Origin: Echinococcus granulosus
Lineage: Eukaryota > Platyhelminthes > Cestoda > Cyclophyllidea > Taeniidae
Assembly: GCF_000524195.1 (NCBI RefSeq)
Contig: NW_020170464.1
Coordinates: 67,386 to 131,385 of the forward strand
Reading direction: 5' to 3'
DNA: 64,000 nt
Position numbers and translations under genes: made by a program. The stretch's first letter is position 1. Every line of letters starts with the position of its first letter. Under the pieces are notes generated by a model. It ran no database searches. It saw nothing but the letters and a program-made list of their open reading frames with translations, and was not told the DNA's origin. This document shows positions 1 through 64,000 of this stretch, piece by piece.

Positions 1-1138
1 GAAATAGTCTTTTAAAAAGCACTGCTCCATTTTTGACATAAAAATTGATAAGTGAGTGGAACGATGCTTAAAATAATGCATGTGCTTAGACAAGTGGAGG
101 GAAAAAAGTTGATGATAATCATGTACCCCCTTTTGTAATACCATCTGTTTCACTTTGACGGTTGGATTGAGAAGGCTAATTTAAAAGTGTCTCACCCTTT
201 TTCACCACTGCCCTAGTGCTGATTAGGTTGTCATATTATTTTTCGTAAGCAGGGGTATTAAAATTTTGCACTCTTTTTGAAGTGTATCACTTCTATGTTG
301 GGTAACCAGGAAGGTTGGCGTGGTCTTCGGTAGTGGCGCGCTCCGATGACCTCCTGCCACTGATGGAGACTTGCCAAGTGCATACAGCTGTTTGTAGGTT
401 GAAGTGCCTATCTGCCTATCTATTCATGCACCAACCTATCCAACCAGACCTGATGGTTGGGAATTGAGCAAGTCTCTCCTACGAAATGAGGTCAACTCGA
501 TTTCGAAGCTGTAGAAGCTTTTTGTCAAATAGCAACTGGAGACAAGGTCTAGCCCACGACAGTGGAACTTGCCACTAGTAGCGGTTTAAATCAACAATTT
601 GGTTCTAGTGATTAATTAATCATCCCAAGTTGGATGCGTCACTTCCAAAGAGATTCTTCATTCTTAAAAGGGCTAAATAATTGCGTGGCATTCGAGAGTG
701 ATGTGCCAAGGGCATGCAGTCATGTTTCACATGATTGATGAAACAGTTCGTTTGTAGCTTCATCAACTGGGAAAGTCGAGGTGAAAATCAAGTAAGTAGG
801 TCCCACCCACACGTATTAGTCATAGACGGTGGTCAATATGCCTCAAAGACTATCACGCTGCATAAATTTGCCAGTGGATAGGGACTGGCTATGAAGTGCG
901 ACGAATTTTATGCTAAAGAATTTGAAGGAATAGCAAAAAAAATTACCGGTTGTCCACAAACAATCCACTCACTTCATGCCCAAACTACGAGACTTTGTGG
1001 ATGTGTAGTGCTCCAAAAGTTCACTTGTTCAAACAGATGACACCTTGGAGTATGTCCAAGAATATCTACTACTTCAAAAATTATTAGGGCATGACGAAGT
1101 AGTGTCACTTTGTAACCCATCACGGCTGTAAAACTTAC

Positions 1139-1243
1139 CTGTGACGTGTCGTACTGAACTCTAGGGTGGGTAGTAGTGTGAGACGGAGGGTAATGCAGTC
1201 TCATCCTCGTCTTTGCTCTACTAGGTGACCGCACAGTTGTCAT
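1139..1243 (-). other. Candidate 5' coding exon (isolated)
   Basis: Reading the minus strand from 1243, an ATG opens a 35-codon frame rich in Ser, Arg, Thr and His that runs without a stop to a consensus donor (CACAG/GTAAGT, exon end at 1139) in phase 0. An in-frame TGA lies just upstream, so this ATG would be the start. I could not find a convincing following exon between 1138 and 960, so no gene model is offered. It may be chance: a 35-codon open frame ending at a good donor is not rare in 64 kb. Confidence 0.2.
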
Positions 1244-2819
1244 CACCCCGCTTCAGCCACCTCTGATCAATCAGTCTGTCCAGGAGTGCCTGAAGTATTC
1301 ACGTGCTTGGTGCCGATAATCCTGTCCATAAGATTTAGCGCGAGATCGAATCCTCTTCTCCTTTTTTCCCCTCACCTTCAGCTCTTGGAGAGCAACGGTT
1401 GCTAACGTATTCTAAGACCAACTGCCTTGTCAGACATGTAATAGTCACATGACACCCTCAGACATGAATCATGGCATCTTTTTCTTCGCACTGTTTCTAA
1501 TGGAACTACAAAAAAGTAGGCAAATTTTTAGAGATTATTAGACAGATTCTTAGAAAAAAAACTTTTGTACTGAGTGCACTAGACCGTTAAAAAAAATTTT
1601 GTAGTAAAAAAGTCTGAGAAACATGGAATTCACTGCAGTGGCTTGACCTTTGTTTCAACGTACAACCGATGGCCCAAGCTTTGTGTTCCAATGCTGGCAA
1701 TGAGATTTAGAGAAGAGTTGAGGCTAAGGCGAGGAGGCTCCAGCAATGGGTGATTGGTTCTTTCCATAAACCTGTCCCTCATACACGCAAAAATGCCGTC
1801 AGGTAAAGTAGGACAACCACTATCTTCGACGTTCTTCTTTTTAATTTTTAGGTTACAGAGAAGTTGTCAAAAATACGTATTCAGCGATTCTGCTAATCTT
1901 GACCCAAGATTTACTCGGGTTGCCAGAATGGCCCCATGTACCATCTGTATCACTTGTCTAGTGGTCAAACATTTTCCAAACCGAGGATCCCAACTGTCTG
2001 CACTGCTTTGTGGTTAAAATTTAAAGAAATTCAAGTAATGGAATATCAGAAAGATATCACATCTTAAATACAGGAATGAAGGGATCCGATTGCTTTATAT
2101 GTCATTTGACAAATTTTGGTAACTCTTACAAGTAGCAGTTAGCCACTGTGGTGATCTAAACCGAAAATCCCACAGTTCTTGAATCCCTCAATATGAATTT
2201 TGGACGTATTGTTATAAATACCTTGAATATTCGTCCAGATTGAATGGATCTAGATGGTGTGAAGCAAAGGAAGAGCTCCATTTATATCATCTGTGGGCAC
2301 TTCTAGGTGATTTGGATGGTATAGGGGGAAAATGACCACGAAACACTGCATATCAGATCGCAATTTGCCCTCCTTATTTCACTTCCCTTCACGAGCTAAT
2401 CACGAAGCAGACTATCAACTGTTATCCACTCGCCTAATTACACACTGTCAAACAGGGCGCAAATAAACACACGCGTCTCCACCACCTCCATCTTCCGTCT
2501 TCGAGGCTTGAAAACACACCACATTCGTATTCTCAAGCCTGCAATTATAGAGGTAGCAAGAAAAGGATAAGGGAGAGGAAGTGAAGACGTTTTTGGTGTT
2601 TGTGTATTTGTGTGTGTAAGCGTGACAGAAGGGCAGGGAAAGAAGGGGGAAGAAAGTAACAGAGAAGGTGCATCTTCCTCTCCCCCTTTCCACCCCCCCT
2701 TCCCCTTGCCTCCGAATTTGACAATCCACGCGCGGAATGAAAAGACATCTGGGTTCTAATCAAGCGTTCCGGCTGGCGAACAACACATGCCTACATGCGC
2801 ACGCACAAACAGGCGCAGT

Positions 2820-2838
2820 CACACACACACACACACAC
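2820..2838. repeat. (CA)n microsatellite
   Basis: About nine uninterrupted CA units. On the minus strand this reads as a Val/Cys run inside a spurious open frame, which I therefore do not annotate as coding. Confidence 0.95.
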
Positions 2839-4725
2839 GCTCGAAACGAAACACGTGGGCACTTGACAACACCGCGCACTGCACCTCACTGCACCGCACC
2901 GCATTGGGTATGAGTAAATAAATTTCGAATGAATACAGAGAGGGTGGGGGAGGGAAGAGAAATGGAGGGTGGCGAACAAGAGTGCGGGTTGGCTCGTGAT
3001 GTGGGGGAGGGGGGAAGGCGTGTCAAAGGGAGATGTTGTGTTGGGGACTTTGTCTCTCTCGACTTTAGTAATCAGGAGCGCGCCGTTCATCAGAGCATGG
3101 TGGACAATGTGTGAATCCTTTTTCGAGGATAGTTCATGCACATACTTCTTGATGAGTTATTGAAATCTGAAAGGAAGGTAGCATACCTGCATTTGAGTAC
3201 CACAGAGGTCATATCTCTCTGATCTTATGAATAGCTGACCTCAGTTAACTACCTCAAAAGGTCACGAGATGGAGGTTTATGAACAAATTAATTAATGGTT
3301 GGATATCTTTATGGTCTATTTCTTTGTTCTTTCATGAAGGAAAGGGAGTTATGTCGCTCTACTTCATCAGCTCTTTCTTTAATGATGATAAGAGGTTAAA
3401 GAGAAATAATTTGGGTACAAGAATGCACAGTGAGTTCGTATAAGCATCGTTCTGAATGGAAACCCTAAAAAAGTACGTGGAGCAATTAGCCGTCTCGGCG
3501 TGTCTGTTTATCGTCCGCCACGACTAGCTGCAGATTCCACGTTTATCTAGAGTCTTGTCTCCAGAAGCATCTCTTTACTTCCCAACCGCCTATTCGATTT
3601 CCTGTCTGGCGATATGATTGTCAAGTGTGAAGAAAAGGTGACAACCATCATTTGGAGAAATGCCTGGAGGAAGGGGATAAGTTTGCGCTAGTAAGTCTCT
3701 CCCTTCCTCCCATTACAGTTGGTAGACCAAATTGTGCAGTTTATGCAAAGGGTGAAGGAGGTTTCATTCTTTCATGCACTACCAAAAAATATGTTGGTGA
3801 GTTGTCTTAGCCTTCTCTGTCCCGTTGCCACTGCTTCCATCATAGTCCTTTGCCTCGTGACTCCGTTGTCGGATGCATCGAAATATTTAATCACGTGCCC
3901 ACATGACAGGGACAAGAGGACATGCGTATGACAGTTTTCAGTAGATAATGCATGTTTCGAGTAAACTGCCAACTAACGGTAGGATAGGGGTAGCTGAAAA
4001 ACATGCGGCCACCTGCCTCAAACCTGTCTGACCCCATTCTGTACCACTAAGATGGCCATTTGACAAACGTGTCAAATACGGCCTAGGGGGATTGCATCAA
4101 CCGTGGACTATACACACCGAGTAGGGTGCACTTTAGGGTTCTACCAGATGCATGATGTTCCCTTGGCTTGACCGTGTCCATTCCGGTGGGCATTCATTCC
4201 GCATGTGGGACGCCAACTGAATCATTACACCTTTCATCAAGATCAAATCACAAAACAAAGAATTCGTTGACATCTGCTGCTGTCTCCGAGGTATGAATCA
4301 ACTTGAGGAGTCAATAGTCTGTTGAAGTGGTAGAGCAGGTAATCGCGTTGATTCTTACCTCCACTGGAAATGTGCTTTATGCCTAAGCCGTCCAAAAACG
4401 TTGAAGTTTTTCAATAAGTCTACGATACCATTAAAGATCAGGGGAAAGTGATGAGCTTCATTACCTTAAAACACAGAATTTAATTTTTTTTTAAGATCGG
4501 GACAATGGATAGTATGCGTTTAACATATCTGATAGCAAGGGCTGCATTCAAATAGATCCACGCGGTAAAGTGAATGACGAAAGTTTTACGTTGACGTGGT
4601 GACTGCATAGTCAGCCGAGTCGATTTGCACACATTCACCAGCTTATTCATCTTCGACAGCGTGGCTATCGTCACTCATGCAATATCAATAACCTCTCTCC
4701 GTCTGGATTGCCCTCATCTTCCAGT

Positions 4726-4753
4726 CACCCACTCACTCACTCATTCATTCACT
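4726..4753. repeat. CACT/CATT tetranucleotide repeat
   Basis: Short tandem run of CACT, CATT and ATTC units. A similar but longer and more degenerate tract occurs near 8.5 kb, so this repeat type recurs in the window. Confidence 0.7.
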
Positions 4754-6577
4754 CTCCTGATCACTGAATTCTGCATTAAAGTAGCCCTTCACATATTACT
4801 GTTAGCAATAAAATAGCTCATTGCGATTAGTCCGCTGAAATAACCGATTTCAGTAGGTACATATGAGTTAATTGTTGTTAACTGCGAGACCTCGTTCGTA
4901 TGCACAGATGGAACTTGTTCCACACGGTATGGACCTCCAACTACGTCAAACAGCCTCTTAGTCCCTCTGTAGGTTAGATGTAAGCCCATTCCAGACTGAA
5001 AAGACTTAGAGTTATAAGTTGTTGGTAGTATCATGCGAATCCGGCACAAAAAGGACAGGTGTCATCCTTCCTTTGGCCGACCATTTAACTTCAACTTTGC
5101 GGAATGCGTGCACATTAACTAAGGAATTGCTATCGCAGTCCCGTACACTTTTTTCATTCACCCCTCTTGCGTGTTCTACAAGGAAATTAGCAAGTGACGA
5201 GAAACCACACCATTATGACAGCGCTTAGTGTACTTATATAAAGATGTATGAATAGAATCAGCACAGATGTCTTAACAGCAGTGAAGTGGGACCAGAGTGG
5301 CAAAAAGGGGTGGAAACAAATTAGCCACTCCAAAAAGGGCATGCTTGATTGGCATTTGACATTTGTATTTGTGGTGAAGCATGGGCTAGACTCGAACGTT
5401 GTAGACCAGCGAGTTTTTCCCCCTCCCTCTCCCCTTCTCATTCAGTTCACAAAAGGCAAAAAACCAATGCCCAAGAGAACGACCACCAGCCATCACTAGC
5501 AATGGAGTCAGTGTCTCGCGGATCGTTTCTAAAGTATCGACTACATTATGAGTGGGATGAAATTTAAGCGAAACAGTAGGTCACGTGGTGACCCTATGCC
5601 TTTAACCATGCAGGCACATCAGTCTCCACACGTTGCGCCAAGTTCTTAGGCCGGTATGACCAGCAGTCTACAAAGAAAAGATTTTTGAGAATACTTGGGG
5701 CGCTACAGTTGTGGTACCAATAAGAAAAACCTCCGACCGAATAAAGGCATCTCCCGTGGATTGCTGAATCTGTGGTCACTCATCACACAAGGATTAAAGC
5801 GATGACATTGGATACCACGCTTTATATCGTCTTCTAGAGAGCACCTTGATGCGGATGTTACCAGGCCGGAGAACATCGTCAAGAACCTAGTACGACTGCC
5901 CAAGTGGATTATTTCTCGATACAAATCGCCTTGTTCAGACCTCACTACCCCCAAAAATGACCACTCACCTCTTTGGCAGAGAAGTTCACACCAGGACGAT
6001 GGGAACGAGCATTTCGGCGTCACTTCCCGACCACGCCTACTAGCCTCCTAGACCCTCCATAATAGGCCAATTTTTGAACCAGCAAACAGCCAATTATTTT
6101 AAGGAAAAAAATTAATTCTTCCGGAAATATTTTAGGTTTGAAAGATTGAAAGGTACTCGAATAAGTAGTTAAATGCTTGAACCTGTTTTTTTCCCGTCTC
6201 CTCCTCCGCTTTGATTTGCAGAGAACTCGAAATTCCCACTTTTGTTTATTCACGTAAATTTCACATAAATTACTCAACCATTTCTCTATTTTTGTTTGGA
6301 ATGCAAAAAAATAATATTGTGATCTTTCTGTGAAGGAAGATGACTTACTTTCAGCACACACTCGTCAGAATGTGGTATTTTCAAGGTCCTCTTGAATCCC
6401 CAGACCACCCTCCAATCGATGACAGATGGTCAGCTTGTCACTTAGTAGTGTCCAAAGTAAGAGACGCAATTATCGGATGAAGATTTGTAAATTGCACAGC
6501 CACGTTCGATGGGACATATTTAATTGAGAAAGGGACAATTTTTGACGTGGTTTGGTAAGTATTTTGGAGGGTGGAAT

Positions 6578-6589
6578 GGGGGGGGGGGA
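6578..6589. repeat. Poly-G run
   Basis: Run of about 11-12 G residues followed by further purines. It is a likely site of replication or sequencing slippage. No coding role seen. Confidence 0.85.
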
Positions 6590-8478
6590 GGGAGTGACAA
6601 AGCAGTCCTGGCTGCCTCCCTAGTGAATAATGCATGCACGAGGGGTTAATCAAAGCCAAGGCTTTTAATTAGGCCCGGCTACAGCTCATCTTCCTCCTCC
6701 TCCTTCGCCTGCTGCTCTTCCATCCTCTACGCTTCATCGGTTGCGTGCATCGGCACTGCTCGAAGCGCATCCATTATGGATGAGTTGAAGTAAAAAAGGA
6801 GAGGCATATGGACACGTGGCTCTCAGCCCACAATACCATTTGACAAAAAGCAACTCGTTTGAGGGATTCGGGGAGGCACAACGATTCGTCTTAATGGTAT
6901 TCCGCTGTCACGCAGACCCCTACTCATTGTTGCACCACGATTAAGGGAGAGAGATGCTTGTATCAAAGAGAAGGACGCTGCCTCATTAAAGCAGTGCTAA
7001 ATCAGCATGAGGGTGCACCAACAGCAAGTTGTTCATGCGTTTCGGGTTCAACCTATTTCAAAATTTAGGGTCAATAAACAAGAGAGGAAGAGGGAGGTTG
7101 GAGGGGTGGATAGGAGTCCTCAATAGCCACCACGAAAACAGGTGGATAATTAAGTCCTTGCATTTAGTTTAGGAAGTATACCACATTGGATGAGCCTCCT
7201 CCGAACACCCAACGCTTGGCCCTTGTCCAATTTTAATAATCGAATCTAAATTTTTTGATGATGAATCTCACAGTAAATTGGCAAATATCATAAAATGAAG
7301 AACTTTGTTTTTCACATGGTGCATAAGATGTATTTGGCAGTCAAAATTGCCATTTGTGTCAAAGAAATCATTTCATTGAAAAATTTGTTGATTCATTGTT
7401 GATCTAAAGGTGAATGTGGCCTTGACCTCATGTGCACAAAGCTCCTGTTTATCTTTCGTTAGGGTAATGCTCACGACTTTTTAGACAATCGACTATTCTA
7501 AAATATTTAATGAACTTATTTTTACGAAAATCTGACATTTCTGATGTATAGGTCCAAAAGGGTGATGGTCGAACATTTGGCGACCGGTATTTTTACTTTT
7601 ATTAAGGGGCTTAATGAATTAGACAATGGCAGATGAATACCTGAGGCGTTTAAGTGGCCACCTTAGTGTCGGGGTGGTGGCAGTCAGCACACCCAGTTGA
7701 GTGAATACTTTGATTTATCACTTTTCGTTACCACAGCTACACATAACCTTCTGGCTTTTAAAACCGCAAAATATACCCGGGACATTCTCATTCATATCCC
7801 TCAATAGGAGGCAACTGCCACTACCGCTCCCTTTGTTACTTCATCGTGAAAATGGGTGACTTACTAAACAGCTGTTTAAAATTACTTGGCACCTAACACC
7901 GCCTTTTGTTTTTTTTTTTCTTGGCACCTTCTACCTTTAGACATTTGAGATCGGATAGGTGGCGAGACTTAAACTACTAGTCTAACAGTTGCTTTTACTA
8001 ATATATTTGGTATTTTCAAAACAACAAAAATAACGCATACAATATCTAAATCCACTGATAAATTTTCTACAAAAAATCGGGTGTATTTTGCGCAAAAATT
8101 AGCATCGAAACAATTTTTGAGGGGTATTCAGAATAGGAGTATCGATTTCTGTGTCACTCCAAACGCCACCGATCGATAAATCAATTAAGTAGAAGAATAG
8201 AGACATTCAAAGTCCTTTATTTGCATACTTTCATTATTTAGCCACAGATTAAAAGGAGAGGCGTTTTGATGTGCAATTTAGCAGTGAAGACCTCACATTT
8301 GCAAAGCACCCCTGTGGAAAGCTGCCTCGCCTGATCATCTGTCGTTTCCGCAGCCACGCATACATAAGCACCAATCGAATCCACTGCTGTCTAATACTTT
8401 CCGGTGTAGCGGGAAGCTAAGCAGACCAGGCAAACGTGTGTAAAATCGCTCGCTGTAGCATATTTACGGGTGGTTATT

Positions 8479-8565
8479 CACCATCCCTCCCAAGCCACCC
8501 ACCCATTCACTCATCCATTCATTCCCCCGCTCACTCACTCATGCACACGTACGCACGCATGCACT
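8479..8565. repeat. Degenerate CATT/CACT/CGCA tetranucleotide tract
   Basis: Imperfect tandem array of four-base units (CACC, CATT, CACT, CATC, then ACGC/GCAC units). The open frame across it (His, Ser and Pro repeats) is a by-product of the repeat and is not annotated. Confidence 0.75.
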
Positions 8566-9111
8566 CAACACTACTTGCGCACAGGGTTACGAGACAAACT
8601 TCCGGCCTGTGGGGCATTGTAGAGCTCTCAAATCCTTCTCCACCGTCAACCGCTGCTACAAGCATCTATCACACACTCCACCCCTTTATCTCATGGGCAG
8701 GTAAGTTCTGAATGTAGGATAACGCGCTCCCGCTCTGAGCATATAATGTACTGTTTGTGGTCACATCCTGCCAGCATCAGTAGTAGTTACAACAGGGGTG
8801 GAAAAAGTTACAGTTCGGAGTTGGGTGGTGTATAAGCTGTACTCGCAACACACGCACTCAAACTCACGCTCACGGGCGCGTGTCCCCTGTTCCACTGTGC
8901 ATCTGAAAGCGGGCGTGCCCGGAAGTCAGAGTATCCCTCTCTCTGCCCCTCGCCTCTCCCTCCCCCACCCCCCGGTTCTCCTCTCGAGCTCGAGGGAGAA
9001 CGACGTATAAGCGACCGGATATCGTCCCGTGTGCGCGCGTGTGCACAAGTGCAGTGGGGGAGCATAGGGAAGGGATACAGTTGCTAACGGAAACGGCTGC
9101 GATGGCGATGA

Positions 9112-9126
9112 ATGTGTGTGTGTGTA
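9112..9126. repeat. (GT)n microsatellite
   Basis: Short run of TG units with one interruption. It explains the Val/Cys-rich open frames on both strands around it. Confidence 0.85.
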
Positions 9127-9673
9127 TGTGTTTATGCGAGAGAGAGGGAAGGGGAGAAGAAGAAAAGGCTAGCCAGTTCGGTCTACTGCACGGTAACTTG
9201 TCATCAGATAGTGAAGTACTGGTAGGAGGCGTGGTCACGGATTTTAGCCACTAAAAAAGGGACCTAGTTAATCGCATCCAGTCTACTACCACTCCACGAC
9301 AACTGTGGAATTTTAAAAGGTGGGTAAAATTGGTTGGCAGGCTGAAGCTGTCAGTCAGTAATTTTCCAGTGGTGACTGCCTGGAAGGCCTTAATTTATGG
9401 TACCCAAATGGTGATGAATTAAGTAGTCAGTGACAAGGCAATTCATTTTGAGGGACTGTAATGCACCAAGTTGTTGGTTGGTCGTGACTTGAGTGACTAA
9501 TTCACCGGCAGAGTCAAGCGGTTGATAAGCCCCATTTCTGGTGCTGGGTTCCGTTGCCGCCATTCAAACCTACTGCAAACTCTCTGCAAAATATCTTCCT
9601 TTGAAACGGAGTTAAACCTGGTTTGTAAACAGACACCCTCAAGTCCCATCCAGCAAGTTTGTTCAGCCATTAT

Positions 9674-9745
9674 TTTATGGTAGATAGATGGGCAAGTAGG
9701 CAGGTAAGTTAGGCAGACAGTTAGATAGATGGACAGGTAGGTAAT
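9674..9745. repeat. GATA/GGCA/GGTA tetranucleotide repeat
   Basis: Degenerate tandem array of four-base units of the type RGNA (GATA, GGCA, GGTA). A related complementary tract (CTAT/CTGC) is seen near 405-440. Simple-sequence DNA with no coding interpretation. Confidence 0.75.
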
Positions 9746-10633
9746 GCCTCCCCTCATCTTGACCAAAGCTTGACGGAACAACAGGTTAAAATCAGAGCAG
9801 CCAAAAGGTTACTCAATCATGGGTTCCATCTGTCGTCTACTCGTGGATCAAGTCATGCTTTAATGAAACACATAGGGACTTCTTTGAGTGACTTTCATGA
9901 TCTCTAGCTTGAGCAATGTCTTCGCTGTGTACATGCAGATGGCTACGTTGAGTTCGAGGACCTGGGAAACACTGCTGATACTGTTGCCCCCTTTTTTACC
10001 ACGAAGGAAGTACTCTCTGACAAAGGCGGTGGAATATTTTCAGTCTCGATAGTCAAAATAAGAGGCAGTCCCAAAGTTCACTTCGGTTGGCGGTTAAGAT
10101 TAGAAATCGGCAATCATATATGAAGTTAAGATCCTTAATAAATATCTTTCGTCAAGTAAAACGATGAAGGCTAACTATCACCAGGTGCCAGAGCAGGTGT
10201 TTTATCCATATTTATCTCATGGTGGATGAAAAGCCAGAAAAACTGGGGACGTTTTGCAATAAACGAGTGCAACATTTGCTGGGAGGAGTGAGATGCATCC
10301 ATAGCTCAATACAATACTTGAAGCGCAGTTTGAAGTTGATGATGGTTAAAACGAGTTTCACGGAGGAGGACAGAGGAGGAGGAATGAACTACCTTCCATC
10401 TGGCCCATTTAAAGTGAAATTCCACATTTCCTCCTCAGTTGGATGTCGTTGATTTCAGGTGATTAAAAAATCTGTCATCCAAAAGCGAGATCTGAAAGCA
10501 GTGTTTTGAAGTGCAAAAACCAGTATGAAACACCTCTTTAGTGACGCTGTAAGGTAACCAAGTAAATCTACGTGGTTTCTTATAAAAAAATAAGAAAAAG
10601 AGACACAACAAGGTGTTCTTCCTGAAACTTTTT

Positions 10634-10733
10634 NNNNNNNNNNNNNNNNNNNNNNNNNNNNNNNNNNNNNNNNNNNNNNNNNNNNNNNNNNNNNNNNNNN
10701 NNNNNNNNNNNNNNNNNNNNNNNNNNNNNNNNN
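10634..10733. other. Assembly gap (100 N)
   Basis: Exactly 100 undetermined bases. The round number suggests a placeholder of unknown true length, so distances across this point are not reliable. Confidence 1.
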
Positions 10734-12266
10734 ATTTCGCTATTTCAACTGTGGAGAGGCTTCTGTCGCATTGAAACTACCTTGAACTTTTTTCGTGTGA
10801 TGACAATCACTAGGCCCATTCATGGGATTCATTACCTTGTGGCAAATCTGCCAAATGTGACGCCTGAGTTTCAGGGTCAAAGTCTGGGAGTCAAATCCCC
10901 TCAAGTGGCTTACTGAAAGTTGGCAAATCAGGGTTATATAATAACCTGAAAAATGGTACAGAGTGCCACTAAACCAGTGTGTGAAGTTTTGACAAGTTGA
11001 CACTTGCTTGCAGTCAGAAATATTGAAAAAGGCATAAACATCCACACATCCGAAAGTGCCTTCTTAATGGTCACATAATTTCATCGGGAAGTGTCGGGTT
11101 GACTTAAACGACTGCATAATTTTTATCCATGATTTGCCAGATGAGCAGGTTATTTTACCAAGGCCTAAATTCTTTCACATGCCACCGGTTCCCACCCTCC
11201 CCACCTTCCCTTCCAACTCAAAAGTTGTATGGTCAGTGAATAGGACGAGTCCTACATATACATTCACTCATTCAGTAACTCACCGTAGCCTCATTTCACG
11301 CCTTACGATTATGTGTACACAGTCTGTTAATTTTGCAGGCCGATAACAATCGAATGTAACGATACCTCTTAGTCGGATGAGAGGAGGAACAATCGTTACC
11401 CCCTTCCCCTCCCCCGCTCTCTCCCTCTCTTCAGCCTAATCGAAGATAGGAGGAGAACTACTGGTCAAACAATTGTAACAAGCGAACTGCGGAGGACAAT
11501 ACAAGCGTGACGTGGAATTGGGCGATGTACTCACTCACCTCATTTGCTCATCCACCTCCTTCCCCCACCACTCTCAATCCTTCCTACTTTAGTGGTGGGG
11601 ATTTGTAGCCTGTTCGACTATTGTCCATCTTAAAAAGTCATCAAGCTAAGGCTTTTCCCCAAGCTTATGTTGATACTATTCAGGTTGCAGACAGTAAATT
11701 GTATTTTGCTGCTTCTTGGGTCAGTCCGTGCTTAATGCCATGATAACCCACTTAGTGAATGGAGGGTATTGTCTTCCCAGATCTCTAGAACAAGGCACCA
11801 GTCAAACCGAGTTCAAAATTCACACCTGAAAGCAACTCGTTTTGCTTTGTCGTATATTCACTAGGAACTAAAACCTGCAGAAGCGAGAGGACAAGAGCGA
11901 ATGAAAGGGTACCTTTAGCCTACTTTGTGTCTATGTAACAATAGCCGACCGTTGTAAGTTGGGCGCTGGGTGGAGAAGACAATAATATGAAACGCCTCGC
12001 TAACACCACCATTAACATAACCATCACCGCCAATGAAGCAACAAGATACTGTCGAACAGCAGCAGATCGCACACAAATTGTAACAATAAAAAGGGGAAGA
12101 GGAGTAGGCCAAAAGGGGAGGAGAGAGCAGGGTGAAGGGAGGTTTCTAGCGTGACGAAATGGGGAGTGGTCGAGGCTGGGTACAGAGAGTTGTATTTTCT
12201 ATTAAAAACGCAAACAACAACAAATTACTACCCATTTTCGATGAAGATTTTGTCTTCCCTTCTTAG

Positions 12267-12486
12267 ATTTGATTGGTGGATATGCGTGGAGGATTTTCAT
12301 TATTTGTCTTGTCATGAAACGCTGCTCTTGTGTAATATGGAGAGAATGAAGTAAGTAAAATTTGAAATAAATAAGCTTTGTTAAAATATAAGATCGTCAC
12401 AAGTTCCTTTATTATTTTGAATGGTAAGATTGTTTCTCAATATCTTCCCTAACTTCCCAAGACCTAACTCGATAGAATCCCTTTAA
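12267..12486 (+). other. Candidate two-exon coding piece
   Basis: A strong acceptor (CCCTTCTTAG) precedes an 84-nt open segment ending at AATGAA/GTAAGT (12350). A second pyrimidine-rich acceptor at 12461 opens a 25-nt segment that joins in the same phase and ends in TAA at 12486. The joined piece codes for about 36 residues rich in Trp, Cys and Leu, starting F-D-W-W-I-C. Both junctions are in phase 2, which supports the join, but no upstream exon or start codon was found and no family is recognised. It could be the 3' end of a small gene or a chance pair of splice sites. Confidence 0.3.
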
Positions 12487-13873
12487 AAGGGGTAGGGGAG
12501 GTCATTTGTTTGCTCAAAACTACACATTTGCATACAGCCTAAATGACCCAAGAATAAACATGGAGGGCAATGTTTACCAGTAGTATATCGGCCGGTTGAA
12601 TAGAGCTAAAAGGAATACACAAGTATCACCTTCTTACTTTTTCCATCAAGGACTAAAAGTATTTTTTGGTTATTTATCAAAGGCTGCAGCTATGACCTTG
12701 GTGCTTCCGAAAAATCGATTCCAATAGGTGGAGAGAGGTCACCCTATCATTGTGAGTCATAGAGACCATTTACTAAAGTAAATTAAAAAAAAATCTACGC
12801 ATTAAAGTTTACTTGTCTGTTCATTCCATCATTCTCCAGCGTCTTGCACCGTCTGCCTATCGGCGTTGTCCATCTCCACGGCAGTAACCGGTCTGCCTAC
12901 TTTTTTGAAATACCGCCACGCCTCAAACCCTCCCCTCCGCCCCCCACCCTCGTCCTCCCCCTGTCTCCCAACTCAACTCTGCATTCTTTCAACAGTCGAT
13001 TTGGCGGATAGTATCTGTTTCTCCCGCCGCCTATTTTTAATGACTGACTCAGGCTCTTGAGTCATGCGTCTAGGTGAGACCGGTATGCAACGCCTTTCAA
13101 GGGAGCCTTCCAGTCTTCCGATTGACACGTCATGTATTAGATTAGAATGGAAACGTCACAACTGAGGATATTGGCCCTGAATAACTAGGCCAACCTTCCA
13201 AAAAATAGTACCAATAGTGACATGAAAACAGATGAAACAGGAGGATTTAGGTGAAAAGGAGAGCAATCCAGTAAATCAGGGGTCCAGAAAGCAGAAAGCT
13301 GAAAATGACACCTTCGCGCAACCTGTCCCATGTACACGTAAGCATAACAACGCGAAAAAAGCACAACTTACTTTTGTATATTTAAGTAGCAAGTATTGTG
13401 CTTAAAAAATCGAATTAGTTCCTGATGGCCCTCATTGGAAATCGTTTCATTCCACTGGGATTAATGCACGCCTTGGCGCTTCCACCTCGCGAAAGAAGTG
13501 CAATTCTGTATCCATCTGGACTAAGTTTTCGCCGCAATGGCGGTTGAGGGACTTCTAATCTGCCCGGACTGAAGCAAAATAAACAGATAAGTAAAGTTAG
13601 CTGTAGATTCGCCGCAAATAATTGGTAATCGGGGACTCACGATGCAATAAGAAGTTTGATATCGTCACCTTTGTGAGTTTTTGCAATTTCTTTCGCCTCT
13701 GGACGTACTCTAGCAACGGGATGGGTCATGCTTTCATTGGATTCTCCAAACAAAGCAGATCCTCGATTCTTCTGTGCAATTTCTACTCCCTAAGGATACG
13801 CAAAGGAAAAACTCATAAATTTGCTCAAAAGCTTGGCTACTAACAGACTACTCATACTAGCTCTTTTCGGCCA

Positions 13874-15404
13874 TTAATACATTATAGACCAACCGCTATG
13901 ACCCACCTCGAATTGAACTCGGGGTTGTATTTTATGGCCGTCAAACAGAAAGTTCTTTGTAGGGTCCAGGGCAGCCGCAACTCCTCGACTGTCTCGCATG
14001 CTTTTCCATGGTAAGCCCTCATGAAAGTACGGTTCAACGGCCTGAGGCTTTGCTTCTATTGGTGGTGCCTTGAAATTCCAAATATCGGCAACATTGTCAA
14101 TGCTAGAATAGGGCGTTAAAGCTTTGGAGCGTTGCACATCGACAGCCGATTGAACCCTTCTGATTCCAGTGTTGCTAAATCAGCAAAGGCAGCATCGAAT
14201 TTTAAGGACAAATCCAAAGTTCAATTTGCTTAAACCAATGACTTTTTAAATGGTTAACGGGAACCCGGGGAAGGTCATACTGATGACTCACTCTGACCAA
14301 CCCTGGTTGAGAATAAAGTTCATTCCATCGTTGGTAAGTCCCCGACCCCTCATGAAAATTTCTTTGGCCTCTTCCGTAACTTTTGGTCGGCAAAAATTGG
14401 GTTTAACGGGAACGAAGGTGGAGTTTTGATCAAAAAATGACTGCCTTCGAAATCGGTCACGCCAAAGGTTCTGAAAGAACTAATGTCAGAGTAACAAAAC
14501 GTGTTTAGTTGAGTCACACTATAAAAATCACTGTTTTTGTAAAATACCCACTGCCTACCTCTTCATTTCGACATCGAGATTTTAGGTCATCGGTGGTACC
14601 TACGATTGCTGAGGGGCCAGGACGGAGTAGGGAGGAGGTTCCATGGCTCCGTCTCCAGATTTCCAGGCTTTCCTCGCCTCTCAGACGAGGACTGTGGGAT
14701 AGCGGAGCTTGTGGAGATGTGGAGAGGTTTGGCTGAAGAATTCTAATCGATTTTTACCACAGGAAAGTTAATAAACCTTGAACAACTAATGGCTCCACAT
14801 TCCAGAAAGATTGTGGCATTTAGTGATTTGTAGTGCTGCTAACTAACAGAAACTCATATAACATTCCGAACGACTCTGTATTGTTTGCTAACAAAGCCTT
14901 GAAACCATTGCTAGGGGCGATAGTGTTCGTAAAGCGTGAGAGCTACAGGTGATAGTATAACTTGATAAATCTAACGAGGGTATATAGGTAAAAAGGGGAC
15001 TTGTAAACCAAATCTGATTTGTCAATTAACTTCCTAACGTTCTCGATTAATCTCAGCAATAAAGATATCGCCACCTGCTATTGTTTTAAACTAGTAAGTG
15101 AGAAAACTTACTCCGTCATAGAAGTGCGTCGTAGATTCGGCTGATGTAGATGCTGTTCAGGGCGTGAAACTGAGTGAGCTGAGGCTGAGGGCAAGTGGGA
15201 GGATAAGAGGCAGAGATGGTCTTGATGCCCACGCTGAGCATTTTTAAAGGCTTCTTCACCAAAAAGGCGATAATTTGCCACTGTGGCTTTAGGTGTGTCA
15301 CAAAAGCGGATTTTAGACCTGCTTTTTGGATGCTGTCGCGGTCTTTGAGTGATTGCTGGACGTGCGTTGTTCGAGTGATTTGGCAAGTCGATTTCAAGTT
15401 GCAT
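13874..15404 (-). CDS. Uncharacterised four-exon gene, about 301 residues
   Basis: Exons on the minus strand: 15404-15112, 14691-14559, 14470-14292 and 14174-13874. Donors are GTAAGT, GTAGGC and GTGAGT; acceptors end CCCACAG, CTTTCAG and GATTTAG. Junction phases (2, 0, 2) agree throughout, with no internal stop, which is the main evidence that the gene is real. The ATG at 15404 lies six bases after a CTGCAG acceptor, consistent with a trans-spliced or UTR-intron start. The product is basic and hydrophilic, with no signal peptide, membrane segment or recognised domain. The N-terminal exon is rich in His, Arg and Ser. The C-terminal half has conserved-looking blocks such as E-A-K-E-I-F-M-R-G-R-G-L, L-P-W-K-S-M-R-D-S-R-G-V and a final W-S-I-M-Y. 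The overall look (short aromatic and proline blocks, no fold signature) would suit a structural or cytoskeleton-associated protein, but that is a guess. Confidence 0.65.
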
Positions 15405-18400
15405 TTTCTACTGCAGTAATCTTAGAAGAATATTTACAGGTAAATATAGACCAGTTACATTAGTCCAACCTTCATTTAACTTAAAGAACGATTATTTTAC
15501 AACTTAATCGAAAATACACAGCAATACGACCAAAGAATTAGATACTCTAAAAACCAAAGAACTCCATTTAAAAACATTCAGCCTATAAAAACAAATTAAA
15601 AGCCAACAGGTTGTCCGATCATGTAAAGAAGAAAGAAATCGCCTGCTCAGAAAACATCTTTGAGCTTGCTCAGTAACATTGGCACCAAAATTAAGGGCAT
15701 TATTCACACACAAAGGCGGCCTCATCTGAACCGCTGATCACATGAAATGTAAGGGGCGTAATGGGGAAAGTGGTCTAAAGAGTTTGCATTAAAAATTTGT
15801 TTAATAAAAAACGTTGAATATGTTTTACTGATTGCATAGATATTCAATTTGGGCTTTCAATCTAATGCGCTGAAACTAACATACTCAACATCACAGCGTT
15901 TGTTTCAGAAAACTACAGTGAATTACCTTCTTAAAAAATATTACAGCCATACATCCGAAATCGGGAATCGACGAAGGTGTCGAAAAGGAATCCCATGTAT
16001 GTACTCCGCAATGACCCCCATTTTATGCATTTAAACATTAATATTAGATCTAGAACTAAGTGCTTCATTTTAGAGCATTCATTAATTGAATAGCACGTTT
16101 CAAATTTTGAAATTTGTAGACAATTAGGATTTTATGGGCAAAGTTGGGGCTGAGCATGCGTTTGAAACCAATGTGGTTTAATAAAACTCCAAAATAGCTT
16201 AAATGAAACGAATTTTTAAATAGTTTTGTCATGTTATGGTACGCTAGAGTCAGTTCCGGTGTTTCCACAGGTTTTTGCTGGAAAATTAGGGGCAACACCT
16301 ACTCAGATAAGCAGGCAAGTAAAGGGATGTAGATGACATTCAAGTTGACGGTATCAGAAATTAGGATAATTTATTAAAATTTGATAAAGCAAGTCGACTT
16401 TTTCATACCTCCTCGAAAGTTTGATCCTTAATGCTGACGAAGAGTGCTGCTTTTCGCCATGCCTATATATAGCTGTTTTTTTGCTTAGCTCTTTCTGTCC
16501 AACCCTCAAACCCATTTAGCAAGTGGACGGATTTAGCAAGGACAAGTTTGTTAGTAATCATAGATGAGATGACTACAGGTCAGGGGAATAAATGTCCCGA
16601 ACCCTGATCAGCATAAAGGAAATCCGAAGATCTTTCGCTACTAAATTTGTGTTTTATGAACGCTTCTCACCCAAAAGGTACATAAAACATTTGATTACAC
16701 GTAAATATATTCTATATACGGTAAGGCTGAGGGCCATTAATGTAGCGTCCCGAGACTCCCTGAAGGCGAAAGAAGACAAAATACCCGGGCAGAATATATA
16801 TATTCAGCACGGAGAAGGTGTCTGGGCTATTGGCATGGCCCAAAAGGCCAGCCCACCCGGCGAGGTACAACGGGGCTAATTCAAAGTACGAAATTGGCGC
16901 CTCACCAGAACCGAGGGATAAACCACTATCGTACTACATTAAAATGGCGCGAAGGTCACCCCATCCGGTGTGGGCAAAATGGCGCAGACCCAACATGACC
17001 CCTTTACCAAAACCGAGAGTTAAGCATCCAACTTGTTATGCTTAAGTGTCATGCTACTCCTAATAGGAACGATGAGTGTTAATACTTAGTTCTATGATGT
17101 GCACTCCTTTAAGTACACCTTTTTAGGTGACAAACGATCAGATTGCATTTATTACGTAACCGAGCGGACTTCACTGATTTCAATTTTTTTTCCATTAAAC
17201 TGATAATTTTTAAGATGCCTTCTTTTAGTTACTTTTTTCGTTCCGACCATCTATAATCAGAGGTAGAAGAGAGAAGAAATGAAATTATAGCATCATTTTC
17301 TTATTGAGTTTATCACCAATTGCTGGGTAGTGGAATACTATCAACGTAGGCGATCAGTGAAATTGTAAATGTTTTGTTATGAAACCCACCAATGTTGAGG
17401 AAGTTCATCAGCATGTCTTTTGAGTCACCATTCGGAGGTAGAAAATTGTACCATCTCTAGTCATCGCTGAATTCTGAACAAGCCAAAACAATATGGTGGA
17501 ACACATCCCTATACCGTAGAAAGGACTAGGTGAACAATTGCAAGGCCCAAACGCCAGACTACCGAATAAAAGTACAAACTTTAGAGACTGGAGTATTTGC
17601 GTAGGTAAGAAGATAGAGGTATTATAAAATAGTGAGTAAACTTGGCTTTTTTCTAACGGTGAATAGAATTGTTACTCCCTGGAACAGGGCATTGGTGTCC
17701 CAATTTTCTACGCCTTTTTGTAAAAAGGAGGATTTCCAAATGGGAAATTAGATGCATGACGTTAACACTTTCACGAACCATCTGCCTGATTTTGTGGATG
17801 GGACTCTGTCTAAGCCTCTCTCCTACACTTAGAGAGGCATGAAACTCGGTCCTCAGAGAAATTATGTCATACTACCACCACCGCAATAACCCATTCTCGA
17901 GATGAAACCGTCCGTTACAGCAAATTCGCCAAATTCCTTATGATTGGAAGGAGCATAATCATTCAGACTACCACTGATGGTTTTTCAACTCCCACTTTTC
18001 CTAGTCGATGAGCCTTAAAGGTGATTATTTATGAAACCCTTTCGTGATGAAAAATTCTCACAGATCGAGTCAATATCTTCCTCCAAAACTAGAAATACTC
18101 AGAGGTAGACAAAGGGATTGGTAATTTTTACGCTGCACTGCGAAACCCACCGTCGAGGGATGCTATTTTATGCATTAGGCTCGAGAGGGAGAGGAAGTGA
18201 TGCTGTCTCGCCTGATGATCTTTCTCCAATTGTTGATTTTTACTTCTCTCTCTCTCTCGGCGTTTGACAACCACACGTGTGATGGAAAAGGAGGTGACTG
18301 GGGTTGGAGTTTTAGCTTCGAGAGAAAATAACTATTCCTCAGCTATCAAGTACATCTTTTGAAAGGGACGGGTGGCTCAAATACAAAATATCAAGAAGCA

Positions 18401-19149
18401 TTTGTAGTAAGTTTATATGCAAACGGTATTTAAATGGACTTCAGTATGGGCATTTTTTCGGATTAGAAATATGAGATGTAAAATCCAATGTGAACCAGGC
18501 AAGACGACTGTCATCTCAGCAAAAGAGAGCAACTCGACACGTGGATCTTCATTATGCTACTTATGAAGGATTAGTCATTCATGCATTCTCCCGGTTAAGG
18601 CTAAATTCCGCATCACCTTAACAGCCTTAAGGACGTTGGGAAAAACTTAGGGAAAAGAGACGGAAAAAACATCCCCTTTTTAATCTCATTTTTCACAAAC
18701 AAACCTTCAGGTGGCGGTAGTAGAAGGAGACGCGTAGAATTGAAGCAAGACCCACTTCTACGTCGGCAGAGAGGTGCTTGCCGTTCACACAAATTGCTTT
18801 CAAAGAGGTATAAGCAAATGCCTCATCGAGATAAAGCAGAAGGCAGGAATGGGGGCACTTGTTTGAAATAAACATCTCGGAGGAGAAAAATGTTGCCATT
18901 TCAATTTTCGGGTCAGCTACTTAAGACAAGAAATATTTGAGGCATTTCAGCAGCAGGAAATTACCATTTTACCTAAATAAACAAAATGTCTACAATAATT
19001 TTTCATTTTTTTAACCCAATAATTGTTGATTAGACAGCCAATGGAAGAAGACGGAGGAATTGATGCTCAAAAGTGAGCAGAACTAGGGCAGTGATGTCTT
19101 TTCCCACTTCTCACAAATCGCCAGTCACCGACTTTCAGATTTAACCGAA
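15405..19149. other. Intergenic region
   Basis: No supported gene. A TC microsatellite is near 18.25 kb. At 16.80-17.05 kb a GC-richer patch contains repeated words (GGCGC, ACCRRAACCGAG spaced about 105 bp) suggesting an old dispersed repeat. The open frame across that patch has no recognisable protein signature. Confidence 0.5.
18244..18258. repeat. (TC)n microsatellite
   Basis: Short uninterrupted CT/TC run. Confidence 0.85.
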
Positions 19150-20130
19150 ATGAATTTACTCCAGAGGCTTCCTGAGATAATACTAAAGGAAATTTGTCGA
19201 TACCTCAGCATTACCGACCTCATAAATGTTTGTATTGCATATCCTAGGATGGAATCAATGCTTAACTACACCATATTCTCCCGCCAGATGCGTGAATATT
19301 TGAGTCGAACGCAGTGGCTAGACACAGTGCTTTTTCATACGCTTCGTCCCACTCTCGACAAGGCAGAACAGCCAGCACTCAAAACTGCCATTCTGCACCA
19401 CATTCGCGAGATCAAACGCAGGGACCGCTTGAATGCGAATCCTCGCCAGAGCAGTAGAGTCATCAAATTTTTGGTGTTTCGTAGTAGAAGGATTGATCGA
19501 CCTCTTCTTGACCATTTGTTTGATACCATTTTGAGCCTTACCGATGAGAATGGAAGCCCTCTTTTAAAGCCTGAAGGAAAAAACGACAGCTTTTGGAAAG
19601 TTACTGGCAACATTTCTTCATACCCCATTTTAATCCATATTTACACCTTCGATGATTATTACAAACGGCAATTCTGTCTACTTTTTGACAGCTTGTTCAG
19701 CGCTTACGACTGCGTGCTAAGTGTGATACAGTTTGAATCGGACAAGTATAAATACCTTAGTGAAATAGACGACATTGCCAGTATGACTGCCAGTGTCACA
19801 ACATACCGTGAACCACTGATGCTTGTTCTAGCCGCCAGTATGGAGGCAACGGCAACACCAGAGGCAGCCGAGGACAATGATCAATATGATCGTCTCAGTC
19901 GCCTCGGTCGAAGAATCGACACTAGTCTAACGCCAAATAGTTCATTGGCTGCACTCAACTTAAGTCAGTGGTGTGTGTGGCGTATTTATCAACGAGAAGG
20001 GAAGTTCACCAACGTGTTGAGGGCCCTTCAGTGGGCTATAGCGGATATCACCGGTGCCGACGCTGTTTGGGAAAGGCGACGCTTTAAAGCCCAGTCTGAC
20101 ACACCCTCGACATCGCATGGCACCCAGTAG
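19150..20130 (+). CDS. F-box protein, FBXO4-like (intronless)
   Basis: Single open frame of 326 residues, by far the longest uninterrupted frame in the first 35 kb. Residues 1-45 form an F-box (L-x-R-L-P-E-I-I-L-K-E-I-C, then T-D-L-I-N-V-C), which in this family binds Skp1 in an SCF ubiquitin ligase. The remainder fits the order of blocks in FBXO4, whose C-terminal half has a Ras-like fold used to bind TRF1. A hydrophobic strand at P-I-L-I-H-I-Y is followed by E-P-L-M-L-V-L-A-A-S, which resembles R-P-L-L-V-L-S in FBXO4, and near the end by L-x-x-A-L-Q-W-A-I-A-D-I, resembling the final helix of FBXO4. The F-box call is fairly firm; FBXO4 orthology is tentative. A TTTCAG acceptor ends 11 bases before the ATG. 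The lack of introns contrasts with every other gene here and, with the decayed copy at 26.5-27.4 kb, suggests retrocopy or local duplication. Confidence 0.75.
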   Translation: MNLLQRLPEIILKEICRYLSITDLINVCIAYPRMESMLNYTIFSRQMREYLSRTQWLDTVLFHTLRPTLDKAEQPALKTAILHHIREIKRRDRLNANPRQSSRVIKFLVFRSRRIDRPLLDHLFDTILSLTDENGSPLLKPEGKNDSFWKVTGNISSYPILIHIYTFDDYYKRQFCLLFDSLFSAYDCVLSVIQFESDKYKYLSEIDDIASMTASVTTYREPLMLVLAASMEATATPEAAEDNDQYDRLSRLGRRIDTSLTPNSSLAALNLSQWCVWRIYQREGKFTNVLRALQWAIADITGADAVWERRRFKAQSDTPSTSHGTQ

Positions 20131-20335
20131 TGTTTTATTCCCCAACATATTTATTGAAAAAAATTGCGGGAACTGTATTTCTGTCTGTCTGCCTGTCTTG
20201 TCTATGTATCTCGAAAGCACTACTTTTGAATTCGGAGTTCGTTTTCTGGGTCATTTGGGCATCAATGTTCTTCCTTACGGCCTCCTAGGGGTTGCCGAAT
20301 TATTTTTTCTCGAAAAGCTTGTCAAGGCCGTCAGA

Positions 20336-20393
20336 AAATATATATATTTATATATATATAAATATATATATATAAATATATATATTTATATTT
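20336..20393. repeat. AT-rich palindromic microsatellite
   Basis: About 55 bp of TATA/AAATA units arranged so that the two halves are near reverse complements, giving potential hairpins. It lies about 200 bp past the stop codon of the F-box gene. Confidence 0.85.
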
Positions 20394-22814
20394 TGAAGCT
20401 ATGCAACTACCTGCCTCAGTAGGCCTCAGTAAGAAGCTAATGCCTTGCGCATGCAAATATTGGTTACTGCAATCAAGTACTACTTAATAGATTTCAGTAA
20501 ATCCAAAAGAACTGCATAGAATTTATCTTTCCTGCAATTCTGCTGAAAATGCGACACCACCATTAGACGTTCAAATTTGCTTCATTATATGCTAAAGTAG
20601 ACGGGTGTTTTGCATGCTCATTAAAATTTTTGATAAGAAGAGTACTACAGCCGTTACCCTGTACGCTGGAGATACTCTAATGTGCGAGGAAGGCAGTGTT
20701 AGCTGTACAATGAGACCGGGTGGTGAATGAATGGAGGAGATCCTCTGCAGAACGTCGGCGGTTTAGTACGCTTCTGTTTTTTGGCTATATCTGGTTCTGT
20801 TGGGTTAATTTATCACTGATTACACAATTTTTACTCTCCAACACTTCGTTACCCAAATAGAGTAAACTGCTTTGTACTACGTGACCACAATATATTAAAT
20901 GCTAAAAAAATAGCAATATGACGGGAAAAGCCCATGGTTCGCCATAAATGCGTCATCAAGGAAGGTTTCATAACAGTCTAAAATGTATCTATGACAGTGA
21001 CAAACACTGAAGATGTTGCTGAATGCCATTTCCATCAATATTATCAGAATGTAACCTGTCCATCTGTCCATCATTTCTACCTTTATCACTACTGGCGGAA
21101 ACAGAGTTAAAGGCCCCGAGGAGTGATCTATTTTACTATCCTCTTACAGCATTTCTAAAAACATGAGTACGATCAGGTGGATGATACAGAGGAGTCCCAG
21201 TCTGCTCCATAAAATCATCTCGATCCTTGTTTATGACTGTGTCAAACGTGATGGATCCTGTCATACGTCGTAGTAATTGTGACATCAAACCATACGAAGT
21301 AGATCACTTCATCTGCAACGTCACCGCACCTCCTCTGTAGATGTTGCTTTTCTTGGGTGCATACGCGGAGCCGACGGCAAGGGCCAAGAGCAGTAACCTC
21401 AATGGCCTTGCTAGTATCATCCATGTTCTGGACACTGCCACTTTCAATCGGTGGGTGTCATCGCTACCAATGCCATTTGGACTGCCAATACCAAAGTGCA
21501 GAGTCCGACAAAGCTAGTGGCACCGCCTGTCACCTGGACTCACTGACGGAAGACAATTATGTCCATGTTGACCGTGCCTGTGTGTTTGTCGATCTCTGTC
21601 TCTGCCTGTCTCTTCTTTTTTACCTGTGATACAAAATTTCCCCTCATTTTAAGATTAAACCTTGGAAATCATTCAAACTTCATCGTTCTACCAAGGGCTT
21701 TTTGAAGGCTTTATCAAAAATATAAATGAGGATATCTCTGGATCGCAAAGCAGCAGAATTATTGGAGCAAGTTGGAAGGCGCTTGACAAATGCACGTTGT
21801 AAGATAGAAATCGTCCCCAGAGTATTGCCTTGGCCTGTTTTATTTTGGGCCAAATTGCTTCGTCCAACTTTAGCTTGTACAGGCGTATGTTGTCAGTTAT
21901 GGGGAGTTTCTTTCACAAAAGGTTAAAGCTATCTCCAGTAAGACGGCTTAATTTTGAGGGGGCTATAGATGTCAATCTCTGACCAAACGTGACTCTCCAC
22001 TTATTTGCCGATTCAATGCTTCATAGTAGTCTTACGAATCTGGCAATAATGGTAAGTAAATTGTGGTGTCTTTGTGTTAAGCTGGTCCCATGTACAAAAA
22101 AGGAGGTTAAGTTAAAATTGCAGTACTACTCAAGCATGGAAATAAGCTTTCACTCGTTGTGGTTTGAATGAGGACGGTTAAAAGTCCATGAAGTGTTTCG
22201 ACGTATTGGTGAGGACCCACTTGCTATCACCTTATGAGTGACCGGTTGTTGTGTTAGTGTTTGCCACTGAAGATGTCTCCAACCACGAAAAACATTTATG
22301 TCTCGATTTCATGGCTAATTCCGGAACACTTCTGAATGTTGCGCTCTCCAATTACTCCCACCTGATTGGCCGCGAGGTATCTGACGTTGTCCACCAATCG
22401 GCCAGCTGTCATGTACGTCCGCGTCGTACCGCCTTGCCTACTCACATCCAGTGGCAAATAAAGGCATTTGTACTGAAGATCTCGCCCACTGGCAAATCTG
22501 GTTGGGAGCTCTACAGGACTCAAGCCCACGTGCAACAAATTCATTTCATTCAATGGAGGGACGTGACTTTCTAAGTTTTCAGCCCAGTTACCATAAAAAC
22601 CAACAGCATTTCAATTCACCATTCCAGTTTTCCTGAGAATTCGACAACTACTGCTGGGATAAAAACTTGGAAAGTTTAGTCCCTCCATTAAATGACGCGA
22701 AACTGTTGTGCAATCATGACATGGTAAAGTATTGTCAGGCAAATGCCAAGCATGAAGATGTAGACAAACCGTGGCCACTCCCTCCCTCTCGTCTCTCTCC
22801 TCTATCCTAAGGTC

Positions 22815-23135
22815 GGTAAGTTATAAGCATTTACTTCTGTCCGTCTCAAGTACTATGCCTCCCAGGCCATCGTGCCTCCCTAATTCACGTTTCCTAAAAC
22901 ATTTGTTGTTAGTTGTCAAAGTGTGTAACTGCATCGTTAATGAAAGCACTTACATTGGAGGAGAGTAAAGAATCGCAGAGACCTTTCAGTCCACTGAGCT
23001 ATACCTCCCAAAATCTTATTAAGCGGTTTTGCCTTTTTACAACTCGCCTCTTAACCCCTCATATAACCTTCTCTCTCTCCCTTTTTCATACATCCCTCTC
23101 ATGCATCCCATTTTAAAGCCTCGCTGATGCGTCCA
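22815..23135 (+). repeat. Dispersed repeat, copy 1 (inverted partner at 24.8 kb)
   Basis: Matches the reverse complement of 24765-25085 over roughly 310 bp with many small differences. Shared words include CTTCYGTCCGTCT, ACGTTTCCT, AACGAAAGCACTTAC (one mismatch), GAGCTATACCTC and AGCCTNGCTRATG. On the minus strand the middle of the repeat carries TATAGCTCAGTGG, a perfect tRNA-type A box, but no convincing B box. It may be a SINE-related element. The short open frames that the two copies share simply reflect the repeat. Confidence 0.65.
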
Positions 23136-24764
23136 TTTGATGGTCTTTGCATGCCATTTGCTATTTCCACGTTCTACACTTGTGGACAGGTGAGGGAGTA
23201 ATTCTGGAGAAGGCGTCTACCTTCCATCGCATAGATAAATCGTTCCTCTCTACCCATTCCGCATAACCTACTCTGATCCAGACGAAAGATACGATTGCTT
23301 ACAAGTTTCGTCTACTTGCGATGAAGAATGAGTTGGCACATGGCGGCCTTTTAAAAGATGGTGGATGGACAGGACAGAATGACAGGTGTAAAATATGGAT
23401 ATTTTCTATTTTGACCAGTGAAAAGGCGGTGCCTCGGCACCTCCAAACTGTTTTACAGTTTTGGCTAATCAAATGGGTATCACCAACACTGACAGACATC
23501 CATCAAGTTGGTGTAAATCCGTAGCTGGCGATTAGGACGTCACAACTTCCACGGATTAAACGGTGTGGTGGTTCGTGAAATTTAAAGGCGATCATCGGCT
23601 AAAATGTGGACATTGCATGCGAGACCATTGAATTGACCTCTGTTAATTGTCGCCACATTGGCATCGGGTATAAACAGTAACGGGGGGCAATCATTCGGGA
23701 GGTCAATAGTGTTATATCGCATCTACCGTAGAGTCTTGAGGATTATTTTGCACATCACACAATAGTAGTCATAGACAAACTGGATGGGATAATCTACATT
23801 CCATCCTTCTGTCGTGAAAATATTTATAGCAACTTCGCAGGGGTAGATGGAGCCGAGCGTTGACAAAACAAATGGGAAACATAAAAGCGTTTATGACACC
23901 GGAAGTATTGGTGAATTCGTTGCCTCAATAAGAGTACTCGCCTATGTAAGTCGTTGGTAATATCGAATGGCATCATAGAGGGCTGTACTGGATGCCTCTG
24001 CAAGTATAGAAGGAAGCATTTGACACATAGTCACATCCAGCCACTTCATTTGGTCCACATAATTATGCAGGCCGCAGGTGGTATAGGGGAGCTGTGGAGT
24101 CCCACATGTTTTGGGAAATGCGTCGAGAAAATTACAAGATCAGGATTATTGAGGTATTCAAGAATCTTAATCTGTAGGTCTTTGGTAAATGTCTCAACTC
24201 GGGACATTTGCGTGGTGTCAAGGGAAGGTGAGTTGCAGGCTCCGATGTAGTCTGTTTGAGTGAATTTGATTTAAACTGGTGGAGAAGACAAAATGGACTC
24301 CCTTGATTAAAATCTGTCCTCGCTTTGGTAGAATAAGCGTCCATTCACCTCATTCCATCACCCTAAGTGAAGTAAACCACCTCACCACCGCCATCATCAG
24401 TGCCACGATTAGTCGTTCGACAAAACTCTTAGTCGTAATTGCTAAGGCGGTGATGGCGATGGCAAAGAAGGAACAAAGTGATTACCGAAATGTTCTCACT
24501 GGATAACGCACAGTTTTGTTGATACCCATTTGTGCGAGGATAGGTCGGACGAAATCCACTCATCAGGACGACTAGTCAAGTCGTTATTATGCAATACAGG
24601 AACAGTCTCATCTGTTGGCATACATTTTAATAACTATTCGGTGATTACTGCCATTATTACTATGGAAGACGTGGGACCGCACTAAGCGCCACTGTCAAGC
24701 CGCTACACCGCGAACACGGCCACCACTGGCAGTGCTGCAATGGGAGGTGAAGGCCCATTAGCAG

Positions 24765-25085
24765 GCTAGTGAGATTGGATGGATGAAAAGGTGGGTGTGG
24801 GGGAGAGATGGAGAGAAAAGAGGGCAAAGAAGGTGAAAAGGCGATTTCTAAAAAGACAACTTTTTGTAAAAAGAATGTTGAGAGGTATAGCTCAGTGGAT
24901 TAAAAGGTCCCTGAGGTTCTTTACTTTCATTTGCTGTAAGTGCTTTCGTTAACGAAGTAGATATACATTTTGATAACTGGCAACGCATGAGGCAGGAAAC
25001 GTGTATTTGGGTGGTGCTGCAGTCTAGTTGTCCTGACACTTGAGACAGGCAGACGGACGGAAGTGAATGCACATCATTTGCTGAC
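24765..25085 (-). repeat. Dispersed repeat, copy 2 (inverted)
   Basis: Reverse-complement partner of copy 1 at 22.8 kb. The tRNA-like A box TATAGCTCAGTGG reads on the plus strand near 24888-24900. The copies are clearly diverged (substitutions and small indels), so the duplication or insertions are not recent. Confidence 0.65.
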
Positions 25086-26302
25086 TTAAGCGTGGTGCAA
25101 TTAAAAAAGATGGAAAATGAGCGTTTGGTTGCAACCGAGCAGTGAACCTCACTTGTTAACTGACCTAAGCAACGATGCCAGAGCATCTTCTTGCGCATAT
25201 TTGAATTCGCTTATTTGTGATTGGAGTATTCTGCCTCACCTTCGATCAATTGAGTCAAAGAATGCTCTAAGAAAAAATCCAAAAATGTTAGAGTCCATTA
25301 TTACACTATAAATTATTAAAAAGTAGCTGTGATTCTGCTTGAGGAGGTAATGCGATACCTGGTTTGGATTCCTTGGCAAGCGCGGTAGAAGACCATCATT
25401 ACGGAGTTGCAACAACTCACTCATTCTGGTTTTCACATTTTAGGGCAGCGTCGGTGAAGTGGGCGAGGAGTGATTCGGAGATATTCAGCAGATCACCATC
25501 GTTAAGATGTTTATAAATTTGTCTTCTCCTTTTCGCGAGAAAGCTTAAATCGGGCCATCGGCGTTACATGCCATGGATGTTACAGAATGGTTACAAGTTT
25601 TTAAGAAACAAGCTACGCTAAGGCATTTGAAAGTCTCACTTTGGGGGTTTTTAGGACGGTCACTCGGTCGGAGGCACGGTCCGAGGGTCTCTTCACAGAG
25701 GAGACGTACAGCCCGTGGAGACTCAAGTATCGGCGTAGTTTAACACGCAGTCATACAGTGTCAAATCACTAGACTTACTTTTAAAATTTAACCTTGAATC
25801 ACGTCAAACAGTTTGTTTAAACAACTTACGACTACGCTGAAGCATTTTTTCTCTATTTGACAAGATGCACCACATTCCAGTATTGAGGAGGCATAGCGGC
25901 AAGAAGAGGGCTTGGAAAACCGATTGCTGGAACTGCAGTGGCGTCAGGTGGTCTCCGATGCCATCAACAGGCCAAGCAGCATCGATAATCGCGGAATCCT
26001 GACATTAACAGTGAAGACAATGCTGTCTTATTTATCAGACTTGAGGGGTGGAATGTGATTAAACAATATTAACTCTAAAAGTTTACAAGATTCCACTGAA
26101 ACTAAGCAGTCATAGAAGCTACTATGCAAGTGCGATTCCACATGCCTTAACGACGGATGGCAGACCAAAGGCTACGTTAATTGCAAGGAAGGATTGTTTG
26201 CTAATCTACTGACTTGAGATAAGAAATGGCTTTTGTATTTCAACGCTGTTTAAGCGAGTTGATGCATTATGGGTTATCCTCAAACCATCCACTTGTTCAC
26301 CG

Positions 26303-26326
26303 TCCACCCCATGCTCGTGGGGTGGA
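26303..26326. repeat. Perfect 8-bp-stem GC hairpin
   Basis: TCCACCCC and GGGGTGGA flank an 8-base loop. Immediately beyond it, read on the minus strand, a stretch resembles a degraded tRNA (GGTAGAGC as a D-arm, GATTGCAATCC as a weak B box), so it may be part of a decayed tRNA-derived element. No terminator function is implied in a eukaryote. Confidence 0.5.
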
Positions 26327-26517
26327 TTGCAATCGTGGACTTGGAGAATGACAAAGTCTTCTGTTTAATTAGCTAAACGCTCTACCCAACCAATCCCAAC
26401 TTAAAAATGTTATAACAATGATAAAATTAGGACAAATGGCCAAAAAACATTTATTTTAAAAGCAAAAGTACACATTTAAGTGGCAGGTGAAACCATAGCA
26501 TGGACGGATTGTGCAGT

Positions 26518-27430
26518 TTAGAGAAGGAGCTTCAAACAGTTGTTTTCAGAGGCGACAAATGCTACAGCCCAACGAAAGATATCCAATAGGTTAACATATT
26601 TTTTACTTTCATGACGAAGACGCCATAGCCTGGAATTTCTTCTGGTCACATCGCTATCGGAAAAATTTCGGAAAATGGGCACTGAAAGATGGTAGAAGGT
26701 GTTCCAGAGGCAACTCCGAATAATAAAGTCGGTCGATGGCATTGCCGGCATCGAGTTGGCGTCCAGAAGGATAAAAAAGGGCGGTTGAAATGCCACGATA
26801 TGAGCCATGGCCTTTTGGATGCAGCCTAATTCCCTTCGTGCATATAACCAAAAAGGACTTCTCGGCTTGGAATTCACAACGTATTATTATACCATGGTAT
26901 ATTTGAAAATTTCGTCTTCGAACAACTCATTCCAAATCTTTGCCATATAAATGCCAATAATGATGGCATAGGAAGACAGGGAACCACATAGTCTTTTGAA
27001 ATCAGAACGATCAATCAGGCATCGAAAGATAATCCGCCCATTCTCGTCGGTAGCTCCAAAGAACGTGTCAAACAAGCGCTTTGTAATGGGAGCATAGTGA
27101 AAGAAACAGTTTAAGAATAGAAAGTTGACAATACTTTTCCTTTTGGGAGGGTTTTGCTCCGGATAATTGGCGAAGAATATCATCTCGTTTTCACAAAGTT
27201 GAAGGACTTTACTTTACATCATAAGTATCCCAACTCATCCATTCCAAATGGTCAAAATATGTGAATAAACTACTTCTAATGTCTGCGGTGTCGAGGATTC
27301 AACTCAAACTGGGATAGACCTCGCATATAGTTAGCAGATCGGCACCATTGAAGAATTTGAAAACTTCAGCTTGAGGATTGCGTGGTAGTCTATCGAAAAG
27401 AGACATATTGGTTAAATTAAATGTAGACAT
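26518..27430 (-). pseudogene. Decayed FBXO4-like F-box copy
   Basis: Minus-strand relic homologous along its length to the F-box gene at 19.15 kb. Colinear matches, in order: the F-box (M-S-L-F-D-R-L-P-R-N, then A-D-L-L-T-I-C-E-V-Y-P); a segment ending H-L-E-W-M; N-F-L-F-L to R-L-F-D-T-F-F-G-A-T-D-E-N-G (intact copy: H-L-F-D-T-I-L-S-L-T-D-E-N-G); S-L-S-S-Y-A-I-I-I-G-I-Y (intact copy: N-I-S-S-Y-P-I-L-I-H-I-Y); and a final D-I-F-R-W-A-V-A-F. The blocks lie in different frames and are interrupted by an in-frame TGA near 27300, a TAA before 27190, further stops near 26890 and at least one frameshift, with a gap where the middle of the protein should be. The intact copy has no introns, so splicing does not explain the breaks. 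It diverged long ago. Confidence 0.75.
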
Positions 27431-30400
27431 TGTAAGGTGTGATTTGGTCGGGTTGAGCTGACCTCCTGACCTGTGAAGTAGTGAAGTGGACTCGCAGTTG
27501 GATGACTTCTCAATCTCTAAAAAGTGACCTCTTTTCGTTGCCTCATAATTGGCTGCAAAATCTGTGACCTTTACCCCAGATAGTTCACGAAGATGCCACA
27601 TAAAATCAAAATTAAAAAGAGTCTATTCCCAATTTTTCTTCCACCCGATGAGACCTTCGCTTATTCTTTGAAGGAAGGGGTATCCCACGACTAGCGAATG
27701 GTTCAGCTTCGGTGCTGAAAGCATGCGGTTGGCACTGGCGAACTGTCAAAAGGTGGCGTCAATATCCACGTCAAAGAAGGAAAACACGACGAATAACCGC
27801 TTCTTCACATCCCCTCTCCCCATTCCACATGAAAATATGCGACGAACCGGTAAACAAGTGTGCGTCATAAATCTCGGTTATCTTGACGAAAGACGCCTAC
27901 AGAGGAACTACATCGAAGTAATCGGAGAAATCCGAAGACGCTGGATAAGGGGAAAAAACAAAGGCAATCAAGGCATTATCGAAACCTTCCAAAGGGAAAA
28001 ATTGCAGACAAAATGCCTCATCGACCTTTCCCTTGCCCTCTTTAGAACCCATTCTAGAAAACCTCTACTCCGGTGAACGGAAGCTTAACTTTCGCTGGAG
28101 GTGGAAAGTAGAAAGGGGGCGCGTCTTGGGTTCTCTCCACACATATCCTTTGTAATGAGGGAACCTTCGCAAGCAAGTTTGTTGGCGTATTCTTGTTTGG
28201 CCTATTTTTGAGCACATCCCCTCCACCTTCAACGGAGGGCTTAATGCAAAACTGCACCACTTCCACCAAGAATCGTCTCATATGCCCATGAACACGGTCA
28301 TGAACATGAACAAGGCAATGGAGCACAAGAGGACACCCTTCGTAAAACCAAGCCCGGCTTCGACTCAAACGCCTCCAGTGTTTATATAAAGTAATGCACG
28401 AGACCTCACTTATTTGGACACAAGCACAGTCAGTTGATGAAATAACTTTCATATCGTATCAATCGAGATTTTAACAAACTTTCCCTGGTTACCCCACCTT
28501 GACCAGGAGTTAGTTAACATCCTATAAACAGTATCGGTCAAACGTTTAGCGCTTGAGCAATGGGAAGGACGCTACGTGAGGGTCAACAGTGCCTAAAGGC
28601 GAGATTTTAAGCGCGTGGACCCCCAGTGTGCCTCCGATGAATACGGGTAAAGTAGCTCCGTTCTCAAAGAATCCAGTGAGGTAGATATCCGAATTACTCT
28701 AAAAATACCATAACGGATACGTATTTCAAAATCCCTTGGTGCTTTGCAGCGTTACGCCCCCAGACGAAAACACAAACCATGGTGACTGAAGAGCTGGTGC
28801 GATTCAACATAGACAAAAGACCGAATCACTACAGTCTGGCAATGACAGGGACCACTCACCCCTTGATCAATTCCCACAAATTCCCATCCCTATTTTAGTC
28901 TAGCTGGGATGCTAAAATTACGCAAATTGAGAAACCTTTCTCAATTTATTAATTTTACTCGACGTTATCGACATTCAGATGCCAAAGCCACATATCACGA
29001 CAATGGCTGAGGGAACAAGTCTATATTTGGGTGAAAACATTGACACAGGCATCACATTGTCTGAAATATCCGCAAAGGTCCGCCGTCATTTTCGTCGCTA
29101 AAATGCAAGACAAAAAATATTTTTCTATACTATAGAGTAAGTACTATTTTGCGAAAATACCCAAAAAACAAGGTAAATAAGCCTACAAGGAACCTTACTA
29201 TCTCTGACCTTTTTTCGCTGAAGCGGTATAACGAATCTGAAAGATTTTCTGATAGGAGAACCCATTATCCACCAGCTTGAACGTTGGTATTCAACTATAT
29301 TCCATCATGAGGTTTCCTCACATATTCGATTTTACCATTTAGGACGTGGAATTAATTTCTCCAGTGGTGAAAAAAAAGGTGAATCCGAGAGTACTAGTGA
29401 CAATCAAGTGAGGTTGCATTAATTCTGACTGAAGCTAGGCGCCAACGGCAGCCTAACAGTAAAAGTGAAAACGAGCAGAAAATTGTCCACCTAAACTGCT
29501 CAGCTAAGAGCAGCAAAAACAAACTAGGACTAATCACCTTCAACCACTGTGGAAGTTGCAGTAAAGTAAAACAAACGGGGGCCAATGAAAGAGCTATCGA
29601 CCACGTCTTACTCATGTACTATGAGTGGAATCCCACATTTGTCATCGGTATTTACTGCATTGAAAGTTTAGCCTGACATATAAATACATGAAAAAATTAC
29701 TACGTCAAACTGTCCCTAATTGTATATCACTCCACCAATAAATTTAATCTTTACCCTACACACCAAATTTCACCTGCGTTTACGTAGTATTGCCCCATTG
29801 AATTCATGAAAACCAGCATTATGAACTACGCGACCGCCCAGTAACCACTGCTCATTAATCAGGAATACAGAGAAGCACAAGCGTCCTTAGTCTTCTTACA
29901 GACTAAGGGTAAGGTACAGGTAAAAAGAGGCTATTTTAAAAGACTGTGGCCCCTGCGTATACCACTGCTTCGATTGCAAAGCAGGGAAAGAAAAAGGCAC
30001 GATTTATTTCTGGCCGATGGACAAACAGTAGAGAGCGATTGCAAGGAGACGAGCTACCCACATCTCTCTACCCCTCAATCTTCAAGTCGGCCAGCAAACC
30101 AGGAAAAGCAAAACGGAGACATACCCATCCGCCGAACAAGAGAGCAACTGCAGGGGCAGCTTCAAAGGCGCATCCCGACTTGTTAACCACAGCCATCACA
30201 ACAACGCATGACACCAATTAGCGAATCACAATTTTCCTACCTAGGCGACAAGGTAATCTCACGGGTACTAAGACGGAGCATCAAAGCATTGCATGCTCGT
30301 GGCGAGTTATAATTCGCTGTTTTCCAAAGGCGCCGACTAGAGGCATGCCTAAAATGAAAAAAAGTAGGATCACATGTGTTAGCGTCCTAACTACGTCTTT

Positions 30401-33400
30401 CCATCGCACCCCGTATAATATGCATTTCTGTTGTGTTATAAAAACCCAGGGAACCCTGGCAATAGTTTGTGAGCATGTTGCAGACTAAAACCGCAATACG
30501 TGACAACTACATTTTAGATGTGTACAACGATCAGAGCAATAGCAAAATGCAAAAGCGTTCATGTACAACACCCCTGATTGAAATAGAAAGACCAACCTGT
30601 ATCAAAACAGGAGGGGAAGATAAGGTCTTGAAGTGGACTGCCAGACCTCGTGCAGGAAAACAGAAACCCACAGATTGAATACCCATCGCTTGGGGAAAAG
30701 ACGAACCCCGCGCCGAAACCCAACAGTCGACGGCAAAGTATGCGACCCAGCACATGATTTGTCTTGCGTCCCAACTGCACACATTCAAACAACAAATTTG
30801 TTCTACAAATAAGTGGTAATCCAGTAGGTTACGCATTCTATAATGCATAGAAATAGAATGCAAAAGTTATAAAACCGCCAGTACATTGCAAAACTTTCTT
30901 TTTTCGTGTAATTCCTGACCTGTATAAACAAATAAACGAATAAAAAACCCCTTTCGGGCTAACAATTTAAATCGCGTTCAAAAAACATAGCCCAAATTCT
31001 AGAACTAAAAGAATCTAAGGGCATTTTCCGGTTAAATCTCATTCCAGTGCATTATAATGCAGTAATTAACAAGTACTTTTTTCTTTTGGTCATCTATAAA
31101 TTTGTCAAATTACCGCTGCTGAAATGACCGCGCCAAAATGTAGGCGTCATAATTTTGGCACTCAATAATGTAAAGGTATACTTCAGCGCTTTTAGACCTC
31201 CTAATAATGAAGGAATCAACCAAATTATTACTCAGGCGTAGAATCCCAAGCCATCTCCAGGCGTAATAAAAGAATTTGCTGCATTTTTAGGCTTCTTTGA
31301 TGCGAAAATACCTCCTTCGACACGGTATTGAGCTGGTTTTTCCGCTTTTGCCTTTTACATTCGGAACTGACCCTTTCCCATTGGCACTGTCATCGCCACG
31401 GGTTCTGTCGCTATTCTAGCACCCGTTAAGGAGGGCACTTCGACCTCTATGGCCGCTCTTCCGGTGTCTGTGGTCAAATGTAAATCAAGCAATTAATGAA
31501 CAGCTTGCAGATACCACGACTGGGTCATAATTACTACTGTTACTACTTCGGTCAGTTACATACGCGTGTTTGTGGGACTGTAGTATCGGCTCAAGGTGGC
31601 AGAAATGAAGAGAGGAATGGGTCGTCGTCCACATTTTTAATATTCTGTGAAGAGAGTACTAAAATAAAGCCCTTAAATCACAAGTGTTAACTTATTTTTA
31701 CGTGGATGTGACCAACGATTATGGGACATATAGGGGTTTCTTGCACCGGTAAAGACTTTAATGGCTTCGAGTTTGTTGAACTGACGGTCTTTTGATCCAA
31801 AATACGTAGGAAAATGCAGCATGTATTACATAGTGTCATTGCTGTTTTGAGTCTTGGCATCAATGCTTTTCTTAACAATTGCTTCTTTGAAAGCTGGAGG
31901 GATTCCTTCGCCTTCACATCCACCTCGTAGCATTCCTCTATGGCGTCGCATAATGTTATGAGAGACTATGCTTCATTGTGACTCGAATGATTCTTTTCAT
32001 GATGGCCTCCATTGCGGGGAAAGGAAGAGGTGTTATAAGGTTTCACAACATCTCATTCCTAAGATTAATATAATTTCCATTATCTGCCTTTCGAATATGG
32101 CACTGTAGTCACTAGGTGCAGTCTCGAGGATTACATTTTGCCAGATCCATTGGTAAGGGGAAATTGATGCTCCTGTTTCCGTATCTTTGGTCCTTGGGAA
32201 TTCCTTCTTTGCAAATATGTTCACATTTCTTAAATCCGTGGTAGGTATAGAACCAACAATAGCAATGAGCCCTTGTGGGCATAAACTTAAGTGTTAAGGC
32301 CAGGGGGACAAGAGGTCTTTGAATTTACCGCAGGCAGTGCTGGGTTAAGGAAAAACACGGATAGCTTGAGTGCCCAAAGTTCACTGATAGCGTTTGTCAG
32401 AGAAATCACTTTTCCAGCTCCTATTGTTCTTTGCACGACCCATTTCGGTCCTCCAGTTTAATCCTGATATAACAGAATCCAATCGTTCAAAGCAAATGTC
32501 AATCCGTCGTGCTAAATGAATTTAGACGATTTGCCCTATGATTACTTTGCGTTTGCAGTGGGTTTGTATGACGTCCCATTCCTATACTGCACGATAAAAC
32601 TGCACAACTATGAATCTTCACATCAAAACGTCACTGAGTTGTTCACGTCATTCCCTGTTCTAACACCTTGTGAGAATACAACACCTACAGATATATCGCT
32701 AGAACCGGTATCTAGGATGAATTAAAATGTAATTTCCTAGACATTGTAAAGTGTTCTCTGTTTCGCACGCCTGTTGACGTCTCCGAATTGACACCCACGT
32801 ACCCGAATCTGTGAGGACACACTTTATATGCACTTGTAATCACTTTGCGGGAGCGTTTTTCGGAAGCCCTATTTTTGATTAGTCCGGTTGAGATCTTGAT
32901 GGTCCGCGGGGTATATAGCATCTTGTGTTGTAAAACCACGTCTAAAAGAAGCCGCAGTGCTGTCTAATGGGTCAGCTCCTGAAGATATAGATAAGACAGT
33001 TTTGGGCACATGAAGAATCATATAAGTCAGGTACTCCTGTCTACAGCGGTGAGTAGATTCCATTTTCCATCCACTGACATATCCTTCCCTGGGAGTTTTT
33101 ATTGGGACATTGGCTTCCTTGGAAAAGTTACCTACAGATATCAGCAATATGGAGTGATCCTTAAGTGGATTTATTTTCTATCTATGAGGGAAGCTGACCA
33201 CATCTACACTCTGGAATTGTGTGATGAAGAACAAGTGCTTCTTTTTATTTATCCATCTACTCGTGTGCGACCTCACTAACCGTGCTATGAACAACGGTAC
33301 CTCTTGGGAGGTCAACTGTAGCAACTGAGGCATATGACTTAGTAGCCGTGGCAAAATCAAACCACTTTCCCAAATATGTGCAAAGTGCTGACACTAGTAC

Positions 33401-35214
33401 GGAGCTTATAGGCCACCGTGGTTTTGTGGGTAACATTGACCCATTCGTATAATCTCTTGCCGTTTTTAGGCATGAACACCCTCTGATTTACTCTCCTTCA
33501 GCACCAAATAAGCAGTTACTCCATTTTTGGCGATATTATCTAGTTGAAACGTTCTTGGGTCGCCTCATTCGTGCATGTGTAGAATCTCAACAGAATTCAC
33601 GATAAGCACTAGATATCCCTTGGGTTAATATATGGGGAAATAAGAAAATAATTAATTTTGATTGAGATCGAGAAAACACTTTAAACAGAACAACCCATGC
33701 ATAACTAAGTTACTGGTGCTATGACCACTGGGTAGCATGTCGAGCTGATAGCAAATTAGGCGGTTCTCTGAAGCACAACATATTGAAGACTTTGGATGCT
33801 CGTACAATAATATTGGTTTAGATATCTTATGCATATCCGCCTTTTCATTCGTTATAGAAGAATTTTTTGGAAAAGTTCAGCAAAAATACTGCTAGTAAAA
33901 AACAAGAGACGCGTTTATGACCGTGACTGGCGCTGGTGCAGATTCCTGTCTTCCATAACTTGGCATTAAATTCTGTCACAGGAGAGAGGTCGAAGAAAGC
34001 AGAGAAGGAGTATGTGTATGCACGTGGAAGTACACTTTCTTTCCCGTGATGTAACTAATAAGAGCAAGGTATGAGATGTGAGATGTCATCATTGTTCGAA
34101 TTGGCTAATAAAGAACAGAAGACGACTATCAGGTGGAGAGCCATTCCATGTATCACACCGGGGGATAAGTAGTGTCAAAGAGCAAAGTCTACTCCTTGGA
34201 TGAAAGGAGACAAGTCAAAACTTCTTTAAACCCTGTTTTTGAAGACGAGGAATTTCGTTACTATTTTCCCAGTCGTACATGAATTTGAGTAAAAGATTGC
34301 TGCGAGCACATTAAAAATCACCAAAATTTTGTGCACGCTGCAATGCTTTAAGAAGATTTAATGGTTTTTAAGTTTCAAAGGTAGTTTACGTACCAGTTTT
34401 AAATTCTAATGCAACTTGTTTCGCTCTAAACACGATCAATAAACTGGTGTCAATCACTTTACAAGAATCACAGTCATACACTCATTTTTAACAACCTAAT
34501 TATTGGGTTAAAAACAAATATTTACAACTTCCGCAATTTTTTTTCGTGTTTACTTTACATTCTGCTGCAAAATATTGCTTGATAGGAGTTGCATCATTAA
34601 AACTTTCCTTTCATGGTGGCGCATATTTCGGTCTGGTCACCCGTCCATTTCTTCCCAGGTGTTTTTTGGGAAAATGAGTAAGACACTCATATTTTTGTGG
34701 CACTTATTGTATTTCCTTTACTCTCACATGAACCTTATTTAGGAGTGTTTCCTTAATAATCTTTGAATGAGTTCCGCGGTAATTTTCAGTTCTGCTTCCT
34801 ATTTTGAGTATCTAACGTCATTAATTGACTAGTGTACATGTTCCAATTTCAACTAGCCGGTTTTACTTTTTTTTTGTCCTGTTGTATTTGATGCCGTTGG
34901 TTATGCTCGCTACCTTTTTTCTTGGAGTGCGTATGAATCCTGTAATATTTTTTCTCTGTTGCTAATGTATTTTTCATGTGACACATACACAGCCGTGAGG
35001 GAATTTACTCAAGTTACACTTTTCATACTCATTAGCTGCACTTATTTTGTGTGACTCTTATGAGCATATATTTTGCACTTGTTCTGTAATATGCGCGTGC
35101 TAATGAGATGCGGATTATTTGAGCATCTTATATTTTGGCTTCATGCCAAATGTCTTCTGTTTCTCTTATTTGCAATCAACATATTTAGTCGATTGTTCTT
35201 ATCTCTGTGACTAG
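27431..35214. other. Gene-poor interval upstream of intersectin
   Basis: No convincing gene. The missing first coding exon and promoter of intersectin probably lie here or inside the long run of AT-rich sequence at 34.3-35.2 kb, but I could not place a start codon. A possible retroelement remnant is at 32.64-32.73 kb (minus) and an uncharacterised 132-codon frame at 28.05-28.45 kb (minus). Confidence 0.5.
28054..28452 (-). CDS. Uncharacterised 132-codon open frame
   Basis: Starts with ATG at 28452 and ends with TAG. The N-terminal half is rich in Cys, His and hydrophobic residues. It includes a segment produced by tandem GTTCAT units (V-H-V-H-D-R-V-H), and the C-terminal third is Pro-rich and basic. 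No domain recognised and no flanking splice sites or start context that would confirm expression. It is the longest unassigned single-exon frame in this interval, but such a length is within chance for the window. Confidence 0.2.
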   Translation of the reverse strand: MKVISSTDCACVQISEVSCITLYKHWRRLSRSRAWFYEGCPLVLHCLVHVHDRVHGHMRRFLVEVVQFCIKPSVEGGGDVLKNRPNKNTPTNLLAKVPSLQRICVERTQDAPPFYFPPPAKVKLPFTGVEVF

Positions 35215-36205
35215 ATGACTGGAATACTTGGCGGATCACCTACGAGGATCGCTGCAAGCACGACGAACGCTTCCAGTTCCTGCGTCCCATCAACGGCTAC
35301 ATAACCGGTGAGCAAGCGCGTACCTTCTTTGCACACTCTAAATTGCCCACTCTACTTCTGGCCAAAATCTGGGATCTGGCGGACCTCACCGCTGACGGCC
35401 AGTTGGATCGCAGAGAGTTCTCCATCGCCATGTTTCTCATCAAGAAGTGTCTTGAAGGCAACGGCCTTCCCTCTCAACTCCCGCCCTCTTTACTACAGGA
35501 GCCACAACGTTTTGTCCCACCCACTCTTCCTGATCGAGTTAATCCACCTACCACCTTAACGTCCAATAGTAGCAGTGGTGCCGGCCAGATTGACTCCAGC
35601 GAGTGGAGCATTTCTGCCGCCTTGCGTCCCAAGTATAAACTCCAATTCAACCAGAACGACCGCAATAAACGCGGCTATCTAACTGGTGTTGAGGCACGGG
35701 GTATCTTTCTCAAATCCAACCTGCCTCACTCCCAGTTAGCGGCGATTTGGAATCTCGCCGATGTGGATAGGGATGGTAATCTTACCTGTGAGGAGTTTTG
35801 TATCGCTGCCTATCTCATTGATCAAGTGCTGGCGGGTCGGAGACTACCCTCTACGTTGCCGCTTACCCTCATGCCGTCGTCTCTCGTACGTTTGCACTCA
35901 TTATTTCCATACTATACCCTACTCCTTACTACAGGCTCAACAAGGTGACCTTCCTAAATTGACTCCGATTGACGGCGAACAGAAGGAGGAGTCTGAGGGT
36001 AAGTATTTCGTTGAATTTGGGAACGAATAAATGCACGTTCGTGTGCAGGTCGAATGACGTTTGAGGACAAGAGAATGCAAAATTTCCTGCTGGGTCAAGC
36101 AGAACTGGACAAACGGAAACAGGATTTAGCGGAGCAGTTGAGACAAGAAGAGGAGCAGAGGCGCGAGCAAGCCCGGTTTGAATCAGAAAAACAGGAGAAG
36201 ATTCG
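35215..36205 (+). other. ITSN: Intersectin EH1-EH2 exons and start of coiled coil
   Basis: EH1 reads D-W-N-T-W-R-I-T, then I-T-G-E-Q-A-R and the EF-hand-like D-L-T-A-D-G-Q-L-D-R-R-E-F. EH2 has Y-L-T-G-V-E-A-R and D-V-D-R-D-G-N-L-T-C-E-E-F. Both keep the Leu-Ala-x-Ile-Trp helix (L-A-K-I-W-D-L-A-D and L-A-A-I-W-N-L-A-D) that in this family forms the NPF-peptide pocket. EH2 keeps a full calcium-loop pattern. Confidence 0.95.
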
Positions 36206-39200
36206 GTGCGTCTTCGTTAACTGCGCATTTTTAATCATTATCAAATCCATGTGTTTGCTAATAGGCCACTTTTATGCAATGAGCCTTGTGAAATCGTTTT
36301 GTTTTTATTGATGAAAGGCCAGATAAGCGCATCGGTCCACACGAATGTAGTCACTTAACGTTTCTGTCTCGTTGCAAGGTCGCACAACTTGATTTATGTC
36401 TAACCTTGGTTGCACGGAGAAGTTACCCTTGTAAACAACGGATCGGCACATCAAATAGCAAGTGTGTTTAACCATGGGAGTTGTATCATAAAATTGCACT
36501 CACAATAAAAAGTATACTAGAAAGATACGCCTTCGAGAACCAGTTACTTTAGTTGATTTCAATCCTTTGCGGTGGTTTTTATGCATGGTGCTAAGTCCGT
36601 CTGCTTCATTATTTCACCCATTAATACAAAATTCACATCTACAGCATTGTTGAGTGAATGCTAAAGTTATGTCTCAATTCGGTGGAAGTGTCAGGAGCAC
36701 AACTGAGCTATTCAAAGACGGGGTGTGAGATGAAGTTTTCCTACTGCCTTATTTAAAACTTATTTCTTGAAATTTCCGTACCAAAAGCTTATTACGTCTG
36801 CAGTTCAGTCAACAGTGATCACAAACTTTGAAATACTTTTGGCGTCTTGTAAAGAACCAAATGCATTGAATTGGCCCTAGCCTGGTTAAACTTTATAATT
36901 CCTCATATTTCACGAAAAACATTCACCTAAATGTTATTGATAATACGCTTATGAAGAAATATCCACTTATTTCTGAAATGATACCCCATAAAAAGTGCCG
37001 GAAATGGGCAAAGATTTTGGTAAGTGAAGTGGCGTATGTGGTGTCGTGGATTTCAAAGGGTTACATTAGTAACTAGAGCATAGGGATGGCAAATCTCCTG
37101 AGCCTGGTTCTAATATCAGCTAGGAAAGTCTACTTTATCTTGAGGAAATTGATTACGAATGCAACTTGTGGAGCCCATAAAGCTAGACTGAATCAACGAA
37201 GGCTCACCAAAAGAAATTTCACACGAACTAAAACTAACACCCACACGTGCGCGCTTGCGTGCGCGCTGGTTACCGGCTCAGTGAATTTTGCCGCTCCTTA
37301 AAATGGGGTTAATTCTTTAACAGACGGCACTCACCCTTCCAGGATTTCTTAGCCACTATTGGCAAACACTATTCTTTTGGAGCTAGCATTTATGAAGAGC
37401 AACGACACTGCTCTGAACAATTAAATGGTACACCGAAGGTATTCTTTTATTACAAATTTTTGGCCGTCATTACGAAATCCTCACGATGGGATAATTCGTA
37501 TTCACTCGATCAGATCGAACCGCTAGCTTTATTTCCCCAAAACTTACAGATAGTTATTGACGTTAGAGACTTTCTGGCAACCAGATCTTGCAAACAAATT
37601 GCCTATCTCTGTGCCGTACTTAAGTGCACAAATAGACTGTCATTGCCGTTACTGTTAAGAAATGCTTTACGTTCTCAGAAATGCTACTTGCATTGACTCT
37701 CTCCTCTTGGGTAGATTTTTTATTCCACACTACGACCAATATTTTCTTCTTCTCTATGGCATGTCTGCATAGCCAATGAGGTAAACTTCCGAGAAATATG
37801 CATAATTTCACTTGAGTGGTACTCAATTTTAGAATCTGTCAGGCGTACACACTTCCCTTTTTAATACAAAGATAAATATTTGTGCGGTTCACCGAAATGG
37901 ATTCGAGTTGGCTCATTGTAGCACATACCTTCCTCCCATTAGCCAGACAAGAAGGTAAGAAGTGATAGTATTAGTATTTTGCAGGTGCGCAAATCCCCTA
38001 CATCCTAGCATCCTGCTGAAATAGATGTGGATGAGTTCATCTTTTCTCATCCTTCTACCTGCATAGGCAGGAACGCGAACGCGAGCGTCAACGCCAAGCT
38101 GAGGTAGAAGCGGAGCGAGTACGCGCCCTGGAGGCTCGTCGACAGGAAGTAGCGACCGCGCGCCTTCAGGCAGCGCGTGAGGAGTTGCGCCGGCGTGCTC
38201 TGGATACGGAGAAGTTACGAGTGGGGGCTCTCATCAAGGAGCGCGCTCGCCAGATTCAGGCTCTGGAGCAGGCGAAGGCGCACCGCGCGAGCCTAGAGGA
38301 GTCGGCGGCTTCGCAGACGACGCGGCGCGAGGCGGTACAGTCACGTGTCACCGCGGCACAGGCGGAAGTGGAGGCACAGAAAACAGCCATTCTCGACTTG
38401 GCGGCGCAACGTGATACGGTGGAACGCGAATGCCGCGATCTTGCCGAACATGTGGAAGCGGCGCGCGCAGAACTGCATCGGTGGCAGAGGGAGGATGAGC
38501 AGTTGCAGCGACAGCTCGCTCCACCACCCTCTGTTGCTGTTGATATTACTAATACGACAGAGCAGCAGAAGACTCTTCGGGCTAGTCTTAAGGTGAAGTG
38601 CTTCACTCCTATGGTTTGGGATTTATACCGCCTTTACAGAGTTGTCTTATTCGCGAGTTGCTGTAGCATCGATATAGTCTCATTGCTGTAGCGTTAATAT
38701 TTTTAAAGTCCAGTTGGAAGTGCAGAAAGCTGGGCATCCACAGTTGTTAGAATCATCTGTGCTTGTTCTTGTCTTTTGCTCTTTGCTTTTCTCTTGTGTA
38801 TATGGTCGCACGTACACATTTTACTTGATCTGCCCCCCTCCCCCCCCAATACAACTTCCTAGAACTATCACATTACAAATCTCATTGGAAATAAATTCCT
38901 TACTAAGTGGAAGGTAAGGGCACTTGCAGAGCGACCACTTATTTACATTTTCTCCACCCCTTCATTGTAGCAAGTTCAAGACAGTAAGCGTCAATTGGAA
39001 CAGCAACTGGCACAGCTAGAGACGGAGGTGTTGCGTGGTGGACAGACACTGGCGAGCCATCGACACTCAGCGGATGAGTTGGCCAAGAAGCGCACCCTCC
39101 TTGCTACTGAGGTGAACGCTTTGCTGGCAACTTTATTGGAGCGACGTCGCACCTACCGTCAGCAACAACATCAACGCCACAAGGAACATGAAGCGGCGGC

Positions 39201-42200
39201 TGCGGCAGCAACAGCTGGGAAGCAGAATGATGTGGACGCTGCTAGTAGCATCACAAGGTGAGTCTTTAGCAGTAAAGGTAATTGAAGTGGTAAGTAGCTT
39301 GTAGATAAGCAGTAGTCATTATTGCCCATGTTTATTTTTACTACTTTTTCCCTTTTTAAATTGTTACCCTTGTTAAAATATTTGTCGATCACCATTGCTT
39401 TTGTTTTGAATCACCCAGGGACACTCCGCCAATATTACCATTACCATTGTTTTCCTGTAAGGCTATTTGCTCACCCCACTCTAACTTCTCTCTTGAATTT
39501 TTCGTATAGTTATAGCCACCATAAGCACGATGAATCGGCCAAAAGCACTTTTTAGTTGTTTTGCTTCCCAGTGCCGTTTTTTGACCCCGTCGTGCGTTTA
39601 AGCTAGTAACAACGAGTTGCCGCTACTGAGCCATACAGTCTTGCTATTTACAGCACACAAAGCCTTTTCCTCAGTTCAATGAGAGCTTTTCTACTTTCTA
39701 TAGTACGGCACTGGATGCAGGACCTTCGGAGGCCTACACTGCCCTCTATGCCTACACTGCGACACGGTTAGATGAACTAACATTTGCGGAACGCGATAAG
39801 ATCCAGGTAAATTGTGGAGTATTGACTCAATTTGTTGAGCTTCCCTTGAATAACTCTCCTCTTACAGATATTCATCAACCCGCCGTTCGAGGTATGCGAA
39901 GGCTGGCTGTACGGTGAAATGGGTGGGCGTCGAGGCCTCGTACCTGCTTGCTACGTGAAGAAGGCGTCAACCGACGTCGATGAGGTCACACCCGCTGCCA
40001 CTGGCGATCCCTTCGCTCTGCCCACCACCACTAGCTCCGCCACCGCCTCAACTAATCCTTTCCCTGCTTTTACAGGACCCGTGCATCAGCCCAACTCTCT
40101 GTACGTTAATCCTCCTCTCTCCGGAGGGGTTATTTGGCCTTTGTCATCGTTTTATTTTTTGAATGCTTTTGTGTAGCCCTCTCGTGGAGGACACACCGAT
40201 GGCTTTTAATGGGGCAAAACCGCTCTTCACTTGTTTGGCGTTGTACGATTTCGAGGCGAAGCTGCTAGGAGATTTGAGCCTCCAAATCGACGATAAGGTT
40301 GACGTCTTTGTGGACAACAATGGGTGGTACGAGGGTGTCTCCCAGCGCACGGGTCAGCGTGGTCTTTTCCCAGCCAATCACGTGCAGAAGTTGCAACCTG
40401 ATGTGAGTAATCGGGGGCTTTGCATGGTCTATGTATTTTACTGTGTTGATGTCATTGTTACCCATTTCAGACAGAACTGTCAACCACAAGCGGAACAACT
40501 GCCCAAACCTTTGCATTCGCTATTCCAACTGAGGAAAAGAGAAGTGCTAAAATCTCACCATCACCACCGTCTTCCACTGTTTTCATCAATCAAGAAGAGC
40601 AGAAGGGGAATGAGAAGAAAGTGGAAATTGATTCGGCGATGATCACAATGTCTAAGACGCCGGAGCTAGCCGTTGTAGTAACACCCTTCATAGCGCAAAG
40701 CAGCGAACAGCTTTCTCTTAATACGGGTCAGTATGTAAAGATCCGAAAACGATCTTCCAATGGCTGGTGGGAGGGCGAAACCCAGGTGTGCTTTCCACTT
40801 TATCTTCTTTGCAAGTAATTCTCGTTAATGTGACTCTGAGTTGTTATCCAAATTGCTTATTTACAAGTTATGCCCCTATTCGACTCTGATGCGATGTTAT
40901 ACATATTGTGAATATTTCCTAGTCCCTGTATGGGGTTGGCTGTTATTTATCATCACAATCCTCTTTGTTGTCTTATTTCAGCGTTGTCACTCCAATCCGG
41001 TGTAGTAGAGGCCACACATCCACCAGTGACAAACTTCCCTTTTTTCGATCTGTCCCCGTAGTTTTAGTTGTATTTGTTCGTATCTTTTCTGTCTGTATCA
41101 TTGCATTTTTTTACCCACTTCCTCTCTACTTCTTGAAGTGATTTTATTTAAGTAAATCCATTTTCAAAATCCCCAACATTGTGACGCCGACCGGTGAATA
41201 ATCTGAACTCTGATTGGGGGGAAAGAGTGACTAGTAGCGAAGCTCGAATATTGTGATCACTAATAAGATTGTGTGTATCTGCATTTCTAGTTTGGCGAAT
41301 TTGCGCGGCCCCTTAGCCTTGATTGTTCCAATAATTTAGCAAAAATAATAGTCAAATCGATTGTGCATGTCTAGCTACTTATTCTTTTCAAAGTAGCATT
41401 TGTGGCATTGCTAGCGGGTTACATTCACAGTCCTATTCTTCTACCCCATTTTTTTAGCTACGAGGTCAGGATCGACAAATAGGATGGTTTCCGGCTGATT
41501 ATGTTCGTCTGGTCAATGCTAACAATGCTTCTGGTGAGTTAACAACCAACAAAAGTGTTAACTTCATATTGCAATATTTGTACTCCGTGTTTAATAACTT
41601 TCTTGTCACTATTTTTGAGCTTCATTTGATTAAATACTCTCGATGTTTTTATGGGTTGATAGACTTTTTTGAAGCAAGTAGTCTTCAATACAAGTGTAGC
41701 AAATTTTGTCCATTTTTGGAGGACTGCACAGTTCCTTGTTTTATAAAGTTCGCTCTTCTATGAGGTCTCAAGGGATACCGTAGATCATCACAGACGAGAT
41801 CAAGTGATCAGGAAGAATTGTGTGATGCGCAGTACGCCCCACCGCAATGACGTGTCATTTGCGTGTGGACTTGTAATGTGCATGCGATCGCATATACGCT
41901 TGCACCGTAAAGCGCTAGCCATACGTCAGTCCATCGGTACTCTTGATTGTGCTCTCTACTATCTTCCTCGTATTTGCAACCTTATTGTGCAATGTTGTTT
42001 GAACTAGATGGATGGAATCCGAGTTTAAATCGGTTTCTTATCTGCAGAAACTTCTTGTCACGCTGCTTGTGCAGTAGGTGGAAAGGGTGAGGTAACAGGA
42101 CGTACCGCCAGAATTGACTAAAGAATGTTTTGGTGATGAATTACTCAATGATAGATGCATCACGTTCAGGAAGACTCTCTTCTCCTAATAATGAAGAGGT

Positions 42201-45200
42201 GCGTGGCGCTACTGATTAAAGTTATTTAAGATTCGCGTGTTAAGATCTTTCATTCACGCCCACACTATCTGAGAACGTTGCCGGAGCTTCTACTTAAATA
42301 AGCCCCATCCCAATTCATTATCAACAGATAACAATATGCTTCAAAGATTGTCAGTTTGCTCCTTACCTTTGGTTACTTGTTTTATTTTTAAGCGACCCAC
42401 TAACTGCTTCACATTTTTAAGGCAGGACTCAATTTTCTGGAAGATTATGTTGTGTAGAGAACTATTCACTTACTAAAGTCGAAATAATCACGACTGAGAT
42501 TCCCACTTGATACAATTGGAATGTGTGCGAAAAATACCCTAGAAACGATTTGGGAAGATAGATCTAGTGATGTAATCCGAAGATAGTCCTATTCTGGCAA
42601 GATAATAGAAGGCCTCACCTTCAAACTTACTTGTGGCAAGACGTGAACTATGGGATAGAATGCCACTTTTTCTTCACATCAGAAAATAAAGTGCTGAAAA
42701 TAAACCAAAATAAAAGCGACGCTTCAATTGCGCTTTTATTTATAGTGGCAAAGTGTGACAAAAGTGGAACTCGTAGCTAGCGTTACTTACATTTGTGATC
42801 AATCCTCACTTCTCTGGTGTTAGAAAACCAGACAGCTGCAGCATCAATTGAACCTGCATTGGGACCAACGCCAGTGGTTCAGGAATTAGCGGCTGACGCA
42901 GCTGTTGCCGCTCCTCCACCTTCCACTATCGAGGTTGAACGGCAGAGCTCCGGTCCATGTGCTTCCACTTCCACAACTACAACAACGTCGGCAGATCTTG
43001 CTTTGGCCTCTATGGTGCAATCAATGTTTGCATACAAGGCCTGTCAACCTGATGAGATGACCTTTCCCGAGGGCGCACTGATCGAGGTTCTGACGCACGA
43101 GGAGGAGGGCTGGTGGCGCGGACGCATTCAGTCTACCGGTGTTGAAGGCCTCTTCCCTGTCAACTATGTCAAACCCATTCAGCCCGACACTGCTACTACT
43201 GCTGTTTCCACCCCTACTGCATCATCCTCCACTGCCGGTGTCGTCTCAAAACCTTGTGAGTTTGCTGTACTGCGTATCTAATCGACCAGTATCCATTTGT
43301 TTCTCTCCTTTTCATTCCTCTCCATCCATAACTTTTTTTATAACGCCTACCCTATTCCCTGAAAGGTAAGTGCTTCGGCTTTGTTTCTTAACACCTTAAT
43401 ACCCGCTTACTGCGCTTCTTGATTTGAGACTTGGTCTGCAGCTTCAATAGTGTGTTTTTCTTTTTCTCTGCCTTTCTTCTGGTATCTACGACACCATCGA
43501 CAACCACCAACAATCGCTAACATAAACGGTGCGTTTTGTCTGTTGCACGCCTGCTTGCTTACTTGCGATGTTGTACCTGTTTGTTTGCCTCTAGAACTGT
43601 CGCTATCCTGTTTTCCTTCCTTTTAATCTCTTATTCCTCTCCATTGGTGGTTTTACTCGATTAAAAGAAAACATGGAACGTGAAAAAATGACCAACTTGT
43701 TCCCCTATAATATAAGTAGAGGTTGGGCTTCTTGGTCCCCTGTTTTCATTGGCTAATCGTTAAATCAGTAACCCTAGGCGAATGCGTGATTTCCTCAACT
43801 TATGGTCCCTTCCTCCCCTGGAGTGAACGTAAAGCAATCAACTATCTTCAGAAATCAATTTGATCAGCTCATATCAAAAAGGGTTGAATTGTCTTTGTCG
43901 ATTATTTGCTGCTTTTTCGAGGAGGCCTCATAACATCATGTGCAAGGCGGCATTCTGCTCCGCTGTGGCTCATGTTTATCCTTTTTTCCATTAGAGTCTG
44001 TTATCTAAACGAACTTCATGATTGGCTATATATTGGCTCTTGCACTCATGGTAATGAACCAATAACTCCTTTTTATTTGCGCACTCTTTATGTTGCTTAT
44101 CATTTTGGCTGAATTTGTTCCCTTTTTAAAGACTCCACTACTTTATTTATGCCTTTTGTTACCGACGGATAGAATGGGTGTCTTCAAGCAGGTAAAGTTT
44201 TAATGAATAAAGCTAGTTGGTTGCTATGACCGGAGTCTGTGTACTTAGAATTTCTGTGACTGAATACGTATAGCAAATATGTAAATTTGGTGCAAAAAGC
44301 TCAAATTGAGCACCTCAAACTAGTGTCAATGGCAGCGTCACTTTCTTCTTCCCTTTTCCTGCATCCCCTCCCACCCACCCATCGTGCGCCTTCTAGCTGC
44401 CCATCAAGGCGATAGAGCAACAAGCAGAAAGACTGTGGTAGCCGCTAAGGACACCCGTTCCACGCGGCAGAACACCATACTTGAATTCATCGAAACTGAA
44501 CGTCAGTACCTCAGAGATCTGGTCGAGGTCAAGGAGGTCGGTTATTTTTTACTGAACATCATGATATTTGCCTTTAAGCATGAACAATGAGTGTATTTAT
44601 TGGATAGAAAATCATCGAGGGCTTGAAGAAGCTGAATGTGAGTGAAAGGAGGCTTGTACAAATTTTTGGCAAATGGACAACTCTGTGTGATATCTCGGAA
44701 GCTTTTAACAAGTACGTCACCATTCAACCGACTTGACTGCTTTTTTTAGAGATTTTCAGGAACGTAAAACACATCTGAAGAGGGGTCACAATGATGTTAT
44801 TGGTGACATTCTCATTCGACATGTGAGTTGTACTTGCAAACCCTAACCGTCTGAATATGGTATTTACTTCTGGCGTTTTGCTACTTTGCCAGCTGCCCAA
44901 ATGCATGGTGTATCGCGAGTTCTGTGCTAATCAAGATCTCGCCCTAAACAATCTGCAAAAGCTCTGTGATGAGAAACCAGATGTGGGTACATTTTTGCAC
45001 AGCTGTGAGCGCTTCATGCGAGTCCAGGCCATGCCGCTCTCTAGCTACTTCCTCAAACCAATGCAACGCATCACCAAGTACAAACTCCTCATTGAAAAGG
45101 TGAGTCTTGTTCTGTCTTGAGGATGATGCTTGAAAGTCCATTTAAACCCCAGGATTCCCTGTTTGCCTGCAGCTGCTGAAATACACCCCAGCCAACCATC

Positions 45201-46902
45201 CCGATCGCAGCAACTTAGAGCAATCATTTGAATTAGCCTCCACAGTGTTGGCAGCATGCAATGAAGCCATTCGAAATCGCGAGTCCTTTACTCAGCTTCA
45301 ATGGCTGCAAGATCACGTAACTTTTGAAGGCGACAACACGTCTCTAGGTATTTGTGGCGAGGACGACAAGCGGTTGGGTGAAATGGAGATTGAAGTGGGA
45401 GGTGAGCGTCGGCGTCGGTTGCTCCTGCTCTCGGGCACACTCTTCAAGGTGAAATCACGAAAGGAACTTACCGCCTTCCTCTTCACTGATATGCTCCTCC
45501 TTACTCAACCCGTCAATCTCTCAGCAAGTGCTCTACCATCGGGAAATTTCACCCTTCCTCTGAAACCTGACGCTACTCTGGTCAAGGCGAACTTCAAGAC
45601 CTATAGGCGTCCCATATCTCTGGCTCAAGTTTGTTCATTCCTTTAATCCAAAATCTCATATTGGTGCGAATACTTCAATGATAGATTTTCAATGCAGATC
45701 AATGTAACCACAGCTGCTTCCGTATCTCCAAAACAGCGTCGCCGCTCCGTATTCCACAATGCCATTTCCCGTTCGAGTCTTGCTGATCTCTCAAGTGTTG
45801 TCAGTGGAGGCAGTGGTAGTGGTATTGCTAAGGTTACCAAGGAGACCCGATCCAAACGTCTCTCTCTGGCGAACCTGCGTCAGCACTCTTTTAGTCTCAA
45901 TAACCTCAGTGGTGCTTCTGCTGATGTGGTCGAAAGTGCCGAGCCTACTGCTTTCATCATCACCGACGATGGCGATCCGAATGTCCGAATTTTGGTCCGC
46001 GCGCCCACTGAAGCACTGAAGTGAGTCAAGCCAGGAAAAGAATTTAAACAGACGTTTTTCACACCACTTTTGTGTATCCACTTTGACATTGTAGGATAAT
46101 GTGGCTGCAAGAGATACGCAAGGCGGCAGTGGAGTATCAGCGTTATCTGAACCTCTTCAGAAATCCTTTCCTTTCGGATATTGGTATGTCAAAGCACTTT
46201 GCTGATCACCACTGCCTTTAGGCAAGGGGTCTTTCTTCGCTGCTGTTATGAATTTGACTGTCATTTCGGCAACCGATTTGCCTATGCTTGGCCCTAACGA
46301 AGACGGTACGGTATAGTTTGCAAAATATCTCCCCTACTTATAGTTAAAGATTTTTGGTGTGGCTCAATAATAAAATGACTGGTATTTTTCGCCCTGCTTG
46401 GCCCTTTAAATTAGCTCCCTTAATTTTCCCACAGTAATTTTTTTGAAGTTGGGGTGTTTTTTTTGCAACATTTTAGAGCTGCCTTGGCCCTATTGCGAGG
46501 CGAGTGTATGTCTTCGTTCCAAACGCACAAACGTCATTCTAAGCACACGCTCGCCAAAATGGAACTCTTCACTGCGTTTCACTGTAAAGGACCTTACCCG
46601 TGACGTCGTCACCTTATATGTTTACAGTAAAAACGCCTCCTCCGCGGCAGGTTCTGCCTTATCCAGCTATGTTACATCTTAGTTACTCAGACAGCTTCGG
46701 TAGACGTGTTTTTTATTTCGTAGAACTGTTGGGTAAAGCGGAGGTTCAGATGCCCGAAATTGTGGAGCATTGTCGTGGTGGTGAGACTTGGAAAATCATT
46801 TTGCCACTCACCTTAACCAACTCTGATGCTATGGGTGCCTCAATCACTGTCAGTTTCAGTCTTACAGAAAATGTGGCCTGTCTGGGAGATGAAGATTTGT
46901 GA
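35215..46902 (+). CDS. ITSN: Intersectin (5' end missing), endocytic scaffold and Cdc42 GEF
   Basis: Twenty-one exons can be followed: 35215-35885, 35935-35998, 36049-36205, 38067-38592, 38971-39257, 39704-39806, 39868-40100, 40177-40402, 40471-40785, 41458-41533, 42824-43255, 44397-44536, 44608-44711, 44750-44822, 44893-45099, 45173-45628, 45698-46020, 46095-46183, 46222-46305, 46477-46650 and 46724-46902, about 1,640 residues. Domains in order: two EH domains, a long Glu/Arg/Gln coiled coil, four SH3 domains, a DH domain, a PH domain and a C2 domain. This is the long, GEF-bearing form of intersectin, which links clathrin-coated pits, dynamin and Cdc42-driven actin at the plasma membrane. 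The first exon begins inside EH1 at an acceptor, and its start codon is not found. Intron sizes range from 38 to about 1,860 nt. The donor at 46651 (GTTCTG) is weak but required to join the C2 halves. Confidence 0.95.
39704..43255 (+). other. ITSN: Four SH3 domains of intersectin
   Basis: SH3-1 (39.73-39.97 kb) has A-L-Y-A-Y-T-A and L-V-P-A-C-Y-V. SH3-2 (40.23-40.40 kb) has A-L-Y-D-F-E-A and L-F-P-A-N-H-V. SH3-3 is split by an intron (40.66-40.785 and 41.458-41.52 kb) and has G-W-W-E-G-E and Q-I-G-W-F-P-A-D-Y-V, matching SH3-D of vertebrate intersectins. SH3-4 (43.01-43.18 kb) has G-W-W-R-G and G-L-F-P-V-N-Y-V, matching SH3-E. One of vertebrate SH3-B or SH3-C has no counterpart. Linkers are rich in Thr, Ser and Ala. 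Confidence 0.9.
44397..46183 (+). other. ITSN: DH-PH module of intersectin
   Basis: The DH domain starts with I-L-E-F-I-E-T-E-R-Q-Y-L-R-D-L (conserved region 1) and includes S-Y-F-L-K-P-M-Q-R-I-T-K-Y (conserved region 3), the residues that contact the GTPase in this family. The PH domain follows, with a Ser/Arg-rich insertion of roughly 80-90 residues between its early strands and the terminal helix (M-W-L-Q-E-I-R-K-A). Predicted substrate is Cdc42, by family. Confidence 0.9.
46222..46902 (+). other. ITSN: C2 domain at the intersectin C terminus
   Basis: Begins N-L-T-V-I-S-A-T-D-L-P, continues P-Y-C-E-A, S-P-K-W-N-S-S-L-R-F and L-G-K-A-E-V, and ends shortly before the stop, as in the long vertebrate isoform. 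Three exons. The loop aspartates expected for calcium binding are mostly absent, so calcium-independent membrane or protein binding is likely (inference). Confidence 0.85.
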
Positions 46903-47114
46903 TCTGCGAAACTAATCTGTTTGGGAGAATCTTTTATGGTTTTACTTGAAGCTTAAAAGTTGTTTATTTAAAATAGAGTTCTTGATTGGAAACATCTTGC
47001 TATTTTGGTTTGCTTGTAAAAATGTTCTCCGTATTATTTATCATGGCCTGTGCTAAAATAGCGGCTGAAGAGTTATTCCTGCTTATAAGCAATAAATACA
47101 ACGTCTAATTGTAG

Positions 47115-47312
47115 GCAAATCCATCGCTAGAAAGTATCAACGTAGGGCCTGAGGTGGATCCTGAGTATGCGGTGTGGTTCCAGTTGACCTTCTGGTTCGT
47201 CGTGGTCTTCGCATCGGTTGTTTGGGTGGTGTGTTGCTGGCTCTGGAACATGGATCCGGGCCGCGATGGCATCATCTACCGCCTGAGTGTTGGCAAACCG
47301 AAGTCGGAGTAG
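47115..47312 (+). CDS. ATP6AP2: C-terminal exon of ATP6AP2 (prorenin receptor), apparently orphan
   Basis: A single exon of 65 codons after a TTGTAG acceptor, ending in TAG. It contains a 20-residue membrane segment (W-F-V-V-V-F-A-S-V-V-W-V-V) followed by W-N-M-D-P-G-R-D-G-I-I-Y-R, the hallmark C terminus of ATP6AP2, and ends with a short Lys-rich tail. In animals ATP6AP2 is a V-ATPase accessory subunit and also acts in renin and Wnt signalling; its membrane-bound C-terminal fragment stays with the proton pump. No exon for the large lumenal domain is visible in the 212 bases after the intersectin stop codon. The frame directly after the acceptor is phase 0, so a spliced leader ending in AUG would start translation here. 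It could otherwise be a relic, or an exon whose partners lie within intersectin introns. Confidence 0.8.
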   Translation, partial: ANPSLESINVGPEVDPEYAVWFQLTFWFVVVFASVVWVVCCWLWNMDPGRDGIIYRLSVGKPKSE

Positions 47313-48600
47313 GGATGTGGGTGGATGTATGCGCGTTTTGTGGTTACTTCAATCTCAACATTCTTTCTTTGTCGCCTTGTACTTTTTCTGTGTCCTTGTA
47401 TTTATGTGCCCTTTCGTCGGTCATGAGCATTACCATAATTTGACATTTATTACTGACTATCATGAGATGGTATATCGAATACACTACATCATCGTCGTTT
47501 GGGTATATCAGCGAATTCCACACAAACCAGGAACAATTATCATACGCTGATTTGCCAAGCTGAGAAGGTAATTAATCTCGGTATTGTGCATCTAGACTGT
47601 TTCCTCACAAAATTCCATCCCTCACGTCGATTGCGTTTTGTAGTTGGCGGGTTTTTTGTACTTCAAGCCCGGACCATGTCCCCTAGGTAAGGTATTTCAT
47701 AAGAATAGGAGTACTTGTCTAAGAGCGTAGGTATTCGATAGAACAAGTGGTATGGGGTCGCATTCTGCATACATTTCTCCGATTGACCTTGTTCACGCAC
47801 TTGCGCAATGTATCCCAGGTTGTTTCTGCAACTCGATGGTGGATGCTTTTGAGTTGCTAAAATTTGATGCTACTCCCATTGTTTGTTGCCTACGAGAAGA
47901 ACTTAAGGGTGAGGTGAATGAAGAAGACGTGGTCACTGTACGGTTTTGATATTCGTCATGATTTTCGGGGTTATTGCTCCTTTGGCTCGGGTTGGTCCAC
48001 AGGCATAACGTTCAGAACGTTTCTGAGGGTATGCCAAATCGCAACCAGATGAAGGTGTCCAAGAGACCATGCCATCAACAGAGTAGACAATGAGTACCAG
48101 TCACTTACCAAATTGAACGAATTTGTTAATGTTCAAAGCCTGGAAATAAGCCTCGTGAAGTTGTATGCTTTTCTTATTCTCTAAAATAAAACACTGCTGA
48201 GGGTTGGTCAGAGCGAAAGGTGCAACCAATGCATAAAAGACATATTTTGCACGAGCTTCACGGTTCAAAACTAACTCATTAATCCAAAAATATGAGAGCC
48301 CTATTTGGTCCGTGGTCTCAAGCATAACCCTCAATAAAAGCTAAGGGTTTGAAGGCAATGATGAGAAAGGGAGTGATGCACCTGTTCTACTTCGGAGAGA
48401 ATATTTAAAAGGGAAAGTATTGGTGAATATATTTGTTTGTTCACAGGCTCTATAAATGTATATTTGACCCACATTTCCCGAAATAATTTAATTCAAAGTT
48501 CTAAAAGTTAAATTCATTTATTGAATTTTTATGATAATTAGTTCTGTAATTTGTGAGAGCTCGACCTCACTAATAAGTTTATTTTTATTGGTTAACATAG
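47313..48600. other. Intergenic stretch between ATP6AP2 exon and MAT1
   Basis: About 1.3 kb. One 65-codon plus-strand frame (listed separately) is the only candidate. The remainder is AT-rich with no further feature. Confidence 0.5.
47752..47949 (+). CDS. Short unassigned open frame (65 codons)
   Basis: ATG to TGA with a mixed, protein-like composition: I-D-L-V-H-A-L-A-Q-C-I-P-G, then an acidic C terminus V-N-E-E-D-V-V-T-V. No domain recognised. It lies in the same direction as its neighbours but has no strong acceptor just upstream, so expression is uncertain. Chance open frame is the main alternative. Confidence 0.25.
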   Translation: MGSHSAYISPIDLVHALAQCIPGCFCNSMVDAFELLKFDATPIVCCLREELKGEVNEEDVVTVRF

Positions 48601-48654
48601 AGGTGGTGCATTGGAACTGTGCGGTTTCGTTCGCTGTGTGGTCACTGCTTACGA

Positions 48655-50616
48655 ATGCACTCTGATTCGCAGACATGTCCCAGTTGCAAAACGAGCAAAT
48701 ACAACAATCCCCAACTACGCCTAATGGTTAATGTGTGTGGACATTCATTGTAAGAATTCATTTAATGGTCTATTTGGCTTTAAGGTGTGAAAATTGTGTT
48801 GAAGTTCTGTTTGTGAGAGGCTCTGGTCTGTGTGTTCAATGCAAGACTCCAATCCGGAAAACAAACTTTCGTTACCAGCTCTTTGAGGATCCAACAGTTC
48901 AGAAGGAAGTTGACATCCGAAAAAAGATTCTGGCTGAGTGAGTCTCAGCTGTGATTATTTATTCTTTTTAGGTTTAACAAACGGGAAGAAGATTTTGAGA
49001 ATACAGAAGACTACGATAGGTACCTGGAAACGATTGAGGATATAAGTAAGCCTGTTGATATTATATGTCTTAAGTCTACAATCTCTCCAATGACGTGGAT
49101 GTTGACAAAACGAAGAAATTTATTGAGCAGTACAAAAAGGACAACAAAGATATTATCAAGCGCAATAGGAAAAAACAGGTTAGTTTCTTTCAATTTTTCG
49201 TCAAAGTTTAATTTGTTCCCAAAGTGTACTTAGCTGTTTTCTCGAAATCTGTCTGCAAATAACTTCAGCGCTTCTTTAGGCTCCACAATTTTATATGCGT
49301 GTACGTTGGGATAAGTTCTCCTTGGAATATTTGAAAGCTCAATTTTTGCTTTCAAATTCGGCCATTACAAGCTTTTGTGCTTAAACAAATTCCACAAATT
49401 TAGCAATCACGGTTTGATTCTCACTGGCTTGCTGCTGTATGGTTTGGTTGTCCTTCTCGTGAGTTATGCCATGAATATTATTTTCGTCGTTTAAATGCTT
49501 TTTTTTCTAACTGATTTGAATATATTTTATGAGCTGCGAAACAGTTCGTACCTGATCTTGAGAATTTTCTCAAATTTGTTCATTGCCAAGTAGCGTTTTT
49601 TTTCCACATTGTGCATTTTGGATTCACCTAACTGGCTCAATTTTCATGCCACTTAAAACTAGTCCGCCCTTTTAATCCACCAGTCGAACTGCGCAGAGTT
49701 CTACGAACGCGAGTTGGAGCAGGAGCGAGTTCTTCGCGAGCGTCGCGCTGAGGCGCAGGCGGCAGACGAGGCGGCGGATCTTCAGCGTCGTAAACGCCTC
49801 CATGCTGGAAGAACTCTTCAGGGCTTCCTCTGTGGTGCAGCCGCTATCGCCCTGCCTGAGGATCCCCCACCAAAAGTCGATCCACACCCAAATCCTCCGC
49901 CACCTGATCATCCTATTCCTTCCGCTGTTCCGCCTTCCGCGATGCTTGAATCGAAGCATCGTTTTTTACCTCCACCGTCCGCTGCCCTCTCCCAACGTTC
50001 TGGGCCTCTCTCAGCCGCATCCCGTTGGTCAGGGGTTCCCTTCACTCCTGTCTCTGCCATGGTCGGCATCCCTCAACTTCTCCCTCCCCCTCCTTCCACT
50101 TCATCCTGGGCCACGTCAGTTGAACACCATAGCGTTGTCATTCCTCTTCCCTCCAACACTCGTAACGGGAGACAAACGGACACGGTTGTTCTCCCCCGCT
50201 CCCACACTGCAAAATCGTCTTCCTTATCCTCGTTGTCGTCCTCTGCAAAGACAACGGCGCAAGCTACTCGGGACTTAGAGGAGTGGTTAGAGCCCTATCA
50301 CCCCGAGCTGTGTGGTCCACATCCGCCGTCACCGTCTAACGGCCCTCGATGGAACACCCTGGAGGCGGTGTATCTGGAAGCTGTGGTGGAGCCCACGACC
50401 AAGGAGGTGAATGGAACTACTGACGCTGAGGAGAGAGAAGATTCATTACGAGCTTCTGGCAATGATGAAGGGGATTTTGGTGAAGCTGGTGGTATGGAAG
50501 ACGGCGAAGCGAGGCGCGGGCTGTCTCATGCCTTGCCGCGGGGTGCGTGCGGTATCTCACCGAGTGTCTACCTGACGCGTGCTCTCCAAGAAAGTCGCTG
50601 TGGTCTCTTTATCTGA
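48655..50616 (+). CDS. MNAT1: CDK-activating kinase assembly factor MAT1
   Basis: Exons 48655-48749, 48785-48937, 48972-49045, 49075-49178 and 49684-50616. MAT1 is the third subunit of CAK (CDK7-cyclin H), bridges it to TFIIH and acts in the nucleus in transcription and cell-cycle control. The N-terminal C3HC4 RING is clear: C-P-S-C-K-T, V-N-V-C-G-H, C-E-N-C and C-V-Q-C. Next comes [17 protein letters not shown], diagnostic of the family, and then a coiled coil. The C terminus ([13 protein letters not shown]) matches the CAK-binding end of MAT1. The last exon carries a Pro/Ser-rich stretch and an acidic segment not present in vertebrate MAT1. The start is uncertain. The ATG at 48655 is in frame, but the frame is open back to an acceptor at 48600, and a spliced-leader AUG at the 48670 acceptor would give an N terminus closest to the vertebrate one. 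Intron 3 is only 29 nt. Confidence 0.93.
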
Positions 50617-50648
50617 CGCTTAGATGTCGTACCACCTCAGTTGGAAGC

Positions 50649-50664
50649 ATATATATATATATAT
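50649..50664. repeat. (AT)n microsatellite
   Basis: Eight AT units in the 3' flank of MAT1. Confidence 0.9.
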
Positions 50665-51251
50665 GTTTGATGTAGAGGACTGTTGACTTTTGAGAAAACA
50701 ACTGCATTTTTTTCCAGCTTGCTTGAATGCTTCTTGGATGGGGTGGGACTGCTGATTGGCCTTCTTCATGTTATTTAAGCTAATCGTTTGTTCTGCTCAC
50801 ATTTTCTAATCTACCTGTTTGGTCTCTTGAAACTTTTTATCTTTTGCAAAAAAATTGACTTTCATCGTGAATATTCAGATTTGTAGGGAATTCATGCAGT
50901 TATTCGCATCATCACAAAACTAGTAAACTACACCACTTTCTCAAAGCTCTCTGCCAATTTTTTCGTAGTTTGAAGATGGAGAGTTGGGGAAATCTTACCT
51001 ACCTTCTGTGGTCCCGTTTTATTAAGAAAACTATTTACTATCCGCTTTCACGTATGACTGGTCTACTGCGCAATGGCTAATACATTGACAAGGTTATATA
51101 AGCAACTATTTCTTTAATTTCCAAGGTTCCTTCAATTCACCGTTTGCTGTTACAAATTCCAGGCTGCTTGCAACACGCTTTCAAGAAGTCGTTTTTATTC
51201 TCTCGAACACTCTCCACTTCTCATTCTCAATTTCGTGAATCTCTTTCAATC

Positions 51252-53105
51252 ATGTCAGAAAAGACAGACTACACGCTGCCGCCTGCCTTGGATCTTAAAC
51301 TCGACAAGAATGCCTTTAGAAAGACGGAGATTCTTTTTGCAATTGGGTTGCCCTTAGGTAAACAGTTCAAGAAGATCTTAGAAAAACTTCGTGAATACAC
51401 CACTGGTTACTTAGCTCTGCCCAGATTCATGAATATCTAGTACGTTCGTGGTTGAAGTAATTCTCTCACTTGTATTATATAAGTAACAATTACTTTACTT
51501 ATTCGCGAACAGTACTGACTCTAATGGAGTGAAGCGTAAATTAGTGCTAATACGAAGGATTGACGACTCCAAAGTGTGGGACCAACTTCGAAACCTCAAT
51601 GTGGACATTCCATTGACTCCAAATGAAGATATCACCTACTTGGAATCACATCCAAGTGCTCTCCTTGTGGAGAATTGCTCACCAAGTGAGCGGACCGATG
51701 GGCAAACTTTGCCTTCTAAGCCTTGTGCGTTTCGCATGCCCTTGGAGTACGAAAATTACCCTCTTGATCGCGCCCTCAAAGTGGTGTTGCCATCAGACAT
51801 GGAGGCCGTAACTGGATTTACGTTGATTGGTCATGTGGCACACTTTAATCTTAAACCGGCCGCCTTGCCCTATCGAAAGCTCATAGGTAAGAGCCATCTA
51901 AACGAGGTGCAGCAGTCAAATCATTACAGGTCAAATTGCTCTGGACAAACTGCCTCTGGTGCGAACTGTAGTAAACAAGGCGGCGAAAATAGACGCCGAA
52001 TTTCGGACTTTCGCAGTGGATTTGATGGCTGGGGAGGAGAATTACCTGACTGAGGTGAAAGAAAATGGCGTTACTTATCATCTGGATTTCTCAAAGGTCT
52101 ACTGGAATTCACGCCTTGGTAAATGGTTCTTAAAGAGTTCCTCACCTTTTTTAGGAACTGAACATTGCAGAATCATTGAGGAAATAAAGTGCATCGCGAA
52201 GACGTCGGATGCAACATCCGTGGTTGTTTTCGATGTATTTGCGGGTGTTGGGCCATTTTCCATACCTCTAGCTCGTACTGGCAGCTGTCAAGTCCTTGCC
52301 AACGACCTTAATCCTGACGCCTTTCATTTTCTTCAGGAAAATGTGCGTCGAAATAGCTCCAAAAGGCACCCGCTTACGACGAAACAAATCAAGTGCTTTA
52401 ATTTGGATGGCAGAGACTTCATTCGACAGGTTGTTGTCTTTCTGTTTTGCATATTTTATCGTACTTGTCCAATTTCAGACGATGAAGTTTTTACTTCGAC
52501 TCTGTCCTGTTGATTGGCTAATATTTGCTCTCCTCTGTTATTGACCGTTTCCTAACCAATAGGGCTGCTGGATTGTGAAGTCAGCTTTTTATGAGGAATT
52601 TCATTGGGATTGAAATAACTTTTTAATCATTTTGAGCCCTTTTTCAACTTGAAATTTTCTATTTCCTTTGCAGGTTATCCTTCCATATTACGAAACGGCC
52701 TCACAATCTGACTCGACCGAGTTCTTCATGCTCATGAATCTTCCGGGACTAGCTATTGAATTCCTGGACGTATTTAGAGACTTCAAAGCCGATTTCCCTA
52801 CTAAACCCATCCACATTCGATGTTACTGTTTTGTTCGTCACAGTCTCGAAAACGACACTTCAAAAAGTATGAAACAGACGGAGGCAGATACGGACACTCG
52901 TAAAAGAGTCTGCGAGGCTTTGGGTGTTGAATTTGATGCAATCTCTGTGGATGATCAACATGAAAACTCTTCTGGTACCTATTTAACTGGGTGGAAGGTC
53001 CGGTTTGTACGAAACACGGCGCCGCTTAGGGACATGTACTGTCTACAGTTCGATCTCCATCTCTGTGCGTCCCATGCTTCTGCTAAGCGACCGAGAAATG
53101 AATAG
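51252..53105 (+). CDS. TRMT5: tRNA (guanine37-N1)-methyltransferase TRMT5
   Basis: Exons 51252-51440, 51513-51886, 51930-52118, 52155-52429 and 52674-53105, all phases consistent, about 485 residues. The enzyme transfers a methyl group from S-adenosylmethionine to N1 of G37 next to the anticodon (Trm5/TYW2 family, class I Rossmann fold). Visible signatures: V-Y-W-N-S-R-L before the catalytic domain, F-D-V-F-A-G-V-G-P-F-S-I-P (SAM-binding motif I), A-N-D-L-N-P (motif II), N-L-D-G-R-D-F, and M-N-L-P-G-L-A (family N-L-P motif). TRMT5 normally serves cytosol and mitochondria. The frame is open upstream of this ATG for at least 30 codons with Ser/Arg/Phe-rich, presequence-like content (around S-R-T-L-S-T-S), so a longer mitochondrial form starting in an upstream exon is possible. 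Confidence 0.95.
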
Positions 53106-53815
53106 CAGACCTGTCCGCCCTTCTTTGCACCTCTGGATTTTTTGGTAGAGTAGGTGGTGGGTATTGCTTGTTAGCTACGATTTCAATTTTTTAGTGAGAG
53201 TCAGCACCATTTCTCTCTCGCTTTGCTTACCCTATGCTTGCTACTCTTTTGGAGAATTGCTGCTCGCCTTCATGACACAGCGCTCCATTATCGCCCTATT
53301 TTGGGCAAAAAGGATGCCGTTTATTAGCCGACCTCAAAAAAGGGTCCACATTTTCACTTTTAATCGGTTGGTAATTGAGTAACAGCAGCAATTAGTGTCA
53401 GAGGCAATCAAGATGGAAATCAATTAGTGAGAGACAGGAGAGGTGAGCAAAACCCTTAAAGCGGGATGATTAAGGAGACAGGTTTACGTGTTTGTGTGTG
53501 CGTGACTCTTTGTGTCTCCAGTCAAATTAGGCTTGATTAATTGAAGTGCTCGTCACAAAGCTACGCGAGGGAATTAGATTAGGCATCAACTAGAGCTGGA
53601 TCCACCCGTCCTCCCTTCTGTCTCCTCAGTCGAAAAAAATGTGAGGGATCTGCAAGTTCTCATGAAAAGTTGCGCAACTGGTGGCGGCAAGAGTGGCCAC
53701 TACATTTGGTCCTTCTTTTGGGCAAATTTGATAGACGTCTATGGGAACGAATGGTAGCAAATCAGTTTGATGGGAAATAGCACGAATAAGGTGGACTTAG
53801 CAAAGACAAGCAAAA
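53106..53815. other. Intergenic, TRMT5 3' flank
   Basis: No gene seen. It contains the likely TRMT5 3' UTR and AT-rich flank. TRMT5 (+) and the micro-exon gene (-) converge here. Confidence 0.5.
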
Positions 53816-54058
53816 GTGTTTAGTAAGGACTGGAACAGGCTAGCTCGACCCCTATTGGGCGATCCTGCAATGGCGGAGTTAGCTTCAATTCAGCATTGCC
53901 TAAAAAGTGGAACGGAGCTTTCGTTGAATATTTCCTATAAGTCTGCAGAGAATAGAAATCGGTGCGGAGTGTTTACCATTTGGCTGGAACAGCACCTGTT
54001 GCAGCAAAGGCAGAAGCATGGTCCCGTAAGTCTAAATTTTAGAAAGCCGGGAAGATAG
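53816..54058 (+). other. Plus-strand open frame opposite the 3' end of the micro-exon gene
   Basis: A protein-like plus-strand frame: A-E-L-A-S-I-Q-H-C-L and W-L-E-Q-H-L-L-Q-Q-R-Q. It contains an ATG at 53871 and reaches a perfect donor (GTCCC/GTAAGT, 54026). It directly overlaps the proposed last exon of the minus-strand gene. Either it is the first exon of a short antisense gene, or the minus-strand 3' end is wrong in this part. No family recognised and no following plus-strand exon confirmed. Confidence 0.3.
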
Positions 54059-57000
54059 ACCAAAATAAAAATAAGTAGTATGTCGTCAGATGTCAAAAGA
54101 TGATTGGGCGATGTCATAACCACAGATCTTCTGGTTGATGACACTCCTTTATCTCTGTGACAATATTAAACGCACATCCGATTGAAGGCCAAGCATTTTA
54201 CACTTAGTGCAAATAAGTAGTCTCACTTGTGGCAGGTGAACCGACGAGGGATTTGGGTAGCCCCGGGAGAAAGGAACCTTTTAGCCACGTAGACTTCTCC
54301 GGATGACGATCTTTTGATAAAATAAAAGAATGACATTCATAGTTTGACGATTCGACTGGTCAACAGTACATCAAGTGTAAATGACAAGACCGCAACCTAC
54401 GAAGAACTGCTCGAACTGCTCGAAGAGCTGGAGGACCGACTCCTCTTCTTCGATTTCTTACTGGGGTCGATTACTTAAAAATAAGCAAAAAACTATTGAA
54501 CGAATGGATTCTTCTTTGGATGACAAGTGGAGCTGATCAGTACTGTGAGCTTTGAAGCTGTCAACAAATGCCAAGAATGATAAGTTTGAAAGAAATAAGC
54601 TGTATTTCAAATTACTAGGAGTACCGGTTTCCCCTGACCAGATAAGCGTTAAAAATAATTCTTCGTGAAATAAGTGCATCTGCAGAAGAGCTGTCACTAA
54701 TAGCTCCATGTTTTAACTGCAAAGCTAAATATTCCCAAGAGGTCCCCGTGGTAATACCAAAATTCCTCGTTCACTATGCCACAGCTCTCACTAGCAAAAT
54801 ATACTACCTTAAATTCAAAGACATTTCGCACAAAAGTGAAGTCTGCCATACCGGCCAAAAATCTGAATAAATTCTGAGATTAAAGGTCATCTACTTCGTT
54901 TGAATAGACAATTATTGAAGGAAAATTCCGAAAGTTGAAAAAGAGTTTCAGCTTACGGACATAGAAGTCGTCTCCATCGCTCAGGTCTTCTGGTCCGAGA
55001 ACTTTCAGATACTTGTGATCACTTGTCTCAATGATTAGGTCGCCTGAGTGAAAAAAAAATGACAAAGGGGCATTGAAAATTACTGAACATTTCTAAAAAA
55101 AGGTAATCAGGTACAAATGCACTCGCCATACCGTCTTGGATCTCGCTCCTGGACTTGATTGGAGAGACGCGATAGGTGCACTGTAATAATTTAAAGTTTA
55201 CTTCCCAATTTTTTAAATTCAAAATTATTTGGAATCCTGAGTCGTAACAGCTTATTTCTCATTAATGCTAACGAAAGCGGAAATTCGACAAGGCCAATTA
55301 ACTTCAACCTTTAAGGATATAGATACACGAAGTACAGAAGTGATTCGTTCCCTCCTATTTGAAACTCAAGAGTATCCTCTTATTTTCACATCATTATACC
55401 ATGACGTGACAAACCATGTGCATGAAATTCGTAGGATAAACAAGGTAATATGATTATCAAACCAGTTTTTCTTCTTTGCATAAGGACATTACGGAATTAG
55501 GACTTACGCTAGACTTGATTGGTGACTTTAGCCTGCGGCGATGACTAGCCGATGGCTAAAATTTTTAAGTGATTAAGCGTTCAACCCATTTACTCAAGGT
55601 CACCGAATAACAAATAAGTAGCGGGGCGCATCCTACCGATCGTCTTTTGGATGGCGAGGCAGTTCTTAGCGGAGAGACCTTAAAAAAAGAGATGCAAGGT
55701 TAAGTAGTTTAATTTAGCATGGGGAATTTCATCGAGATGCTCTAATTATGCGACAAAATTTTCACAAAAAAATAAATATTTGCAAACATTTTACTTGATA
55801 TTGCATCACATTTGGGTTGCGTAAAGAGAGACGCTATTTGGTTTGTATAAGATAAATGGTACTTAATCTCCTAGAATGAGATTAATTTAGTACTATCTAT
55901 ACACTAAATTTATTTTGCGTTCGTGATCTCATTGATAATGGATATTTTTCCTAAAAATTTTCAACTCATTAAAGTATACAATGCAATATTTTGTAACTCT
56001 AAAATTAATTAATTCAGCGGATAGTTTACAATGGGGTTAAACCGCACAAACTCACTGAAAAGAAAACAATAAAATCAGACAAATTACGACAACAAGTAAC
56101 TGCGTTAAGTGCTGGACAAAATGTTTGAAATAAAAGGACTAGACGCCACTAATAACCTTAACAAAAAAAGGCCGGGAAGTATTCTAAAATGTTAATGTGG
56201 GTTAACCGCACGAAGATATTGACACACCAATGCGACTTACAACCGTGATTGCTGGGAAGCAGCGCTTTAATAAACAAAACGAACGGATAAATCTGCACTT
56301 GAATACCGCTTTAGTTCTGGATTTTTTGTATCAAGATGGTGTAAATGTAGAATGGTGGCCAGATTTTCGATGCTCGCTTAGTGATTTTGCATTGTTTGCG
56401 GTTATTTCTTTGTATGGTTACAAACGGAGATTGGCCTTGTTATGCCACGCTCGTAGGTGTCTTTAGGTTTAAATGGCGAAAATCCCTTGTCGACTATTCA
56501 TTTTCTTGTTACTTGTTGTGATTGTTCAAATTGTTAGCAATTAGCACCAAGATTATTCAAATCAAAATTAGCGAAAACAAAAGAGCTAAGGCGGTGTTTT
56601 GTTTGAATGAGTATTGGCTTGAAATTCTTTAATAAATAAGTGGTGGAGCAGAGCCAGTTTGTAAGTGGATTTTCCTTATCAGGTTGCAGTAATCACGATA
56701 GTATAACTTACAAATTGCGAAGCTGGGTGACAACACTTCAAAGGAATAATCAAAACATCATTAGATGGCAATTAATGCATAGCAGTAGTCAGCACTAGAG
56801 ATCCAGACCTATGCGCGATGACGTTATCTGATCAACTACTAGTGCCAAATTGTTTTAAACACATAGAGGGAACTTTACGCAACTCCTTATGCCATTTGTC
56901 GAGCAAATTGCCCTGATTTTGACAGCGAAGTCATGCGTACACACAAATACTAATTAAGAAGTAATTTCCCGACAAAGTGACATTGGGGAATTATTACTAA

Positions 57001-58042
57001 AATCCGTGTATGTGGCGCAATAAGTGAATTAGTGATATCTCTTTCTCTGCCGGTTTTTTTTTCTTCATCTCTATATGAGTACCTCTGTGTGTGCGTATAT
57101 GCCGAACATATCAAATTTAATTAATAAAGTTAGGAAATCATTTCCGTAACAAGAGGCTAAAATTTCGAAACTCAAGGCTACAAAGTTACAAACCGGGTGA
57201 CTTACGAAGCAGATTGGTGAGGGAACCTTAATCAAACGAGTGGGTGAAGCCTAAAAGGTTATATCAGATTGGATAGTCAAAAAGAACCAACTATCTGTCC
57301 TCGTGTCAATTCAAGGTCTTAAACATACCTGTCTTGTTGTGGGAGAGTGCCGATGTGGAGATGTCTTTAGGGGTGAAAAGGAAAAAAAGACGATTTTTAT
57401 TTAAGCATTTCCCGAAACACATAACATTCCCGTTCTAACATGAAATCTGACTTTGCTTTGCTCGAATTAGTCGTGGGGAAAAAATCATTCAAACTTTCTC
57501 TACCACGGGAAGTGGAGAAATAGAATCTGAAGAAGGCATTTGGTTACAAAATTTAAGTTCTTCAGAGGTGAGTCGATTGGTCAAAAAACAACGAAAAATG
57601 ACTTCCACACGGGCCCTCTTCCTTCAACCCATCAGGAAATACATTTAAGCAAAAGTACGCACTTGAGGGGAATGAGAACAGCAATGGTGAGCTCCATGAC
57701 CATACTTTCTTTGCAGTATCTTCATGAAGGCCCTAAAATCAAAAGCAGGTGATAAGATGACACGCCTTCGAGCAGAGTCGATGAAAATTGACATAGTATC
57801 GTCTCACCCGTTTGCCCAGATCTCGCCTTCACCCAAGTAGGCATAGGGTTTGCCCTCAGACTCATCTGAGTAGCCCTCGGAAACGTATTGATGCCTGGCT
57901 TTTTGAACTTTCGTGGTTTTTTGGGATTTGCGCGATACGTGTTGCCTTGGGCATTAAAATTGGAAAAAAAGGAAATATATGCAAAAACCTGGCTTAATAA
58001 ACCGTGTAATTACTTTAGTGCTCTGTAGGCAAATACTTCCAT
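53935..58042 (-). CDS. Micro-exon gene: Ser/Pro/Arg-rich protein of unknown function
   Basis: Model built from splice sites. Exons (minus strand): 58042-58014, 57945-57808, 57732-57663, 57364-57329, 57226-57206, 56735-56712, 56264-56241, 55833-55795, 55678-55637, 55555-55508, 55180-55132, 55043-54957, 54473-54401, 54310-54227 and 54154-53935. Every junction keeps phase and no internal stop appears. The ATG lies seven bases after a pyrimidine-rich acceptor (TCTCTATTAAAAG), as for a trans-spliced start. The N-terminal part is basic, then acidic (S-E-G-Y-S-D-E-S-E-G). Micro-exons add modules such as T-S-P-H-R-H-S-P and S-P-S-K-R-R-S. The C-terminal part has D-L-I-I-E-T-S-D-H-K-Y-L-K-V-L, then K-K-S-K-K-R-S-R and a run of about 12 Ser. 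No signal peptide, so a nuclear or cytosolic SR-like protein is more likely than a secreted one. No homologue recognised. The 39-nt exon (55833) and the last exon are the weakest parts. Confidence 0.7.
55265..55453 (+). other. Antisense open frame within an intron of the micro-exon gene
   Basis: Plus-strand frame open from an acceptor-like CGTAACAG (55250) to a GTAATA donor-like site (55445). It is rich in Glu, Thr and Ile (E-I-R-Q-G-Q-L-T-S-T-F-K-D-I) and ends H-E-I-R-R-I-N-K. Protein-like but unassigned. It could be an exon of a nested gene or chance. Confidence 0.2.
55508..57364 (-). other. Array of seven symmetric micro-exons (36, 21, 24, 24, 39, 42, 48 nt)
   Basis: In order of transcription: 57364-57329 (12 residues, T-S-P-H-R-H-S-P-T-T-R-Q), 57226-57206 (7, V-P-S-P-I-C-F), 56735-56712 (8, C-C-H-P-A-S-Q-F), 56264-56241 (8, R-C-F-P-A-I-T-V), 55833-55795 (13), 55678-55637 (14, with S-P-S-K-R-R-S) and 55555-55508 (16, with K-S-P-I-K-S-S). 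All are multiples of three in phase 0, so any subset can be skipped without changing frame. Donors are GTATGT, GTAAGT (four times), GTAGGA and one weak GTAAAA; acceptors follow T-rich tracts. Several modules repeat a Pro at a similar place, suggesting duplication of an ancestral micro-exon. Confidence 0.7.
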
Positions 58043-61000
58043 GTTTGTGCTTTTAATAGAGAAAAAAACTTTTGCAGTTAAGATGACACGTGGTTCTTGA
58101 CAAAAAACAATTTTAGATAAATAGCTAAATACACTAATAGCTACTTGATAAGATCCCTCAAGTCGAATTAGCCCAAGGCCTGGAAGCCTCGGTACAGAGG
58201 GTTGAAGTGGCGATAACACACAAGGATTTTGAAAAACTTTTAGAAAATATTTTTGCATGAAATATGGAAAAATAACAGCATGACTGACAAAGTAAAACCA
58301 TATTTCAGGCATTCAGTTGTTCGTGTAAATGTACAGACAGTGGTAACTGTAAAATCTAGGAGCGTGGGTCACGTTTACATTGTCTTCGGATTGCTAAGAA
58401 TATACCAAAAAAAATTGCAAAACTAGTAGAATGGGCTAGCAAATAGGTATGAAAGATGATAACGCTGTTGTACACAAGTATTGACATCGTCGCTATTTAT
58501 TTTTTCCTAAAAACGAGTTTACGTAGTATGATTTTGTATTTGTGAGAAAAATTCTGAAAGTAGTTTGCCAAATACTTTTGTATTATGCACACAATACATA
58601 TTTTGCTATTTTTCACATTTTCTAAAAAAGATGTGGAAAATTATCTCGCTTGACTTTGCCATGCATATTACACAGTGAAAGTGGATAAAAAGCTGTGGAA
58701 TTAAAATTCAAAAGCACTTTCAAACACCCGAATTTGCAAGGGAAGCGTTGTTTTTCAGGGCCGTCTTTGAACGTTTTTATCCACCAATTGCGTAGAAATA
58801 TATCTCTTTTGCTGTTAATGATACAAAAACATGACAAAATCAGACAATGTGGTTAGGTGAAAGATCAACGGATGAATAAAGGTGGATTGAAAGGTCAGCA
58901 TGAAGAGGTTGGAGCACCCGGACCTACCGATACTCAGGCTCCGTACCGATGCAGCATGGGCACCTGCGTTGGCTGAACATGCTCTAGAGGTAGACTGAGT
59001 GATTTCCAAAATTGGGGTGCCACCCTGATAAATCACGGGCGTTGATATACTTAATTTCGGGAGCCAACCAATCAAATTTCGTGGCTTGGAGCACCTAATG
59101 CCTAATTACACTCATGCAGGCACACACGCATGGGTGTGGAGCAACCACCCTTGCAGGCACACGCACACGCCAGTGGAGAGGGGATCTGGGATGAATGTCA
59201 AGTGGTATGTTCTCTCTTAAACACATGGGCATGAACTATAATGTGAGTGAGATCACCTAACTGTGAGAATTATGGGAGGTTTGTCAACTCTCTGTGTTAG
59301 TAAACCTGACATACCAAGGACGAGGAAAAATAATGGTGTTCGTAGTGTGCATCTTCCAGACAAAATCTGTAACTCCTGGGTTGGTTTGGTTCAACAGGAG
59401 TATCATCGTTATGATAGTGATCAATGGCACCTACATTTTTCCTTCATCTATCTCTCAAAATAGTCCAGTCGATGCGGAATATGATCTATTTACCATATCA
59501 GTACCTTAAATTCAGCCAAGTTTATCTCTTTATTTAACGTGACTCACATTTTCAAGCAGCCTTGTTGATTAAAAATGGGTTGCATTCGGCGAGGGTGTCT
59601 TTTTGATACGTAGTTCTGGATTTTTAAATAAATTAATGGTAATTTGAATATCCGGCTCCAATCGAATTTATGGGAAAAAATTGTCCTAAATATGAAGAGA
59701 CTTAAACAGTAATTTTGCCTTCATTTACAAACCTACTGGGGATCGCAATTTTTTGATTTACAAGCATAAATTGTGCGGTTGCCAAAAAGCTGCTGCTTTT
59801 GATGAGAGTCGGGTACAATCAAAAAGCTTCCTTGAAAGCGTTTTCTTCCTGTGAAAACCTCTTTGAAAGACTTTGTTACCGGAGATGTGAACCGGTGAAC
59901 TTTATCACCTTCTATTTCCTTCCAACGAGATTTATAGTTGGCAAATTCAACTTATGTAAGACATTTCATCTCCATGCGTAAATGAAATGTTCTAGCAACC
60001 CCTTTTTTATATTTCACTGACCAACTCTTTGGCCCTTTTCACAAACGATGATGCGACCAACGAATACCAGGAAAGGGTGATGTCCATCACTTGGGGAACT
60101 ATTGTGATGGGACTATGGGGTGTGAGAACGAGAACGAAGATGAAGGTCTACCAAATCGTTGTTTCCATATTTCTTTAAAATATTAGAAGATTTTGCTTTA
60201 ATATTATTTTATCAGTTGTCGATAATCCTGCGTCACAACCGACACAATGAAGTACAATTCCTCAGTCAAAACATCTAGTGTTCCTGACTGCGCATATCAT
60301 GTCAGTTTTTCTTGGCAAAAAATCCCCCCAGAGTCTTATTTTTTGTGTCTCACTGCTAGCATACCAAAATGGCTACCGTGAAACAGGCCTTTTCCCAGGC
60401 TGAATTTTGAGGGATTTCACGCGAAACCGAGCTCCGTGAGACTGCTGAATGGTAATTGACTACGTCGGCGCTGAGGCTTTTTTTTCGTTTTCTACTTCGC
60501 TGCAAAACTAGCAATTAAACTACTACTCAACAAGGAGAAAATACTTCATTCTGCAGTGGCATTGCGTTCATCTTACGATAACTTATTTACAGGTAAATAC
60601 CAATTCCCATCTATCCCTAAGGGCAGGTAGCCGGAGAAATGCGAGTTTAATGGGATCACTTCTAATGGGCCCTTGAGGAAATCATTTTCAGTCTTTATGA
60701 TAATGTTGTCACCCAAGCAATTGTGATATAAATGTGAAAATATGAATACTTGTTAAAAATAAATATTTGTGATTCAAATCCTGCCTCCCAGTCTGTACGA
60801 AAGCTATTTACTTAAAATATGAATGGGGTAAACGAAGGACGTGCGTTTTCTGTTTATCTCGTGAATAAGCAATTTCTAGGGCTTTCTTGGAAGCAGAATC
60901 TGGAAACAATTTGAATAAAATTAGGAAAAACAAATTATAGTAAATAAGTAGTCCTCGCTAAGCCCTATAGAAGGACAGATTTTTGCGTACTACTCTAGTC

Positions 61001-61132
61001 ACTACTTGTTATGCCTTCCTAAAGAATGACCATTTCAGGTTAAAATTTGGAGATTACACCGAAAATCGTATCTGATCATGTGAGGCAAGCAGTCATAACC
61101 GCGGAAATCTGCTTATGCTTTTAAGAGGCAAT
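58043..61132. other. Intergenic region upstream of the micro-exon gene
   Basis: Presumed promoter side of the micro-exon gene. Some minus-strand segments look exon-like (58120-58230, Pro/Leu-rich, ending at a GTAGCT donor; 58930-59020, ending at GTAGGT), but I could not chain them in phase. Otherwise nothing supported. Confidence 0.4.
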
Positions 61133-61425
61133 CTAATGCCAAGTAACATTCAAGGGCACTTTGAAGAATGGCAAATGCCCTGGAAAAATAATGCCGACCA
61201 AACAGAGCATTTGAAATTCACTTACCATTTCTGACGCATTGTGCCGCATTAGGCGGCCTACACCACTGAAGCACCCACGCGCCTGATGTACTTGAGCGCG
61301 GAAAAATAGTGAGAAAATGTACAACAATTCGCCAATTAATGATCTTGCAAACCGATTTAAGTTACTGCTCAAGGAATGTGGAATTTTCAGAAGGCACGCA
61401 CCATAATCTAATCCCGTCATCATTT
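61133..61425 (-). CDS. Small three-exon unit, product unknown
   Basis: Minus-strand exons 61425-61366, 61290-61226 and 61179-61150 (or to 61133). Acceptors are strong (CCCTGTTAAG, CGCTCAAG after a T-rich tract, TTTTTCCAG) and donors GTAACT and GTAAGT; the second intron is 46 nt. Two reading frames stay open across all three exons. Frame A starts with ATG two bases after the first acceptor and gives about 50 residues (M-M-T-G-L-D-Y-G-A-C, ending S-S-K-C-P). Frame B has no start in the first exon and would be the end of a longer protein, with a Trp/Cys-rich composition (L-W-C-V-P-S-E-N, A-W-V-L-Q-W-C-R-P-P, ending N-V-T-W-H). The sequence cannot decide between them. No family recognised. Confidence 0.4.
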
Positions 61426-63725
61426 CTTAACAGGGAAGGCGCTCAGGTACGTACGTGAAATTCATAAGTGTAAATTACCCTTTTTTTAAAGTACGTTTGA
61501 ACTAAGCAACCAATGAGCGACCAGAATAACTTGCATAAATAACAGTTAGATTTGGCGCGGAGGGGCTCAGTAGCAAATCTTGAGTATCAAAACCAAGGCA
61601 AATGCATAAAGTTATAAAAAAGCACCCATGTAAAATTTGAGAAAAATAATTAATCGGCGATTGAAGTAAGATAGATTTCAAGGGGTTTATGGCTGCGATA
61701 CAACCTCTACGTTTTTATAGATGTTCAGGGGAATTGTATAACTTATCGGAGTACTAATGGAGTTACCCATTATATTTAACGATAAAAATATGCTGATAAA
61801 TCATTAGGATGGCTGGTCATAATAAACATATATTCAGAATTTTCTATACGCAGGCAGATTGGTGGGCTTTGCCAACCGTCATCACATTCACATTATTTTG
61901 CCGTACAAGTAAATGTGGGGAATAAAAATTGAATGATTTCTCTTTGCACTTGACATTTTGACACCATAATATGAAACATCGGTACACACAACCGGCCTGT
62001 ATGTAGAGTCAACACAGTAAGCTTCCCAAATATCCCATTTTTAATGCCGGTTGTTTTGACCTCAGGTACGTGGCCAAAGAGTCGTGTCTACTGCCCATAA
62101 AATTGGTGGGCGTTAACAGTAACTTACATCCATGCTTGTACGCTGTTATCACATTCGAAAAGCCCTAGTTTAAGTAGACCAAAATTTTGCATTTTAAATA
62201 TTGAAAAGAATTTTTTAGTTACCTGGTCCACTTTATTCTATTCATAGTTTCACCGTAAATGGAACAGTTTTTCGTTGAGTTAATTAGGCAAACTTTTTGA
62301 GGGCCCCAAGCCTTTGTTAAGTATAACTAAAGCCAGTTTTGGGACTTTGAGGCCTGAATCATTAAGCTTTCTTTTAAGGCTTTTAATATAATTTTGAATT
62401 TTGTTTAGATTGATTGACGCCCGTTCTGATGGTTTAGTTGGTAATCGCGGTGCTTCTGTACCTCGTGGTTGTTAAGGTGATTTCTTGTTAACTGAGTGCG
62501 TCACTTCCCAGTGGTTGTTAGCATAGTATTTGGTCCGTATTTTCTGGATTTTTAGTCTTTTTATTGCCACAGCATACCCTCCTTGTGTTTAAAATCAAAT
62601 AGGTATTCGGGTTTAGATGCTTTAGTCTGGATTAGTTTGCATTCCTTTATTTACTGTCAAATTCTTTTTGCACTTGTGTGCGGGAAATGACGGATTTTTT
62701 GCGTTTCGAACTTTGGTGAGTCCGATTATTCATTGCCTTATGATTGTTTTGGTCAAGTTTATAGATTTCAGTACTTTAGTATCAATTAATGCCTTTTAGT
62801 TAATTTTGCCCACATAAGCTACATCTGATTTTATCATTTAGTATACTGTTGTTTCACAAATTACTGTCTCTTTTAACTGCTGATGTCCCATTGTTACGGC
62901 CCTGTACTCTAAGTTCGATCGGGCGCTGTTTTAGACTGTTTTGTTATTGCCTGGTATACTAGCTGGTCTGCGTAAGCTCTGAAACTTGTTTGCTTGTACT
63001 TTATGGTACCTCTGTCTTCATCAGTGACAGTTAGAAACTCTATTTATTACATTAGCTACCTCTTTTTAAAGTTTTTTGCTTTTATTTAGACTTTGTTTTC
63101 GAGTCTTTTTGTCACTTTTTAGCAGCCATTGGTGCCTTTAAATGGGTGGTTTTGGGATTATAGCATTGCCTTTGGTAACTTCTTGGATTTGCGCTGATGC
63201 GCATATTGCCTCCTTTTTTGTCGTATTCAGAAGAATCAAATGTTTGATAAAAATGTTTATTAATCCGTTGGTTTCGGTAATTGACAGAGGCGTATACTTC
63301 GTCATTACACTTTATTTGTTTTCATTGTATCACCCTTTGCGGTCACAATCGTGCTTAATTGCTTTTTTCCCTTGTTTTCTTTGAATACTTAAGCTAGCTT
63401 GATTGGTGGACCAAATATTTGCCAATTTCCCTTGATATTATTTCGAACATTTTTATGAGCCGTTGGGTATGCATCAAGTAGATTTTATCATTTAATTGAT
63501 TTCTCGCCTTGCATTTGTAATGTATTTGCCTAATTACACTTAATGCATTCAACAGTTACGCCAAGATTGTAAGTTTGCCATCATCGGTATCTTATCTACA
63601 ATGCGAGCCTCATACAGCGTTAGATTTCCTTCCCAAAAGAGCAAATCACGGCAAGTCTCCCATTTCAATTCACTTGCATCAATGTGCAACCAGACTTATA
63701 CTTCCTCTTCTCGACCTGCAGATCA
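61426..63725. other. Intergenic region upstream of the transporter gene
   Basis: AT-rich, strongly T-biased on the plus strand from about 62.2 kb. No exon supported. It probably contains the promoter or upstream UTR exons of the transporter that starts at 63726. Confidence 0.5.
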
Positions 63726-64000
63726 ATGCCATCTTTGGCTTTACATCCACGAAACCTTAAGGTCATTGGCCTGGTCATTTTGACTCTCCAAACCACCGCG
63801 CTAGTTCTTCTCATGAGGTACACGCGTCTTCCCTCAGCCACCAACCCCGCCAGTAGCCTCTACCTCACTTCCACCGCAGTATTCTGTGCTGAAGTGTGCA
63901 AAGTTGTGGCCTGTTTCTGGGCTGTCTTCGTGCAGAACGGTAATTCCCTCAGAGCGACATCTACCGAATTGCAACGTGAGCTCTTCTCTGCGCCGCTGGA
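63726..64000 (+). CDS. SLC35A: Nucleotide-sugar transporter, SLC35A family (5' part, runs off the window)
   Basis: ATG four bases after a strong acceptor (TCGACCTGCAG), then 91 codons open to the window edge. Membrane segment 1 reads L-K-V-I-G-L-V-I-L-T-L-Q-T-T-A-L-V-L-L-M-R-Y-T-R. The family hallmark Y-L-T-S-T-A-V-F-C-A-E-V-C-K follows (S-S-T-A-V-V-x-A-E-x-x-K in SLC35A2/A3), and then S-L-R-A before an amphipathic loop. Members exchange UDP-GlcNAc, UDP-Gal or CMP-sialic acid for the nucleotide monophosphate across the Golgi membrane. The Tyr-Leu-x-Ser-Thr-Ala-Val pattern fits the UDP-GlcNAc/UDP-Gal branch best, but the substrate cannot be fixed from this part. Confidence 0.88.
   Translation, partial: MPSLALHPRNLKVIGLVILTLQTTALVLLMRYTRLPSATNPASSLYLTSTAVFCAEVCKVVACFWAVFVQNGNSLRATSTELQRELFSAPL

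What the first reader, a model, noticed from the sequence alone, without database searches (positions are those of the whole stretch)
53935..58042. A micro-exon gene: seven consecutive phase-0 exons of 21-48 nt encoding Ser/Pro/Arg modules
Seen directly: strong T-rich acceptors and consensus donors delimit tiny segments, each a multiple of three, stop-free in one frame and joining in phase to larger exons on both sides (15 exons in the full model). Known: schistosomes carry micro-exon genes built of symmetric tiny exons that create protein variants by exon skipping; those products are mostly secreted. Here there is no signal peptide, and the modules and the Ser-run C terminus look SR-like. It could be a cestode-lineage micro-exon gene with an intracellular role. 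An ordinary gene finder would miss it.
Basis: partly seen in the sequence, partly recalled or inferred. Interest (0 to 1): 0.88.

Follow-up and report, generated by a model that had tools for sequence, protein, structure and literature searches.

The report
Tapeworm gene with six consecutive micro-exons
This piece of the Echinococcus tapeworm genome holds a gene whose detected relatives are all tapeworm proteins where a species is named; six tiny exons in a row encode a serine-proline-rich stretch of a likely intracellular protein, and leaving exons out in different combinations keeps the reading frame and is predicted to make many versions of it.

Summary
Homology gives a 15-exon coding model on the minus strand, 58980 to 53885, 280 residues. 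Six consecutive exons (36, 45, 24, 24, 42, 48 nt) are symmetric, open and enclosed by phase-0 introns. Eleven related records were found, all tapeworm where a species is named; an Echinococcus granulosus protein matches 190 of 190 shared residues. Each micro-exon peptide beats every length-matched AG..GT decoy (0 of 194-275) against at least one orthologue linker. Wrong in the finding: six exons, not seven; the start exon at 58042 is unsupported (start 58980); in Echinococcus the serine run is not the C terminus. Annotation does mishandle the gene: the E. granulosus record lacks two micro-exons, T. solium lacks the array, Hymenolepis weldensis has two genes. It is not a strict micro-exon gene: 6 of 15 exons and 26% of coding sequence are micro-exons, and no hydrophobic N terminus is seen. 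Best reading: an intracellular, tapeworm-restricted protein whose micro-exons encode a basic, disordered Ser-Pro linker, predicted to be tuned by exon skipping. Skipping, phosphorylation and function are inferred, not shown.

The parts
58928..58980 (-). Exon 1, 53 nt coding, MFSQRRCPCCIGTEPEY + split Arg codon
   Evidence: tblastn of 7 of 7 orthologues; donor gtaggt
57808..57945 (-). Exon 2, 138 nt, holds conserved KPYAYLGEGEIWAN
57663..57732 (-). Exon 3, 70 nt, AFMKILQRKYGHGAHHCCSHSPQ; ends in phase 0
   Evidence: P0001 match; donor gtgcgt
57329..57364 (-). Micro-exon 4, 36 nt, TSPHRHSPTTRQ
   Evidence: 0 of 206 decoys against T. crassiceps
57206..57250 (-). Micro-exon 5, 45 nt, ASPTRLIKVPSPICF
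   Evidence: 0 of 195 decoys against T. crassiceps
56712..56735 (-). Micro-exon 6, 24 nt, CCHPASQF
   Evidence: 0 of 275 decoys against T. crassiceps CCHPATQC; absent from P0001
56241..56264 (-). Micro-exon 7, 24 nt, RCFPAITV
   Evidence: 0 of 275 decoys against A. perfoliata RCSPIIKV; absent from P0001 and P0002
55637..55678 (-). Micro-exon 8, 42 nt, VSPLRTASPSKRRS
   Evidence: 0 of 196 decoys against each of four linkers
55508..55555 (-). Micro-exon 9, 48 nt, PSASHRRRLKSPIKSS
   Evidence: 0 of 194 decoys against T. crassiceps
55132..55180 (-). Exon 10, 49 nt, CTYRVSPIKSRSEIQD; starts in phase 0, ends in phase 1
54957..55043 (-). Exon 11, 87 nt, DLIIETSDHKYLKVLGPEDLSDGDDFYV, conserved segment
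   Evidence: 100% to P0001 and P0002
54401..54473 (-). Exon 12, 73 nt, IDPSKKSKKRSR + serine run; weak donor
   Evidence: P0002, P0003; donor score 1.4
54227..54310 (-). Exon 13, 84 nt, SSSGEVYVAKRFLSPGATQIPRRFTCH
   Evidence: P0002, P0003
53977..54031 (-). Exon 14, 55 nt, LTGPCFCLCCNRCCSSQM
   Evidence: P0002 only
53885..53899 (-). Exon 15, coding part 15 nt, AMLN and stop
   Evidence: P0002 ends AMMN

Best explanation
This Echinococcus gene, whose detected relatives are tapeworm proteins, has six consecutive symmetric micro-exons encoding a basic, Ser-Pro-rich linker between two conserved segments of a likely intracellular protein, and whole micro-exons are predicted to be skipped in different combinations to tune that linker. 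Shown by sequence: seven successive phase-0 introns around the six micro-exons, and an open frame in all 64 in/out combinations, with linkers of 13 to 86 residues and 1 to 9 Ser/Thr-Pro pairs. Shown by comparison: the modules recur in Taenia, Anoplocephala and, in part, hymenolepid orthologues. Inferred: the linker is phosphorylated by proline-directed kinases, skipping is regulated, and linker length and phosphorylation set how the two conserved segments engage partners. The partners and the biochemical activity are unknown.
For: 15-exon model with in-phase joins. 11 relatives in three searches; 190 of 190 shared residues with E. granulosus P0001. Each micro-exon: 0 of 194-275 decoys against at least one orthologue linker. 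Modules 4, 5, 6, 8, 9 follow one another without a gap in T. crassiceps, whose gene set used RNA-seq hints (PMC9128525, passages). P0005 codes all 279 residues on a 939-base contig, as a spliced transcript would. Ser/Thr-Pro 9 against a shuffle mean of 3.1, 1 of 5000 as high; 14 Lys/Arg, 0 Asp/Glu in the linker; no hydrophobic N terminus. Linker mostly under pLDDT 50. 64 of 64 combinations open. Seven of eight own-genome matches lie in this gene, the eighth has E 0.041, so no second copy was found.
Against: No read or junction was seen; absent modules in records may be prediction errors. No record holds exons 6 and 7 together. Some comparisons fail: exon 6 against hymenolepids 188 and 88 of 275 decoys, exon 7 against T. 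crassiceps, P0005 and P0006 49, 138 and 88 of 275. Frame-keeping is not special to the micro-exons: exons 2, 11 and 13 can also be skipped in frame. No domain or fold match, so the function is a guess. The Schistocephalus record has no Ser-Pro in its linker.
Confidence: 0.6

Rival explanations
1. The gene and its micro-exons are real but always included; the array is a by-product of intron gain in a fast-evolving disordered linker and makes no isoforms.
For: T. crassiceps and A. perfoliata records keep five of the modules or their likely counterparts; no skipping junction was seen in any call.
Against: Records of four species lack whole modules at module borders (P0001, P0002, P0003, P0007); seven successive phase-0 introns.
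Confidence: 0.33
2. It is a classical secreted flatworm micro-exon gene.
For: Run of six symmetric micro-exons; such genes are reported in tapeworms (PMC7653826, passages).
Against: 6 of 15 exons and 26% of coding sequence are micro-exons; most hydrophobic 19-residue stretch starting in the first 30 residues has mean Kyte-Doolittle -0.91; well conserved segments on both sides.
Confidence: 0.05
3. Exons 6 and 7 are not parts of one mRNA but mutually exclusive 24-nt modules, or exon 7 is unused in Echinococcus.
For: P0001 has neither, P0002 has 6 only, P0004 has a likely 7 only.
Against: Only a few records, mostly predictions; the likeness of exon 7 to CCHPATQC is reached by 49 of 275 decoys.
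Confidence: 0.3
4. The micro-exons are chance AG..GT segments.
For: Lenient models thread chance micro-exons anywhere; no clear mod-3 enrichment.
Against: 0 of 194-275 decoys for each of six.
Confidence: 0.01

Closest known systems
Flatworm micro-exon genes (MEGs) of Schistosoma, Echinococcus multilocularis and Hymenolepis microstoma
   Same: Consecutive symmetric micro-exons that could be skipped without a frame change; poorly handled by automatic annotation.
   Different: Micro-exons are 6 of 15 exons and 26% of coding sequence; no evident signal peptide; conserved segments on both sides; no sequence relation to a named MEG was found or specifically searched for.
Regulated microexons of planarians and vertebrates (3-27 nt; PMC4978528, passages)
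   Same: Short exons in an ordinary intracellular gene; exons 6 and 7 (24 nt) fall in the size range.
   Different: Four of the six are 36-48 nt; a tandem run of six; regulation not shown.
SR and SR-related splicing proteins (recalled)
   Same: Basic, Ser-rich stretches with SP and some RS pairs, and a Ser run.
   Different: No RRM, PWI or other credible Pfam domain; Ser-Pro rather than long Arg-Ser repeats; Cys-rich ends.

Membership tests
Micro-exon gene, operational definition of PMC7653826 | At least seven exons | tested here: met
   15 coding exons in the homology-based model
[quoted passage not shown]
   Run of six, exons 4-9
[quoted passage not shown]
   6 of 15; untranslated exons unknown
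Schistosome MEG (PMC5825161, PMC10526429) | About 80% of coding sequence in symmetric exons of 6-36 bp | tested here: not met
   Exons 4-9 are 219 of 843 nt (26%); those of 36 nt or less are 84 nt
Schistosome MEG (PMC5825161, PMC10526429) | N-terminal signal peptide, secreted or exposed product | tested here: not met
   Simple hydropathy only, maximum -0.91 near the N terminus; no dedicated signal-peptide program was run
Schistosome MEG (PMC5825161, PMC10526429) | Protein variants by skipping of micro-exons | not testable with these tools
   No reads available; records differ by whole modules, cause unknown
SR protein family (definition recalled) | RNA recognition motif plus RS domain | tested here: not met
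   No RRM in the first-pass window translation, in 7 of 7 members of A1, or in P0005 and P0010

The most novel reading that the evidence does not exclude
The array is a splicing-set phospho-rheostat: a tapeworm-only intracellular protein whose six-member micro-exon array, gained in the cyclophyllidean lineage (the Schistocephalus record has a short linker without Ser-Pro), gives up to 64 forms that differ in the number of proline-directed phosphorylation sites between two conserved modules, with the two 24-nt exons acting as alternatives to each other.
Probability: 0.2. Interest if true: 0.75.

Novelty: new variant of a known kind. Interest (0 to 1): 0.55.

Why it matters
Micro-exon genes are known mainly as secreted, weakly conserved parasite proteins, which makes their exon skipping hard to study. 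Here a run of micro-exons sits in a conserved, apparently intracellular protein found in several tapeworm families, with a Schistocephalus relative that may lack the run. One could then ask when such a run arose and what skipping does, in a laboratory tapeworm. It also shows how current annotations mistreat such genes: several database records differ from the corrected model, each in another way.

Tried and rejected
A lenient gene-model search over-predicted micro-exons along the whole region and was dropped as evidence; it served as a warning. A mod-3 count on strong splice candidates gave no clear enrichment. The first-pass model began at 58042 and ended exon 3 at 57706; orthologues replaced both. 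An intermediate 14-exon model ended at 53935 and was replaced by the 15-exon one. The second open frame through the last exons (RHPEKSTWLKGS...SSPY), used by the E. granulosus record, was set aside as the main frame because T. crassiceps and T. solium continue in the other frame after the Ser run.

Papers: PMC7653826, PMC10526429, PMC5825161, PMC4978528 and PMC9128525 were seen as search passages, none in full; PMC3964345 was not held. A search for four orthologue locus names found 0 papers. Searches on micro-exon genes with tapeworm or Echinococcus terms (others listed, the last of 346) showed none about this gene by title or abstract start. Supplements could not be searched, so its presence in the published E. 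multilocularis or H. microstoma MEG tables is unknown.

Full report
What was checked. The finding names 53935-58042 on the minus strand. I read 52501-64000, scored splice sites and frames, and then looked for relatives.

Splice signals alone are not enough. With lenient settings a gene-model search strings micro-exons along all 11 kb. Among strong-site candidates of 12-75 nt in the region, 4 of 10 have a length divisible by three, against 29 of 98 in the rest of that strand. A later list of phase-0 open candidates between 57662 and 55181 holds 13 rows: the 6 model exons, 4 that overlap model exons 5 or 8, and 3 elsewhere (56183-56157 and two with an acceptor at 55833). Without relatives the observation could not have been accepted.

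Relatives. A search of about 5.8 billion proteins found 7; profile searches added 3 and 1, 11 in all: Echinococcus granulosus P0001, Taenia crassiceps P0002, T. solium P0003, Anoplocephala perfoliata P0004, an unnamed contig P0005 (86% identical to P0006 over 254 columns), Hymenolepis microstoma P0006, Rodentolepis nana P0007, H. weldensis P0008 and P0011, Mesocestoides corti P0009, Schistocephalus solidus P0010. All named species are tapeworms. The method needs shared 5-residue words, so distant relatives may be missed. P0001 matches the window model at 190 of 190 shared residues with one gap of 16 residues, so the window is E. granulosus or very close to it. Its contig here has 319,052 bases against 367,319 for that record's longest contig, so it is probably another assembly.

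Corrected model. Orthologues place the start exon at 58980 (7 of 7 queries), extend exon 3 to 57663 with a gtgcgt donor, and carry the frame past the Ser run. T. crassiceps SSQMAMMN suggests the end at 53885; this rests on one record. Coding exons: 53, 138, 70, 36, 45, 24, 24, 42, 48, 49, 87, 73, 84, 55, 15 nt; intron phases 2, 2, 0, 0, 0, 0, 0, 0, 0, 1, 1, 2, 2, 0. The six symmetric micro-exons are thus enclosed by seven successive phase-0 introns.

Test of each micro-exon. Length-matched AG..GT-bounded open segments from both strands of the window, leaving out this gene's own strand and region, were scored without gaps against the linkers of P0002, P0004, P0005 and P0006 (4 of 11 records; P0001 was left out as the same species, P0007 because its linker is cut short, the others because they lack the array). 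Decoys that score as well, in the order T. crassiceps, A. perfoliata, P0005, H. microstoma: exon 4, 0, 1, 4, 0 of 206; exon 5, 0, 16, 1, 2 of 195; exon 6, 0, 14, 188, 88 of 275; exon 7, 49, 0, 138, 88 of 275; exon 8, 0, 0, 0, 0 of 196; exon 9, 0, 0, 0, 1 of 194, of which the A. perfoliata and H. microstoma matches fall at another place in the linker. So each exon has at least one relative, exon 8 four, exons 6 and 7 one each. In T. crassiceps the modules of exons 4, 5, 6, 8 and 9 follow one another without a gap, as expected if their borders are exon borders; that gene set was predicted with RNA-seq hints (PMC9128525, passages). P0005 codes 279 residues on a contig of 939 bases, which fits a spliced transcript; what its source 'lgn' stands for is not given by any search.

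Differences between records. P0001 lacks exons 6 and 7 and reads the Ser exon in another frame. P0002 lacks exon 7. P0003 lacks exon 3 and the array. P0007 lacks 27 residues that P0005 has there. H. weldensis has the two halves under neighbouring locus tags, both on a contig of 56,311 bases. No record carries exons 6 and 7 together. Whether these absences are isoforms or prediction errors cannot be told here.

What the protein looks like. Invariant in the seven records of A1 are CPCC near the N terminus, KPYAYLGEGEIWANG, and much of CTYRV...GDLIIET..HK.L.VLG...S.GDDFYV. The window's 86-residue linker has 9 Ser/Thr-Pro pairs (shuffle mean 3.1; 1 of 5000 as high), 14 Lys/Arg and no Asp/Glu; P0002, P0004, P0005, P0006 and P0007 are reached by 2, 0, 0, 2 and 125 of 5000 shuffles. 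The AlphaFold2 model of P0002 is confident only for about residues 151-200 and mostly under 50 in the linker; that fits disorder but does not prove it. The search of the own genome gave 8 matches, 7 in this gene and one at E 0.041 elsewhere, so no second copy was found. No credible Pfam, PDB or fold match. The most hydrophobic 19-residue stretch starting in the first 30 residues averages -0.91 on the Kyte-Doolittle scale, so a signal peptide is unlikely; no dedicated program was run.

Mechanism. All 64 in/out combinations of the six exons stay open, with linkers of 13-86 residues and 1-9 Ser/Thr-Pro pairs; leaving out exon 3 or 10 gives a stop at residue 82 or 163, while exons 2, 11 and 13 can also be left out in frame. 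I infer a linker tuned by skipping and by proline-directed phosphorylation between two conserved segments of an intracellular protein. The Schistocephalus record joins its segments through about 20 residues without Ser-Pro (read): either the array is absent there or that sequence skips it.

Known kinds. The operational definition of a micro-exon gene (PMC7653826, passages) is met for exon number and run length, not for the share of exons (6 of 15). The schistosome description, about 80% of coding sequence in symmetric 6-36 bp exons and secreted products (PMC5825161, PMC10526429, passages), is not met. By exon design it works like a MEG; it is filed as a conventional conserved gene with an internal micro-exon array.

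Noticed in passing
53899-53823 (-): The last exon is also open in a second frame (NAELKLTPPLQDRPIGVELACSSPY), used by the E. granulosus record and resembling the C-terminal tail of P0005: score 33, reached by 2 of 2000 shuffles and 3 of 1467 open decoys.
   Followed up: partly
53743-53621 (-): Possible alternative 3' exon: 61% identity over 41 residues to the tail of the T. solium record P0003, with one stop in the window.
   Followed up: partly
58981-59002 (-): An acceptor-like ...ctctag lies three bases before the start codon; it could be a spliced-leader trans-splice site, untested.
   Followed up: no
35211-46900 (+): Intersectin-like gene (name recalled): EH domains (E 6.1e-40), SH3 domains and a PH domain.
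   Followed up: partly
51102-53105 (+): TRM5/TYW2-type tRNA methyltransferase gene (Pfam E 9.7e-18 on 51902-52513), convergent with the micro-exon gene.
   Followed up: partly
19087-20130 (+): Open frame of 347 residues with a sub-threshold F-box match (E 0.033).
   Followed up: no
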